From assembly GCF_030814135.1 (NCBI RefSeq), contig NZ_JAUSUQ010000004.1:124001-188000 (forward strand): a DNA stretch of 64,000 nucleotides, in the 5' to 3' direction. Shown here piece by piece: positions 1 to 64,000 of the stretch (positions within the stretch are counted from its first letter, which is position 1; each line of letters starts with the position of its first letter). Source of the stretch: Caldalkalibacillus uzonensis (GTDB lineage: Bacteria > Bacillota > Bacilli > Caldalkalibacillales > Caldalkalibacillaceae). Made by a program: the position numbers and the translations under genes. The notes under the pieces were generated by a model. That model did not search any database. It was given only the letters and a program-made list of their open reading frames with translations, and was not told the origin of the DNA.

Positions 1-76
1 TATTATGATAGGTGGTGTATTAGTTTCGGTAGTAAACTTTCTAAGTGTATATTATTTTTGTTTGGAGTGGTACTTC

Positions 77-1282
77 ATGATTCAAAAACCACAAACAGGA
101 GACCAAGAATATGTCAGGCGCTTAAACCGTTCCATTGTTTTGAATCATATCAAAGAATACGGGCCGATCTCCAGAGCTGAAATTGCCAAAGATACCTCCT
201 TGAATAAAGCAACCGTTTCTTCCCTTGTAGAACAACTGATTAATGAAAATTTGGTCAAAGAGATTGGGGCGGGCCATTCCTCCGGTGGAAGACGTCCTGT
301 TTTGCTTCTCTTTAATGCTGAAGCCGGCTCTGTTATCGGTGTCGACCTGGGCGTCAATTATATCCTGGTTGTCTTAACAAATTTGAGTTCCCACATTAAA
401 TGGTCCAAAAAAGTCTTCCTGTCTCCTGCAGAGGATTTTCAATCCGTACTGGATAAACTGTACAAGCTTATTGGGGAAGCGATTGAACACGCCCCCCAAA
501 CGCCCCACGGCATACTGGGGATTGGGGTAGGCATACCGGCGATTACGGATCATCAACGCGGCATTGTCCTTTTTGCCCCTAATCTGCAGTGGAAAGATGT
601 GAACTTAAAGGATCTGCTGGAACAGCGTTTTTCCCTTCCCGTTGTGATTGACAACGAGGCCAATATGGGTGCTTTAGGAGAAAAAATGTTTGGCAACGGT
701 GCCGGTTACCAACACATTGCCTATATCAGCGTTGGCATCGGCATTGGCGTGGGCCTGGTCTTGGATAACCAAGTGTACCGGGGAGCCAATGGGTTTGCCG
801 GTGAAATGGGGCACATGATCATAGAGAAAAATGGGTTAAAATGTTCATGTGGTAACCGTGGCTGTTGGGAAATGTATGCATCTGAAAAATCGCTGTATAT
901 GCGCATGGAAGAGATCCAATTTCCGTTATCTTCCACAGATCCTCTGCAAAGCATTTTACAAGCAGCTGAAACCGGCCATCACCAAGTGATTGCCAGTTTA
1001 CACGACATTGGTGAGTATCTTGGCATTGGCATCTCCAATATTATTAATGCCTTTAATCCTGATTGCGTCATTATTGGCAATACACTGTCCCAAGCCGACC
1101 GCTGGATCATTGCCCCTATTGAAAAAGTGATTAACAGCAGAACACTGCCCTTTTCCAGACAACACGTCCAGGTTAAACTGTCCAACCTGGGTGACAAAGC
1201 ATGTGTGATCGGTGCAGTGTCCAGTATCTTAACCCAACACTTTTCCTTCAATGGCACCCAAATGGCCGTCCCTAACCCCTGA
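77..1282 (+). CDS. xylR: Xylose-operon repressor XylR (ROK family)
   Basis: This 401-residue protein has an N-terminal winged helix-turn-helix (about residues 15-70, with ISRAEIAKDTSLNKATVSSL) followed by a ROK sugar-kinase-like domain. The motif SSGGRRPV and the zinc-binding cluster CSCGNRGCWE (about 255-264) match Bacillus XylR closely. The family represses xylose and xyloside genes and is released by xylose. The open frame runs 24 codons further upstream, but ATG at 77 is preferred because the homologous part begins just after it and it lacks the odd hydrophobic leader. It is convergent with the decayed uxuA/uxuB region. A XylR-type palindrome lies at 19158-19197 before a CUT1 binding-protein gene. 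Assignment as XylR rather than another ROK repressor rests on family resemblance plus that operator. Confidence 0.9.
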   Translation: MIQKPQTGDQEYVRRLNRSIVLNHIKEYGPISRAEIAKDTSLNKATVSSLVEQLINENLVKEIGAGHSSGGRRPVLLLFNAEAGSVIGVDLGVNYILVVLTNLSSHIKWSKKVFLSPAEDFQSVLDKLYKLIGEAIEHAPQTPHGILGIGVGIPAITDHQRGIVLFAPNLQWKDVNLKDLLEQRFSLPVVIDNEANMGALGEKMFGNGAGYQHIAYISVGIGIGVGLVLDNQVYRGANGFAGEMGHMIIEKNGLKCSCGNRGCWEMYASEKSLYMRMEEIQFPLSSTDPLQSILQAAETGHHQVIASLHDIGEYLGIGISNIINAFNPDCVIIGNTLSQADRWIIAPIEKVINSRTLPFSRQHVQVKLSNLGDKACVIGAVSSILTQHFSFNGTQMAVPNP

Positions 1283-1299
1283 AAGGAAAACATGTTGAC

Positions 1300-1657
1300 C
1301 AATGGAAAATATATAAGCCTCAGCAAAATAAACGGCCAGCCATTATGTAAAGTTTTCCACAGCTGCTTTAGCAGCACTATAGGCAGGCACTTTGGTCATG
1401 GGAGAGGGGGCACTCATGGAGGATATATTGAATAATGACAGCCCCTTTTCTCCCGATCATCCTTTTGGCAAAGATTTGGGTGGGGAGAACGGTGCCCAGC
1501 AGATTGAGGTCAAACACCTGGCCAAACCCTTCGATGTCCAGACCGGCCTGCTCCACACTTTGCCGGTCCAGCACGTGGCCATTGCCCCGCAAAGCACACC
1601 GCTACCGCCTGTCACCACAGCTACTTTTCCTCGCAGATTCTCAATGATTGGCAGCAT
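1300..1657 (-). pseudogene. Remnant of uxuB-type SDR (D-mannonate oxidoreductase)
   Basis: Reading the minus strand from ATG near 1657 gives a short-chain dehydrogenase start with the glycine-rich NAD site ([18 protein letters not shown]). It then jumps through an internal deletion to [19 protein letters not shown]. An extra C in the segment expected to encode IINISSM shifts the frame. The catalytic YxxxK stretch ([14 protein letters not shown]) survives in the shifted frame and is followed at once by TAA where CAA (Gln) is expected; WLAVYFAEA then continues in that frame. The 3' end is lost against the end of xylR. The family is the SDR that reduces fructuronate to mannonate in Bacillus glucuronate operons. 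Three independent lesions make this a clear pseudogene. Confidence 0.85.
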
Positions 1658-1666
1658 CTCTCTCCC

Positions 1667-1866
1667 TCACTTCCGCATTTTTTCTCGTTCCAAAGTATCC
1701 CAAATACCCCACAAATACATAATCCCAAGCGCCCTGTCATATAAGCCGTATCCGGGGCGGCATTGTTCATCCCAAATATGCCGGCCATGGTCCGGCCGGA
1801 CGTAACCTATATAGCCAATATCGTGATAAGCTTTGACGATGCCATAAATATCTAAAGATCCGAGTT
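1667..1866 (-). pseudogene. C-terminal fragment of mannonate dehydratase (uxuA)
   Basis: About 65 codons on the minus strand encode the conserved C-terminus of Uxu[13 protein letters not shown] and [16 protein letters not shown], ending in a TGA at 1667-1669. The N-terminal four-fifths of the gene is missing: the fragment starts right where the uronate isomerase gene ends (stop at 1879-1881). The stop lies about ten bases before the start of the SDR remnant, preserving the usual uxuA-uxuB order. UxuA converts D-mannonate to 2-keto-3-deoxygluconate. Without the N-terminal part of the barrel this piece cannot be active. A deletion fusing the uxaC end to the uxuA end is the simplest explanation. 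Confidence 0.85.
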
Positions 1867-1878
1867 GGACAACTGGTA

Positions 1879-3141
1879 TCACGATGATGGCAACTGGACA
1901 AAGTCAACAAAATTCCGGCAGAGCAACTTGTCGATGTCACGCCTGATATCGGCAGCGGTCTGCTGCCATCCCCGCTCAAGCAAGGCCTGATAGTTTTTTA
2001 CCAACATGCCTCTCAACACTTGCTTGCTGTGCGCCCATTTATACAGCAACTGCTCAAAAATGCGGCAATCTGAGTGCTGAAAGATAAACCGGTTGCCTAA
2101 TTGGTCAAACCTCATCTGTGAAATTTCCTCGATTAGCTGAGGGGTGTTTAAAAACCACCAGCAGCCAAACACCATCATGTTTCTAAATTTTTGAGCCAGC
2201 GTCACTAACTCGTACTGATTTTCTCTGGATAACATGGTGACTAGGAATTTTTGCTGCGGATAGTTCCGGCACAAATGTTCTAAAGAAGTTAACTCTGCGT
2301 GTCCGGCCATATCACCAGCCAGCTGCAAGTCTGGATTAACCCGTCTTTTGGTGCCGATCATCAGGGCCAGCGGTAAACGGTATTCAGCACAAACCGGTAA
2401 TAAACAATGATCTAGCAATGCTGTGCTGACACTGTCCTGCGGATAGTTAAAATAATAGGGCAATGACACCGCCACGTAGACGGGATTCATGACGGCAATC
2501 CAATCCCTGATAAAACGTTGCACTTGTTCCACGGTTTGCGTGGTTAGCTTTTCCATGACGTCATAGCCCATGCTTTGCAGCAGCGGGTAAGTGTCGGACC
2601 AGTGATTGAGCAAGGGATCTAACCGCAAGGCAGGCAAAAAGCGTTGATCCGGATGCTGCTTTTTCCACAACTTCCTTTCCACAGGATCAAAGGGATCATT
2701 GGTCATCACAATTCGGTCTATATTGGCCATGTCCATAATCCGGTCAATGTATTTGTGAACATCGCGTTGCTGGTTAAACCAGCGGCGAATCTGATTCAAA
2801 TCTTTGCTGACTGGCACGTCCAACATCTGCAAAATGGTTAACAGGCCTTGCCCCGCTTCACTGACCGGGCTGTTGTGGACAAACAATGTTTCCCACACAT
2901 ATTCGGCCCGTTCCTTTTCAGACAAGCGCCAAAAGGTTTCATAAGGCAGATCAGACCACAGAAAGGTTTCCGAAACCAAATAATGATAATTTAATAATTG
3001 ATCAATGCCTGTTAAACATAACGATTCAAACGAAGGTGGAAACAAATGTGTATGCATGTCAATGATTTTCGTTTGATTTAAGGCATGATCCACAATCTTT
3101 TCTATCTCGTTGGGCTGGGTAATGGGTTGTTCAGTTTGCAT
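1879..3141 (-). CDS. uxaC: Uronate (glucuronate/galacturonate) isomerase, Bacillus BH0493-like
   Basis: The 420-residue protein is an amidohydrolase-fold uronate isomerase. It has the N-terminal MHTHLF metal motif (His30, His32), [29 protein letters not shown] and QHSDCR near residue 355. It is shorter than the roughly 470-residue E. coli enzyme and resembles the divergent Bacillus halodurans BH0493 type. The family interconverts D-glucuronate/D-fructuronate or D-galacturonate/D-tagaturonate in the cytoplasm. ATG at 3141 is chosen over the upstream in-frame start because AAAGGTGG precedes it and the extra 15 codons overlap the permease gene. The extreme C-terminus (LPSS) appears to run into the uxuA deletion junction. 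It is the last intact gene of a transcript that begins with the PotABCD-like importer. Confidence 0.85.
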
Positions 3142-3175
3142 GAAAACCACCTTTCTTTCGTTTTTAATGGCTGTG

Positions 3176-4051
3176 TTATTGTCCAAGCCTTCTCTGGGTT
3201 AATGAGGAAAGCCATAAACTGATAAAGGCGAAAAGTAAAAGAGGGAACATTAACGTTAAGGCGAGCGCATCCAGCATAGGTGGTGGTTGATTACCAGCAC
3301 TGCTTAATACGCTAAAGACCATAACCGGCAATGTCTGTGTTTTAGGTCCTGAAATCAACAGAATGATGATAAACGTACTGAACATGCGAATAAATATATT
3401 AATCGCCGCTGCGGTTATCCCTGGAATAAGTTGAGGAAAGACGATACGTGTAAACATACGCCATTTGTTCGCCCCTAAGGATTGGGCTGCCCACTCCAGG
3501 CGTGGATCTAACGATTCAATAAACGGAATCAGAATGAACACGGAGAATGGAATACCAATAATGAGATTGACAATAATCAGACCAGGGATGGTTTCCGCTA
3601 ACCCTATTGAATAAAAAATAGAGGCGATCGGAATAGCATAAACGAGTTCTGGAAGCGTAAACGGCAATTGATAAAAACCAATCAAGGCATCTTTAAATGG
3701 AAATTGTTTGCGAGCCAGCACATAAGCGCTGGGAATACTCAAAATTAATGAAATAATTGTGGCTACTCCTACAATTTTCAGTGTGATCTTATAATAAGAA
3801 CCGATATCATAAGCAACCCATGCCCGTTTCATCCATTCGAACGTATACCCCTCGGGCAAAAATGTCCCAAACCATTCCGTGCCAAAAGCACTGAAAAAAA
3901 CGGATAATGTCATGCCTAAAATGATCATGATAAAACTAATGATTAATAGCCAAAAGGGCAGAGCTTTTAAATAATTGAATAACCTTTTTCTATATTTATG
4001 TTTATGACTTTGTAAAACACTCTCCACCTCGTTGGATATTGAAGTTTGCAT
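3176..4051 (-). CDS. ABC transporter permease, PotC/CysW-type
   Basis: A roughly 291-residue inner-membrane permease with about six hydrophobic segments. The cytoplasmic EAA-type loop reads LEWAAQSLGANKWRMFTRIV, with the conserved G and the following FPQLIPG. It belongs to the group of spermidine/putrescine, iron and thiamine importers rather than the CUT1 sugar permeases. ATG 4051 has GGAGGGAC just upstream and lies 17 bases after the end of the partner permease. The longer frame to 4135 would overlap that gene. It forms one operon with the second permease, the ATPase and a binding protein, and with uxaC downstream. The substrate cannot be read from sequence; a uronate or oligo-uronide is suggested only by context. 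Confidence 0.85.
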   Translation of the reverse strand: MQTSISNEVESVLQSHKHKYRKRLFNYLKALPFWLLIISFIMIILGMTLSVFFSAFGTEWFGTFLPEGYTFEWMKRAWVAYDIGSYYKITLKIVGVATIISLILSIPSAYVLARKQFPFKDALIGFYQLPFTLPELVYAIPIASIFYSIGLAETIPGLIIVNLIIGIPFSVFILIPFIESLDPRLEWAAQSLGANKWRMFTRIVFPQLIPGITAAAINIFIRMFSTFIIILLISGPKTQTLPVMVFSVLSSAGNQPPPMLDALALTLMFPLLLFAFISLWLSSLTQRRLGQ

Positions 4052-4068
4052 ATAATAGTCCCTCCAAC

Positions 4069-4932
4069 TTACTTGAATGTCGTCGCCGATCCAACATACC
4101 CTCGTCGGCGAATCCAGAAGACAATGAGCAGGCACGTGAGCTGAGTGAGTGCCATCACCATAGCTACGGTGTTGGCCATATTATAATTAAAATGTCGCAT
4201 CGCTTCTTCAAAAGCGACAACTGCAAAAGTACGGGTTTCCGAAGACGGATTTCCGACTAAGATGGCCGACGTGTAAACCCCAAGCTGCATGATCAAGTTA
4301 AGAGCAAAAACGGTTAAGACATTGGACCGAATTAAAGGAAAGAAAACTCGGCGAAATGTCGCCCACTCACTAGCCCCCAAGGAACGGGCTGCTTGTTCCA
4401 AACGCGGATCTGTGGAGTCCATCATGCCAGCTAGATTAGAGGAAATAAAGGCAACCCCTAATATAAACAAGGCAATAAACGTGCCCCAGAAGTTATACAG
4501 CAATCTTAAGGGCTCATCGATTAAACCCAAGTTTAAAAGGATTTGATTGAACCATCCGTTCGGCTTGAAAAAGGCGATAATTCCCATGTCTACAAGGATT
4601 GAACCTAAAGTTAAGGGAAAAATAATCAAACCAATGATCAGACCTTTTCCTTTCATCCTTCCTCGCAAATAGTACGTAATGGCGAAGGCAACTACCATTT
4701 CCAGTACAGCGGCAGGGACGACAAGTAACAACGTGCGATAAATGGTCATGTAGTAATTTGGCTCAGTAAAAAAACGTACATAATTTTCAAACGTAAACCC
4801 TGTATCACCATACGGTTGAAAAGTGAGGATTATCCCTCTTAACAGAGGGTAGGCAAAGATAATCAACAATGGAATCAAAGAAGGCAACAGCAATAAGTAA
4901 TCTTTCTTACTCGAAACAGCCTCCGGATTCAT
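4069..4932 (-). CDS. ABC transporter permease, PotB/CysU-type
   Basis: A 287-residue integral membrane protein with a first hydrophobic segment at about residues 11-33 and an EAA-type loop LEQAARSLGASEWATFRRVF near residue 190. Its start codon overlaps the stop of the ATPase gene (ATGA arrangement), with AAGGAGTT upstream, so translation is probably coupled. It pairs with the permease at 3176-4051 to form the membrane channel. Family members import polyamines, ferric iron, thiamine or phosphonates; several related systems in sugar-acid operons have unknown substrates. Confidence 0.85.
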   Translation of the reverse strand: MNPEAVSSKKDYLLLLPSLIPLLIIFAYPLLRGIILTFQPYGDTGFTFENYVRFFTEPNYYMTIYRTLLLVVPAAVLEMVVAFAITYYLRGRMKGKGLIIGLIIFPLTLGSILVDMGIIAFFKPNGWFNQILLNLGLIDEPLRLLYNFWGTFIALFILGVAFISSNLAGMMDSTDPRLEQAARSLGASEWATFRRVFFPLIRSNVLTVFALNLIMQLGVYTSAILVGNPSSETRTFAVVAFEEAMRHFNYNMANTVAMVMALTQLTCLLIVFWIRRRGYVGSATTFK

Positions 4933-6095
4933 GATTTCAACTCCTTATCGATAATGATCAGAGCATCCGGATCAAAATAAAGACAAACATCATGTCCTGG
5001 TGTGTAAGATTTTAAGCCAAGTACACTCACTTTAAAAATGTCTCCACCTTCTGCCTTAATTTGATACTCTGTCGTGCTACCCACATAATCACTGACCAGT
5101 ATCCTTCCCGGACAGACATTGACACTTGACTCACCTGCATCTTGATCGACAATGCGCAGATTTTCAGGCTTGATCGTTAACATCACTTTTTGACCAATCC
5201 GGTGATGTTCATCCTTCTGGACAAGCAACTCTTTTCCGCTTTCAGATCTAAATAGAAACCGTCCCCCTTTTTCATCGACTAACGTTCCTTCTATAAAATT
5301 GGCGTAGCCAATAAAATTAGCCACAAAATAATTTTTTGGCCGTAGAAAAATTTGCTGCGGGGTACCGATTTGTTGAATGACGCCATTAGACATGACTGCT
5401 ATTTTGGTGGACAAAGACAAAGCTTCTTCCTGATCATGGGTCACATAAATCGTGGTAATCTTTAACTCGCTGTGTAATTTTTTTAACTGAATGCGCATCT
5501 CTTTGCGCAATTTAGCATCTAGATTGCTAAGCGGTTCGTCAAGCAGAAGCACTTTGGGGCGAATAACCAGGGCACGGGCCAAAGCGACACGCTGTTGCTG
5601 ACCACCACTCAATTCTTTTGGAAAACGGTCGGCAAAGTCGCTCAGTTGGACCATTTCCAAGGCTTCCTGGACCCGTTTTTCCCTTTCCTTTTTAGGCACT
5701 TTACGCATCTCCAAACCAAATCCAACATTTTTAGCTACTGTCATATGGGGAAATAAAGCATAATTTTGAAAGACCATACCGACATCCCTTTTATTCATTG
5801 GTAAAGCGTCTATCATCTGATTATTAAAATAAATGTGGCCTTCGCTGGGTTCCAGGATCCCCAAAATCATAGACAGGATTGTCGTTTTTCCACACCCGCT
5901 CGGTCCGAGTAAAGTCATAAATTCTCCGTGGTCAATTTCCAGATTAGCCTGGCGTACCGCGGTGGTGGTACCAAATTTTTTACTTAAATTCTCAAGACGT
6001 ACACTTGTCCCAGATCGGCGTTGCCCAGTGGCGGTTACACTGTTATTCTCCCTTTGAACCCCACTATTGGTTTCAGAAAGCATGACCTGCCTCAT
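4929..6095 (-). CDS. ABC transporter ATP-binding protein, PotA-type
   Basis: A 388-residue ATPase. Walker A GPSGCGKTT lies at about 64-72, the Q-loop at FQNYALFPH (109-117), the signature LSGGQQQRVALARAL begins at 162, Walker B LLLDEP at 183-188 and the switch His in VTHDQEEAL. A C-terminal TOBE-type beta domain covers about 290-380. The first 30 residues before the core are a variable polar extension. AAAGGAG precedes the ATG. It is the only transport ATPase in the window and belongs to the PotABCD-like system, not to the four CUT1 importers. Whether it could also energise those is untested; its family relation is to PotA rather than MsmX. Confidence 0.92.
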   Translation of the reverse strand: MRQVMLSETNSGVQRENNSVTATGQRRSGTSVRLENLSKKFGTTTAVRQANLEIDHGEFMTLLGPSGCGKTTILSMILGILEPSEGHIYFNNQMIDALPMNKRDVGMVFQNYALFPHMTVAKNVGFGLEMRKVPKKEREKRVQEALEMVQLSDFADRFPKELSGGQQQRVALARALVIRPKVLLLDEPLSNLDAKLRKEMRIQLKKLHSELKITTIYVTHDQEEALSLSTKIAVMSNGVIQQIGTPQQIFLRPKNYFVANFIGYANFIEGTLVDEKGGRFLFRSESGKELLVQKDEHHRIGQKVMLTIKPENLRIVDQDAGESSVNVCPGRILVSDYVGSTTEYQIKAEGGDIFKVSVLGLKSYTPGHDVCLYFDPDALIIIDKELKS

Positions 6096-6130
6096 TCAGT
6101 ATTTCTCCTTTCAAAACTTTCTTCTGTGAG

Positions 6131-6160
6131 ATATCGGCCTTGATAAGTCAAGGCCGATAT
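6131..6160 (-). terminator. Intercistronic hairpin between binding-protein and ATPase genes
   Basis: A perfect 13-bp inverted repeat (ATATCGGCCTTGA and its complement) with a 4-base TAAG loop lies just after the binding-protein stop and before the ATPase gene. There is no strong T-run, so it probably stabilises the upstream mRNA or terminates partially, giving more binding protein than transporter. Confidence 0.75.
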
Positions 6161-6172
6161 TCTGAAACCAGT

Positions 6173-7369
6173 TTATTGAGCAAGGATCCTTTCTTCCCAT
6201 TGGGTGTAAAGGTCATTGATAATATCAATATCTGGAAAAAGCACCCACTCACCTTCGGGAATAATCAACTGATCTCCATCTTTAAAATCTGGCAATGCGA
6301 ATTCGAGAACATTTTGATAGGTTTCTTGGTAGTCAGGTAAAATAAGATCCGCTGATACGTTTTCATTGACCGGAGTCATCGCACGAGATAGCATCTGTGA
6401 CTGAGCTTCCTTAGACATAGCAAAGTTGATAAACTCCAAAACGGCCTTTTCCTTCTCTTCAGGCAAGTTATTGACCATGGCATAAAAGTGAGCATCAATG
6501 ATCTGCTTGGCGTCTTCCATTTTAACGGCTTGGATATTCGGAGGAACAATACCCTCCGCTTTCAATGAAGCATACCAGAACGGCGAATGCGGAATGATGT
6601 CCACTGTGCCATCGTATAAGAAGTTAAAAGTATCTGAAGTTTTTGATGGATAAGAGTCGATCATTTGCCCAATGTCTGAAAGATATTCCCACGTTTGTGT
6701 AAGAGATTGAGGATCGTTCATATCTTCACCCAAACTTTGAATTAAGCCAAAGAAAAAGCCACGCGCTGGTCCACTTGATGAAACGGCCGCATACATAAAC
6801 TTACCCGGGTTTTCACTAATCCATGACTTTAGTTCAACGAACGTAGTTGGAGGTTGTTCAACTTTGTCTGAATTGTAGGCAAGTACAGGACCTCCCGGTC
6901 CCACCGTTACAGGAACGCCATAACCGTTGAACTTTTCCACATAAGTTCGAGCGATATCATTCAGTTCTTCAAATCTCACTTCTTCCTCAAATTCTGGAAT
7001 CAATTGTTTCCATACTCCTTCATTGATCCCCATAGGTAAACCGTCCAAACCTGTGACCACAACATCAATGTTGGGATTTTGGCCCTGGGCTTTAATTTTG
7101 CTTATGATTTCCTGGGGAGTAGCTCGAGCATATAAAACTTCATATTTTCCGCTCATTTGTTCCTCGAATAATGGAATCAAAATATCATTGTAATACTCAT
7201 CCCCACCGGCCACACTGTAAAATGTGATCGTAATCCGTTCCTCCTGTAATTCCGCTGCAGCATCTGTGCTTGTCTGTGACGAATCTGTTCCTCCTTCTTT
7301 ACTTCCACAACCACTGATAATCCCAATGATAAAAACCACCAGCAACAACGAAAAAAAATTTCTTTTCAT
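6173..7369 (-). CDS. Extracellular solute-binding lipoprotein, PotD/AfuA-like
   Basis: A 398-residue binding protein with a lipoprotein signal: KR followed by a hydrophobic core and lipobox GIISGC, so it is anchored outside the membrane by Cys. The mature part begins with a Ser/Thr/Gly-rich linker and ERITITFYSV, typical of family 1/6-type binding proteins for PotABCD-like importers. ATG 7369 is chosen over the frame start at 7513 because it gives a proper signal peptide and has GGGGTGAT upstream. It is the first gene of its operon. A CTTGTATACATAG sequence at 7380-7392, just upstream of the ribosome site, is a candidate operator for the nearby GntR/FCD regulator. The substrate is unknown. 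Confidence 0.85.
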   Translation of the reverse strand: MKRNFFSLLLVVFIIGIISGCGSKEGGTDSSQTSTDAAAELQEERITITFYSVAGGDEYYNDILIPLFEEQMSGKYEVLYARATPQEIISKIKAQGQNPNIDVVVTGLDGLPMGINEGVWKQLIPEFEEEVRFEELNDIARTYVEKFNGYGVPVTVGPGGPVLAYNSDKVEQPPTTFVELKSWISENPGKFMYAAVSSSGPARGFFFGLIQSLGEDMNDPQSLTQTWEYLSDIGQMIDSYPSKTSDTFNFLYDGTVDIIPHSPFWYASLKAEGIVPPNIQAVKMEDAKQIIDAHFYAMVNNLPEEKEKAVLEFINFAMSKEAQSQMLSRAMTPVNENVSADLILPDYQETYQNVLEFALPDFKDGDQLIIPEGEWVLFPDIDIINDLYTQWEERILAQ

Positions 7370-7379
7370 GGTATCACCC

Positions 7380-7392
7380 CTTGTATACATAG
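7380..7392. promoter_or_regulatory. Candidate GntR/FCD operator (CTTGTATACATAG)
   Basis: A partly palindromic TTGTATAC element immediately upstream of the binding-protein start. Similar elements occur at 14192-14204 and 15857-15869, before the two paralogous oxidoreductase genes. FadR-subfamily regulators often bind short palindromes of this kind. The link to the regulator at 7866-8549 is inference. Confidence 0.45.
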
Positions 7393-7604
7393 TATTTATG
7401 TTTAAGCCTTTATTTGAAGGCTTCCAAACCAAAAACGATTCTACTGAAAAATCTGCACTAACTGGCAAATGATCCCCGATCCATTCAATCGATCCCAAAG
7501 ATACCGCTTTCAAAATGCAGCTATTAAATATGTCAGCCTATTTAAGCTGTTTCCTAAGTCTCCCTTTTTTCCATTTGTTCTAGCTGATGATTTTAAACGA
7601 ACTT

Positions 7605-7778
7605 AGCCATCTTTTGCCTTAGAAGCAATCACCTTCTAAGGGACAGGTACGCGAGCGTACTTGCCTTAAAAAACAGCTACTGTTCTTCCCCGTGATGGAT
7701 GACCGAGCTTGTGATCTGGGCTAAACCACCATGGGGATAGCGGCCAATGGCAATGGATATATCTTCAACCTCTCTATT
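7605..7778 (-). pseudogene. 174-bp broken copy of a Gfo/Idh/MocA oxidoreductase gene
   Basis: This stretch closely matches 13333-13506 inside the intact oxidoreductase gene at 12983-14137. On the minus strand it reads EVEDISIAIGRYPHGGLAQI and then SSVIHHGEEQ before a TAG stop, with small deletions behind it. It has no start, no Rossmann domain and no C-terminus. It sits in the 496-base gap between the binding-protein start (7369) and the GntR gene. It is either the last trace of a third tandem paralogue or a partial duplication. The rest of the gap (7393-7604, 7779-7865) shows no convincing gene. Confidence 0.88.
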
Positions 7779-7865
7779 ATCTTGGTAAGCATTTTGTGAA
7801 AGCCTGCAGGATTCCTGAGGAATGACTATGGGGATGATTCAGCCACCATGTACAACCACCTTCCC

Positions 7866-8549
7866 TTACCGTTTAAAATAATCGGGATACTTCTCCATTA
7901 ATGCTTGGATATCGAAAACATGCATTTTTAAATGCTCGCTCATCACTTTTTCTGCTTGTTGGGGATCTTTCGCTTCTATGGCCTGTACAATCTGTTCGTG
8001 TTGGGTGAGGATGGGCCCCCAGTTTTCGTTTGACGCTAAACTTAACAGCCGGCTCCGGTTAAAATGAATCATAAAATCTTGAATAGCCAGCCAAATACGC
8101 TGTTTGTTGCAACCGGTGAAAATCAGTTGGTGAAACTGCTGGTCATATTCAAACAGCTGCTTATATGCCTTGCTCTGCACACAATTTTTTTGTGCTTCCA
8201 CATTATTCTTCAATTGAAGCAGGTACTCATCCGGGAAGCTTTCAGCAGCTAATTTGACCGTCGCGATTTCCAGATGCTTGCGCATAAATCTGGCTTCCTC
8301 GACGTGTTCCGGATCAATGAGGGACACAAATGACCCTCGTTGTGGATAAACCTCGATTAACTTTTCCTGTGACAATTTTAAAAAGGCTTCCCGCACCGGG
8401 GTCCGGCTGACATTTAACCGCCCGGCAATCGTATTTTCCGTCACTTTTTGGCCTGGAAGCAAAGCCAGAGTCATAATTTCATCTTTAATCGTTTGATACA
8501 CACTTGAACGGACAGAAACATGGGCAGGAAAGTTGGCATTTATGTTCAT
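7866..8549 (-). CDS. GntR-family transcriptional regulator, FCD (FadR) subfamily
   Basis: A 227-residue regulator with an N-terminal winged helix (about 10-75: SVYQTIKDEIMTLALLPGQK and VSRTPVREAFLKLSQ). It is followed by an all-helical FCD ligand domain with metal-ligand-type residues in FDQQFHQLI-like YDQQFHQLIF, and a final His in the EHLKMHVFD helix. FCD regulators commonly sense sugar acids (UxuR, ExuR, GntR types). ATG 8549 has AAGGAG at a good distance. The frame reaches 8618, but that start has no ribosome site and overlaps the GH67 gene. Given GH67 upstream and uxaC downstream, glucuronate or a related uronate is a reasonable but unproven effector. Confidence 0.88.
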   Translation of the reverse strand: MNINANFPAHVSVRSSVYQTIKDEIMTLALLPGQKVTENTIAGRLNVSRTPVREAFLKLSQEKLIEVYPQRGSFVSLIDPEHVEEARFMRKHLEIATVKLAAESFPDEYLLQLKNNVEAQKNCVQSKAYKQLFEYDQQFHQLIFTGCNKQRIWLAIQDFMIHFNRSRLLSLASNENWGPILTQHEQIVQAIEAKDPQQAEKVMSEHLKMHVFDIQALMEKYPDYFKR

Positions 8550-8592
8550 TGGCCTGCAACTCCTTAGTCGTGTCAGGTTTTTATACCACTTG

Positions 8593-10662
8593 CTAGTAGA
8601 TGGTTCTGTTTTTTTCATCAGGTATTCCCGATTTGCGATAGAAATACGTATTAATCACATCTCTCCATTCTTTGACATGCTCAAGCTGTTCCATCAACCG
8701 GCTTAAGACGTGGTCAAAGGTCTGTTGGTTGAATTTCCCCTCTAGCCTCTTCCACTTTTCAATTAATCCTTTCACCTGTTCGACGCCTTCAAAGTGGGTA
8801 TTGTAGATATGTTGTATCACCGTTTCTCCAGACTTTAAGCGGTGCGTATACGGAACATGGTGGAAAAATAATAAATATTCATCCGGACAAGTGTCCAGCG
8901 ATTCATACATTTCCCTGTTGGGAGAAAAATATTGGGCTGTGTAGCCGGTTCCTGTTTTCATTGTCCGGTCCACGCCAATCCCAAAACAGTCGGCATAATG
9001 GTAGGTTCCCCAGCGTGAATACTCGTACCCATCAACGTTGGGCCCATAGTGGTGGCCCGGGTTGACCATCCAGCCCACGCCCAGCGGGGCCGTATAATTT
9101 TCATAAATCCGCCAGGAGGAGAGCAGCATATGAGCAATGGTCTCAATGACTTGTGGATCAGGGCCAAAGGTTAAGCGGATCCATTCTTCGGTGATTTGTT
9201 CAGCTGACAAATCGGGATTCCATGTTAATCTGCCGAAACCATATAAATTGGCTTGGGCCAGGGTATGCCCAGTCCAGTTTTCATCGCTCCCCACATTAGC
9301 CACACCCGCGATGCCGCTATGTTTGAACCCATACAAAGAACCGTCAACGATTCTTTTAACTGTTGAACCTTCACCCTTAGCATAGGTATCAAAATCAAGC
9401 ACCTCTTTCCACTGTGGGACGAGATAGCATAAATGACGTTGTTGTCCCGTATATTCCTGCGTAATTTGAAACTCCATCATTTGATTGGTTTGTTCCATCG
9501 CACCAAACAGCGGTGAAACCGGTTCGCGGACTTGAAAGTCCATCGGGCCATTTTTGATTTGCAAGATGACGTTATCCAAAAACTTGCCGTCCAGCGGCTG
9601 GAAATGATCATAAGCGGCCTTGGCCCGGTCTGTCTGACGGTCCCGCCAGTCTTGCATGCAGTTATAGACAAAACAGCGCCAAATGACAATGCCGCCAAAG
9701 GGATGCAAAGCTTCAGCCAGCATATTGGCTCCGTCTACATGGGTGCGGTTATAAGTAAACGGACCGGGTCGGTGTTCAGAGTCTGCTTTGACCAAAAATC
9801 CGCCAAAATCAGGGATGTATTGATAAATGTCCTTGGCTCTTTCCTTCCACCACTGACGCACTGCAGAATCCAGCGGATCTGCCGTATCCAGATCCCCCAG
9901 CTCCACCGGGCTGGCAAAATTGATACTTAAAAAGATCTGGATCCCATAGCTGCGAAAGATGCCGGCGATCTTGGCCACATCGGGCAAAAATGCCGGGGTG
10001 ATCAGCTTCGTTTCCGTTTCGTGCACATTCACGTTGTTGATCGCAATGCTGTTGATTCCCACAGAAGCCAAGAGGCGTGCATAGTCGCGAATACGTTGCT
10101 CATTGGTTGTGATCCGGCCATGCTCGTAAAAGATGGAGCTGCCAGCGTAACCGCGTTCGACGCTGCCATCCATGTTGTCCCAATGATTCAGCATTCGCAG
10201 CGGGTTGCGGGGAGTCTCACGGATATCCAGCTGTTCCAAGGGCTCATTCATTTGCATTAATCTTAACAGGTGAAAGACACCGTACAACAAAGCCCTGTCA
10301 GTGTGTCCGGTGATCACGATACGGCCGCCCTCTGCCTGGGCCACCGTCCGTATACAATAGGCCTCATCCTTCATCTGATAGAGGTCTTCCACAAGCTTTG
10401 GACCTAAACATTCCCGGACCAGCGGTTGGTTCGGTTTGCCAATCACCGTCAAATAGTTTTGTGGGGAAGAGCCCTCCACAAAATCGACAGGCATTTGCAG
10501 CATGGCCCCAATACCCCGGTTGAGTTCATCCCTGATTGATTGCAGAAGGGGAGAAGGATGACCTCCCGGTAATGAGACGCAACGCAGCCATTGCTGATAA
10601 GATTGTCTTAAGCTTTGGTTTGTCATTGGACGGTACTGCAACCAACAATGGTAATGATTCAA
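8593..10662 (-). CDS. aguA: Alpha-glucuronidase, GH67
   Basis: A 689-residue intracellular enzyme that removes 4-O-methyl-D-glucuronic acid from the non-reducing end of aldouronic acids from xylan. No signal peptide is visible. Family hallmarks include [39 protein letters not shown] (about 290-308, with an acid-residue Glu), [18 protein letters not shown] with the conserved Asp and Glu, and [20 protein letters not shown]. The length fits the Geobacillus AguA type. The start is TTG at 10662 with AGGAGGTG eight bases upstream; no ATG is suitably placed. It follows the M24-like gene by 23 bases and precedes the GntR gene, so they probably share a transcript. Confidence 0.95.
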
Positions 10663-10685
10663 TGATCACACCTCCTGTCTGATGT

Positions 10686-11801
10686 TCATAGGACAAAAAT
10701 ATCTGGCCGCTTCAGCATTGTGCCATTTTGGGTTTGAACGGTAAGCTGAGGCCAACCGCTGCGGGATACAGTGAGGATTTCGGTTTTATCTTTTCTCACT
10801 ATAATCGTATCCTCTGACTTGGTGCCCTGTATGGACGGGTTCCAGGCAAAAGCCTGGTTCTCCACAATATGGAAATCCACAGAGGGTGTCAAGATATAAT
10901 CCCTGTTTTGATAGCCAATAGCCCCGCCTTGATGATGCAGTTTCCATTCGCCATCATAACCCACTGCGGCATATTGCTTTTTGATGAACTCAAACATGTC
11001 CTTGGTGTGCACACCAACCCGAGAAGCGGCCATTAATTCTGCATCAATCTGCACTGTCCGCTTAAACTTCTCGCTCATCTCTTGGGACGGTTGGCCAACA
11101 TGAATGAGGCGGGTTAAGGCCACAATGAGCCCCTTATAGGCGACACAAGAAACGACCATACATTTCTTTTCAAACCGATGATGTGTTGGCACAGGATGTC
11201 TGTACCGGTCCAAACGTTCGTCACAAGCCACCAGAGTCACGGTGGGAAGGAAGCCTTGGGCCAGGTATCTCTCATTAAGCCCTGCCGCTATTTCCAGTTC
11301 CGTCTGCCCAGGCTTAATATGCATACAGTATTGTTCCATGACTGCTGCTGCCGTTTCTCCTAAATAACGGTACCTTTCCATTTCAACTTCTGTTAAGGAG
11401 AAACGGAGACGGGACAATTTTTCTCCAGCATAGTGCATTTGCCCCTCCATTGGCACGTCAGTGATCACGTGCCCGGGATCAACCAGCTTACGGATGGCGA
11501 CACTGATATCCTCATACCAAGGGTACTCCACCACCTCAATCGGTAGTGAGGCTACTTCTTCGTCTACGATTCTCGGTTTTTCAATGGTATTAGTCACCAG
11601 ATAGAATTGGTCCTGCGTCACCAGCAGTCCGCATTCTCCCCGTTCACTGTTATACGGAATGCCATTATGGCCCCCGCTCGTCAGCCAGGCAAAATTGTCT
11701 TGCCGTTGGCAGAAAACAGCGTCAAATTTTGTTTCTCCCAAAAACTGGCGGACTCTGGCCAGCTTTATTTCCATATCCATGTATCTTTCAGTTGCACTCA
11801 T
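10686..11801 (-). CDS. M24-fold (creatinase/aminopeptidase P-like) protein lacking usual metal ligands
   Basis: A 371-residue two-domain protein: a creatinase N-terminal domain (about 10-140, NFAWLTSGGHNGI) and a pita-bread M24 domain. In peptidases of this fold the region after the conserved YRHP has two metal-binding Asp residues; here it reads MVVSCVAYKGLIVALTR, with Ser and Ala at those places. The EPG ligand is replaced in FAWNPSIQGTKSEDT; the last Glu (SED) and a His (KLHHQGGAIGY) remain. So ordinary dinuclear metallopeptidase activity is unlikely, though creatinase shows the fold can work without metals. A paralogue with the same changes lies at 50021-51103. It sits between GH67 and an oxidoreductase. 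Its function is unknown; annotation as Xaa-Pro peptidase would be misleading. Confidence 0.75.
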   Translation of the reverse strand: MSATERYMDMEIKLARVRQFLGETKFDAVFCQRQDNFAWLTSGGHNGIPYNSERGECGLLVTQDQFYLVTNTIEKPRIVDEEVASLPIEVVEYPWYEDISVAIRKLVDPGHVITDVPMEGQMHYAGEKLSRLRFSLTEVEMERYRYLGETAAAVMEQYCMHIKPGQTELEIAAGLNERYLAQGFLPTVTLVACDERLDRYRHPVPTHHRFEKKCMVVSCVAYKGLIVALTRLIHVGQPSQEMSEKFKRTVQIDAELMAASRVGVHTKDMFEFIKKQYAAVGYDGEWKLHHQGGAIGYQNRDYILTPSVDFHIVENQAFAWNPSIQGTKSEDTIIVRKDKTEILTVSRSGWPQLTVQTQNGTMLKRPDIFVL

Positions 11802-11813
11802 CTTGCACGCTCC

Positions 11814-12908
11814 TCAATCGTTAGGTGTTTCTATGCGCAAAGCTTGTTGCTGTGCTTTTATGCTCAGTTCCGCTGCCTTAAAGGCATGTTCCTGTGTCAT
11901 GGCATTTTCCGTTCCATTTAAGCAATCCAATATGAGTTGGCCAAAGAAGGGAAAGCCCACTTGTCCCGACGGGTTAAAATATTTTTCTCCCTCATGATCG
12001 ACCAAGTAGACATGATCGGACGATTTGTCACGGGCAATATCAATGTATTTCCGAACCTCAATATAACCATCTGTGCCTAAGATCATGACGCGTCCGTCTC
12101 CCCAGGCGCCTAATCCGTCTGGCGTGAACCAATCGACACGAAAGTAAAATGTAGCCCCGTTGTCTGCCACCAGCGTAGCATCGCCAAAATCCTCAAATTT
12201 TGGATACTGTTTAAAATGATAATTGGCCACTTTGCTATGCAACACTTTGGCATCCTTGGCGCCAACGTAATATAAAAATTGCTCGATCTGGTGACTGCCG
12301 ATGTCACATAAGATGCCCCCGTAATAAGCGGGATCAAAAAACCAGGCAGGCCGGCTGTTCACATTAGCCCGGTGAGGGCCTGTGCCTATGACTTGCACAA
12401 CCCTGCCAATCGCACCGGATTTAATCAGCTCTCCGGCAAAGATGGCGCTTTCAACATGCAGCCGTTCACTGTAGTAGATCGCCCATTTCAAACCTGTTTC
12501 CGCCGTCTTTTTTCTGGCTTTGTCCAGTTGGTCCAGCCGAGTGAAAGCAGGTTTGTCGGCGAAATAGTGTTTGCCATGATCAAGCACCCTCAGCCCCAGG
12601 TCGCACCGGTCTACAGGAATGCAAGCAGAAGCAACCAGTTTGATATCCGGGTTTTGGAGAATTTCCTCTTCCGAAGAGGCTACCTTAACACCTGGATACC
12701 TAGCAGTAAATTGTTTCACTTTCTCGGGGTCTGAATCGTAAACAGCTGCTAAAGTAGCTCCCGCTTCCATCAGGCCGTTGCACATACCATAAATGTGACC
12801 ATGGTCTAAACCTAGCGCCGCAAAAGGAAACTCACCGTGACTCACAACCGCATTTGACTTACCCTGGGGTGCATAATTCATGCCATCGCTTTTATTCACA
12901 TTCATCAT
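11814..12908 (-). CDS. Gfo/Idh/MocA family oxidoreductase
   Basis: A 364-residue NAD(P)-dependent dehydrogenase. The N-terminal Rossmann part reads FAALGLDHGHIYGMCNGL, with His-rich residues after the glycine region, and YDSDPEKVKQF. The catalytic-type motif is YFADKPAFTRLD (a DKP variant of EKP), and GGILCDIGSHQIEQFLYYVG matches the conserved Asp/His helix. These enzymes oxidise or reduce sugars, inositols or sugar acids; the substrate is not readable. It is clearly different from the two paralogues upstream. AAAGG precedes the ATG; a second ATG follows directly. It lies 12 bases before the M24-like gene, so the two are probably co-translated and may act on the same compound. Confidence 0.85.
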   Translation of the reverse strand: MMNVNKSDGMNYAPQGKSNAVVSHGEFPFAALGLDHGHIYGMCNGLMEAGATLAAVYDSDPEKVKQFTARYPGVKVASSEEEILQNPDIKLVASACIPVDRCDLGLRVLDHGKHYFADKPAFTRLDQLDKARKKTAETGLKWAIYYSERLHVESAIFAGELIKSGAIGRVVQVIGTGPHRANVNSRPAWFFDPAYYGGILCDIGSHQIEQFLYYVGAKDAKVLHSKVANYHFKQYPKFEDFGDATLVADNGATFYFRVDWFTPDGLGAWGDGRVMILGTDGYIEVRKYIDIARDKSSDHVYLVDHEGEKYFNPSGQVGFPFFGQLILDCLNGTENAMTQEHAFKAAELSIKAQQQALRIETPND

Positions 12909-12982
12909 TCATTCACGCCTTTCTTGCTAAACGGTGTACAAAACTATAAAGATTAGATCAATTCCGACACCTATCTGCTGCC

Positions 12983-14137
12983 TCACTCATAATTGCCGCC
13001 TGTTGTAATCTCCTCAACAGTAAAATTATCGATGCTTTTTTCCTTTGTATAAAAGTATTTCGCGTTTTTCAAAATGCCTTCTCTCGTATAAAAAGGACTG
13101 TCTGGCCTTAACGGCAATGGGACAGCCTGACCCAAACTGGCCGATTGATATATCGCTGTAATCAGCTCGAGGGTCTGCCGGCCTTGGTGTCCATCAACAA
13201 GCACATCCTTTTTCCCCTCTAAAGCTTGCAGAACATCATCAATTTGCCCTGTATGTCCCTCGTATTGAATATCGGGCAGCGCAGCATAGGTTTGCTGGAT
13301 TCTAGCTTCTAATTCGTGATCCGTTTCCGGAAAGCCATTTTCTTTTGCCTTGGAGGCAATAACCTTCCAAGGGACAGATACGCGAGCGTACTTGCCCTGA
13401 AAAACCAGCTGTTGTTCTTCCCCGTGATGGATGACCGAGCTTGTGATTTGGGCTAAACCACCATGGGGATAATGGCAGATGGCAATGGATATATCTTCAA
13501 CCTCTGCGTTCTGATGAGCCGCATTACCCATCACGGCCACAATTTCGGAAGGCATGCCATTCATCCACAACAACATATCGATATGGTGCACGGCATGGTT
13601 TAAAGTACAACCTCCTCCTTCTTTTTCCCAGGTCCCCCTCCACCATAAATCATAGTAACTGTATCCTCTCCACCACAACGAATCGACTTGGGTATGTACA
13701 ATCGGACCTATCAAGTTCGTCTCAAGCACACGTTTCAATTTCATGACTGGGTTTCTGAACCGATTTTGTGAAATGACAGATAAGATTTTCTGATTTTTTC
13801 CAGCGGCTCCAATCATAGCATCACACTCTTGCAAAGAAGAAGCCATCGGTTTTTCAACCAGCACATGTTTTCCTGCATTTAAAAAATCAATGGCAATTTG
13901 AGCGTGGGTATACGGGGGGGTGCAGACCGAGACCAGATCAATATCAGTGCGGTGTAACATGTCAGTATAATCAGCGTAAATCTCTGCATCAAGGTGATAG
14001 TGGTTTGCTTTTTGCCGTGCTTTGTCCGGATAAATGTCACAAAGCGCTACAATACGGCACTTTTCAGGAAACTGCAAATACCCCTCAATGTGGGCAGGTG
14101 AAATGGCGCCTGTCCCGATAATGGCCACATTTAACAT
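12983..14137 (-). CDS. Gfo/Idh/MocA family oxidoreductase (paralogue A)
   Basis: A 384-residue dehydrogenase with Rossmann motif AIIGTGAISPAHIEGYLQ, Asp at the end of the second strand (ALCDIYPDKA), EKPMASSLQECDAM carrying the usual catalytic-region Lys, and GGGCTLNHAVHHIDMLLWM. The substrate is unknown; sugar or uronic-acid derivatives fit the context. It is a close tandem paralogue of the gene at 14720-15817, with long identical stretches such as IDLVSVCTPPYTHAQIAIDF differing at single positions. A third, broken partial copy lies at 7605-7778. GGGAGG precedes the ATG. Upstream at 14192-14204 is a palindrome-like ACTTGTATACTAG, a candidate operator. The C-terminal 25 residues extend beyond the paralogue. 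Confidence 0.88.
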   Translation of the reverse strand: MLNVAIIGTGAISPAHIEGYLQFPEKCRIVALCDIYPDKARQKANHYHLDAEIYADYTDMLHRTDIDLVSVCTPPYTHAQIAIDFLNAGKHVLVEKPMASSLQECDAMIGAAGKNQKILSVISQNRFRNPVMKLKRVLETNLIGPIVHTQVDSLWWRGYSYYDLWWRGTWEKEGGGCTLNHAVHHIDMLLWMNGMPSEIVAVMGNAAHQNAEVEDISIAICHYPHGGLAQITSSVIHHGEEQQLVFQGKYARVSVPWKVIASKAKENGFPETDHELEARIQQTYAALPDIQYEGHTGQIDDVLQALEGKKDVLVDGHQGRQTLELITAIYQSASLGQAVPLPLRPDSPFYTREGILKNAKYFYTKEKSIDNFTVEEITTGGNYE

Positions 14138-14191
14138 TGATCATGTTCCTCCCTTACAAAAGAGACTGTCAATATTCTGGCATCCTAACAC

Positions 14192-14204
14192 ACTTGTATA
14201 CTAG
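14192..14204. promoter_or_regulatory. Candidate GntR/FCD operator (ACTTGTATACTAG)
   Basis: The best of three related TTGTATA elements. It is placed about 55 bases upstream of the paralogue A start, in the 128-base gap after the VOC gene. Its presence suggests a separate promoter for the 14137-to-8593 transcript. The regulator assignment is inferred from position and motif type. Confidence 0.45.
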
Positions 14205-14265
14205 CATTTTTTGTTTGTAGATGTCAATCATTTTAGAATTTTTCGTTTGTTGAAAGAGTTAAAAA

Positions 14266-14706
14266 TTAAAGGTTTAAATCGCTTTGGTCAACATTGAATT
14301 CAATAAGATTACCATCAGGGTCTGTGCAGAAGATTTGAGCAAACCCGCTTTTGCTTCGCGGTTTTTCTAAAAGCGGAACACCTTTCTGTTTCAAGTATTC
14401 GAGTGTTTTATAGTAGTCTTTTACCCTGATAGCAAAATGACCCTCTTTGGTTTGGATATCTGGGTTGGTCCGCAACGTTTCCGATTGAGGATAGACGATA
14501 AGGTGCAGTTGTGTATCCCCTATCTGGTACCATGCGCCAGGAAAATCAAAATCAGGCCGTTTAATTTCAGTAAAACCTAAAACAGTACCATAAAAATGTT
14601 TGGCCTTATTTAAATCGGTTACAGACAAGCTGACATGATGGAAACGCTCCACTTCTATCACACTTAACCACTCCAATCTCTTTTGTTCGTTAAAAGGATA
14701 CAACAT
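14266..14706 (-). CDS. VOC (glyoxalase/bleomycin-resistance fold) protein
   Basis: A small 146-residue protein with two paired beta-alpha-beta-beta-beta units. FHHVSLSVTDLNKAKHFYGT opens the first unit, HFAIRVKDYYKTLEYLKQ the second, and FCTDPDGNLIEFN closes with a metal-ligand-type Glu. The first unit carries the usual metal His in FHHVSL. VOC proteins include isomerases, epimerases, lyases and dioxygenases. It lies 13 bases after the oxidoreductase stop and is translationally close to it, so a role on the same substrate is likely. ATG 14706 has AGAGGAT; GTG at 14661 with GGAGTGG is an equally possible start and gives a protein shorter by 15 residues. Confidence 0.8.
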   Translation of the reverse strand: MLYPFNEQKRLEWLSVIEVERFHHVSLSVTDLNKAKHFYGTVLGFTEIKRPDFDFPGAWYQIGDTQLHLIVYPQSETLRTNPDIQTKEGHFAIRVKDYYKTLEYLKQKGVPLLEKPRSKSGFAQIFCTDPDGNLIEFNVDQSDLNL

Positions 14707-14719
14707 GGGCCATCCTCTA

Positions 14720-15817
14720 TTACTTGGTATTGAAGTACTTGGCCTGAGCTAAAATACCTTCCCGTGTATAAAAGGGACTGTCAGCTGACAACGGCAATTT
14801 CACTGGCCGCCCTGTGCTAGCTGCTTGATAAATAGCTGTGATCATCTCAAGGGTCCGGCGGCCCTGACAGCCGTTAACCAATACATCTTTTTGCCCGTCA
14901 ACAGCCAGCAAGACGTCATAGATTTGTCCAATATGTCCTTCATATTGAAGATCCGGCAGTTCATTGTATGTTTGTCGAATTTTTCTTTCCAGCTCAAAAT
15001 CTCTTGCGGGAAAACCGTTTTCTCTCGCTTTGTAAGCACATAGTTGCCAAGGAATCGACACCCGGGCATATTGGCCTTGAAAAACCAATTGTTGTTCTTC
15101 ACCATGATGGACGACTGAACTCGTGATTTGGGCCAGGGATCCATCCGGATAAAGGCAGATGGCAATGGAAATGTCTTCGACTTCCGCATTATGATGCGCG
15201 ACGTTACTCATCACTGCAACAACTTCAGATGGCATCCCCTTTAACCATAAAAACAGATCAATATGATGAACGGCATGGTTTAAAGTGCAACCGCCACCTT
15301 CCTTTTCCCACGTTCCTCGCCACCATACATCATAGTAACTGGATCCCCTCCACCATAACGAATCAACCTGTGCATGAACAACAGGCCCTATCAAATTGGC
15401 CTCCAACACCCCTTTGACTTTCATCACAGATTGTCTAAACCGATTCTGGGAAATAACAGACAACACCTTCTTGTTTCGAAAAGCAGCTTCATTCATTGCA
15501 TCGCATTCTGCCAGGGATGAGGCCATTGGCTTTTCCACCAGTACATGTTTGCCGGCATTTAAAAAGTCAATTGCAATTTGAGCATGTGTATAAGGAGGCG
15601 TACAGATTGACACCAAATCAATGTCTGGCCGCTCCACTAACTTTTTGTAATTATCGTAAATATCTACATGAAGATGGTATTGTTGAGCTCGTTGTCGCGC
15701 TTTATCAGGGTAAACATCACATAAAGCTGCCAGCCGGCAGTGCTCGGGAAATTGGAGATAGGCTTCAATATGGGGGAGAGAGATCCCGCCTGAGCCAATA
15801 ATGGCTACCTTTATCAC
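14720..15817 (-). CDS. Gfo/Idh/MocA family oxidoreductase (paralogue B)
   Basis: A 365-residue NAD(P)-dependent dehydrogenase with KVAIIGSGGISLPHIEAYLQ, ALCDVYPDKARQRA, LVEKPMASSLAECDAM and EGGGCTLNHAVHHIDLFLWL. It is very similar along its full length to paralogue A downstream. The start is placed at GTG 15817, preceded by AAGGGTGA and matching the paralogue's N-terminus; the frame to ATG 15847 adds ten residues not seen in paralogue A. A candidate operator half-matching TTGTATA lies at 15857-15869. Two near-duplicate enzymes kept side by side suggest either a dosage effect or divergence to two epimeric substrates; sequence alone does not decide. Confidence 0.87.
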   Translation of the reverse strand: MIKVAIIGSGGISLPHIEAYLQFPEHCRLAALCDVYPDKARQRAQQYHLHVDIYDNYKKLVERPDIDLVSICTPPYTHAQIAIDFLNAGKHVLVEKPMASSLAECDAMNEAAFRNKKVLSVISQNRFRQSVMKVKGVLEANLIGPVVHAQVDSLWWRGSSYYDVWWRGTWEKEGGGCTLNHAVHHIDLFLWLKGMPSEVVAVMSNVAHHNAEVEDISIAICLYPDGSLAQITSSVVHHGEEQQLVFQGQYARVSIPWQLCAYKARENGFPARDFELERKIRQTYNELPDLQYEGHIGQIYDVLLAVDGQKDVLVNGCQGRRTLEMITAIYQAASTGRPVKLPLSADSPFYTREGILAQAKYFNTK

Positions 15818-15856
15818 ATAAGTCACCCTTTGCAATAATATGAACAAAGCTTGAAG

Positions 15857-15869
15857 ACTTGTATATTAA
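15857..15869. promoter_or_regulatory. Weak candidate GntR/FCD operator (ACTTGTATATTAA)
   Basis: A degenerate member of the TTGTATA group found before two other units of this regulon candidate. It lies 40 bases upstream of the GTG start of paralogue B. Confidence 0.3.
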
Positions 15870-15940
15870 AATGTGACTTCATTAGAATATTACTACATTT
15901 GAGAACTCAATCCGATTCACTCCTTTCACCGCGATAGATC

Positions 15941-16804
15941 CTAGCCTTTGACAGATCCTGCCGTAATCCCTTCAACAATGCGGTCGCTGAGGATCAAGTA
16001 GGCAATCAAAATGGGCAGGATACTGATGACAAGTGTTGCTCCAATTGCTCCCCAGTCCGTTGTATATTGGCCTACAAAATTTTGAATACCAACAGTCAAT
16101 GTTTTATACTCATCCGAGCTGATAAACGTGTTGACGAAAACAAATTCATTCCAATTAAAAATCATATTCACAATGGCCGCCGTTGCCATGGCTGGGGTGG
16201 TAATCGGCAAAATGATGCGAAAGAACAGGCCATGAACCGAACATCCATCCATAATGGCCGCTTCTTCCAGTTCCCGTGGTATGGTGTAGTAGAACCCTAA
16301 CAAAATCATGATGGTGAGCGGCAAATTAAAAGCCGTGTAAGTCAGGATTATGGATAAGGGATGATTAATTAAATTGATTTTTAAAAACAAGCTAAACAGG
16401 GGAATAAGTGCGGAATGCACTGGAATCATCAAGCCCACCATGAATAAGCCGAGGACTGGCTTTTTCAATTTCCATTTCATACGTGTGATGGCAAAGGTGG
16501 CCAAACTGGCCAGGAAAACGGTTAACACAACAGAGACCACTGTAATCCAAACACTGTTGAAAAAATAAACGCCAATATTCCCTTCTGTCCATACTTTGAC
16601 ATAATTCTCCCATTTCGGATCTTCCGGCAGGGCAAAGGGGGGCAAATGGAAAACTTCCTGATTATTCTTTAAGGAAAAAAAGAATAGCCAGACTAAAGGG
16701 AGAACCTGAACAACTGCTACGAAGACCAACATCACATATAAAAGACCGAGCCCCAACCGTTTCCAGTACAGCTGAGTCCGCGAAGATGCCATTTCCTGTT
16801 TCAA
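15941..16804 (-). CDS. CUT1 sugar ABC permease, MalG-like
   Basis: A 287-residue permease with six predicted membrane segments and the EAA loop LEEAAIMDGCSVHGLFFRII about 90 residues from the C-terminus, followed by LPITTPAMAT. The C-terminus AGSVKG is typical of MalG-type subunits. The start is TTG at 16804 with GGAGGGG six bases upstream. It lies 18 bases after the MalF-like gene. With that gene and the binding protein it forms an importer for oligosaccharides, here probably xylo- or aldouronic oligosaccharides because of the upstream XylR-type operator and the GH67 gene. No ATPase is encoded with it. Confidence 0.9.
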   Translation of the reverse strand: MKQEMASSRTQLYWKRLGLGLLYVMLVFVAVVQVLPLVWLFFFSLKNNQEVFHLPPFALPEDPKWENYVKVWTEGNIGVYFFNSVWITVVSVVLTVFLASLATFAITRMKWKLKKPVLGLFMVGLMIPVHSALIPLFSLFLKINLINHPLSIILTYTAFNLPLTIMILLGFYYTIPRELEEAAIMDGCSVHGLFFRIILPITTPAMATAAIVNMIFNWNEFVFVNTFISSDEYKTLTVGIQNFVGQYTTDWGAIGATLVISILPILIAYLILSDRIVEGITAGSVKG

Positions 16805-16822
16805 CGCTTTCCCCTCCCATAT

Positions 16823-17692
16823 TTACGAATACTGGGTTTCTTCATCGGATGCGGATAATTTCCGAATCAGCCAAGTCAGTACCAGGCACATCAACAATAA
16901 GAAGAAACCAATCGCACTTCCATATCCAAAATCCAAACGGTTAAACGCTTGGTTGTACATATAAGAGGCTACAACCTCACTGGCTCCGTTTGGTCCTCCT
17001 CCTGTCATCACATAAATCAAGTCAAAATATTTCAGTGACCCAATAACGGCTAAAATCACGGTCACTTTAATTACGCCGGCAATCAAAGGAATTTTTATTT
17101 TGAGAGCAATTTGCAACGGGTTGGCCCCATCGATCCGGGCTGCTTCTATCAGAGAGGAAGGAATATTTTTCAATGCAGCATAGTAAATCAAAATGTAAAA
17201 TCCGGCATATTGCCATAAGATTGGAATAAAAATGGCATACAAGACCAGTGAAGGATTAGCCAGCCACTCTGGCGTATTGTCTATGCCCAGAGAAGCAAGA
17301 AAACGATTAAGTACTCCATTGGTTGGATGATAGATCTTCAGCCACAGCTGGGCAATGGCCACCGAAGACAACAGCATGGGAATTAAATATATCTTTCTCA
17401 ACAGATTTGCACCCTTAATTTGTCCGGCAAGAACGAGGGCAACAAGCAGGTATCCAATCAAGCTCAGCACTGAAAATAAAGCCAGCAAAAAGGAATGCCG
17501 TACACTCGTCCAAAACATGGGATCCTTAATTAATTTGGCATAATTGGTTAAACCAATAAACTCCATGCTACCAATGCCATTCCACTTCATTAACCCGTAA
17601 TAGCCTGTCATCACAATGGGGATATAGACAAGGGCCAAAATGAGTGTCAGTGCTGGCAGGACATATATGGCAATTATTTTTTTGTTTGACAT
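16823..17692 (-). CDS. CUT1 sugar ABC permease, MalF-like
   Basis: A 289-residue permease beginning MSNKKIIAIYVLPALTLILA, with six membrane segments and the EAA loop LIEAARIDGANPLQIALKIK followed by IPLIAGVIKV. YVMTGGGPNGASEVV near residue 225 is a CUT1 MalF hallmark. ATG 17692 has GGAGAAAG just upstream; an in-frame ATG four codons earlier (17704) is a weaker alternative. It is separated from the binding-protein gene by a strong hairpin. It pairs with the MalG-like subunit downstream. Confidence 0.9.
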   Translation of the reverse strand: MSNKKIIAIYVLPALTLILALVYIPIVMTGYYGLMKWNGIGSMEFIGLTNYAKLIKDPMFWTSVRHSFLLALFSVLSLIGYLLVALVLAGQIKGANLLRKIYLIPMLLSSVAIAQLWLKIYHPTNGVLNRFLASLGIDNTPEWLANPSLVLYAIFIPILWQYAGFYILIYYAALKNIPSSLIEAARIDGANPLQIALKIKIPLIAGVIKVTVILAVIGSLKYFDLIYVMTGGGPNGASEVVASYMYNQAFNRLDFGYGSAIGFFLLLMCLVLTWLIRKLSASDEETQYS

Positions 17693-17736
17693 CACTTTCT
17701 CCATCGCAGTTCAGCTCCCTATCTGGTGGTGCAGTG

Positions 17737-17770
17737 AAAAAGGACATATGTAACAGCATATGTCCTTTTT
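17737..17770 (-). terminator. Intercistronic hairpin after the binding-protein gene
   Basis: A perfect 14-bp stem (AAAAAGGACATATG and its complement) around a six-base loop, ending in a T-run. It lies 20 bases after the binding-protein stop and before the permease genes. It is shaped like a terminator or attenuator and would lower permease expression relative to the binding protein. Confidence 0.85.
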
Positions 17771-17789
17771 CGGTTGGGCCTATTGCATG

Positions 17790-19124
17790 TTATTCCTCTT
17801 GGGCTAACGCTTCTTCATGCTGTTTGGCATATTCTTCGGGTGTCACTTCCAGCCCAAACAACGATTGAATCAGATTCAAATGGGTATCGGCTACCCCGGG
17901 ACTCATTTGCACGTCGGCAAACAAAGTGATATTTTCTGCCTGATTCAGCTCATTCAAAACATCAATATAAAGCTGGGGCAAATCCATTTGGGACGTGTCT
18001 ACTTTTGTCGCAGGGATGACACCTGCCTCTGTTACTGACTGTTCTCCCCATTTTTCAACAAAAAATCTCACAAACTTTTTGGCTTCTTCCTTCACCTGGG
18101 AATTCTCTGCAACGAATAAGCCGACACCAGGCCCACCAACCCAGCTGTTCACGTTCCCATTTCCACCTTCTACCAAGGGGAATTTTAAGAACCCGACACT
18201 ATCCCTGAATGAATGGGGGACAGATTCATTTGTCGTATAGTCAGGCAGCTCCCACGTTCCCATTAAGTACATCGCTGCTTGTTCATTGATAAACTCCGAT
18301 TTGGCTTCATCATTTGCTAACCCGTTAAACCCGCGCACAAAGGCATTCATTTGAACCAACTCTTGAACTTTTTCGGCTGCTTCAACCAGAGCTGGATCTT
18401 CAAAAGATCCGCTGCGGTTGATGGCTTTATTCAACACTTCAGGTCCACCGATGCGATCAGCCAGATACATATACCATAAAGATCCTGTCCAACGGTCCCT
18501 GTTCCCCAATGCGACAGGGGCTATCCCATTTTCAGCAAGCGTCTGAACAACATGTTTGAAATCCTCGTAAGTTTCTGGCTCCTCCAGTCCATACTGGTCA
18601 AAAATGGCCTTATTATAATATAAAGGTACAATGTTAAGTTCCAAAGGCAAGGCATAGGTATGCTCACCAACAGCATAAGCTTCTGTCGTCCCAGGAACAA
18701 ACATATCCTTTAACCCTTCGGCCAGGATATCATCGAGCGGCGCAAACAGATTTCCCTCAACGTACGGCTTCAGAAATCCGGCTGCCCATGTCATGCCTAT
18801 ATCCGGTAACTGGTTGGAAGCAGATAGTACTTTTAATTTATCTTTGTACTGTTCATTTTCCAGTACTTCCTGGACAATTGTCACATGGGGGTTTTCTTGT
18901 TGGTACTGGTCAATAATATCATTAACGATCATATTATGTTGTTTTGAACTCCCTTGCGGCCATAAATGCATAAAATGAATGGTGATACTTCCGTCTGAAC
19001 CAGACCCTTCTTCGGTAGCGCTTCCATTTTCAACAGCATTTTCACTATTACCCGAACACCCCGCAAGTAACGCCACTAAAACGCTCAGAAACAAGACCAG
19101 CTTTGACCAACGGATCATCAACAT
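17790..19124 (-). CDS. CUT1 extracellular solute-binding lipoprotein
   Basis: A 444-residue family 1 binding protein. The signal peptide MLMIRWSKLVLFLSVLVALL ends in lipobox LLAGC, followed by a Ser/Gly/Glu linker. The mature part shows ITIHFMHLWPQG, LPDIGMTWAAGFLKPYVEGN and EQAAMYLMGTWELPDY, usual for oligosaccharide-binding proteins. AAGGAGGG precedes the ATG. It is the promoter-proximal gene of the importer, with a XylR-type palindrome 34-73 bases upstream. This and the neighbouring GH67 suggest xylo-oligosaccharides or aldouronic acids as ligand; that is inference. Confidence 0.9.
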   Translation of the reverse strand: MLMIRWSKLVLFLSVLVALLAGCSGNSENAVENGSATEEGSGSDGSITIHFMHLWPQGSSKQHNMIVNDIIDQYQQENPHVTIVQEVLENEQYKDKLKVLSASNQLPDIGMTWAAGFLKPYVEGNLFAPLDDILAEGLKDMFVPGTTEAYAVGEHTYALPLELNIVPLYYNKAIFDQYGLEEPETYEDFKHVVQTLAENGIAPVALGNRDRWTGSLWYMYLADRIGGPEVLNKAINRSGSFEDPALVEAAEKVQELVQMNAFVRGFNGLANDEAKSEFINEQAAMYLMGTWELPDYTTNESVPHSFRDSVGFLKFPLVEGGNGNVNSWVGGPGVGLFVAENSQVKEEAKKFVRFFVEKWGEQSVTEAGVIPATKVDTSQMDLPQLYIDVLNELNQAENITLFADVQMSPGVADTHLNLIQSLFGLEVTPEEYAKQHEEALAQEE

Positions 19125-19157
19125 GTAATGCCCTCCTTTTTGGTGATCACTCTACAG

Positions 19158-19197
19158 CAAAAAGATAATTAGTTTGTTTATCAAACAAATTATCTTT
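19158..19197. promoter_or_regulatory. XylR-type operator palindrome
   Basis: A near-perfect 40-base inverted repeat centred near 19178, with core AGTTTGTTTATCAAACAAA flanked by complementary AAAAGATAATT-type arms. The core matches the Bacillus XylR consensus (TTAGTTTGTTT, spacer, AAACAAACTAA). It lies just upstream of the binding-protein gene and probably overlaps its promoter. It links this importer to the XylR at 77-1282. Confidence 0.8.
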
Positions 19198-19362
19198 TCA
19201 ATTTTTAATATAAGTAATCGTTTGATAGCTGTCAATATAGTAATTCATTTTAGCCTTCAAAAACGTAAAATATTTTGAAACCTCAAAAGGGGAAGCAAAG
19301 CCGTCCCCTCTTGGCTTTGTCAATTTTCCCCTTCTTATTATCCTCAGTTTTTCCTGCCATCG

Positions 19363-19563
19363 TTATGGATCGTTCCATGTTGCCACAGCATCTCTGACCC
19401 CATTCCCGTCAGCATCATCATTCACCTGAAAATCAAAGCCTATAACGGTGCCTTCTTCCGGCTGAATGGCATCTAAGCGGATCGCAGCCTCGACGATATA
19501 ACCTCCCTCAACGATCTTTGTCGCTGTGATAAACTTATCAGCACGGCGGCTCCCCCAAAACTT
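19363..19563 (-). pseudogene. Fragment of a CBM9-type domain from a lost xylanase gene
   Basis: On the minus strand the piece reads WGSRRADKFITATKIVEGGY, then IVEAAIRLDAIQPEEGTVIG, FDFQVNDDADGNGVRDAVAT and WNDP, then TAA. The GFD-Q-VNDD-D-G and TWND pattern is that of CBM9-like domains at the C-terminus of large secreted GH10 xylanases. A stop lies just upstream in frame and no other part of the gene remains, so this is a relic. It sits in the 527-base gap between the CUT1 binding-protein start and yesL; apart from it and the XylR operator the gap shows nothing clear. Confidence 0.75.
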
Positions 19564-19651
19564 TGCTCATTGTTAAAGATGTAACCCAATCTCCGCTCAT
19601 TATTTTATAATCATATTTAGAATTTAATTTAACTAGAATGGGGAGAGACCA

Positions 19652-20284
19652 ATGGAGTTAACCGGATTTATGGGTGTCTTGTTTCGCATCTGCGAATGGA
19701 TTATGAGATTGGCGTATGCTCAGTTATTATGGCTGATATTCACCCTTGCCGGTTTAGGCGTTTTGGGCTTTTTTCCTGCTACTGCCGCTTTGTTTTCTGT
19801 CACACGCAAATGGATAATGAAACAAACGGAAATCCCAATCTTTAAACATTTTTGGCAGATCTACAAAAATGATTTTTTCACGGCCAATGCCGTTGGATAT
19901 ATTATGGGAATTATCGGGTTTGCCTTGTATTTCTATCTATTTTTGTTTCAGAGTATGGAAGGGTCCTTAAGCATCATTTTGACGGTGTTAACCATCATGC
20001 TGGGTATCATTTATCTTATGACCTTACTGTTTATCATGCCGGTCTTCGTTCATTACGATTTAAAAGTTTTGCAGTTTGTTAAATACGCCTTTATCATCGC
20101 TGTGTCCAGTCCGCTTCATGCCGTGCTGATGGCAGCTGCAGTAGCAGCTGTGTACTATCTGCTAACCGTTTTTCACGGCCTGATTCCATTTTTCAGTATG
20201 AGTGTGTTGAGCTATTTGCTCATGTGGATCGCCATGCTGTCTTTTGACAGGCTTCGAAACAAACAAGAAAATAAAAATGCATAA
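19652..20284 (+). CDS. yesL: YesL-family (DUF624) membrane protein
   Basis: A 210-residue protein with about five hydrophobic segments. The N-terminal stretch LLWLIFTLAGLGVLGFFPAT with PATAALFSVTRKW is the DUF624 hallmark, and a polar loop (KQTEIPIFKHFWQIYKNDFF) follows. YesL proteins are found with YesM/YesN two-component genes and CUT1 importers for plant polysaccharides; their molecular role is not established. GGGAGAG precedes the ATG. Here it stands alone on the plus strand, convergent with araA and sharing a terminator with it. Confidence 0.85.
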   Translation: MELTGFMGVLFRICEWIMRLAYAQLLWLIFTLAGLGVLGFFPATAALFSVTRKWIMKQTEIPIFKHFWQIYKNDFFTANAVGYIMGIIGFALYFYLFLFQSMEGSLSIILTVLTIMLGIIYLMTLLFIMPVFVHYDLKVLQFVKYAFIIAVSSPLHAVLMAAAVAAVYYLLTVFHGLIPFFSMSVLSYLLMWIAMLSFDRLRNKQENKNA

Positions 20285-20287
20285 TCA

Positions 20288-20336
20288 AAGCCCCGAATGC
20301 ATGATCAGCACAGCATTCCGGGGCTTGTTATTTTTC
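20288..20336. terminator. Bidirectional terminator between yesL and araA
   Basis: AAGCCCCGAATGC pairs with GCATTCCGGGGCTT across a 12-base loop (one bulged base), then GTTATTTTTC. T-runs occur on both sides when read in either direction. It lies directly after the yesL stop and after the end of araA on the other strand. Confidence 0.88.
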
Positions 20337-20359
20337 TAATAAAATATCACATCATTGTC

Positions 20360-21850
20360 TTAACGCAACCGCCAAGCCATGTCGTTCAGCCTTAGTTCAT
20401 GGCGCAGTTTTAAAGGTTGTGTCTGTTTATCTATGATCACATATTCGATTCCCGCCATCTCAGCCCAGTCAACCAGTTGTTCTGTCGTCACGGCAAAAGA
20501 GAAGCAGGTATGATGAGCACCACCAGCCAAAATCCATGCTTCGGCAGATTCATGGAACGACGGGTGGGGCTTCCACAATATTCTGGCCACAGGAAGTTTG
20601 GGCATCGCTTTCCCCGGATTGACGGCATCCACTTCATTAATGACTAGCCGGAAACGGTGGCCCAAATCAATAAGGGATGCATTCACTGCCGGCCCTTCTC
20701 TTCCATCAAAGACAAGGCGTGCAGGATCTTCCTTGCCCCCTATGGACAAAGGATGGACTTCGAGCCTGGGACGGTGTCCGGCAATGGTTGGGCACACTTC
20801 AAGCATATGGGCGCCAAGCACAAGCTCATGTCCGGGTTCTAAGTGATAGGTATAATCCTCCATAAAAGAGGTCCCCTCACCTGCCCCAATGATTTTCATG
20901 ATGCGAACCAAAGCTGCCGTTTTCCAATCCCCTTCGGCGCCGAATCCGTAACCAGCAGCCATCAATCTCTGAACGGCAAGGCCTGGGAGCTGTTTTAAAC
21001 CATGCAAATCCTCAAAGGTTGTGGTAAAGGCCTGAAAATTTCCTTCCTCTAAAAAGGCTTTCAGTCCAAGCTCAATCCGGGCCTGTTCACGAATCGCTTC
21101 CCGGACCGACCCTTCTCTCTGCCCTTCGGGAACAATATCATACAATGTTTCATATTCATCCAGCAATTGATTGACCTCAGCTGCGGATACATCTTTGATG
21201 CGGGCCACAAGATCCCCTACGCCATAACCATTAACCGACCAGCCAAATTGTACCTGGGCTTCTACCTTATCCCCTTCAGTCACGGCCACTTCCCGCATGT
21301 TGTCCCCAAACCGGGCCACTTTGAGATGTCGTCCTTCTGTAAAAGCGACAGCTGTACGCATCCACGCACCAAGACGGCTGCGGACTTGAGCGTCCTCCCA
21401 ATAGCCGACAACGACTTTGCGGGCCATACCCATCCGGGCACCGATAAAACCATATTCACGGTCACCATGGGCCGCTTGGTTCAAATTCATGAAATCCATG
21501 TCAATATTGTCCCAGGGAATGTCCCGGTTAAATTGGGTGTGCAGGTGCAACAACGGCTTCTTTAACTCATTGAGACCAGCTATCCACATCTTGGCAGGAG
21601 AAAACGTATGCATCCAAGTGATCAGCCCTGCGCAAGTCTCATCGGCATTGGCCTCCACACATAAGCGGTGTATGGCATCAGGCGTGGTTAACACAGGCTT
21701 AAACACAAGCTTAAAAGGAATCTGCGGATCTTGGTTTAATCCTTCTACGATCAACCGGGAATGGGCCTCAACCTCTTCAAGCGCCTCCGGTCCGTACAAA
21801 TGCTGGCTTCCGGTTACAAACCAGAATTCATATGGTTTTGATTCAAGCAT
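20360..21850 (-). CDS. araA: L-arabinose isomerase
   Basis: A 496-residue enzyme converting L-arabinose to L-ribulose, the first step of arabinose use. Characteristic stretches are [56 protein letters not shown], the metal-binding region with [16 protein letters not shown], and [11 protein letters not shown] near the C-terminus. The length is that of the bacterial family. It is the last gene of araD-araB-araA, 50 bases after araB, and ends at a strong terminator. Regulation by AraR from the operator at 24347-24358 is expected. Confidence 0.97.
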
Positions 21851-21900
21851 GTCTTATCCTCCCATCATTCCTTATTGGTGCATTCATTTTAAATTATCTG

Positions 21901-23580
21901 TCAATTCCCTTGCCAAACTTCCTCTTTAATGGCCTTCAGCCGTTTCATCACCTGATTTTCACCACGGCCGAAATAATCATGCAGCCTGTTGTATTCCTGA
22001 TATAACTTTTCATAGACAGCCACATGTTCAGGAACAGGCTTATATGTCTCTTCCCGCACCCTGGCCATTTTTTGGGCTGCTTCAACAATAGAGGCATAGC
22101 CTCCCTTTTCTTTACCCGCAGCCACCGCCCCAAACATAGCGGCTCCCACAGCAGGTGTTTGCTTAGACGCGGCGACCTTGATTTCCCTGTTGGTGACATC
22201 AGCATAGATTTGCATAAGCAGGCTGTTCTTTTGGGGAAGACCGCCACAAGCATAAAGCTCGTTCACAGAAACACCTTTCGCTTGGAAGGCATCAATAATT
22301 TTACGGGTGCCAAAAGCAGTGGCTTCCAGCAAAGCACGGTAAATCTCTTCCGGCTTGGTCTGCAATGTGCAGCCCATAAGCAAACCGGTCAAATCCGTGT
22401 CAACTAAAATGGACCGGTTGCCATTCCACCAATCTAAAGCGAGCAAACCGGTTGCCCCCGGTTTATAAGCAGCAGCTCTCTGCTCCAGCCAGTCGTGTAC
22501 GCTGACCCCTTCTTGTGCTGCGGCTTCTTGCACGTAGGCCGGAACCGCCTGTTCCACAAACCAGGCGAAGATATCGCCAACCGCAGACTGGCCTGCTTCG
22601 TAACCAAAATAACCAGGAATAATGCCATCTTCCACAACACCGCACATGCCTTCAACATGCACTTCTTCTGTTCCAAGCAGCATGTGACAGATGGAGGTGC
22701 CCATCACCATCACCATTTTGCCTGGTGTGACCACACCGACACCTGGGACTGCAGCATGGGCATCAACATTGCCGACGGCAACAGCTGTTCCCGGATTCAA
22801 CCCCATAAGCTCAGCCATCTCTCCAGTCAATTCTCCGGCCTTGGTTCCAAGCGAAACAATATCGCCGCGCAGTTTGGTATCGGTCAAATACTCTAATCTG
22901 GGATCAAGAGCTTTAAAAAATGCCCGGCTCGGGTAACCCTCCTGCTTATGCCAGATGGATTTGTAACCCGCAGTGCAACTGTTGCGGAGGATATGGCCGG
23001 TCATTTTAAAGATCACCCAATCCGTGGCTTCCAGAAAAAGATCAGTATGTTCATAAACTTCAGGCGCTTCATTTAAGATTTGCCAAATTTTCGCGATCAT
23101 CCACTCCGAGGAAATCTTTCCGCCGTATCTGGGCAGAAACTTCTCCCCCCGTTGTTCTGCTATGCTGTTAAGCTCATTTGCTTCATCCTGGGCCGCGTGA
23201 TGCTTCCACAACTTGACCCAGCTGTGGGGGTTGTTTTTCCACTCCGCTTTGAAACACAGCGGTTCACCGTTCCCATCAACGGGCAGCATCGTGCACGCCG
23301 TAAAATCGATGCCGATGCCGATCACATCAGCGAGGTTTACGCCAGACTGTTTGATGACGGCCGGAACGGATTGTTTCAGGACTTCAATATAATCCCCCGG
23401 ATGTTGCAAGGCCCAGTCCGGTTCCAATTTCACACCGGAGCCCGGCAGTTGTTCGTCAATGACACCATGGGGATAGGGGGTAACGTGTTCGCCCAATTCT
23501 GTTCCATCTGACAGATCAACCAGAACCGCACGGCCTGATTCGGTGCCAAAGTCGATGCCGATGGCAAATTTACTTGACAT
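21901..23580 (-). CDS. araB: L-ribulokinase
   Basis: A 559-residue FGGY-family carbohydrate kinase that phosphorylates L-ribulose. The N-terminal phosphate loop is [52 protein letters not shown] and [20 protein letters not shown] are family motifs. ATG 23580 has GGAGGG at a good distance; the in-frame GTG three codons earlier overlaps that ribosome site. It follows araD by 23 bases. It acts in the cytoplasm between AraA and AraD. Confidence 0.97.
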
Positions 23581-23603
23581 GACGATCACCCTCCCAACAC
23601 TGT

Positions 23604-24290
23604 TTATTGTCCATAGTAAGCGTTTTCTCCATGCTTTCTTAAAAAGTGCCGGTCCAGTAAGGTCTGCTCCATTGGCTTCGCTTCAGGATTTAAACTGTAG
23701 GTCCTGGCTGCCATCTTGGCCACTTCTTCCAGGACCACCGCATGATAAACAGCGCTGTGCGGATCCTTGCCCCAGGTAAACGGTGCATGGCCATGGACTA
23801 ACACACCGGGAACCTGTAGCGGATCCAGTTGACGGAAGGTTTCGATAATAACATGCCCTGTTTCACGCTCATAAGCCCCCTCTATTTCCGCTGTGGTCAT
23901 CTTCCTTGTACACGGAATTTCACCGTAAAAATAATCGGCATGGGTGGTGCCTAAAGCGGGGATGCCCCGCCCCGCTTGTGCCCAGCTGGTGGCCCATGGT
24001 GAATGCGTGTGCACAATACCGCCGATCTGCGGAAATGCCTTGTACAGGACTAAATGGGTGGGCGTGTCTGAGGATGGCTTCAACTTCCCTTCCACCACAT
24101 TTCCGTCTAAATCAACCACAACCAGATCATCCGGGCTTAAGGCCTCATAGGATACACCGCTCGGTTTAATGACAACAAGCCCTTTTTCACGGTCTATGCC
24201 ACTGGCATTTCCCCAAGTAAAAGTAACCAGGCCATGTTTGGGCAGCGCTTGGTTGGCTTTAAGCACCGCTTCCTTTAACCTGTCTAACAT
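23604..24290 (-). CDS. araD: L-ribulose-5-phosphate 4-epimerase
   Basis: A 228-residue class II aldolase-fold enzyme producing D-xylulose 5-phosphate. It shows [40 protein letters not shown], the zinc His pair in [30 protein letters not shown], and the third His in [14 protein letters not shown] 24290 is chosen because GGAGGGG lies eight bases upstream and the protein then starts as in its homologues; the frame to 24326 lacks a ribosome site. It is the first gene of the araDBA operon, with the AraR operator about 57 bases upstream. Confidence 0.96.
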
Positions 24291-24343
24291 GCTAAACACC
24301 CCTCCCTCAACCAAAAGTAAATACATTTCATAAATATATTATA

Positions 24344-24363
24344 ATTTTGTACGTACAATTTGT
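24344..24363. promoter_or_regulatory. AraR operator before araDBA
   Basis: ATTTTGTACGTACAATTT contains the perfect palindrome TTGTACGTACAA, matching the Bacillus AraR consensus (ATTTGTACGTACAAAT). It sits between the araR stop and the araD start, where the araDBA promoter must lie. Confidence 0.9.
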
Positions 24364-25461
24364 CTAATTGATTTTTTTGGTTGATTCCCTGACAACCAAC
24401 TCAGGCTTGTAAACGACTGTTTCAGCATCCATTTTTTCTTGCCGGTTAATCATGTTGAGCAGCATTTCAGCCGCTTTGGAACCCAGCTCTTCTTTTGGGT
24501 GGGTCAAAGTGGTCAATTTCACTTCCGTAGCCGTTGCCAAGGGCGAGTCATCGAAGCCAACAATGGACAGATCCCCGGGAATGTCCAGCCCAACCTTTCT
24601 CACCGCTTCAAGCAGGTGCACAGCCAGTTCGTCATTATAACAAACCAGTGCGCTCGGCCTTTCCTCCGGTTGGGACAACAAAGAGAGGGCTGTCTCATAG
24701 GGTTTGCTCCACTTCTCTTCCGTCTGATACTGGATCACGGATTCGGGATGCAGCGGAATGTGGTATGTTTGGTGGGCCCGTATAAAGCCTTTTAACCGGC
24801 GCACACCCTGCACATCGTCCGTTTTAAAAAAGCCGGCGATCTTGCGGTGCCCCAGTTGAATCAGGTGCTCTGTGCCCAGAAAAGTGCCCAGCTCATCATC
24901 CACTTCCACGCTGGGACAATTCAATTCCGGGTAACGGGCATTGATCATGATATAGGGTATATGGTTCTGTTCCAGGGACAAATAGTAGTGGAGATTGGGG
25001 TTGCCGAGAGCACTCTTCGTCGGTTCGATGATCAGTCCGCTTAAGGGCTGCTCCAACATCTTCTGTAAACTGGCCCGTTCTTCAGTCTTGTTGTTATCTG
25101 TGCTGGCCAGGAGCAAATGGTATCCTTTTTTGCGCAAAGCCGCCTCAGCCCCTCTGACAATGTGAGGGAAAATATAATCCGAAATATAGGTGGTGACCAT
25201 GCCTATGGTATGATTATTTTTCTTTTCGCGGATTGGAAGCGGTTGGGATACAAATGTCCCTTTACCCTGTATCCGCTTGAGCCAACCCTCTTGCTCCAAT
25301 ACCCCCAACGTTTGTCTGACAGTTTGCCGGCTCATGCCAAACTGGTCAGCAATGTCATGCTCTGTAGGCATTTGGTCACCTGGCTTTAATCTCCCTGTGT
25401 GGATCCAGGACAGTATCTCCTGTTTCAACTGCAAGTATTTGGGTAATTGTTTCTGCTTCAT
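24364..25461 (-). CDS. araR: Arabinose repressor AraR (GntR-LacI hybrid)
   Basis: A 365-residue regulator. A GntR-type winged helix occupies about 5-72 (KPGDQMPTEHDIADQFGMSR, QTVRQTLGVLEQEGWLKRIQ), then a LacI-type periplasmic-binding fold from about 85 (TIGMVTTYISDYIFPHIV to the end) that binds L-arabinose. Family members repress arabinose genes until arabinose is present. AGAGGTGAA precedes the ATG. It lies immediately upstream of araDBA on the same strand. Two AraR-like sites upstream of its own gene (25517-25570) suggest autoregulation. Confidence 0.95.
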   Translation of the reverse strand: MKQKQLPKYLQLKQEILSWIHTGRLKPGDQMPTEHDIADQFGMSRQTVRQTLGVLEQEGWLKRIQGKGTFVSQPLPIREKKNNHTIGMVTTYISDYIFPHIVRGAEAALRKKGYHLLLASTDNNKTEERASLQKMLEQPLSGLIIEPTKSALGNPNLHYYLSLEQNHIPYIMINARYPELNCPSVEVDDELGTFLGTEHLIQLGHRKIAGFFKTDDVQGVRRLKGFIRAHQTYHIPLHPESVIQYQTEEKWSKPYETALSLLSQPEERPSALVCYNDELAVHLLEAVRKVGLDIPGDLSIVGFDDSPLATATEVKLTTLTHPKEELGSKAAEMLLNMINRQEKMDAETVVYKPELVVRESTKKIN

Positions 25462-25516
25462 AGTTCACCTCTATTAAACAAAATGGTATCTATAGCAAAT
25501 GTACTACTGGCAAATC

Positions 25517-25570
25517 TTAGTTGTACGTATATCATTCTTGGCTTGCTTCCCAGATGTAGCGTACATTTGT
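25517..25570. promoter_or_regulatory. Two AraR-like sites upstream of araR
   Basis: The first site is TTAGTTGTACGTATATC (core 25521-25530). The second, GATGTAGCGTACATTTGT (about 25553-25570), is an imperfect match with one extra base in the core. The centres are roughly 36 bases apart, a spacing that could allow cooperative binding and looping as described for Bacillus AraR. Confidence 0.6.
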
Positions 25571-25604
25571 TACAATTCATTATAAACAATATGGGAGCGG
25601 ATAG

Positions 25605-26120
25605 CATGGAGATCAAAGCCGTTTTTTCGGGATAGATGATACGTTATATGATCAATTGCTTCCTTTCCAAGAAGCATTTGCAGAACTTTTTCCCCATTTA
25701 GCTGATATTCTCCCTGTAGAAAAACTGTATAAACGGCAGATATTATAGTGATCTCTCAAACTTCCCCTTGGTATGATTACCAATGGCCCCGGCGCCCACC
25801 AGCGGAAAAAAATGAATATTCTGGGCTTAACCCCTTTTTTCCATCCCCGGCTTATTCTGGTCTCCGACGAAGTGGGCGTGGCGAAGCCTGATCCGGGGAT
25901 ATTTGAACAAGCACAAAACAGAGTGGGATATCCGCCTGACCAACTCCTCTATGTGGGTGACTCCTGGACAAATGACGTGATGGCTCCCATTCGGGCCGGG
26001 TGGCACACTGTGTGGTTTAATCACCGCAAAAAAAAGGCTGAATCACACCACAAGCCCTTGCTGGAAGTGGCCCGGTTGGATTCAATCCTGCCTCTGTTTA
26101 ACACAATGCGGGTCGGATAA
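25605..26120 (+). pseudogene. Broken HAD-family hydrolase gene
   Basis: From ATG 25605 the frame reads MEIKAVFSG and stops. Adding one T to the six-T run at 25622-25627 restores VFFGIDDTLYDQLLPFQEAF, the HAD motif I region. After LYKRQIL come TAG and TGA stops, and the cap domain is largely missing. Beyond these, in the same frame, LKLPLGMITNGPGAHQRKKM, motif III/IV DEVGVAKPDPGIFEQA and VGDSWTNDVMAPIRAGW are well kept to the TAA at 26118. So there is one frameshift, stops and an internal deletion. Relatives are YjjG/YfnB-type nucleotide or sugar phosphatases. The 721-base gap between araR and GH127 holds only this and the AraR sites. Confidence 0.85.
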
Positions 26121-26182
26121 CCACCCCGCTTATGAACGACAAAAGCTTATACCTCCATCGCAAACGCTATCCCACTTTAAAG

Positions 26183-28117
26183 TTAATATTCCCTAATCCA
26201 GACCAGCATCTCACCTGCATCACGGTTACTCCAGGCATAATAGGGTATGGCTTTGATCTCTATCGGCACTTTGCTCACCGCTTGCGGGGAGTACAGTTCA
26301 TCACCAATACCTTCCATATCTGTTCGCACACCCCATCCTTTAATGACATATACCCCTTCAAGCAGTGTTGCATCAAATTGCCCGGCCAGTTTAGCCGCCT
26401 CAGGCAGGACGATATCTTGAAGATTTTGGCCATTGTCTGCTTCCTCAAGGCAAAAAACCACCGGCCCCCGCTGCAGGGCCACCTTGCCGGCATTGGCCCT
26501 GACTTCAGGGTGTGCTCTCATACGCTGAATCTCCATGGCAAAAAACACTTCAAGGCTATCTCCCGGTTGCCACATTCGCTCAATGTATAGATACCCCTTG
26601 GCTGTCTTCCCTTGGGTCTGGAGCTTTTCACCGTTAATTTTAACCTCGGTCCGGGCAGACCAGGCGGGAAGGCGCAGCGCCAAAGTCCATTTTAAGGGCT
26701 TGTTCTGACTAATCACCAGTTTCACCTGGCCATCCCATGGGAATCCTGAACTTTGCACCAGCTTCACCCGTTCCCCGTTTATTTCTGCCTCCGCTTCACT
26801 GCTGATATATTGATGAACAAATATTTGCTTCAGGGGCTCACATTGTGAATAGAGGTATTGTCCTAAAGAGGCGAGCAGCCTGGCAATATTAGGCGGGCAG
26901 CAGGCACAACCGAACCATGGTTGTCGGGTGATTTTAACACTCTTCATGTCATGGCGGTGATTGGCGGTGGCCGGCCACACTTCCAAAGGATTGACATAAA
27001 AGTAGCTTTTTCCGTCCAGAGAAATGCCGCTTAAGATACCATTATACAGTGCCCGCTCGATCACATCGGCATATTGGCTGTCAGCTTCGATTTGGAGCAT
27101 CCGGTGGGCCCAAAATACTAAACCAATGGCAGCGCAAGTTTCGGCATAAGATCGGTCATTAGGCAGATCATAATCAACGGTAAACCTTTCCAAATAGTGG
27201 GATGAACCAATGCCTCCAGTAATATACATTCTTTTTCGGGTCACGTTGTTCCACAGCGTCTTGCATACGTCAAACAATCGTTGATCACCATATTCTGCAG
27301 CAAGATCGGCCATGGCGCTAAAGAGATAGACTGCTCTGACCGCGTGTCCCTCCGCCGTTTTTTGCTGCCTTACTGGAAGATGGGCTTGATAATATTCATG
27401 GCTAATGAACCATTCCTTCTCTCCTCTTCGCTCAGCTTCTTGGTCGAAAAAGTGCGGCTGCCTGCCCCTTTCCTCCACAAAGTATTTGCTGAGTTCCAAA
27501 TACTTCCGCTGTCCCGTAGCTTTATACAACTTAACCAAGGCCAGTTCAATTTCCGGATGGCCGTCATATCCGCGTATTTTTCCTGGTTCAGTGCCAAAGA
27601 CAGAAGCAATGTAATCGGCATAACGGCAGATGATGTCCAAAAATTTTCTTTTACCCGTAGCCTCATCATACGCCACGGCCGCTTCGATCAAGTGGCCTGC
27701 ACAGTATAGCTCGTGGTCATCTCTCAAATTAGTCCATCTGCCCTCTGGCTTTTTCACGGTGAAATAAGTATTAAGATACCCATCCGGCTGTTGGGCCCGC
27801 TCTAATAAATCGATCACTTCATCGGCCAGTTTCTCTAAATCTTCATCCCTTTGATGAACCAAAACATAAGCCACGGCTTCCAGCCATTTGGCCAGGTCAC
27901 TATCTTGGAAAACCATGCCATAAAATTGGCCTTCAGTTTCTCCGGCTGCAATTCGAAAGTTTTCAATGGTATGACTCTTCTCTGCTCCAGGGATATTATC
28001 GTTCAAGGCATCCCATTGGTAGGGAATAACCGTCTCTCGCACCACACGCTGCCGCTTGGACCAGAATGAATCATTGATCTGTACATCCTTTAATGAAATG
28101 GGTTTCATGTGTTTCAT
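26183..28117 (-). CDS. Beta-L-arabinofuranosidase, GH127
   Basis: A 644-residue cytoplasmic glycosidase (no signal peptide) of the former DUF1680 family. It has an (alpha/alpha)6 barrel in the first two-thirds, with FRIAAGETEGQFYGMVFQDS, YLNTYFTVKKPEGRWTNLRD, HELYCAGHLIEAAVAY and AGHAVRAVYLFSAMADLA-type motifs, then beta domains. The catalytic and zinc-binding cysteines lie in WFGCACCPPNIARLLASLG (about 400-418), with the partner Glu in the TCAAIGLVFW region. The family removes beta-1,2-linked L-arabinofuranose, as from arabino-oligosaccharides and plant glycoproteins. AAGGAAAG precedes ATG 28117. It lies downstream of a CUT1 importer, probably in its operon. Confidence 0.92.
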   Translation of the reverse strand: MKHMKPISLKDVQINDSFWSKRQRVVRETVIPYQWDALNDNIPGAEKSHTIENFRIAAGETEGQFYGMVFQDSDLAKWLEAVAYVLVHQRDEDLEKLADEVIDLLERAQQPDGYLNTYFTVKKPEGRWTNLRDDHELYCAGHLIEAAVAYDEATGKRKFLDIICRYADYIASVFGTEPGKIRGYDGHPEIELALVKLYKATGQRKYLELSKYFVEERGRQPHFFDQEAERRGEKEWFISHEYYQAHLPVRQQKTAEGHAVRAVYLFSAMADLAAEYGDQRLFDVCKTLWNNVTRKRMYITGGIGSSHYLERFTVDYDLPNDRSYAETCAAIGLVFWAHRMLQIEADSQYADVIERALYNGILSGISLDGKSYFYVNPLEVWPATANHRHDMKSVKITRQPWFGCACCPPNIARLLASLGQYLYSQCEPLKQIFVHQYISSEAEAEINGERVKLVQSSGFPWDGQVKLVISQNKPLKWTLALRLPAWSARTEVKINGEKLQTQGKTAKGYLYIERMWQPGDSLEVFFAMEIQRMRAHPEVRANAGKVALQRGPVVFCLEEADNGQNLQDIVLPEAAKLAGQFDATLLEGVYVIKGWGVRTDMEGIGDELYSPQAVSKVPIEIKAIPYYAWSNRDAGEMLVWIREY

Positions 28118-28163
28118 ACAGACTTTCCTTTCTTACATGCTTTAGTTTCCTAATTTAAAATTA

Positions 28164-29006
28164 TTATCCTTTGATGCTCCCTGCAGCTAGACCTGAGACA
28201 AAATATCTCTGAAAGATAAAAAAGAGAATAATAATAGGGATAATGCTTAATACGGATCCAGAAATCAGCAAGTCATAATTGTTTCCGTACGGTGTTAATA
28301 ACGTCGCCAAACCAACAGGCAAGGTAAACAGATCATTGGAACGGATCACAATTAATGGCCATAAGAAGTTATTCCAACTGAACAAACCAGTTAAAATGGC
28401 CATGGCCGCATAAGCCGGCAACATAAGAGGGGCCATGATCCTGAAAAAAATCCCGTATTCTGTACATCCATCTATTCTGGCTGAATCCAACAATTCCTTA
28501 GGCAAACCTAAGGCAAATTGTCTGAAAAAAAACACAGCGACAGGAGAGACGATCATCGGCAACATAATCCCAAAATAAGTGTTAATCAGTTGTAAGGATA
28601 CCATAAGCCGATAAAGGGGCAACATAAGTATTTCAAATGGAATCATCAGCGAAAACAATACCAAAACAAAAAGAACATACCTTCCGGCAAAGTTATAGAT
28701 GGCCATGGCATAGCCGACCAGCGATGAAAAAAACAGCGACAAGACGATGACTAAACCGGTAATGATCATGCTATTTAAATACCAGCGCAGGTAGACCTGG
28801 CCATCAGTAAAAATATAAACATAGTTTTTGAAACTCATATTATCTAAACTAAAGGAGAGATTAAGCCCATGCCTCATAAGTTCCGTTGAAGGCTTGAAAG
28901 ACGACAAAGTAATAAGCAACAATGGAAAAATTGCAAAAATAGCCAATACAATGAAGAAGAAAATTAATATAGCTGAAACAAGTTTTTGTTTTGCCTGTAA
29001 GTTCAT
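28164..29006 (-). CDS. CUT1 sugar ABC permease, MalG/AraQ-like
   Basis: A 280-residue permease: six membrane segments, EAA-region LLDSARIDGCTEYGIFFRIM followed by APLMLPAYAAMA, and C-terminal AGSIKG. ATG 29006 has GGGAGG upstream; the longer frame to 29033 overlaps the MalF-like gene and lacks a ribosome site. It forms an importer with the permease and binding protein upstream. Position among GH127, GH51 and ara genes suggests arabinose-containing oligosaccharides, comparable to AraNPQ of Bacillus subtilis. There is no ATPase in the operon. Confidence 0.9.
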   Translation of the reverse strand: MNLQAKQKLVSAILIFFFIVLAIFAIFPLLLITLSSFKPSTELMRHGLNLSFSLDNMSFKNYVYIFTDGQVYLRWYLNSMIITGLVIVLSLFFSSLVGYAMAIYNFAGRYVLFVLVLFSLMIPFEILMLPLYRLMVSLQLINTYFGIMLPMIVSPVAVFFFRQFALGLPKELLDSARIDGCTEYGIFFRIMAPLMLPAYAAMAILTGLFSWNNFLWPLIVIRSNDLFTLPVGLATLLTPYGNNYDLLISGSVLSIIPIIILFFIFQRYFVSGLAAGSIKG

Positions 29007-29010
29007 AGAT

Positions 29011-29949
29011 TTAATCCTCCCTTTTAAAAGCACCTATAAACCACAAGTAAATAAGTGAGGTAATTAATATAATGAATAGTAAAACATTTCCCACAGCAGC
29101 ACCATACCCCATGTTATTGGTCTGGATCCCTTGCTCATAAATATAGAGGGCTACAGTCAAACCTATATCTCCAGGGGAGTTAGTTTGCCAGTACACAAAA
29201 CTTTCTTCAAACATACGAAACCCGGCGATAATACTAATAGTCGTTACATAAATCGTGATCGGTTTAAGGTGGGGAAGAGTGACATAGCGAAACTTTTGGA
29301 TAGCCCCTGCTCCGTCAATTTCAGCTGCTTCATACAGATCTTTAGGTATATTCTGTAAACCAGCCAAAAAGTAAAGAGTATTTACACCCATCCATCTCCA
29401 AAAGGCAAGAATAACCATTAAAAACATGCCAGTACCTGCTCCAAAACGCCATTCAACTGGTCCCACTCCAATGACGCCTAAGATTTGGTTAGCAAAGGAT
29501 TGCTCAGTCTCACCAAACATCAATCGGAAAATAACACCTGCAACGATTACAGATGTTAAGGCTGGTATAAAAATGGCCGCTCTAAAAATATCCTTCAAAT
29601 ACATGAGTTTCGAATTTAACCAGACGGCGAACAACATAGGAAGGGGAATAAGTAATACCAATGTCCAAAATGTATACTGGGCAGAATTGGCCAAAGCTTT
29701 ATAAAATCTCGAATCAACAAGTAGCCTTTCGTAGTTAGCCAATCCAATAAACTGCACTTGACCTGGCAATATTTGTTGGAAACTCATAATAAAGGCTTGA
29801 ATAAATGGATACCCATATAACAATACGAATAAAATGACAAAAGGGAGTACAAATATATATGGGGCTATCTTTTGCGAATATAATATAGAACGTGTTATTC
29901 GGTTCATATTCTTATTTTTAGGGGCAACTTTGCCATACTCAACTTCCAT
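29011..29949 (-). CDS. CUT1 sugar ABC permease, MalF/AraP-like
   Basis: A 312-residue permease with a polar N-terminal extension of about 30 residues, six membrane segments and EAA loop LYEAAEIDGAGAIQKFRYVT followed by LPHLKPITIYV. WQTNSPGDIGLTVALYIYEQ replaces the usual TGGGP stretch. ATG 29949 has GGAGG eight bases upstream; the TTG five codons earlier lies inside that ribosome site. It ends four bases before the MalG-like start. Confidence 0.9.
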   Translation of the reverse strand: MEVEYGKVAPKNKNMNRITRSILYSQKIAPYIFVLPFVILFVLLYGYPFIQAFIMSFQQILPGQVQFIGLANYERLLVDSRFYKALANSAQYTFWTLVLLIPLPMLFAVWLNSKLMYLKDIFRAAIFIPALTSVIVAGVIFRLMFGETEQSFANQILGVIGVGPVEWRFGAGTGMFLMVILAFWRWMGVNTLYFLAGLQNIPKDLYEAAEIDGAGAIQKFRYVTLPHLKPITIYVTTISIIAGFRMFEESFVYWQTNSPGDIGLTVALYIYEQGIQTNNMGYGAAVGNVLLFIILITSLIYLWFIGAFKRED

Positions 29950-29976
29950 AGTTATGACCTCCAATTTTTAAAATCT

Positions 29977-29999
29977 AAGGGGAGAAGATCTCTCCCCTT
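29977..29999 (-). terminator. Intercistronic hairpin after the binding-protein gene
   Basis: A 9-bp stem (AAGGGGAGA with TCTCCCCTT) and 5-base loop lie between the binding-protein stop and the permease start, in the same relative place as hairpins in the other transporter operons of this window. Confidence 0.7.
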
Positions 30000-30031
30000 T
30001 ACATACTACTCCAACTATTAAGCGCTTACAT

Positions 30032-31351
30032 TTAACGGAACTGATTAGCCAGTTCTGTCAGTGCTTCTTCAGGTGTCTGATTTTGTTCACGCAATACGTT
30101 GTGCAGTACATTTGATGTAATCAAACTATTCACTTCTGGTGTATTTGGTGTGATGTTAACTGGGTAAATCTCTTCCCTAATTTCAAGAAGTACATCGAAG
30201 ATGTTATCACCGAAGTATTGGTAATATTTATTATCTTCCCTTAACTCTGGAGAATCCCATACATCCCATCTGGGTGGATCAAAACCAAGCACTTGCCATA
30301 ACTTAATGTTCCCTTCCGAAGTTGCCTTAGCAAAAGCAAGAAATTCCTTGGCTAACTCTGGATGTTCTGTCTGATTCGTCACCACTGTTCCTGTTCCACC
30401 CATTCCGGCTGAACGATAACCCCCTGGTTCCCAAGCCGGCAAGGGATAAATCTTCATTTTCCCTTCGAGGTCAGGCATGTAATCCAAGAATCTGCCCATG
30501 TACCACATAGGCATCAGAACAGCTGCAGCACCTTCATCATTCATAAAGGCATAGTATTCTTCAGCATGATGTCCTCCACCAGGAGTAAGTTGGGCAATGT
30601 TATTTACATGCACTAAATCATGTAAAAACTGTAATACTTCAATTGCATCCTGACTATCTACAGTGATGTTACCTTCTTCATCAAAAAAGTCTGTTTGGCG
30701 TTGTGTCAACATAGACCAGTAGCCCATAATTTCACCTGTTTCTACTGTTAACATAGGCTTTCCAGTTCTTTCAACCACTTGCTTGCCTGCTTCTACAAAA
30801 TCATCCCACGTCTCAATGTCTGCTGGGTCAATCCCTGCTTCATTCATAATATCCATATTGTAATACATTACTGTGGCACCAACATGGGTAGGCATCCCAT
30901 AGTAATTGCCATTGGCTGCATAGATATCTAGTCTTGATTGTACAAAGTTTTCTATTACAGGTTCGAGCACATCATTGAGTGGAAGAAGTTGAACATCACC
31001 TTGTAAGTAATTAGAAAACCGACTGATTTCAATATCTGCTAAATCGGGAGCACCCGTTCCTGACTGTAAAGCAAGTAACAAGTTATTATGCATGTTATCA
31101 TAGGGATAAGCTTGGGCTATTAGTCTGATTTGGCGGTCTGGATATTCTTCGTTCCATCGTAATACCGCATCTTCAAAGAAATCGATATGCAACCCTTGAA
31201 ATGTCCAAAATGTTAACTCAACTGCATCGTCACTTTCAGATCCGATAATTTCAGTATCTCCCTCATTTGTGGTTTCCCCGCCTCCACCACAAGCCGATAA
31301 CAGTAGTACCATCACAAGGATGGCAAATAACAGAGAATATTTTTTTAGCAT
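30032..31351 (-). CDS. CUT1 extracellular solute-binding lipoprotein, AraN-like
   Basis: A 439-residue binding protein. The signal MLKKYSLLFAILVMVLLL ends in lipobox LLSACG, then an acidic linker. Family-1 features include VELTFWTFQGLHIDFFEDAV, GAPDLADIEISRFSNYL and EGAAAVLMPMWYMGRFLDY. ATG 31351 has GGGGGG six bases upstream and gives a normal lipoprotein signal; the frame to 31372 does not. It is the first gene of the importer operon. A 434-base AT-rich region separates it from the divergent ArsR-type regulator gene, which is the obvious candidate to control it. Confidence 0.9.
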   Translation of the reverse strand: MLKKYSLLFAILVMVLLLSACGGGGETTNEGDTEIIGSESDDAVELTFWTFQGLHIDFFEDAVLRWNEEYPDRQIRLIAQAYPYDNMHNNLLLALQSGTGAPDLADIEISRFSNYLQGDVQLLPLNDVLEPVIENFVQSRLDIYAANGNYYGMPTHVGATVMYYNMDIMNEAGIDPADIETWDDFVEAGKQVVERTGKPMLTVETGEIMGYWSMLTQRQTDFFDEEGNITVDSQDAIEVLQFLHDLVHVNNIAQLTPGGGHHAEEYYAFMNDEGAAAVLMPMWYMGRFLDYMPDLEGKMKIYPLPAWEPGGYRSAGMGGTGTVVTNQTEHPELAKEFLAFAKATSEGNIKLWQVLGFDPPRWDVWDSPELREDNKYYQYFGDNIFDVLLEIREEIYPVNITPNTPEVNSLITSNVLHNVLREQNQTPEEALTELANQFR

Positions 31352-31785
31352 GTTAAGCCCCCCTTTTCTCAAGAATAATTGTTACATACAAATTGTAGAT
31401 TTTTAAGAAAATACTTTCCTTTGATTCTAATTCAAGTGCTGACCCACTTCATGTTTCCTCATAATTTTTTGACCCTCGCTCACTCCTTTCAGAACTATAA
31501 ATCTACTTCTAACTTTGGCTTATGTTTGTAGTTTATCTGAAATTTATTATATATTCAGTATTTTTAGTTGTCAATACAAATTTAGTTAATTTATTTATTT
31601 TGTATTTACATTTTCTTTAAGTTCAACTTTAAATTCAATTGTATAAAAAAGAAAGTTTGCTTTTTACTATTTCTTAAAGGTGTTTCAATATCATTATCCA
31701 CAGGTTGTATTTTCAACCCTAGTTTCGTATCCTTATTAATAAATACATTAATTAAATCACAAATAATAAAGATAGGAGACTTAGT
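31352..31785. promoter_or_regulatory. Divergent AT-rich promoter region
   Basis: No gene is seen. The region must hold the promoters of the binding-protein gene (minus) and the ArsR-type gene (plus). The most noticeable element is an inverted repeat around 31574-31606, with ATACAAA on one side and TTTGTAT on the other, set in A/T-rich sequence. It is a candidate operator for the ArsR-type protein, but the base composition makes chance palindromes likely. Confidence 0.4.
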
Positions 31786-32730
31786 GTGATGAAAGTGGAC
31801 ATTTCTGAACAATCATTGCCTGTTTTTGAGGCATTAGCCAGCCAAATCAGGCTAAAAGTGATACACCTTCTGGCTGAACAGCCCATGAATATCCGGGAAT
31901 TAGCTCAAGCAGTGGGCTTAAGCAACGCGATTATGACCATGCATGTCAAAAAGCTGGAGAAAGCGGGCATTATCGAATCTAAAATGATCCCGGGCAAAGC
32001 AGGTTTACAGAAATTATGCTTTCTTAATGTAGACAAAATCGAAATTATATTTCCATCAAAACAAGAAAACAAAAGAGAATTTCACCAAGTTGATGTCTCT
32101 GTCGGCCATTTTACAGATTTTAATATCAAGCCGACCTGCGGGTTGGCGACACCTGAGAAAATCATTGGTGAATTTGACGATCCCCGTTACTTTCTCGATC
32201 CAGAAAGGGTTAACGCCAAGATCTTATGGTTTGGGCAAGGTTATATTGAATACAAGGTGCCTAACTTCCTTTTGGCCAGCCAGGAACCGGAGGAACTTGA
32301 GATCTCGCTGGAATTATCTTCGGAAGCACCGTTTACCAATAACAATTGGCCCTCAGATATTGCCTTTTATTTAAACGGTGTCCATTTGGGCACTTGGACC
32401 AGCCCAGGAGATTTCGGGGACAAACGGGGCAAATACACACCTGAATGGTGGCCCAGCGTGGTGAATCAGTATGGCCTGCTCAAACACCTGCGCATTACAG
32501 AGAAGGGCACTTACATGGACGGCATCAAATTATCTGAAGTCACCCTTCTTGATATTGGGATCCGCGAGACACAGTGGACCTTTCGCATCGCCGTTCATGA
32601 GGATGCCCAGCATGTCGGTGGCGTGACCATCTATGGAACCGGCTTCGGCAACTATAACCAGGATATTATCTTCCGCCTCTATTACTCCCCCGTCCCCCAG
32701 CCTGTTGAGAATGGGACAACAAACTCATAA
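31786..32730 (+). CDS. ArsR-type winged-helix regulator with large C-terminal sensor-like domain
   Basis: A 314-residue protein. Residues about 8-80 form an ArsR-type winged helix (FEALASQIRLKVIHLLAEQP, NIRELAQAVGLSNAIMTMHV). No metal-binding Cys/His pattern is present in it. A roughly 230-residue C-terminal domain follows, rich in beta-strand-like and aromatic stretches (KILWFGQGYIEYKVPNF, FYLNGVHLGTWTSPGDFGDK, YTPEWWPSVVNQYGLLKHLR). This suggests a beta-sandwich that might bind sugar, though the fold is inferred. GTG 31786 or ATG 31789 are both possible behind AGGAG. It is divergent from the arabinoside importer and convergent with araM, overlapping it by six bases. A one-component arabinan or arabinoside sensor is a reasonable guess. 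Confidence 0.75.
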   Translation: MMKVDISEQSLPVFEALASQIRLKVIHLLAEQPMNIRELAQAVGLSNAIMTMHVKKLEKAGIIESKMIPGKAGLQKLCFLNVDKIEIIFPSKQENKREFHQVDVSVGHFTDFNIKPTCGLATPEKIIGEFDDPRYFLDPERVNAKILWFGQGYIEYKVPNFLLASQEPEELEISLELSSEAPFTNNNWPSDIAFYLNGVHLGTWTSPGDFGDKRGKYTPEWWPSVVNQYGLLKHLRITEKGTYMDGIKLSEVTLLDIGIRETQWTFRIAVHEDAQHVGGVTIYGTGFGNYNQDIIFRLYYSPVPQPVENGTTNS

Positions 32731-33963
32731 GCCTCCTTGCTCCTTTTCCTTCTTGACAGCGACACAGCCGTGATTAACCTCAATCTGCGGCTGTGTCGTC
32801 ATATCTTGTACAACTTCTGCCAATAAACGGGGATGATGGTCCCGAATGTACCTTAGTCCTGTCATTCTTGGCCTTAAATCTGGCGCAGCTTTTAAAGTCT
32901 GAACCATGTTCTTCCTTTCAATGCCAAGTTCTTCGGGCGTGCTGGGGCCGCCGACGGTTTTTAGCCACCTGGCCAATTGTGTTGGTTCCGGAAGCTTCAA
33001 ATAGTCACTAAACGGTTCTCTGCGTTCTATGTGGGCCAATGTGCGATATAAACTTGAGATGATCACCGCAGCTACCCCCACCTTGGCACCATGTAACCGC
33101 TGTGGTCGACCGGCCCTAAGATGTTCCATTTCCCACATATGGGACAAATGGTGTTCCCCTCCGGAGGCCGGCCGTGAATGTCCCACTAACAGCATGGACA
33201 ATCCCGATTTGATGAGGGCCTCCATTAAAATCCGCAGTCCCTCTTTACTGCCTGACGCAATCTCATCCACATGTTGGATGCACATCAACAGGGATTCTTC
33301 TGTCAGACGGAAAGCAAGGGGACAGAATGGCTCATTGGCCATTGCTTTGGAGAAGCGCCAATCGGCTAAAGATGTCCATTTACCCAGCATATCTCCAAAA
33401 CCTGCCGCTGTCATATCCCGGGGAGACTGTTCCAATATGTCTAAATCTGCAAAAATGGCCAGAGGGGAAATGGCTTTTACCGTTTGTTTCACTTGATTAA
33501 TCATCAAAGGGGCTCCAGCGGATGTAAAGCCATCCACTGAAGCCGCAGTGGGGATTGACAGAAAAGGCTTACCCGTTTTTGCGCAGACAAAACGCACAAT
33601 GTCATGAATGGTGCCGGAACCTACAGCTAAAAGCAGCTCCGTTTCGTTTGTCACGCTCAGCAAGAGTTGAACCACAGCGCATTCATCTGCTACCACATCA
33701 CCGTGTTTATTTTCAGGAAGCAGACATTGTTGAACCTGAAAGTTAGCTTTTTGGAGCAAATGACGCAACTCTTCTCCAGCAGCCTGATCAGTATTCCGGT
33801 CAGCTACCACGCAAACAGTATTTAGGCCTTTGGCGCCGATATAACCGGGGACGAGGCGAATAGCCCCTGAGGCAATGGTGCCATCCAGCGTAATCTGGGC
33901 ATGGTGGTGCCCGCAGCTGCACGATTGTGCCTGTGAATTAATCTTGGCGATAAAGGAAAGCAT
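32725..33963 (-). CDS. araM: AraM/EgsA-type sn-glycerol-1-phosphate dehydrogenase
   Basis: A 412-residue iron-containing-alcohol-dehydrogenase-like protein. NAD site: LLLAVGSGTIHDIVRF and LSIPTAASVDGFTSAGAPLM. Metal ligands: Asp in AAGFGDMLGKWTSLADW and His residues in RPASGGEHHLSHMWEME. This pattern identifies AraM, which in Bacillus subtilis makes sn-glycerol-1-phosphate for heptaprenylglyceryl phosphate. The N-terminal SCSCGHHHAQ adds a Cys/His-rich patch. AGAGGGAG precedes the ATG. As in the Bacillus subtilis ara operon it is grouped with arabinose and arabinofuranosidase genes, though it has no known step in arabinose breakdown. It follows the GH51 gene abfA by 66 bases. Confidence 0.9.
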   Translation of the reverse strand: MLSFIAKINSQAQSCSCGHHHAQITLDGTIASGAIRLVPGYIGAKGLNTVCVVADRNTDQAAGEELRHLLQKANFQVQQCLLPENKHGDVVADECAVVQLLLSVTNETELLLAVGSGTIHDIVRFVCAKTGKPFLSIPTAASVDGFTSAGAPLMINQVKQTVKAISPLAIFADLDILEQSPRDMTAAGFGDMLGKWTSLADWRFSKAMANEPFCPLAFRLTEESLLMCIQHVDEIASGSKEGLRILMEALIKSGLSMLLVGHSRPASGGEHHLSHMWEMEHLRAGRPQRLHGAKVGVAAVIISSLYRTLAHIERREPFSDYLKLPEPTQLARWLKTVGGPSTPEELGIERKNMVQTLKAAPDLRPRMTGLRYIRDHHPRLLAEVVQDMTTQPQIEVNHGCVAVKKEKEQGGL

Positions 33964-34029
33964 GCCTTTCCTCTCCCTCTGCAGGAATTTAGGATTGGGA
34001 TCAGCTTTTTAACCACTTCTACTGGCAAG

Positions 34030-35586
<1,557 letters not shown>

Positions 35587-35650
35587 TTATTGTATTACAT
35601 ATCTATTAACATCATTTCCATAAGAAACGGTTTTCCCTTGGCGTGCCAGC

Positions 35651-37153
35651 TTATTGTTCCTGTTTCAGATTTAATTCAAGAACCGTTACTGACATTGGCG
35701 AAAGCATGGCTTCAATCCCCTGGTCAGTGACGGTATAACGCCGGTACTCCGTTGGCTCAACAGCGTCAGGCTCTTCGAATGTGTTATGGGCCCGCATATC
35801 TTGGGCGGTTAATTCTACTCCTTTCACCTCAAAATGAGCCGAGTCCGAACCACGTAACTGAATGTGAACCTTTGCGCTTGATTCATGACTGAGGTTGCAT
35901 AAACTGATATGAATAAGACCTATCTCGTCTTTGGACGCAGATACCGAGATTTGCGGCAGAAGTTCACCGCCGTGTTCATAATTGGCACTGGTAAGATAGG
36001 TATCCAACAGCCAGGCGTCTTGGTGAACTTGATACATGTCAAACACATGGTAAGTGGGGGTGAGAATCATCTTTTCCCCATCTGTCAGCATCACTGACTG
36101 AAGAACATTAACCAGTTGGGCAAGATTAGCCATATGCACCCTATCACAGTGGTGATTGAAAATATTAAACGTAACGCCAGCCACTAGTGCGTCACGAATG
36201 GTGTTTTGCTGATAGAGAAACCCTGGGTTTGTCCCCGGTTCCACATCATACCAGGTGCCCCACTCATCAACAATGAGGCCGATTCTTTTCTCTGGGTCAT
36301 ACTTATCCATGATGTTGGTGTGCTTCGTGATCAATTCTTCCATCCTCAGTGCTTTTTTCAAAGTGACAAACCATTCTTTTTCATCAAAGTCTGTTGCTGA
36401 TCCTTTTCCGGTCCACCAGTCTCCAGGGACCGTATAATAATGCAGGCTGATGCCGTCCATCCACTGATGCGCTTCACGCATCACCGTTTCCATCCACTCA
36501 TAATCGTCAGTATTGGGGCCACAAGCAATCTTGTAAAGGCGATTATCCCCATAGTTACGCACATAGGTTTGGTATCTCCGGTAAAGGTCAGCATAATATT
36601 GGGGATGCATGTGCCCTCCGCAACCCCAATTTTCATTGCCTATGCCAAAGTATTTCAGGCGCCACGGTTTTTCCCTGCCATTCTCCCTGCGCCAGTCGGC
36701 CATGGAAGATGTGCCATCAAAGGTGATGTATTCTATCCACTCCGACATTTCCTGGACAGTCCCGCTGCCAACATTGCCGGATATATAGGGCTCACAACCG
36801 ATCATTTCGCAAAGCAACATAAACTCGTGTGTGCCAAAGTGATTATTTTCCACAACACCTCCCCAGTGGGTGTTGATCATTTTCTTTCTCCTTTCCCTGG
36901 GCCCCACCCCATCCTTCCAATGGTACTCATCGGCAAAACAGCCACCCGGCCATCTTAAAACAGGGACTTTTATTTTTTTCAACGCCTCAACAACATCCTG
37001 CCGGATGCCGTATGTATTGGGAATGTGAGAGTCTTCACCAACCCAAATGCCTTCATAGATACAGCGTCCCAAATGTTCAGCAAAATGTCCGTAAATATAC
37101 CGGCTGATTTTACCCTTGGTGATATCCGTATTGATCACCACCTGGTTTTCCAT
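35651..37153 (-). CDS. abf2: Alpha-L-arabinofuranosidase, GH51 (Abf2/Xsa type)
   Basis: A 500-residue GH51 enzyme of a second subtype. [20 protein letters not shown] and [20 protein letters not shown] are diagnostic. The acid/base Glu is in [20 protein letters not shown] (about 173) and the nucleophile in [20 protein letters not shown] (about 294). No signal peptide is present. ATG 37153 has GGGAGG eight bases upstream; an in-frame GTG overlaps that site. Bacillus subtilis also has two GH51 enzymes, one better on branched arabinan and the other on linear or xylan oligomers, so division of labour with AbfA is likely. It has its own 273-base upstream region. Confidence 0.95.
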
Positions 37154-37336
37154 CTGCTGCACCTCCCAATCAAATCTTAATGCTTGTATAATATATGCAA
37201 TTTTTATAAATAATTGAAAAATTAGTCCCTTTTGTTTAGTGATTAATATATATATTAATTATTAATGCCTTATGTTTATATTAACGCAATACTGTCTTTA
37301 ACGTCAACTATTTTTTGAATATTCAATGCTAACAGA

Positions 37337-37373
37337 ATGGGGTGCCGGCAGTGTAAACCACCGTCACCCCATA
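37337..37373 (-). terminator. Possible terminator after the MATE gene
   Basis: Arms ATGGGGTG and CACCCCAT enclose 21 bases that can partly pair further (CGG with CCG). There is no good T-run, so it is only a possible terminator for the gene ending at 37427. Confidence 0.4.
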
Positions 37374-37426
37374 TGAAAATAGCAAACATTTGCCACTCGT
37401 CGAGTATCCAATTACGGGTAACATAC

Positions 37427-38797
37427 TCAGATCACTGTCTGTTCCCCATGCTGTTCTACTAACACTTTACTCTCCCATTTGCGGCTTCTCCACCGGCCGA
37501 GCATGATCAGGCCCCTGAACCATTCATCCACTGTGTAGGCGACCCACACCCCGATTAAACCCAAGCCGAAGTGAATACCCAGCACATAAGCGAGTGGGAC
37601 ACTGATGCCCCACATGGAAACAACGGCCATCTTGAAAGGAAAGCGCGCATCACCGGTTGCCCGCAAGGAACTGATCAGCACCAGGTTAAAGGTGCGCCCC
37701 GGTTCCAAGATCAAACAAATAAGCAACAGGGTGGCGCCCAGAGAGATAATATGGGGATCATCCGTATAAATCCTGATCAGGGACTCCCGGAACACCGCAA
37801 ACACAACAGCCATGCTGACCGTGATCAGCATGCTGACTTTCAAGCTTTTAAATGCCCGCCGGTAGGCTTCCTCCATTCGCCCCGCACCAACGAGATGGCC
37901 GATTAAAATCTGCATACCTTGCCCAACGGAAAGGCTGAACAACAAGATAAACATCATCAGGTTGAATGTGTATACTTTAGTAGCCAGGGCAGCCGTGCCC
38001 AACATGGAGATAAAAAAGGTAAAAACAAGCTGCTGAACCTGGTAGACCATGTGCTCCCCGGCGGCAGGCGCCCCTACCTGCAGGATTTTTTTCAGGTAAC
38101 CTTTGTTGAGGGTCAAGTAATCCTGCCATTCAATGCGCACCTCTAACCGGCGGTACAGCAGGATAAACAGGGTGATCATGCCCAATATGCGGCTGGCCGC
38201 AGTCGAGATGGCCACCCCTGTAACGCCCAATTGGGGCACGCCCAAAGCGCCGAAGATGAACAGATAATTCCCAATCACATTTACCACGTTCATTCCTAAG
38301 GAAACATACATGGCATCCCGAGTAAACCCGTTGGAACGAATGATGGCGGCTAATGTAAACAGCAGGGCCTGGGTAAACAAGGTACAGCCCACAATCAGCA
38401 TATAACCGCTGGCATAGCCCTTCACATCTGGATCCAGGCTAAACAATCCCAGCAGTTCCTGTCTGAAGATCACCAGCACCAGGCTGACCATAAGCCCAAA
38501 GACCACATTGACGACCAGTGCATTGGCCTCAATCTTGGACGCTTCAGCCTTCTTCTTGGCCCCCAGGTACTGGGCCACGACCACACCGGTTCCAACCGCC
38601 ACAAAGTTAAATAAGATAAAAGTGATGACCATCAGGTCATTCGCTACACCTACCGCAGCGACGGCTTCATCGGAAATAAAGCTGAGCATGAATATATCGG
38701 CAAACTGCACCATCATAAACAATAAGATTTCAATAAAAATGGGCCAGGTTAAAGCAACCAGGCTTAACCCGCGCCCTTCTTCCTTAGGTTGTTTCAT
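37427..38797 (-). CDS. MATE-family efflux transporter
   Basis: A 456-residue membrane protein with about twelve hydrophobic segments in two related halves. First-half features are LVALTWPIFIEILLFMMVQF, FADIFMLSFISDEAVAAVGV and VGTGVVVAQYLGAKKKAEAS; the second half repeats the pattern with LVFTFFISMLGTAALATKVY and GQGMQILIGHLVGAGRMEEA. MATE proteins export drugs or metabolites in exchange for Na+ or H+. GGGAGTAAGG precedes the ATG. It is on the same strand as its neighbours but its function has no evident tie to sugar use. The substrate is unknown. Confidence 0.9.
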   Translation of the reverse strand: MKQPKEEGRGLSLVALTWPIFIEILLFMMVQFADIFMLSFISDEAVAAVGVANDLMVITFILFNFVAVGTGVVVAQYLGAKKKAEASKIEANALVVNVVFGLMVSLVLVIFRQELLGLFSLDPDVKGYASGYMLIVGCTLFTQALLFTLAAIIRSNGFTRDAMYVSLGMNVVNVIGNYLFIFGALGVPQLGVTGVAISTAASRILGMITLFILLYRRLEVRIEWQDYLTLNKGYLKKILQVGAPAAGEHMVYQVQQLVFTFFISMLGTAALATKVYTFNLMMFILLFSLSVGQGMQILIGHLVGAGRMEEAYRRAFKSLKVSMLITVSMAVVFAVFRESLIRIYTDDPHIISLGATLLLICLILEPGRTFNLVLISSLRATGDARFPFKMAVVSMWGISVPLAYVLGIHFGLGLIGVWVAYTVDEWFRGLIMLGRWRSRKWESKVLVEQHGEQTVI

Positions 38798-38859
38798 CTG
38801 GCCTTACTCCCTACAGTATGATTTTTCTCGTGATATTCTAATGATACAGACCTGACTTT

Positions 38860-39054
38860 TCAAGTGTTTGGCAAAAAATGAAGTGTTTCAGTATGAAAGG
38901 CAGGTATATATTCATGCCCAAAATAGCGGTAAACCCGGAATTGTTCCAGAGGCAATGTCATAGGGCGGTAGCATATATTCATTCCCCAGTGATACAAAGA
39001 AATAGCTCGAAGCGGAAGCAGGACGCCCCCGCTTGCCAGCATCATTGGATGCAA
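38860..39054 (-). CDS. Small hypothetical ORF after the aldo/keto reductase gene
   Basis: A 64-codon frame begins at TTG 39054, with GAGGAG eight bases upstream, 19 bases after the aldo/keto reductase stop. The product reads HPMMLASGGVLLPLRAISLY near its start and ends FHTETLHFLPNT. It has one weakly hydrophobic stretch and no family that I recognise. It could be a real small gene or the relic of a longer one. Nothing else is seen in the 276-base gap between the reductase and the MATE gene. Confidence 0.3.
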   Translation of the reverse strand: MHPMMLASGGVLLPLRAISLYHWGMNICYRPMTLPLEQFRVYRYFGHEYIPAFHTETLHFLPNT

Positions 39055-39073
39055 AGCGTTATCTCCTCGCCAC

Positions 39074-40021
39074 TTAACTGGCCAGAATTTCTTCAATTTT
39101 CTCAATCACTTCTTGTGACAAATGTACACCTGATGCTTTTACGTTCTCCTCAATCTGCTCGGGACGGCTGGCCCCAACCAAAGCACTAGCCACGTTGTCC
39201 TGACGTAAAACCCAGGCAAGCGCCAATGTGGACAAACTCATATTGAGTTCCTTGGCCACTCGCTCCAGCCGCTCCACTTTTTCCAATACTTGCTCTTCCA
39301 AAAACTTGCCGATAAACATATTGATGTCATCCTTGGCAGCCCGGCTGTCTTGGGGAATTTGTCCCCGCTTGTATTTGCCGGTCAGCACCCCTTGGGCCAA
39401 AGGCGAGAAAACCACTTGGGCAATGCCATTCTCCTCACACAACGGAATAATTTCTTCTTCAATGTACCGGTACAACATATTATATTGAGGCTGATTGACC
39501 ACGATTCGATCAAGCAAGTATTTATCCGCCACATGAAGCGCCTCCCGGATTTGAGCTGCCGTCCATTCACTCACCCCGGCATATAAGATTTTGCCTTGCC
39601 GGATCAGATCATCAATTGTCCTTAAGGTTTCATCCACCGGTGTCTCAGGATCATAGCGGTGGCAGTAGAATATATCAATATAATCCAGCTTCATCCGCTT
39701 TAAACTGGCATGAACCTGCTCAAACACATGCTTCCGGGACAAGCCCCTGTCATTCGGCCCGTCTCCCATGGGCCAGAATGCCTTGGTGGTAATGACATAG
39801 GACTCCCGGGGAAAGGGTTTTAAAGCTACCGCCATCACCCTTTCCCCCTCCCCACGTTCATATACGTTGGCTGAATCAAAGAAGTTGACACCCAATTCAT
39901 AGGCCTTTTGAATGGTTTTGACAGCCGTTTCCTTATCGACTGATTTGCCAAAGGTCAACCAACTTCCCAGGCTGATCTCACTCACCTTTAACCCGGAACG
40001 GCCCAACCGGCGGTAGTTCAT
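39074..40021 (-). CDS. Aldo/keto reductase
   Basis: A 315-residue NADPH-dependent (alpha/beta)8 reductase. The catalytic tetrad is visible: Asp in NFFDSANVYERG, Tyr in the same stretch, Lys in VITTKAFWPMGDG and His in IDIFYCHRYDPETP. The cofactor region is SPLAQGVLTGKYKRGQIP and ALVGASRPEQIEENV. It resembles the potassium-channel-beta-subunit-like group. Substrates are aldehydes or sugars and are not predictable. ATG 40021 has GAGAGGTG six bases upstream. It lies 83 bases downstream of dgoD, so a role in an oxidative galactose route is conceivable but unproven. Confidence 0.88.
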   Translation of the reverse strand: MNYRRLGRSGLKVSEISLGSWLTFGKSVDKETAVKTIQKAYELGVNFFDSANVYERGEGERVMAVALKPFPRESYVITTKAFWPMGDGPNDRGLSRKHVFEQVHASLKRMKLDYIDIFYCHRYDPETPVDETLRTIDDLIRQGKILYAGVSEWTAAQIREALHVADKYLLDRIVVNQPQYNMLYRYIEEEIIPLCEENGIAQVVFSPLAQGVLTGKYKRGQIPQDSRAAKDDINMFIGKFLEEQVLEKVERLERVAKELNMSLSTLALAWVLRQDNVASALVGASRPEQIEENVKASGVHLSQEVIEKIEEILAS

Positions 40022-40104
40022 GATCAACACCTCTCAGTTAAAGTTTAATACATGTCAAACAAACTTCCTGCTTTCAAGACACGGCTTAGCTTTTCAACTC
40101 ACCT

Positions 40105-41253
40105 TTACCACTCCGCAATCGTTCCGTCTTGATGCCTCCACACAGGATTTTTCCAGTTATGTCCAATCTGAGCCTGTTTTCTAACAAATTCTTCATTAAC
40201 GGTAATACCCAGTCCGGGGCCTTTAAGGATATCTACATATCCATTTTTATATTCAAATACGGTGGGGTCTTCAAGATAATCCAATATATCGTTCCCTTGA
40301 TTGTAGTGAATACCTAAACTTTGCTCTTGAATAAATACATTGTAAGCCGTAGCATCAACTTGAAGACATGCCGCTAATGCGATAGGACCAAGGGGACAAT
40401 GAGGTGCGACGGCTACATCGTAAGCTTCTGCCATGGAGAAGATCTTCTTGCATTCAGTAATTCCGCCTGCATGGGAAAGATCGGGCTGAATAATATCTAC
40501 GTAACCATCTGCCAGTAAGCCTTTAAAGTCCCAACGTGAAAACATGCGCTCACCTGTAGCGATTGGGATCGTCGTTACCCGGGCTATTTCCCGTAACGCT
40601 TCATTATTTTCCGGTAATACAGGTTCCTCAATAAACATCGGACGGAACGGTTCAAGCTCTCTGGCTAATATTTTGGCCATCGGTTTATGCACACGTCCGT
40701 GAAAATCAATGGCAATTCCAAAATCATCGCCAACCGCTTCACGAATGGCAGCTACCCGTTCCAAAATCTGATCAATCTTTTTATAGGAATCAATATATTG
40801 CAACTCCTCAGTACCATTCATTTTAACGGCAGTAAATCCAGCCTCTGCCTTTTCTTTTGCCGCCTGTCCCACCTCGCTCGGACGGTCACCGCCTATCCAG
40901 GAATAGACCCGGACCGAATCCCGGCACGCCCCTCCTAGTAATTCGTAAATTGGGGCGTTATAGAATTTTCCTTTAATATCCCATAAAGCTTGGTCAATGC
41001 CCGCGATGGCACTCATCAAAACTGGACCGCCCCGATAAAACCCGCCACGATAGAGTGTTTGCCAGTGATCTTCTATTCTCAACGGGTCCTTCCCTATTAA
41101 ATAATCACTCATTTCTTCTACTGCTGCTTTCACGGTATAAGCTTTTCCTTCGACAATAGGTTCTCCCCATCCTACAATGCCTTCATCCGTTTCAATTTTT
41201 AAGAATAGCCAGCGCGGCGGTACGATAAAACACTCCATACTTGTAATTTTCAT
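40105..41253 (-). CDS. dgoD: D-galactonate dehydratase (mandelate racemase-enolase superfamily)
   Basis: A 382-residue protein that matches the E. coli DgoD type nearly end to end. The capping domain reads [20 protein letters not shown] and [20 protein letters not shown]. The barrel has metal ligands Asp in [13 protein letters not shown], Glu in [13 protein letters not shown] and Glu in [13 protein letters not shown]. The catalytic His is in [13 protein letters not shown], and the C-terminus is [14 protein letters not shown]. The reaction converts D-galactonate to 2-keto-3-deoxy-galactonate. ATG 41253 follows GGGGTG by nine bases. It is next to lacZ. The kinase and aldolase that should follow (dgoK, dgoA) are not in the window. 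Confidence 0.92.
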
Positions 41254-41342
41254 ATGAGTATTCACCCCGTATCATTGATGATGAACAGATGATGACTCTA
41301 TATTCAATCTACCACAATATTGGTCTAATAGCTACACAGCTG

Positions 41343-45408
<4,066 letters not shown>

Positions 45409-45409
45409 G

Positions 45410-46306
45410 TTATATTTCCCCTCCTTTGGACATACGAATCTGAAGATAGGACAAGATGGCTATAATAGTGGTTACGACATAGGCTCCTGCAGAAGCTAGC
45501 CCAAAATTAAAAGATCCAAAAGCTTTGTCATACAAATATAGAATCACTGTAGTCGTTTCGTTCCTTGGACCTCCTCCAGTAAGCACATAAGGTTCAGCAA
45601 AAAGTTGTAGTGTCCCTATAGTTGAGAGGATTGCACAAAACAAGATTACCGGTTTGAGCATAGGTACAGTAATTTTGAAAAAACTAGTCACTGGGCCCGC
45701 TCCATCAATATTGGCCGATTCATATAAATCCCTAGGAACATTTTGCAAACCTGATAGAATAATAATTGTATTGTAACCTGTCCACCGCCAAGTTAGTGCT
45801 ACAATGATCAAAACTTTGGCCCAAAATCCATCTGCAAACCATCGAATAGGTTCAATACCAAACAAACCAAGAAATTGATTAATCATTCCATAGTTTTCAT
45901 TAAACATAAGCGAAAATACGAGGGAGTAGGTAACTAAATCAATGAGTACTGGCATAAAAAAAGCTAGTCTAAAGATCCCCTTAAACCTTAACAAGTTGGA
46001 ATTTAATACAGTGGCTAAAACGGTTGCCAATAATAACATGATAGGAACCTGTATAACTAAGATTAATCCAGTAACATATAGAGATTGCCAAAATAACGGA
46101 TCAGTGAAAAGCTGTTGATAATTTGCCAAACCTACATAATTGATTTCACCTCCTCTCCATTCACTAAAACTAAGTACTAAGGAATAAACAAGAGGATACA
46201 GCATAAAGACAGCAAACAAAATAAAAAATGGAGATATAAACAAGTATGGACTTACGTCCTGCATAGAGATTTTCCCTTTTCTGTTCAATTTATTAACATA
46301 TACCAT
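45410..46306 (-). CDS. CUT1 sugar ABC permease, MalF-like
   Basis: A 298-residue permease. An N-terminal polar stretch (VNKLNRKGKISMQDVS) precedes six membrane segments; EAA loop LYESANIDGAGPVTSFFKIT is followed by VPMLKPVILFC, and YVLTGGGPRNETTTVILYLY is the CUT1 MalF hallmark. GGAGGTG precedes the ATG. A hairpin separates it from the binding-protein gene. No ATPase gene accompanies it. Confidence 0.9.
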   Translation of the reverse strand: MVYVNKLNRKGKISMQDVSPYLFISPFFILFAVFMLYPLVYSLVLSFSEWRGGEINYVGLANYQQLFTDPLFWQSLYVTGLILVIQVPIMLLLATVLATVLNSNLLRFKGIFRLAFFMPVLIDLVTYSLVFSLMFNENYGMINQFLGLFGIEPIRWFADGFWAKVLIIVALTWRWTGYNTIIILSGLQNVPRDLYESANIDGAGPVTSFFKITVPMLKPVILFCAILSTIGTLQLFAEPYVLTGGGPRNETTTVILYLYDKAFGSFNFGLASAGAYVVTTIIAILSYLQIRMSKGGEI

Positions 46307-46324
46307 TTTAAATCACCTCCAAAT

Positions 46325-46359
46325 TGACACCCCTTGGTCATATACCAAGGGGAGTGTCA
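46325..46359 (-). terminator. Intercistronic hairpin after the binding-protein gene
   Basis: TGACAC-CCCTTGGT pairs with ACCAAGGG-GTGTCA around a CATAT loop, with a two-base bulge. It starts directly behind the binding-protein stop and occupies most of the gap before the MalF-like gene, as in the other importers of this window. Confidence 0.8.
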
Positions 46360-46361
46360 TA

Positions 46362-47681
46362 TTACTCTGCTATATTAAGGCCAGTATCCCTAGCAGCCCG
46401 TTGTTCTGCTCTTCTTAAGGCATCCTCAATATTTTCATTATCAAGCATTACTGCTCCTAAGGCATCAATTATAGCATTGTTTATATCCATAAAATGAGCA
46501 CCGTAATCTAGTGGTGGTATATCTGTAGACAATTGGCCGAAAAAGTCTGATAAGGCTATTCCAAAATATTCATCGATCACCTTAAACTGTTCGGTTTCAT
46601 AATATGGTTGCCATGATGGGAACAAACCATATTTCATTTGGATATCTTGGCCTTCCTCGGTCATCAAAGCAAACTCAATAAACTTCCAAGCTAGCTCCTC
46701 ATTTTCAGATTGAGTAGAGATTGCCAGAACAGAACCACCTGAATGTGCCTGATTAGGACCACCTTCTTCAAATGCAGGCAACGGCATCAATCCCCATAAA
46801 CCCTCTTGATCAGGTGCTTGTGTTTTAATAGTACCAGCATACCAAACAGGATATATAACGGCGGCCACTTGGTTATTGACAAAGGCACGAATTCGGTCAT
46901 CCCAGGTTGGTGCATCCATAACGATACCTTCATCAACAATTTTCTTATACATTTCAATAGCTTTTATATTTTCCTCACTGACAAATTGAATATTGCCCTC
47001 CTCATCATAATATTGTGCCCCAAGTTGATTCATCAATATTCTGTATAGCTCCGCAACGTCATTAGAACTGTAACCAAGGGCTAGCATTTTGACCCCTTCA
47101 TTTGCCTCTTGTATTTTTTTACCTGCCTCAATAAATTTGTCCCATGTAGTAATAGACTCAGCGTCAATACCCGCATTTTCAAAAAAATCTTTACGATAAT
47201 ATACAGCAGCAGGACCAAGATCCCACGGAAGTGCGTAGACACGTCCGTCTTGTTGCGCTAAGTTCATGGCTACTTCCGCAAATTCATTTTCCCTGCCATC
47301 CAACCGATCCGTAATGTCTACAAATTGATTCGGAAAGACTTCTAAAAAGTTTGGAAAGTCCCTTTGCTGTATCTGGATGACATCAGGAGCTCCTCTACCT
47401 GCCGTTAACGGAGGAATGATGCTATCATAATCGCTCGTTACATATTCAACTTTAATGTTTGCATCAGGATATTTTTCCATAAATTTTTCAGCCGTTTCAA
47501 CCATAGCATCTGCGGCTAAATTCCACCCTGCTACGGTTATTTCACCTGACACACCATCACCTTCGGTGCCGTTACTCGCTTGCTCTGGTTCCTGCTGATG
47601 TGTCTGATTCCCTCCACAAGCGCTTAACAAAGAAATCACAAATACAGCAATCAAACTAACATATAAATATTTCTTTGGCAC
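46362..47681 (-). CDS. CUT1 extracellular solute-binding lipoprotein
   Basis: A 439-residue binding protein with signal MPKKYLYVSLIAVFVISLL and lipobox LLSACG, then a Gln/Glu-rich linker. The mature part contains GRGAPDVIQIQQRDFPNFLE, ALPWDLGPAAVYYRKDFFEN and VAAVIYPVWYAGTIKTQAPD, usual for CUT1 ligands. The start is GTG at 47681, with GGGGGG eight bases upstream. It is the first gene of the importer upstream of lacZ and lies downstream of the GH42 gene. Ligand: probably galacto-oligosaccharides, by context only. Confidence 0.9.
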   Translation of the reverse strand: MPKKYLYVSLIAVFVISLLSACGGNQTHQQEPEQASNGTEGDGVSGEITVAGWNLAADAMVETAEKFMEKYPDANIKVEYVTSDYDSIIPPLTAGRGAPDVIQIQQRDFPNFLEVFPNQFVDITDRLDGRENEFAEVAMNLAQQDGRVYALPWDLGPAAVYYRKDFFENAGIDAESITTWDKFIEAGKKIQEANEGVKMLALGYSSNDVAELYRILMNQLGAQYYDEEGNIQFVSEENIKAIEMYKKIVDEGIVMDAPTWDDRIRAFVNNQVAAVIYPVWYAGTIKTQAPDQEGLWGLMPLPAFEEGGPNQAHSGGSVLAISTQSENEELAWKFIEFALMTEEGQDIQMKYGLFPSWQPYYETEQFKVIDEYFGIALSDFFGQLSTDIPPLDYGAHFMDINNAIIDALGAVMLDNENIEDALRRAEQRAARDTGLNIAE

Positions 47682-47811
47682 AAAAATATCCCCCCTTGAA
47701 TTAATGTTTGAGAACTCATTCGAATTACGCTTAACCCTTACTAATCACTATTCTTCCAAATTCTTTACACCACCTCCCATAAATATTACCTACCAAGACC
47801 AGTGTGTGATG

Positions 47812-49827
47812 TTAGTTTTTGTCCTCTTTCAACACCACAACATCAATCCCCTTTACAGTTAACTTCACGCCATGCAAACGTTCTCCGCTAAGTACATTTT
47901 GATAATTCCTGTCCTTGGGCAGTGTCAGCTGAACATCGTGTCCATTATGATTGACAATAATTAGATATTCTTCATTTTCAGTATATCTTCGCTGAACTTC
48001 CACTTTTGCAGGTACCTCCAGAGGAGGAGTAATATGGTGTTCAGCCAAGACTTTTTCCAGAAGCTGACCTACAAAACGCGATTCAGGATGGGTGCCAATG
48101 TAAACGCTTTTACCTTGACCAAAGTGGTGAACGGTCACTGCCGGATGACCTGCATACCAATCTTCCCCATACACTGCCAGTGCTTGGGCACCTTCCAATC
48201 GGATCATATCAGCCCAAGTCGTGCACTCAAACGTCTCACCGCCGACCTGAAGCAAGTTGGATTGTCCTTCTGCAATCGGCACAAATTCCTCCACACAAAG
48301 GCCCAATATATCGCGCAGAAGAGCCGGATATCCTCCTAGGTGAACTTTATCATTTTCATCCACAATGCCACTGAAAAAGGACATCAACAGCGTGCCCCCA
48401 TTCTTAACAAATCGGTGAAGATTCTCGTCTTCTCTCTCTTTGATCATATACAGCAGGGGCGCAATCACCACTTTGTACTTTGATAAATCATCTCCAGGAC
48501 GAGCAAAGTCAACAGCAATGTTCCGTTTGTACAATTCACGGTAGTAATGTTCGACAATCGCAATATAACTGAGCTTATTATGGGGTTTCGATGCCAGTTC
48601 AACGGCCCACCAGTTTTCCCAGTCAAAGAGAATTGCCACCTCTGCCTTGATCCGTGCTCCCACCAGGCCATCCAATTGGCTCAGTTCGTGCCCCAGTTCC
48701 TTAACTTCCCGGTATACTCTGCTGTGTTCATCTCCAGAATGGGACACCATAGCCCCGTGGAATTTTTCTGCTCCCGCCCGGCTCTGACGCCACTGGAAAA
48801 ACATAATGCCGTCTGCGCCACGCCCGATGGTAGCATAACTCCACAGACGCATCACACCCGGTGGTTTGGGTACGTTAATGTCCCGCCAATTGACATGTGA
48901 AGTCACCTGTTCCATGAGCAGGAAAGGTTGGCCTTGACGCAAACTGCGCATCAAGTCATTCATCATCGCATGGTTAACAGGCAACCCTTCCCGTGGATCC
49001 GGATAGGAATCCCAGGTGACAATATCCACTTCTTCTGCCCATTGAAAGTAATTCAATGGTTTAAATGAGGCCATAAAGTTGGTGGAAATAGGAATATCGG
49101 GTGTTAGTTCACGCAAGATTTCTTTTTCGGCCAAAAACAGATTGAAGATCGAGTCATTCATAAACCGGTAATAATCCAGTTCCTGGGACGGGTTTACAAA
49201 AGTGGGCGTTTTCCTGGGCGGGTTGATTTCATCCCAGTCGTTATACCGCTGTCCCCAGAAATTGGTACCCCAGCGTTCATTTAATTCATCAATTGTGTGG
49301 TACCGTTTTTTTAGCCATTTTCTAAATGCCTGGGCACAGTTTTCACAATAGCACCTGGAAACATGACAAGCATACTCGTTATTGACATGCCACATTTTCA
49401 GCGCGGGATGATCCTTATAGTGCTCCGCTATGGCCCGCACCAGTTTCTTGATATGCTTAATGAGGTGGGGATGGTTAGGACAGTAGTGCTGCCTGCTCCC
49501 AAACGAAAGACGGGTTCCATTCTCATCAACAGGCAATGAATCGGGATATATCCTGACAAACCAGGCAGGAGTTGAAGCAGTAGCTGTAGACAAATTGACA
49601 TGAACCCCATGGTCATACAAGATGTTGATCACTTTATCCAGCCATTCAAAATCAAAGATTCCTGCTTGAGGTTCAATTTTTGCCCAGCTAAAAATCCCTA
49701 CTGAGACCAGGTTCACACCTGCTTTTTGCATCAACTGCGCATCTTCATACCAAACCTCTTCTGGCCACTGTTCCGGATTGTAATCGCCTCCATAACAGAT
49801 TGAAGGCAACACATTGATATTCTTCAT
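47812..49827 (-). CDS. Beta-galactosidase, GH42
   Basis: A 671-residue enzyme of the thermophile/soil-type GH42 family. CYGGDYNPEQWPEEVWYEDA opens the barrel. The acid/base Glu is in MWHVNNEYACHVSRCYCENC (about 147), next to the Cys cluster that with an earlier Cys (HYCPNHP) binds structural zinc. The nucleophile Glu is in PFLLMEQVTSHVNW (about 303). A trimerisation-type domain and a small C-terminal beta domain follow. No signal peptide is present. GGGGG precedes the ATG. GH42 enzymes often prefer galactan-derived oligosaccharides, which would complement LacZ. An AT-rich element at 49881-49907 upstream recurs before other galactoside genes. Confidence 0.94.
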   Translation of the reverse strand: MKNINVLPSICYGGDYNPEQWPEEVWYEDAQLMQKAGVNLVSVGIFSWAKIEPQAGIFDFEWLDKVINILYDHGVHVNLSTATASTPAWFVRIYPDSLPVDENGTRLSFGSRQHYCPNHPHLIKHIKKLVRAIAEHYKDHPALKMWHVNNEYACHVSRCYCENCAQAFRKWLKKRYHTIDELNERWGTNFWGQRYNDWDEINPPRKTPTFVNPSQELDYYRFMNDSIFNLFLAEKEILRELTPDIPISTNFMASFKPLNYFQWAEEVDIVTWDSYPDPREGLPVNHAMMNDLMRSLRQGQPFLLMEQVTSHVNWRDINVPKPPGVMRLWSYATIGRGADGIMFFQWRQSRAGAEKFHGAMVSHSGDEHSRVYREVKELGHELSQLDGLVGARIKAEVAILFDWENWWAVELASKPHNKLSYIAIVEHYYRELYKRNIAVDFARPGDDLSKYKVVIAPLLYMIKEREDENLHRFVKNGGTLLMSFFSGIVDENDKVHLGGYPALLRDILGLCVEEFVPIAEGQSNLLQVGGETFECTTWADMIRLEGAQALAVYGEDWYAGHPAVTVHHFGQGKSVYIGTHPESRFVGQLLEKVLAEHHITPPLEVPAKVEVQRRYTENEEYLIIVNHNGHDVQLTLPKDRNYQNVLSGERLHGVKLTVKGIDVVVLKEDKN

Positions 49828-49880
49828 GAACGCCCCCCTAAATCCATGTTGGTCTAATTGATACGGTCAACGATCTATAC

Positions 49881-49907
49881 TTAATTAATTTAATTTATTA
49901 TTTGATT
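49881..49907. promoter_or_regulatory. AT-rich candidate operator upstream of GH42
   Basis: The 16-mer TTAATTTAATTTATTA (49885-49900) recurs in reverse orientation at 60451-60466 between melA-importer and kinase genes; looser versions lie before the ROK gene (52357-52386) and galT (55668-55700). It may be the ROK repressor site, but low sequence complexity weakens the case. Confidence 0.3.
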
Positions 49908-50020
49908 AAAGAATAGCTTATTTTCAGAAAAGAGTCAAGATATAATTTTGATTTCTTTTATATATTCTTTCAAACCCTTGATTGTATCTGCCAAAGATCA
50001 CAGTCAGTCTGGCCCGTGGT

Positions 50021-51103
50021 TTAATCACGGACCATCATATCCGGCCGTCTAAGGATCATACCATTACACTCTACTTCAATATAAGGCCATTTCCCTGTCT
50101 CAGTCAGAATCTCAATGCCGTTTTCTGTAACTAAGATGGTATCTTCCGATTTTACTCCAGGAAGGGCCGGGTTCCAGGCAAAAGCCTGATTGACGCGAAC
50201 CGTATCCGAAGATGAAGATGTGGCTAAATACTCCCTGGTGGCATAACCCGTAGGACCACCGAGGTGCAGCTTTTTCCAATCATCAGGATAACCGGCTTGT
50301 TTATATTCCCTAATCGCTGTGTTAATAATGTCTCCCACTTTGATCCCTGGCCGTGTCGATGCATTCATACAAGCATCTATGTAAGCCAGCTTTTGTTTGC
50401 ACTCCTCCAGTTGTTTTGGTAGAGGGCCGAAATGGACAAGCCGGGTCACATTGGCCACCAGTCCGCCCCGTTCAGCACATAATACCAGCATGGCTTGACG
50501 CTTCATACGCTTCCCAGTCGGAATAGGGTGGCGGTACTTATAAATCCGCTCATCGGTCGCCACCAGAAGCACATGGACATTCATCCCTTGAGCCATCACT
50601 TTTTGGGCTAAGACAGAGGCGATTTCGTGTTCCGTTTGCCCGGGTTGAAGCTGTCGGCAAGTCTCTTCAATAGCGTCAGCCGCTTGCTGGCAAACCTGAC
50701 GGTAACGGTTCATTTCATCTTCCGTCAATTGAGACCGCAGCCAGCTCAATTTCGGGCTGACATCCATCCAATCGTGGAAAGGGGCGTCTGTGGCCATTCG
50801 TTTCCCCTCCCCAATTTTTAGCAAAAGATGATCGTGCCCATTAAACCATTCGTCTGTCACCAGTTCAAAATCAAAAGGAACATCCGCCAGCTCTTCTTCC
50901 ATGATCCGGGCCGCTTCCATATTCACAGTCACTACATACACCTTGTCTGGCATTACAACCAGATCAGCCACCCCGTCAGGTGTTGTTTGGACGATATGGT
51001 TATGCCTGCCGCCCGTGACCCACGAAAAGTTGTTGCGTTTGCGCAATAAAATGCCGTCAAACTCCTCTTCAGCCAATAAAGAGAGTACTTTTTCTATTGT
51101 CAT
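50021..51103 (-). CDS. M24-fold protein lacking usual metal ligands (second copy)
   Basis: A 360-residue relative of the protein at 10686-11801, with the same architecture: creatinase N-domain (NFSWVTGGRHNHIVQ) and pita-bread domain. The place of the two metal Asp residues reads AMLVLCAERGGLVANVTR, so both are replaced (Cys/Ala region and Asn). The EPG ligand is absent in FAWNPALPGVKSEDT, and only KLHLGG and SED keep ligand-like residues. It shares YRHP and NQAFAWNP-type motifs with its paralogue but the overall sequence has diverged. ATG 51103 is 11 bases after GGAG; a GTG inside the ribosome site is unlikely. It ends the transcript that starts with the ROK repressor gene. Function unknown; an enzyme acting on a small glycan-derived compound is possible. 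Confidence 0.75.
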   Translation of the reverse strand: MTIEKVLSLLAEEEFDGILLRKRNNFSWVTGGRHNHIVQTTPDGVADLVVMPDKVYVVTVNMEAARIMEEELADVPFDFELVTDEWFNGHDHLLLKIGEGKRMATDAPFHDWMDVSPKLSWLRSQLTEDEMNRYRQVCQQAADAIEETCRQLQPGQTEHEIASVLAQKVMAQGMNVHVLLVATDERIYKYRHPIPTGKRMKRQAMLVLCAERGGLVANVTRLVHFGPLPKQLEECKQKLAYIDACMNASTRPGIKVGDIINTAIREYKQAGYPDDWKKLHLGGPTGYATREYLATSSSSDTVRVNQAFAWNPALPGVKSEDTILVTENGIEILTETGKWPYIEVECNGMILRRPDMMVRD

Positions 51104-51118
51104 CCCAATTTCCACTCC

Positions 51119-52339
51119 TTACTCCTCCACCTTAGTTACCTTAAACAACTGGCGCAAAACCAGAGTAGCCGCACCAATTACGCCAGCTTTTTCCCCTAAC
51201 AAACTGGGCACAATCTGCACTGACCGGGCAGGGACTTCCATCGCTCTCATCATAGCCGTTTGCACAAGGGGCTCAAACAGGATGTCACCTGCCTGGGCCA
51301 CGCCTCCTCCAATGACCACCTTCTCTGGATTGAGAATATTAATCAAATTGGCAACGCCAATCCCTAAATAGCGGCCTGTGTCTTCCATGATACGCAAGGA
51401 CAATTCGTCACCACGTTTAGCCTCTTCGTAAACCATCTTCGCCGTAATGTGCTCCAGATCCTCGCCAGCTCGATGGGTTAAACTCGTCAGCACCCCTCGT
51501 TTAATCTCTTTAATCGCTCTTTGGGCAATAGCAGGACCGGCTGCCATGACTTCCAGGCAGCCATAATTGCCGCAATTACAGCGCGGCCCGTCATCCACAA
51601 CGGTGGTATGCCCAATCTCTCCAGCGCTTTCACTGACACCGTGGTACACCTCATGATTAAAAACGATCCCTGCGCCGATCCCATAGCCCACGTTGAGCAT
51701 CACAAAATTGCCCACATCCTGACCATGACCAAACCAGCTTTCCCCCAGGGCCATGGCCCGCACATCATTGTCCACGTAGGTGGGAATTTCCAATTTCTCT
51801 TCAATCAATGCTTTGACAGGAACATCATGGAGATTAAAGTTGGGCGCAAAAACCGCTATGCCCTCCCGGCTGTTGACCAAACCGTGCATGCCGACACCAA
51901 TGCCGATCAGCTTTTCCTTGTCTACTTTAAACTGATTAACTACTTGTTCAATTGAGCGGATGATGAGGTCGATAATGCCGGGATAGTCCTCAGGTTTAAG
52001 CGGGATATAGACCTCTTGTAATATTTTTGCTTCCAAATCAGTGACAACGGTATGCACTTTGGATATGCCCACATCCACCCCGATGACGTAATAAGCCCTG
52101 GGGTTAATCTTCAGCTCAATCGCTTTTCTCCCACCCGATGAACTCATCCGGTCTCCTTCTACCACAATGCCGGTCTTAAGCAAATCACGGACCAGATTCG
52201 TCACCGTGGGAGGAGTCAGTTTGGTCATCTTGGCGATTTCTGCCCTTGAAATGGGCCCATGCTGACGGATGATATCTAAAATTAAGGTGCGATTAATTTT
52301 TTTCATCAGTTGAAAACTGCCGGTTACGATTTTATCCAT
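51119..52339 (-). CDS. ROK-family transcriptional repressor
   Basis: A 406-residue protein with an N-terminal winged helix (ISRAEIAKMTKLTPPTVTNL) and a ROK kinase-like domain. The nucleotide-site-like VIGVDVGISKVHTVVTDLEA, SAGEIGHTTVVDDGPRCNCG, zinc cluster CNCGNYGCLEV, and the ExGH-type His are kept. It is clearly distinct from XylR at the left end (only the common ROK pattern is shared). Start uncertain: ATG 52339, TTG 52345 or GTG 52348, with AAAAGGA upstream. It is placed between the M24-like gene and galE, so it may control the galactose and galactoside genes here. The effector is unknown, perhaps galactose. Confidence 0.87.
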   Translation of the reverse strand: MDKIVTGSFQLMKKINRTLILDIIRQHGPISRAEIAKMTKLTPPTVTNLVRDLLKTGIVVEGDRMSSSGGRKAIELKINPRAYYVIGVDVGISKVHTVVTDLEAKILQEVYIPLKPEDYPGIIDLIIRSIEQVVNQFKVDKEKLIGIGVGMHGLVNSREGIAVFAPNFNLHDVPVKALIEEKLEIPTYVDNDVRAMALGESWFGHGQDVGNFVMLNVGYGIGAGIVFNHEVYHGVSESAGEIGHTTVVDDGPRCNCGNYGCLEVMAAGPAIAQRAIKEIKRGVLTSLTHRAGEDLEHITAKMVYEEAKRGDELSLRIMEDTGRYLGIGVANLINILNPEKVVIGGGVAQAGDILFEPLVQTAMMRAMEVPARSVQIVPSLLGEKAGVIGAATLVLRQLFKVTKVEE

Positions 52340-52472
52340 CACCAACACCCAGTCCTTTTAAATTAATTTAATAAACAAATTATAACAGATGATTTTACAT
52401 CTGGTCTATTATCCCCTGGCCAAATGGGACATGTCAGTAAACTGGGTGCCTCTCGAAAAAAAGACTGCAGCA

Positions 52473-53459
52473 TTACTGTGCATAACCTTGTGGATGGGCT
52501 TGGTGCCATTTCCAAGCTGTTTCAATAATCACATCTAAATCTTGATACTTGGGATTCCATCCCAATTCTCTTTGGATACGTTCAGACGAAGCCACCAAAA
52601 CCGCTGGATCTCCAGCCCTTCTGGGAGCCGCTTCAGCTGGGATGGGATGGCCCGTCACCCGCCGTGCAGCTTCAATCACTTCCTTCACCGAGAAGCCTGT
52701 GCCGTTGCCCAAATTATAAGCGGTACTGGAACCTCCCTGCCGCAAATATTCCAGGGCCAGCCAGTGGGCGTTGGCCAAGTCCATCACATGAATGTAGTCC
52801 CGTATGCAGGTGCCGTCAGGGGTATTGTAGTCATCGCCAAAAATCTTGATCACTTCTCTCTGACCCAAGGCCACCTGTAAAATAATCGGAATCAGATGGG
52901 TTTCAGGATGATGATCTTCCCCTATTTTGCCCTCAGGGTGGGCACCTGCCGCATTAAAATAGCGCAGGCTGACCGATTTTAATCCATAAGCCTGATCACA
53001 CCAGTGCAGCATCCGTTCGATGGCCAGTTTTGTCTCCCCATAAGGATTGGCTGGTACCGTCGGATCATCTTCCCTGATCGGAATATGCTGTGGCTCTCCA
53101 TAAACAGCAGCCGTGGAAGAAAAAACAATCTTCTTCACGCCATGTTCAAGCATGCCTTTGACCAGGACATGAGTTCCGATCACATTGTTTTCATAATATT
53201 CCAGGGGTTTCTCTACACTCTCACCCACAAGGGAGTTGGCTGCAAAGTGAATCACCGCCTCAATTTCATGGTTTGTAAAAATCTGATGCAACAGGCTTTG
53301 GTCACGAAGATCCCCCTCGTAAAAAACACTGTCAGCAACAGCAGCCCGGTGTCCCTGGCGCAGATTATCCAGTACCACCACTTCTTCCCCGTGTGCCAAA
53401 AATTCCGCTACGGTATGACTGCCGATATACCCGGCTCCTCCCGTTATGAGAACGGCCAT
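52473..53459 (-). CDS. galE: UDP-glucose 4-epimerase
   Basis: A 328-residue extended short-chain dehydrogenase. NAD site VLITGGAGYIGSHTVAEFLA; catalytic Ser/Thr in VFSSTAAVYGEPQHIP and the Tyr-Lys pair in NPYGETKLAIERML; substrate region RYFNAAGAHPEGKIGEDHHP. It interconverts UDP-galactose and UDP-glucose to recycle the Leloir cofactor. It overlaps the galK end by 16 bases, with GAGGGGGAT upstream, and is the last gene of galT-galK-galE. Confidence 0.96.
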   Translation of the reverse strand: MAVLITGGAGYIGSHTVAEFLAHGEEVVVLDNLRQGHRAAVADSVFYEGDLRDQSLLHQIFTNHEIEAVIHFAANSLVGESVEKPLEYYENNVIGTHVLVKGMLEHGVKKIVFSSTAAVYGEPQHIPIREDDPTVPANPYGETKLAIERMLHWCDQAYGLKSVSLRYFNAAGAHPEGKIGEDHHPETHLIPIILQVALGQREVIKIFGDDYNTPDGTCIRDYIHVMDLANAHWLALEYLRQGGSSTAYNLGNGTGFSVKEVIEAARRVTGHPIPAEAAPRRAGDPAVLVASSERIQRELGWNPKYQDLDVIIETAWKWHQAHPQGYAQ

Positions 53460-54673
53460 AGGTCATCCCCCTCTTTGATTTCTCTTGCTCCTTCTCCAAT
53501 TGAGCAAATATAAAAGCTTGGTTCATAGCCGATGAGTTGCTGATATTTGGTTTTCACCTCGTGCTGAAAATCTTCCACTTGTTCCTCTGCAACCAAACTG
53601 ACGGTACAACCTCCAAATCCTGCCCCTGTCATGCGTGTGCCAATACATGCCGGATGCTGGCGGGCGATGTCGTACAGTGTGTCCAGTTCCCTGCCAGTTA
53701 CTTCATACAAATCCCGCAGCGATTCATGGGAGGCATACATCAGTTGCCCAAAAGCTTCGATTTGATTGTTTCTCAACAACTGTGCTGCTTCAAGAACCCG
53801 GTGGTTTTCTGAGACAACATGCTCTATGCGCTGCTTGACTTTCCCGCAGGGGATATACTTTTTGACTTGTTGCCATTGTTCAGGACTCAGTTCCCCCAGA
53901 GAGTTAAACTGTGGCAGATAGCGCTTGAGCATAGCCAAGCCTTGTTCACATTCGGCCCGGCGTTCATTGTATTTGGAATCAGCCAAACTGCGCCGCTTAT
54001 TGGTGTTGGTGATCACCAGCTTATAGCCCTCAATTTTAACCGGTACGTGTTCATACTCCAGCGTTTGGCAATTTAACAGAATGGCATGGTCTTTCTTCCC
54101 CATCGCAACGGCAAACTGATCCATGATGCCGCAGTTAACGCCGACAAATTGATTTTCTGCCTGTTGACACAGCATGGCTAATTTGACGGGATCGGCACTC
54201 TTTCCATTTAGCCAGGCTACGGCCAGAGCCGTCACCAATTCAATGGCCGCTGAGGAAGATAATCCGGCGCCATTCGGAATGTTACCGTAAAACAAAATGT
54301 CCAGGCCGCACAAGGGTTCCATCTCCTGTTGCAACAGATGGATGACACCCTTAGGATAATTGGCCCACTCATGTGCCGGGTCATAGACAAGATGATCTAA
54401 CTGAACTTCCACTTGTGTATCAAAGTTAAGAGAAGCAAGTCGTAGTGTAAGGTCACTTCTCTTACGAGCAATGGCCCACACCCCATAGGATAAGGCAGCC
54501 GGAAATACATACCCTCCATTATAATCTGTATGTTCGCCAATCAGATTGACCCGTCCTGGCGCAAAAAAAACGCGTGTATCCTCACCCGTCCCTCCAAACT
54601 GGTCCACAAACAACTGGATTAATTGTTGATGTGTCACTTCCTGTTCTGGGATCATTCTATTTTCCACAATCAT
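53444..54673 (-). CDS. galK: Galactokinase
   Basis: A 409-residue GHMP kinase. The signature FAPGRVNLIGEHTDYNGGYV is near residue 40, the ATP-binding GNIPNGAGLSSSAAIELVTA near 125, and the C-terminal GHMP motif RMTGAGFGGCTVSLV. It phosphorylates alpha-D-galactose at C1. Its ATG overlaps the galT stop (ATGA), behind AAGGAAGAGG, so translation is coupled. It is the middle gene of the Leloir operon. Confidence 0.96.
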   Translation of the reverse strand: MIVENRMIPEQEVTHQQLIQLFVDQFGGTGEDTRVFFAPGRVNLIGEHTDYNGGYVFPAALSYGVWAIARKRSDLTLRLASLNFDTQVEVQLDHLVYDPAHEWANYPKGVIHLLQQEMEPLCGLDILFYGNIPNGAGLSSSAAIELVTALAVAWLNGKSADPVKLAMLCQQAENQFVGVNCGIMDQFAVAMGKKDHAILLNCQTLEYEHVPVKIEGYKLVITNTNKRRSLADSKYNERRAECEQGLAMLKRYLPQFNSLGELSPEQWQQVKKYIPCGKVKQRIEHVVSENHRVLEAAQLLRNNQIEAFGQLMYASHESLRDLYEVTGRELDTLYDIARQHPACIGTRMTGAGFGGCTVSLVAEEQVEDFQHEVKTKYQQLIGYEPSFYICSIGEGAREIKEGDDLWPFS

Positions 54674-55650
54674 CCTCTTCCTTCTTTCTGTTTAAATCTG
54701 GCATATGCTTCTCTCAAATGTCCTGCTGTCTCCTCCACAGCCATGGGATTACACGGCGCCCATGCTCCCGTTTCAGAGGATGCATTAAATTTCAATTTAT
54801 CTTTAGCCCTTAACGGCGGATAAAACTCAATATGGAAGTGATAATAATCTTCATAATAGCCTCCATCCGTCGGCCGCTGGTGCAAGCACATCATATAGGG
54901 AAACAGACGGTCGAACAGCGTATCCATGGCACCCGTTGTATCTCTCAGGATCTGGGCCAGGCTCCTTTTTTCCTCTGAACTGAAGTCAGTCAAGGCCGTT
55001 TGATGACTTTTGCTGACAATAAACACGCCGTAAGGATAATCGGTAAAGAAGGGCAGATAGCACACAAAATGCTCATTTTCCATCACGATGCGCTGTTCAA
55101 ACTGCTGCTCTTCCCGGTTCATGTCGCAAATGAGGCAGCGTCCCGTCTGTTCGTGGTGTGCTTGGCATGCCTCAAGCTCTATCCGCAGTTTTAAAGGAAT
55201 ATACGGATAGCCGTAAATCTGGCCGTGAGGGTGAGGCATGGTCACGCCCACTTCTTCCCCCCGGTTTTCGAAGATCAACACATAGTCAATTTTGGGGTCA
55301 TTGCCTAATGCAGCAAACCGTTCCGTCCAAAGCTCAACCAGCTTGACAATGTGGTCTACGGAAAGTTCAGGCAAAGTCGTGGAATGTTCTGGTGAGTATA
55401 GGATGACCTCACATTTGCCATAAGCTTCCCTGACCTTATATAACCCTGTGCCTACATCATCCGGCTCGGGCGGGATTTGGGACAAGGCTGGAAAATCATT
55501 ATCATATTTTAAGACATCATAGTGATCCGGAACTTTGCCTGAGCCTGGACAAAAAGGACAATAATCCTTGGGCAGATGCGGACGGTGCTGGCGGTGAGAG
55601 GCCACCATGGTCCAGTCTCTGAGCAGTGGGTTGTAGCGCAACTCTGCCAT
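54670..55650 (-). CDS. galT: Galactose-1-phosphate uridylyltransferase, class I
   Basis: A 326-residue HIT-superfamily enzyme. Zinc ligands come from DYCPFCPGSG; the active-site HPH is in VTMPHPHGQIYGYPYIP (about 170), followed by RCLICDM. A C-terminal FHIEFYPPLR holds more conserved His/Glu. It exchanges UMP between UDP-glucose and galactose-1-phosphate. ATG 55650 has AAAGGGGTG upstream; the preceding GTG codon is less likely. It opens the galTKE operon, with an AT-rich upstream stretch (55668-55700) that may be an operator. It is unusual among Bacillus relatives in being the class I type with HPH; the typical Bacillus GalT is larger (class II). Confidence 0.95.
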   Translation of the reverse strand: MAELRYNPLLRDWTMVASHRQHRPHLPKDYCPFCPGSGKVPDHYDVLKYDNDFPALSQIPPEPDDVGTGLYKVREAYGKCEVILYSPEHSTTLPELSVDHIVKLVELWTERFAALGNDPKIDYVLIFENRGEEVGVTMPHPHGQIYGYPYIPLKLRIELEACQAHHEQTGRCLICDMNREEQQFEQRIVMENEHFVCYLPFFTDYPYGVFIVSKSHQTALTDFSSEEKRSLAQILRDTTGAMDTLFDRLFPYMMCLHQRPTDGGYYEDYYHFHIEFYPPLRAKDKLKFNASSETGAWAPCNPMAVEETAGHLREAYARFKQKEGRG

Positions 55651-55775
55651 CACGGCACCCCTTTCAGTCTAGTTATTTAATTTAATTAATTAATTTATGA
55701 TTTTATCTTACCGTAAAAATAGACAAATAGCAATCATGAATGAGGGAATAATAAATAGTTAATCCCCTGGCGGTC

Positions 55776-57080
55776 CTATTTAAACTCCGGCAACCAGTCA
55801 CCATGGGCTTCAATAAGGTCATCACATAATGAGACAATATCATCAATGGACAGCTCTGCTGAAGTATGAGGATCAAGTAGGGCAGCCTGATAGATATATT
55901 CTTTTTTCCGGTTCATAGCTGCTTCGATGGTTAACAGCTGTGTATTAATATTGGTCCGGTTTAAAGCGGCTAATTGTTCAGGCAATTCACCCACATAACA
56001 CGGTGTAACTCCACTTCGATCAGCCAAACAAGGAACCTCCACACAGGCTTTCTCAGGTAAATTACTGATTAATCCCCCACTGTTCAAAACATTGCCTCCA
56101 AACTTAAAAGGCTGGTCCGTCTCCATTGCATCCATAATATAAGAGGCATACTCAATGGAGCGCTCGTGTTCCAGTTTTTTGTTATTGACTATATCATCTC
56201 GCATTGTTTCCCAGTTTTTAATCTGCCGAATACAGCGACGGGGATATTCATCAAGGGGGATATTAAAACGCTCAATTAATTCAGGATACCGGCTTTTGAT
56301 AAAATACGGCAAATACTCGGCGTTATGCTCCGAAGATTCTGTTACGTAGTATCCGAAACGAAGCATCATCTCAAAACGCACCATATCATCATGTTTTTCC
56401 TTCTGTTTCTCGGCTGCCCTGCGCTTGATTTCAGGGTACAGATCCTCCCCTTTTCGCGTGATCTCCAACAGCCAGGCCATATGATTGATACCGGCAATCT
56501 TCCACTGAAGATGATCTGTTGGCATATTAAGAGATTTTAACAGTTTCTCAGCGCACACTTGAACACTGTGACAAAGTCCCACTGTTTTAGGATGGCCATA
56601 ACGGATCATGGTAGCAGTCAGGACTGCCATGGGATTGGTATAGTTGAGGAACCAGGCGTCAGGGCATACCTCTTCCATATCCCGGGCAAAGTCCAACATG
56701 ACCGGAATTGTTCTTAAACTTCTAAAGATACCTCCTATCCCCAATGTATCCCCAATTGTTTGGCGTAAGCCGTACTTTTTAGGCACTTCAAAGTCTATAA
56801 TCGTGCACGGGTCATATCCTCCAACTTGAATGGCGTTAATGACATACTTGGCTCCACGTAAGGCATCCTTCCGGTCAATATACGCTTTAATACTTACATT
56901 ACTGTTTAAGTTGGCTTTAAGATTATTCAGCATGCTTTCTGATTCTTTTAAACGTTGATGGTCGATATCAAACAAAGTAAACTCCGATCCCTCTAGACTA
57001 GGGACTAACATGCAATCACCTAAAATTCTTTTAGCAAAAATCGTGCTTCCAGCTCCTAAGAATGTAATTTTGGGCATCAT
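55776..57080 (-). CDS. melA: Alpha-galactosidase (MelA type), GH4
   Basis: A 434-residue NAD+- and Mn2+-dependent glycosidase. KITFLGAGSTIFAKRILGD is the nucleotide site; VINAIQVGGYDPCTIIDFEV, FLNYTNPMAVLTATMIRYGH and the metal-ligand motif VGLCHSVQVCAEKL follow. The CHSV form is that of alpha-galactosidases rather than phospho-glucosidases (CHGF/CDMP types). GINHMAWLLEI carries the next His. ATG 57080 (or 57077) has AAAGGAG six bases upstream; the longer frame to 57107 lacks a ribosome site. It is downstream of its own CUT1 importer, matching use of melibiose, raffinose or galactomannan fragments. An alpha-galacturonidase role is less likely. Confidence 0.88.
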   Translation of the reverse strand: MMPKITFLGAGSTIFAKRILGDCMLVPSLEGSEFTLFDIDHQRLKESESMLNNLKANLNSNVSIKAYIDRKDALRGAKYVINAIQVGGYDPCTIIDFEVPKKYGLRQTIGDTLGIGGIFRSLRTIPVMLDFARDMEEVCPDAWFLNYTNPMAVLTATMIRYGHPKTVGLCHSVQVCAEKLLKSLNMPTDHLQWKIAGINHMAWLLEITRKGEDLYPEIKRRAAEKQKEKHDDMVRFEMMLRFGYYVTESSEHNAEYLPYFIKSRYPELIERFNIPLDEYPRRCIRQIKNWETMRDDIVNNKKLEHERSIEYASYIMDAMETDQPFKFGGNVLNSGGLISNLPEKACVEVPCLADRSGVTPCYVGELPEQLAALNRTNINTQLLTIEAAMNRKKEYIYQAALLDPHTSAELSIDDIVSLCDDLIEAHGDWLPEFK

Positions 57081-57120
57081 CCATCTCTCCTTTATCATAT
57101 TTGTCAATATTTATCATGAC

Positions 57121-57960
57121 CTAACCCTTCATACCAGAACTGACAATCCCCTGTACAAAATAACGTTGAAAAATAAAGAATACAATAAGTATAGGGATAA
57201 TTGACATCAAGGTTAGACTCATTAAAATAGGCCAGTCAATGTAGTGTTCACCTCTGGCAATTGCCAAACCGAGTTGAACTGTGTACATGCTGCTATCAGA
57301 TACTACGATGAGTGGCCAGATCAAATCGTTCCAACGCCACATAAATGTAAATATGATAAGTACCGCAATAAGAGGTTTGACATTGGGTAGCACCACTTTC
57401 CAAAAGATCTTAAATTCACCTGCACCATCGATTCTAGCCGCTTCGATTAGTTCATTTGGAATGCTTAACATATATTGTCTTGCCAAAAAAAGTCCAAAAG
57501 CTTCTGCAGCACGAGGGATAATTAACCCGGCATATGAGTTGATCCAACCCAGTTCCTTAAGTATAAAAAAGTTTGGAACCATGATGATATGAATGGGAAT
57601 CATCAATGTGCTAAGCACTAATAAAAACAAAAGATTACGACCTTTAAAATGATATTTAGCAAATGCATACCCGGCTAGACAATTAATAAATACGGTCAGA
57701 ATAACTGCAAAAAATGCTACGATTAAGCTGTTCCCTACGTAGCCCATAAAAGGAACAACACTTAAGGAATAAGGAAAATTTTGCCAAACAATCTCTTTTG
57801 GGATGATGTTGAGCTCACCGGATACGGCTTCAGCCGGACTCTTTAAAGCGGTGGAAAGCATCCAAATGAACGGTAGAAGATATAATATAGATACAAAACA
57901 GAGAATTAGAAAAATAATCGTTGTCTTAAGGTCCATCTTTTGGTGTATCAAGTATCTCAT
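57121..57960 (-). CDS. CUT1 sugar ABC permease, MalG-like
   Basis: A 279-residue permease beginning MRYLIHQKMDLKTTIIFLIL, with six membrane segments and EAA loop LIEAARIDGAGEFKIFWKVV followed by LPNVKPLIAVLI. ATG 57960 overlaps the stop of the MalF-like gene (ATGA) and has GGGAGGG ten bases upstream; the longer frame to 57984 is less likely. With the next two genes it forms an importer, probably of alpha-galactosides, upstream of melA. The final residues IVSSGMKG are MalG-like. Confidence 0.9.
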   Translation of the reverse strand: MRYLIHQKMDLKTTIIFLILCFVSILYLLPFIWMLSTALKSPAEAVSGELNIIPKEIVWQNFPYSLSVVPFMGYVGNSLIVAFFAVILTVFINCLAGYAFAKYHFKGRNLLFLLVLSTLMIPIHIIMVPNFFILKELGWINSYAGLIIPRAAEAFGLFLARQYMLSIPNELIEAARIDGAGEFKIFWKVVLPNVKPLIAVLIIFTFMWRWNDLIWPLIVVSDSSMYTVQLGLAIARGEHYIDWPILMSLTLMSIIPILIVFFIFQRYFVQGIVSSGMKG

Positions 57961-58844
57961 GAGGTTTGTTCCCTCCCTAGCCATAACATCATGGCGCTAA
58001 AAGACATGATGATAAAGAAGAGAATCGTTCCCACCGTTGAACCGTATCCCATCTGGCCTTCTACAAAAGCCTTTTGATAAATATATTGAACTAATACAGT
58101 AGTTGAATAGCCGGGACCTCCGTTTGTCATCGTATAAATTAAGTCAAAAACCATAAAACCATTGATGACAGAGATGACAAGAACGAAAACCGTCGTATTT
58201 TTAAGTAATGGGAGCGTAATATACAAAAATTGTTTCCAGCTGTTGGCACCATCAATTTCAGCTGCTTCATAAATAGAATCCGGAATACTCTGAAGTCCTG
58301 CCAGGTAAATAACAAGGCAATAGCCTGTCTTGACCCAAATAGTCGTCATGATAATGGCTGGCATCGCCCAAGTGGTTGACGATAACCAGTTAAGTCCCGT
58401 TAAACCAATCGCATTAAGTCCGTAATTGATCAAACCGTAATTTGGGTTGAACATCCAGGACCAGATCAATCCAGTAGCAACTAAAGAAACGACAACCGGT
58501 GCAAAGAAAACCCCTCTAAAAAATGACCGGAGGGGGATCTTGCGGTTTAGCAAGACCGCTCCGGTTAAACCTAAAATCATACTAATGGGAACTGAGCCAG
58601 CAGTGTAATAAAAGGTATTTCCAAGTGCGGTCCAGAACACAACGTCTTTAAAAACGTTTACATAATTTTCGAGTCCTACAAATGTGATATCTCCGATAAT
58701 GGCCCAGTTGTGAAAACTAATGTAGAAGGTGAATATGATAGGAAAAATCATAAAAGTAAAGAATAAAATCAGATTGGGAGAGATAAAGAGATAGGGAGCT
58801 ATTTTAATTCGATTTTTTTGATACCAATTAATAAGGGTGGACAT
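57957..58844 (-). CDS. CUT1 sugar ABC permease, MalF-like
   Basis: A 295-residue permease with APYLFISPNLILFFTFMIFP as its first membrane segment, EAA loop IYEAAEIDGANSWKQFLYIT followed by LPLLKNTTVFV, and IYTMTNGGPGYSTTVLVQYI as a CUT1 MalF hallmark. TAGGAGGA precedes the ATG. It lies 33 bases after the binding-protein stop. This is the only importer of the window without a visible hairpin in that gap. Confidence 0.9.
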   Translation of the reverse strand: MSTLINWYQKNRIKIAPYLFISPNLILFFTFMIFPIIFTFYISFHNWAIIGDITFVGLENYVNVFKDVVFWTALGNTFYYTAGSVPISMILGLTGAVLLNRKIPLRSFFRGVFFAPVVVSLVATGLIWSWMFNPNYGLINYGLNAIGLTGLNWLSSTTWAMPAIIMTTIWVKTGYCLVIYLAGLQSIPDSIYEAAEIDGANSWKQFLYITLPLLKNTTVFVLVISVINGFMVFDLIYTMTNGGPGYSTTVLVQYIYQKAFVEGQMGYGSTVGTILFFIIMSFSAMMLWLGREQTS

Positions 58845-58877
58845 GATTGATCCTCCTAGAAACTCAGATAAAGGGTA

Positions 58878-60206
58878 TCAATGACTATCCAAAATCGTGT
58901 TAATCTTATCTGTTAAGGAGTTGGCAAATTCTTCGGGTGTTTTACCCATCACAAAGAGCTCCTCTAACTCTTCAGCCAACGCTTGGTTGATGCGAGCAAA
59001 ATTAGGGTGAGTCACCGTTTTGGCAAGCTCTTCCGGGACTGTTAAGGCCTGCTCAATAAAGAGCTCCATAAGTTCCGGGTTTTCCATGTTATAATGAATA
59101 GGTTCTTCAATATCTAATCTAGCTGGGATGAACAACCCATCCTCAACAAACGCTTTCATGTTCTCTTTGTCACCCATAAAAGCTACAAATTTTTTGGCGG
59201 CTTCAATATTTTTAGCATTGGAAGGGATGGCCAGTGCATTCCCACCCAGATCTGATGCAGCCTCTTCTCTCATGGTCATATATGTGACACCCCACTCATA
59301 TTGATCCATCTCTTCTTCATATCTTGGTATCATCCAATTTCCTGTTACAAGCATTCCGGCTGTACCCGTAGTAAATAGCAGGTTAAAATCGTCACTTCCA
59401 CGCATACTGTTTCCTGGAGACATATAATTGGTATACATATCCTGTAGGAAGGTAATGGCTTCAATTGCTTCAGGTGTTTGAAGATTGGCCTCACTCAGAT
59501 CATCGGTCAGTAAAGATGCCCCATTATGATATAAAAACGGAAGGGCACGGTAAGCACTTGATTCCACCCAGTTATAGGCAATCCCATACTCAGCTAAACC
59601 AGCATCTTGTATTTGACTAGCCACATCCAGAAACTCCTCCCAAGACCATGCTTCGTTTAAAGTGTCCGGGGGAGTAATACCTAATTCATCAAGGTATGTT
59701 TTGTTATAGAAGATTGCCAAGGTATCCGTATGATGAGGTAAACCATATATGCGGTCCTCCAATGTTACTGCTGACAAAAGACTAGGGTTAAAATTCTCTA
59801 ATTCATCTTCCATGATATCTGTGATATCCAACAGAGCGTTTTGGCTGGCATACTCTCCGATTCGTTGGTACTGTACCCGGAACACATCAGGAGCATCGTT
59901 CCCAGCTATACGAGTTCGCATTCGGGTATGGTATTCAGTACCGGAGGGAACCTGCTGGGCATTGACTTTAATATCGGGATGTTCAGCTTCAAAAGCCTCA
60001 ATCAACTTGTTAAACCCCTCTTCTTCTCCTCCTGCTGAGGCCCAGTACACAAATTCGATGGTCGTCTGTTTACTTTCTTCCATGCCATTTGAGCCATCAC
60101 CAGATGAATAACCGCTCTCTTTTTGGGCTGCACATCCCATAACAAGTGAACCTAGTAAAAGGACAATAAAAAGAGTGGTTAAAAAATGGCGATTACTTTT
60201 CATCAT
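58878..60206 (-). CDS. CUT1 extracellular solute-binding lipoprotein
   Basis: A 442-residue binding protein with signal SNRHFLTTLFIVLLLGSLV and lipobox LVMGCA. The mature part shows TIEFVYWASAGGEEEGFNKL, NDAPDVFRVQYQRIGEYASQ and GTAGMLVTGNWMIPRYEEEM. AAAGGAGG precedes ATG 60206 (second ATG directly after). It is the first gene of the importer-melA operon and is divergent from the YesM/YesN-like pair, which makes that pair the likely regulator. Ligand, by context: alpha-galactosides. Confidence 0.9.
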   Translation of the reverse strand: MMKSNRHFLTTLFIVLLLGSLVMGCAAQKESGYSSGDGSNGMEESKQTTIEFVYWASAGGEEEGFNKLIEAFEAEHPDIKVNAQQVPSGTEYHTRMRTRIAGNDAPDVFRVQYQRIGEYASQNALLDITDIMEDELENFNPSLLSAVTLEDRIYGLPHHTDTLAIFYNKTYLDELGITPPDTLNEAWSWEEFLDVASQIQDAGLAEYGIAYNWVESSAYRALPFLYHNGASLLTDDLSEANLQTPEAIEAITFLQDMYTNYMSPGNSMRGSDDFNLLFTTGTAGMLVTGNWMIPRYEEEMDQYEWGVTYMTMREEAASDLGGNALAIPSNAKNIEAAKKFVAFMGDKENMKAFVEDGLFIPARLDIEEPIHYNMENPELMELFIEQALTVPEELAKTVTHPNFARINQALAEELEELFVMGKTPEEFANSLTDKINTILDSH

Positions 60207-60593
60207 TCTCTATCCTCCTTTGGTTCATGTAATAAACTCAGAAGTTAAGCATGGTGTCCCATACATCCCCTCCTTTTCACTTTCGACTTTTTTAACTTAA
60301 TTTACTAAATTTTTAAAATGATGTTATACATCCTAATATACTTCCTGTCAAAACGGGAGATCATTCACTTAAATCATCCCTAAAAATAATTTGTTGCCAA
60401 ACTTCTTACTGCATAGTTATGAAGGTAGTGGATCCATTATTCCTCATAATTAATAAATTAAATTAAAAATATTTCTTCCAATTATACACTTTACGAATTT
60501 GGTATGATTACAATTGAAGAGAAAGTACTTTAAGCACATAAATATGTGGTTACTACCGATCACATTGTCATCGAGTAAAGTGAGGGACAGAAG
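60207..60593. promoter_or_regulatory. Divergent promoter region, melA importer versus two-component pair
   Basis: A 387-base AT-rich gap with no gene. It holds the 16-mer TAATAAATTAAATTAA at 60451-60466 (the reverse of the element before the GH42 gene) and a related TTAATTTACTAAATTTTTAA at about 60297-60316. Promoters on both strands must lie here, and a response-regulator site is expected, but none can be defined by eye. Confidence 0.4.
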
Positions 60594-62120
60594 ATGACCA
60601 TCCAAAACAAGCTCATTGCCTTTTTCTTTGTGCTCATCATCCTTATGAGTGCCGTCAGTTTCTTTATTTATCAAAGCGGGCAACAATCGATTAGCCAATA
60701 TGATGAGATATTACAACGCTTTTTGCTGTTAAATGAAATTGCTCAGACCAATCATGAACTGCAAACGCTTTTTACCCGCTATGTGCTTGTACCTTCTGAT
60801 GAGCAGCTGGCCCAATTTGAATACCATAGGCAACACTTGCTTGACTATCAACAGCAGTTTGAAGAGATGGTTGCCACTGACAGCACACGCTCTATGAGCA
60901 AAAACTACTATCACATGTTGTCTTACCTGCTTAACCGCATGGAACTGGCTTTTGAAACCTACGGGCAGCCAAACACACGTGAGCATTTCCAATACCGGGA
61001 AGATGTGTACAAAGTGTCCTCCTGGATTAACGAGACCACTTTAAGATTTATTAATCACGAATTGACCGATTACCACACTTTTCATCGTGAACTGCTGGTT
61101 CAGTCCCAATCCTACTTAACCATGGGTATCGTCACGGCTATTATCCTGTTTAAGGTCTCTCTGTTATTTACCTACCTGTTCTGCAAAAAAATTACTGATC
61201 CCATCCGGTTATTAGCAGGTCAGGCCAAAGCATTGTCCAGCGGAAACTTTTCAATTAAAGACCTTCGTGTCACCACAAACGATGAAATTGGCCTGTTGAC
61301 CCGCACCTTTAATCAAATGAAAAGAGATATTCACCGTTTAATCAAACAAATTAAGCAAAAAGCCGCTGTAGAAGCTAAACTGCACGAACAGACCATTAAA
61401 AATATAAAAATGAACCAACTCTTAAAAGAAATGGAACTGCGCACCTTACAAAACCAAATGAATCCTCACTTTTTATTCAATACCTTAAACATGGTATCGA
61501 AGCTGGCCTATATAGAAGGTGCTGAAAAAACAAGTGACTTAATTGTTTCCATTTCCAATCTGTTGCGCTATAATCTGCGCTCACTAGACAAACCGGTGAC
61601 GCTGGCTGATGAACTTAAACATGTACGTGATTATTTTGACATACAAAAAAACCGTTTTGGGGAAAGAGTGTCGATTAAAGTGGATATTGATGCTTCATGC
61701 TTAACTCAGCCCGTTCCCTTATTGACACTGCAACCTTTAATCGAAAACGCCTTCATCCATGGTATTGATTCGCTGGAATCCGGAGGCGAAATAGGCATCA
61801 CAGTGGAGGAAACCACCACTCATGTTCATGTTGAAGTTTACGATAACGGTGCAGGCATGGACCAAGATGTTTTACAGCTGCTGTGGAGGCAACAAGCTGA
61901 GTTTCACTTAGACGACCAGCACGGTCACACCACAGGAATTGGCTTAACCAACGTGATCAAGCGCCTTTCCTTGTTCTATGACCAAGAAGATGTTGTTGAC
62001 ATCAGGTCGAAGCCGGGTGAGGGGACCCGCATAATACTCAAACTACCCAAGCAAACAAAGGGCATACAAGGAGGTGGCAGCTCATGTATAAGGTCTTACT
62101 TGTTGAGGATGAAGCTTTAG
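60594..62120 (+). CDS. Sensor histidine kinase, YesM/LytS-like
   Basis: A 508-residue membrane kinase. It has a first membrane segment at about 7-29, an extracellular sensor region of about 150 residues, a second segment near 178-198, a HAMP domain (ITDPIRLLAGQAKALSSGNF), a coiled linker, and the His_kinase motif MNPHFLFNTLNMVSKLAYIE with the phosphorylated His at 292. The ATPase domain has PLIENAFIHGIDSLESGGEI and TTGIGLTNVIKRL. GAGGGACA precedes the ATG. Its last 37 bases overlap the start of the response-regulator gene, so the C-terminal tail (SSCIRSYLLRMKL) is an extension caused by that overlap. In the family such kinases sense extracellular sugars, often with the help of a binding protein. 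Confidence 0.9.
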   Translation: MTIQNKLIAFFFVLIILMSAVSFFIYQSGQQSISQYDEILQRFLLLNEIAQTNHELQTLFTRYVLVPSDEQLAQFEYHRQHLLDYQQQFEEMVATDSTRSMSKNYYHMLSYLLNRMELAFETYGQPNTREHFQYREDVYKVSSWINETTLRFINHELTDYHTFHRELLVQSQSYLTMGIVTAIILFKVSLLFTYLFCKKITDPIRLLAGQAKALSSGNFSIKDLRVTTNDEIGLLTRTFNQMKRDIHRLIKQIKQKAAVEAKLHEQTIKNIKMNQLLKEMELRTLQNQMNPHFLFNTLNMVSKLAYIEGAEKTSDLIVSISNLLRYNLRSLDKPVTLADELKHVRDYFDIQKNRFGERVSIKVDIDASCLTQPVPLLTLQPLIENAFIHGIDSLESGGEIGITVEETTTHVHVEVYDNGAGMDQDVLQLLWRQQAEFHLDDQHGHTTGIGLTNVIKRLSLFYDQEDVVDIRSKPGEGTRIILKLPKQTKGIQGGGSSCIRSYLLRMKL

Positions 62121-63676
62121 AGCGACAAGCCTTACGGAGCATGTTAGAAAGCATGTTCGATGACCTTGACGTGGTTGGAGAAGCTGAAAATGGCAGGAAA
62201 GCAATCGAACTGGCCGAAGCACTTCATCCTGACATCATTACCATTGACATAAAAATGCCCGGCATGGATGGCCTTCAAACCATTGAAGAAATTAAAAACA
62301 TCCATCCCAATGCCCGTTTTATCGTCTTATCAGCCTATGATGCTTTTGATTATGCCCAAAAAGCAATTGAGCTCAACGTCACACACTATGTGTTGAAACC
62401 CTATAAACGTGCAGAACTGAAAGAAAAGGTCCACCGGGCATGTCAGCAAATTGACCGGGACAGGGCCGAACGTCTGGAAAAATTAAAACTGAAAGACCAA
62501 CTTGGCCATATGAGCACACTGGCAGAGATTGAGTGGGTATCCACCCTCATTTATGACCAAATCCACGACCTGTCATTTGAAACACTAACTGACCTGTTAG
62601 GGATTCATTTTACTTATGGGGCGGGTGTGATTGTCTATGTGCAACCTAAATCCAATGCAGCCAGTCAACCCAAAGGGGACGCCCCTTGTAGACAGGCAGT
62701 GTACCAGACTGTCAAAAACCAACTCAAAAAGCAGATGCAATGCCTAGTTGGCCCTATGACTGGCGATCATATACCCGTGTTTATTTTTATGGATGGGAAT
62801 GGGATGTCTGTCAGCTTAAGGAGCCATATTGTTGTCAGCCTGCGTAACGTCTTCCAGCAATTGTCTGCCAAGAATATCCTTACTGATTGCCATTTGATTG
62901 CCGGTGTGGGCCGCCCTTCTCGCACTTTGGCAAGCCTTAAGCAGTCTTACCATGAAGCGATGCTGGCCGTCAGGGGCCGGTCCGTGAAAGGAAACATCCG
63001 CTTTTATGATGATCTGCTCCTGAATGAAAAGGATCTCCATATCCCCTTTGAAAAAGAAAAGCGGTTACTGCAAGCGGTGCAACACGGCCAAACGGAATCC
63101 GCAGTTCAGATCTTGAACGAGATTATGGATGAAGTGAGCGTTGGCTTTCAAAACCAGTTGGTTGAGGTCAGCCGCTATCTGTCGGAGCTGTTTATTATCC
63201 TAACCCGTATCAGCGAAGAAGCAAGAATGCTGACGCAGGAGTTAACTTCTTTTCTCCACGCCGCTTCTGTCGAACAATTAAGAGAAACGGCCTTGTACCG
63301 TTTACAACTCATATTGGCTCAGATCAACAAAGAGGGACACCACCATAGTGAAGATATCCTTAACAGAGCAAAATCCTATTTACATGACCATTACAATGAA
63401 GATATTTCATTAGACATGGTGGCCCGTCATGTTGGCCTAAGTCCCTATTATTTCAGTAAATTGTTTAAAGAGCAGATGAGCATGAATTTTATCGATTACC
63501 TCACCCAGCTTAGAATTGACAAAGCTAAAGAACTGATGTTGACCTCCAATTTGAGTGTCAAAGAAATTTGCTTTGAAGTCGGCTACCGTGATCCAAACTA
63601 TTTCAGCCGGGTCTTTAAGAAAAGCGAAGGGATCACACCTTCACAATTTCGTCGCCGGGTGTACCGAAAAAAGTAA
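62084..63676 (+). CDS. Response regulator with AraC-type DNA-binding domain, YesN-like
   Basis: A 530-residue regulator. The receiver domain (1-125) has acidic pocket VEDEALERQ, phosphorylated Asp55 in IITIDIKMPGMDG, and the VLSAYDAFDYAQ and VLKPYKRAELKEKV signals. A roughly 290-residue middle region of unknown fold follows, then a pair of AraC helix-turn-helices (about 425-528; DISLDMVARHVGLSPYYFSK, VKEICFEVGYRDPNYFSRVF). ACAAGGAGGTGG precedes the ATG, inside the kinase gene. With the kinase it probably activates the divergent alpha-galactoside importer operon; the target is inferred from position. Confidence 0.92.
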   Translation: MYKVLLVEDEALERQALRSMLESMFDDLDVVGEAENGRKAIELAEALHPDIITIDIKMPGMDGLQTIEEIKNIHPNARFIVLSAYDAFDYAQKAIELNVTHYVLKPYKRAELKEKVHRACQQIDRDRAERLEKLKLKDQLGHMSTLAEIEWVSTLIYDQIHDLSFETLTDLLGIHFTYGAGVIVYVQPKSNAASQPKGDAPCRQAVYQTVKNQLKKQMQCLVGPMTGDHIPVFIFMDGNGMSVSLRSHIVVSLRNVFQQLSAKNILTDCHLIAGVGRPSRTLASLKQSYHEAMLAVRGRSVKGNIRFYDDLLLNEKDLHIPFEKEKRLLQAVQHGQTESAVQILNEIMDEVSVGFQNQLVEVSRYLSELFIILTRISEEARMLTQELTSFLHAASVEQLRETALYRLQLILAQINKEGHHHSEDILNRAKSYLHDHYNEDISLDMVARHVGLSPYYFSKLFKEQMSMNFIDYLTQLRIDKAKELMLTSNLSVKEICFEVGYRDPNYFSRVFKKSEGITPSQFRRRVYRKK

Positions 63677-64000
63677 GACAATAAACGGTTGCAGTTTGTT
63701 GTACGTTAAACCATAACAATTTTATGCTGTTCTATAACAATATTTTGCTATGTCATCACCAATTCGAAAACGGCATCCACCCTAACTCAATAAACTCCAG
63801 CAAAAAACAAAAAACAACAGCTTTTTCCCCACTGACTAGACAGGTATTCATGTTTTAATAGAGAATGGAAGCGATTACAAATCGAAAAAGAGCAGCGGTA
63901 TGATGTCAAGAGACTAATTTGAACAAAATCGCTGCTTTAACGGAGGTGTAGCGAAAAAAGGCAATAGGAAACTAAGCCCACCCTACCTAGATTTTCATAT
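63677..64000. promoter_or_regulatory. Right-edge region with cre-like site
   Basis: No gene is seen in these 324 bases. ATGGAAGCGATTACAA at 63865-63880 fits the catabolite-responsive element consensus (WTGNAANCGNWNNCW), so the next gene, outside the window, is probably under CcpA. Downstream, AGCAGCG (63892-63898) can pair with CGCTGCT (63931-63937), and GGAGGTG follows near 63942, but no start codon is visible before the window ends. Confidence 0.6.

Follow-up and report, generated by a model that had tools for sequence, protein, structure and literature searches.

The question raised by this locus is what a protein with the architecture of a peptidase is doing in an operon for alpha-glucuronidase. 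The window, by which we mean the whole 64,000-nucleotide stretch of Caldalkalibacillus uzonensis DNA that was analysed, carries an ATG-started open reading frame with a Shine-Dalgarno-like GAGGAG sequence immediately upstream, and its product matches Pfam Peptidase_M24 (E 2.8e-13) and Creatinase_N (E 4e-5). The sequence-only reading had placed this gene between GH67 and an oxidoreductase, which is where it lies, all three on one strand and separated by gaps of 23 nt and 12 nt. The genes in and around the operon are as follows, with the basis of each assignment in brackets.

5-1282, plus strand: XylR-like repressor of the ROK type, oriented divergently to xylA-xylB-GH3, which lie immediately outside the left edge of the window (neighbour calls)
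7866-8618, minus strand: GntR/FCD regulator, the final gene of the GH67 run (Pfam)
8593-10662, minus strand: GH67 alpha-glucuronidase, downstream of the focal gene across the 23-nt gap (Pfam)
10686-11801, minus strand: focal metal-less M24-fold protein of 371 aa, a candidate D-xylose-type aldose mutarotase (ORF, Pfam, AF2 model, fold, tree)
11814-12908, minus strand: Gfo/Idh oxidoreductase, upstream of the focal gene across the 12-nt gap (Pfam)
12983-14137, minus strand: Gfo/Idh oxidoreductase (Pfam)
14266-14706, minus strand: VOC/glyoxalase-family protein (Pfam)
14720-15847, minus strand: Gfo/Idh oxidoreductase (Pfam)
15941-19124, minus strand: sugar ABC importer, comprising two permeases and a solute-binding protein (Pfam)

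The xylA and xylB genes and a GH3 glycosidase gene, immediately left of the window, belong to the same super-locus; the end of xylA lies 10.9 kb from the focal gene, which is itself within the GH67 operon. The three Gfo/Idh oxidoreductases and the VOC protein (11814-15847) possibly make up a pathway of dehydrogenases acting on 4-O-methylglucuronate or on some other sugar. An open reading frame of 435 aa adjoining ABC permease genes (1879-3186, minus strand) gave no match in Pfam (1e-6) or NCBIfam (1e-10) scans.

We used an AF2 model of the focal protein, built from 40 family members (pLDDT 96.1, pTM 0.92), to place it among known folds. Prolidase, aminopeptidase P, creatinase, EutD and DddP were recovered from the PDB over ~340 residues at Z 31-33, with a Foldseek E-value of 5e-21, and Spt16 was also among the structural matches. 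The pita-bread catalytic domain and the creatinase-type N-domain are thus both present, by Pfam, model and fold matches alike, bearing out over the full length the two-domain creatinase/aminopeptidase P layout that had been read from the sequence.

The metal site is another matter. We read the ligand positions from alignments to prolidases and canonical M24 homologues, and only one of the five that make up the M24 set (D, D, H, E, E) proved to be present; the other four are gone throughout the family, with non-ligand residues at their positions. The position of the first Asp falls in the Asp-free stretch MVVSCVAY (215-222), its exact partner in the prolidase alignment being uncertain by ~2 residues; the second is A228, which is A, S or N in all aligned family members but one; the metal His is replaced by G293, an invariant Gly; and the first Glu corresponds to W320/N321, both invariant. 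Only the second Glu, E330, is retained. H202 aligns with the His of the peptidase PHG motif, a second-shell residue, and the His of the KLHHQGG motif is not the metal His. The proton-shuttle residues of E. coli aminopeptidase P are His243 and His361 (PMC5774706); judged by its position seven residues past the lost metal His, R300 falls at the second of these, and H202 and R300 would be the equivalents of His243 and His361.

Loss of the metal site could in principle reflect the decay of a peptidase gene. We gathered homologues by genome searches and a contig scan, finding more than 50 at 28-62% identity, and analysed 85 sequences, which span ten phyla or more: Bacillota, Armatimonadota (including Zipacnadia), Verrucomicrobiota, Planctomycetota, Omnitrophota, Spirochaetota, Bacteroidota, Ignavibacteriota, Fidelibacterota, Acidobacteriota and Actinomycetota, together with one archaeal MAG. 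Across all 85, G43, R77, G224, R231, Y277, G292, G293, R300, W320 and N321 are invariant, and W39, E74, E168, R196, H202, H290, K328, E330 and T332 nearly so (H202 is replaced by Q or N in two). The signature of the family can be written as W39, R77, R196, H202, H290, QGG, R300, AWNP and KxEDT. With more than 20 residues invariant or nearly so over so diverse a set, a decayed peptidase is ruled out, and because these residues are strictly conserved the loss of the metal site is neither chance nor gene decay. The metal-less M24-like proteins are, judged by their conservation, a functional family in their own right. One decaying-looking copy was seen: a C-terminal fragment (L010 and L077, genome G005; 43% identity over ~110 residues) beside a ROK gene, in a genome that has GalM.

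Another way to view the family is through the company that its genes keep. We surveyed the gene neighbourhoods, calling neighbouring genes and then labelling them against reference proteins bearing Pfam/NCBIfam identities. A galK/galT neighbourhood, usually in the order galT-galK-galE-M24L-ROK, was found for 29 of the 85 sequences; eight lay beside genes for D-galacturonate (tagaturonate reductase UxaB, altronate dehydratase UxaA or KduI), five beside xylA/xylB for D-xylose, and four beside TctABC, while about a third of loci were uninformative (mreB/SMC, Tct transporters and others). The xylose isomerase and xylulokinase labels exceed the NCBIfam equivalog cut-offs in both sets scored (725 over 533 and 582 over 380 bits in one, 579 over 447 and 593 over 380 bits in the second). 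The family is found in operons of aldoses whose first enzyme is anomer-specific (galactose, xylose and galacturonate), and the step that these operons share is the entry of a free reducing aldose.

Other contexts are of a different kind. The spirochaete members (L046, L047, L050, L053) always precede TctC-TctB-like-TctA genes, often with a Gfo/Idh gene. In Zipacnadia MAGs (L018-L021, L036, L041, L054) the gene lies between a divergent mreB and a gene of ~1213 aa, and sugar genes are absent nearby. A divergent Microbacterium branch of ~30% identity (L058, L060-L063, L065) has LacI regulators as neighbours, along with genes for Gfo/Idh proteins or permeases.

The window itself holds a second family member, passed over in the sequence-only reading and 39% identical to the focal protein, so that this genome (100% complete) has two copies, one in each sugar region. 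The paralogue sits between GH42 and ROK-galE-galK-galT, in a gal operon that also has a GH4 gene:

47812-49827, minus strand: GH42 beta-galactosidase adjoining the paralogue (neighbour calls)
50021-51115, minus strand: paralogue of 364 aa, a candidate galactose mutarotase (search, neighbours, tree)
51119-52348, minus strand: ROK regulator adjoining the paralogue (neighbour calls)
52473-55653, minus strand: galE (52473-53459), galK (53444-54673) and galT (54670-55653) (neighbour calls)

In a quick PMSF tree of the family sequences, the focal protein forms one group with four xylA-operon members (SH-aLRT 99), and the paralogue falls in a 25-row clade with support of 100, of which 22 are gal. A separate gal group (support 100) comprises Fidelibacterota, Bacteroidota and Ignavibacteriota, and the galacturonate members form two groups that stand apart. 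Operon context changes 14 times on this tree, compared with 44.9 times when labels are shuffled, i.e. it is strongly clustered by sugar. D-xylose would be the most likely sugar of the focal copy, which lies in a glucuronoxylan locus.

If the family acts on free aldoses, its occurrence might be expected to bear some relationship to that of the standard aldose 1-epimerase, GalM. We scored 300 Bacilli genomes for galK, GalM and the metal-less M24 family. Among those with galK and no GalM, the family was present in 19 of 23 and missing in four, whereas among those with both galK and GalM it was present in nine of 136 and missing in 127. The Fisher p for this contrast is 2.6e-14, a value that ignores kinship among the 300 Bacilli; an exact test with taxonomic families as strata gives p 0.0033, and shared ancestry is still not fully removed from it. 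Seventeen of the 19 carriers have the gene within the galK cluster. The window's genome conforms to this pattern, PF01263 (GalM) not being found in it despite the presence of galK, galT, galE, xylA and xylB.

The xylose loci show the same complementarity at the level of gene order. Two loci whose GH52s are 76% identical read SBP-perm-perm-GH52-u216-GalM-xylA-xylB (L133; GalM matching PF01263 at 2e-48) and, with the same transporter genes, SBP-perm-perm-GH52-u210-ROK-M24L-xylA (L016), so that the slot before xylA is held by GalM in one and by the metal-less M24 protein in the other. GalM was missing from G000 and from the Bacilli with the family gene directly beside xylA (G003, G004, G204). By coordinates, more than ten other Bacilli have GalM no further than ~4 kb from xylA, which shows that xylose operons commonly include a mutarotase; in Geobacillus, the XylR regulon has been reported to contain a xylose mutarotase, XylM (PMC12285236).

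The complementarity is not complete. Besides the nine galK-positive Bacilli with both and the four with neither, GalM and the family stand side by side in Fidelibacterota gal clusters (L044, L049), and the L016 genome has a GalM ~15 kb from the family member of its xylose locus; the existence of genomes that carry both weakens the mutarotase idea. The uninformative third of loci, the two sequences without H202 and the distance of the focal gene from xylA also count against it. Lipoprotein-like signals (LFVGC, IIVGC, FLAGC) occur in the gal clade members of Fidelibacterota, Bacteroidota and Ignavibacteriota, and, speculatively, one exported and one cytosolic enzyme could account for the coexistence in Fidelibacterota. 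We also looked for other mutarotases hidden in the 24 GalM-less genomes. DUF4432 (PF14486) was rejected, as it is above cut-off in only one, the window's own (C3:156431-157315, 54 bits). RbsD/FucU (PF05025) is common as a separate gene (17 of 24), and was set aside as a ribose-type enzyme, an argument that falls short of full exclusion. The focal protein has neither PF01263 nor PF05025, M24 and Creatinase_N being the only matches in its Pfam scan.

Taking these observations together, we lean towards the view that the family comprises previously undescribed, metal-free aldose mutarotases with a pita-bread fold, functional analogues of GalM that are not homologous to it, with D-xylose the most likely sugar of the focal copy. 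Mutarotation matters because galactokinase and xylose isomerase take alpha anomers while retaining glycosidases yield beta anomers. The restriction of galactokinase to alpha-D-galactose has been shown for GALK1 (PMC8628924), and mutarotases accelerate the interconversion of anomers for enzymes that accept only one of them, with a His/Glu pair as the acid and base of GalM (PMC5902678). Since the GalM mechanism needs such a pair, the invariant His and Glu of the family fit the mutarotase reading. We envisage that the reducing sugar would bind in the pocket that holds the metal in prolidase, where H202 and E330 would provide general acid-base catalysis at O5 and O1, assisted by H290, R196, R300 and R77; the ring would open, the aldehyde rotate and the ring reclose, giving fast equilibration of the alpha and beta anomers. 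The paralogue would serve galactose within its gal operon, and the focal protein most likely D-xylose from glucuronoxylan, with (4-O-methyl)glucuronate as second choice. The gal-clade forms of Fidelibacterota, Bacteroidota and Ignavibacteriota may represent mutarotases that are exported and stand next to an SSF symporter, in keeping with their lipoprotein-like signals.

Comparison with characterised relatives helps to delimit this proposal. GalM, XylM and the sulfoquinovose mutarotase YihR share with the family the gal/xyl operon slots and a complementary occurrence, as well as the available His/Glu pair, but the GalM fold is a beta-sandwich, whereas the focal protein has the pita-bread fold and no PF01263 match. 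Prolidase (Xaa-Pro dipeptidase, M24B; PDB 1wy2, 3q6d, 5cde) has the same whole-length two-domain fold (Z 31-33), and the focal protein retains the His of its second shell (H202) and the final metal-binding Glu (E330); it lacks the Asp, Asp, His and Glu ligands, however, has R300 for the H361-type shuttle His, and belongs to sugar operons rather than to peptide metabolism. Creatinase (PDB 1chm, 7yto; Z 31) has a metal-free active site that employs the same conserved His, and the suggestion of a metal-free enzyme like creatinase has fared well, in so far as a shared fold and absent ligands can support it; the two are only ~14% identical, though, the focal family has other invariant motifs (QGG, AWNP, KxEDT), and its neighbours are sugar genes, with none from the creatine pathway. 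Ectoine hydrolase EutD/DoeA and DMSP lyase DddP (Z ~31) are likewise M24 folds recruited for small-molecule chemistry, but act on ectoine or DMSP and have no link with aldose operons.

How else might the locus be explained? The same type of enzyme could serve, in the focal copy, the beta anomer of (4-O-methyl-)D-glucuronate released by GH67, feeding the Gfo/Idh dehydrogenases or a uronate isomerase. That the focal gene is closely coupled to those for GH67 and the Gfo/Idh proteins, and that other clades occur in galacturonate operons, speaks for this; the focal protein groups, however, with xylA-operon members (99) and with neither galacturonate clade, and xylA/xylB lie in the same super-locus, leaving it an unlikely substrate, if the foremost of the alternatives. 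As a primary reading, a uronate-specific role deduced from GH67 alone was rejected, gal and xyl contexts being dominant and the focal clade that of xylose. Thus, of the earlier suggestion of a uronate- or glycan-derived small molecule, the small sugar-type molecule survives, but not the derivation of the substrate from the GH67/uronate neighbourhood, the family being tied to free aldoses; amide or ester derivatives of uronates, proposed as substrates, find no counterpart in any context, the contexts pointing to mutarotation.

Somewhat less likely again is another reaction on a sugar derivative, such as the hydrolysis of glycosylamines or of a sugar lactone, or some other C-N cleavage of the creatinase kind, which would clean up side products of sugar catabolism. 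Creatinase, a C-N hydrolase, is indeed the closest metal-free enzyme of the fold (Z 31), and Gfo/Idh neighbours occur in the spirochaete and L135 loci as well as the focal one, yet such a hydrolase would leave unexplained both the presence of the family in galK-positive, GalM-less genomes and the GalM slot swap. That a ROK gene adjoins the family member in most gal and xyl loci might instead indicate a non-catalytic sugar-binding sensor partnering the repressor, and metal-less M24 folds can serve as binding modules, as the Spt16 matches illustrate. Against this, regulators vary among loci (ROK, LacI, DeoR), the Fidelibacterota/Bacteroidota forms resemble exported lipoproteins and the invariant ionisable residues suggest catalysis, and we regard a sensor as improbable. 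A genuine Xaa-Pro peptidase with rearranged ligands, for which the Pfam M24 match and the prolidase-like fold could be cited, is the least credible of all, given the family-wide replacement at four of five ligand positions and sugar operons throughout; the earlier judgement that this is no Xaa-Pro peptidase therefore probably holds.

The wider proposition, that a metallopeptidase fold deprived of its metal has become a structurally unrelated answer to sugar mutarotation and has spread through many phyla as galactose, xylose and galacturonate paralogues, replacing GalM in many Bacilli and acting as an exported lipoprotein in Fidelibacterota, Bacteroidota and Ignavibacteriota, is one that we hold to be evenly balanced. 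In the open-access literature we found nothing tying M24-fold proteins to mutarotation or gal operons; the fold is already known, and it is the mutarotase role that would be new. If the favoured explanation is correct, a missing step of the galactose and xylose pathways would be filled in many bacteria without a recognisable mutarotase, a metallopeptidase fold would have found new use as a sugar isomerase that needs no metal, and the annotation of a family that sequence searches place under M24 peptidases would be corrected. The two paralogues in one genome provide a built-in comparison of specificity, and the family might also help to identify the sugar carried by the spirochaete Tct transporter.
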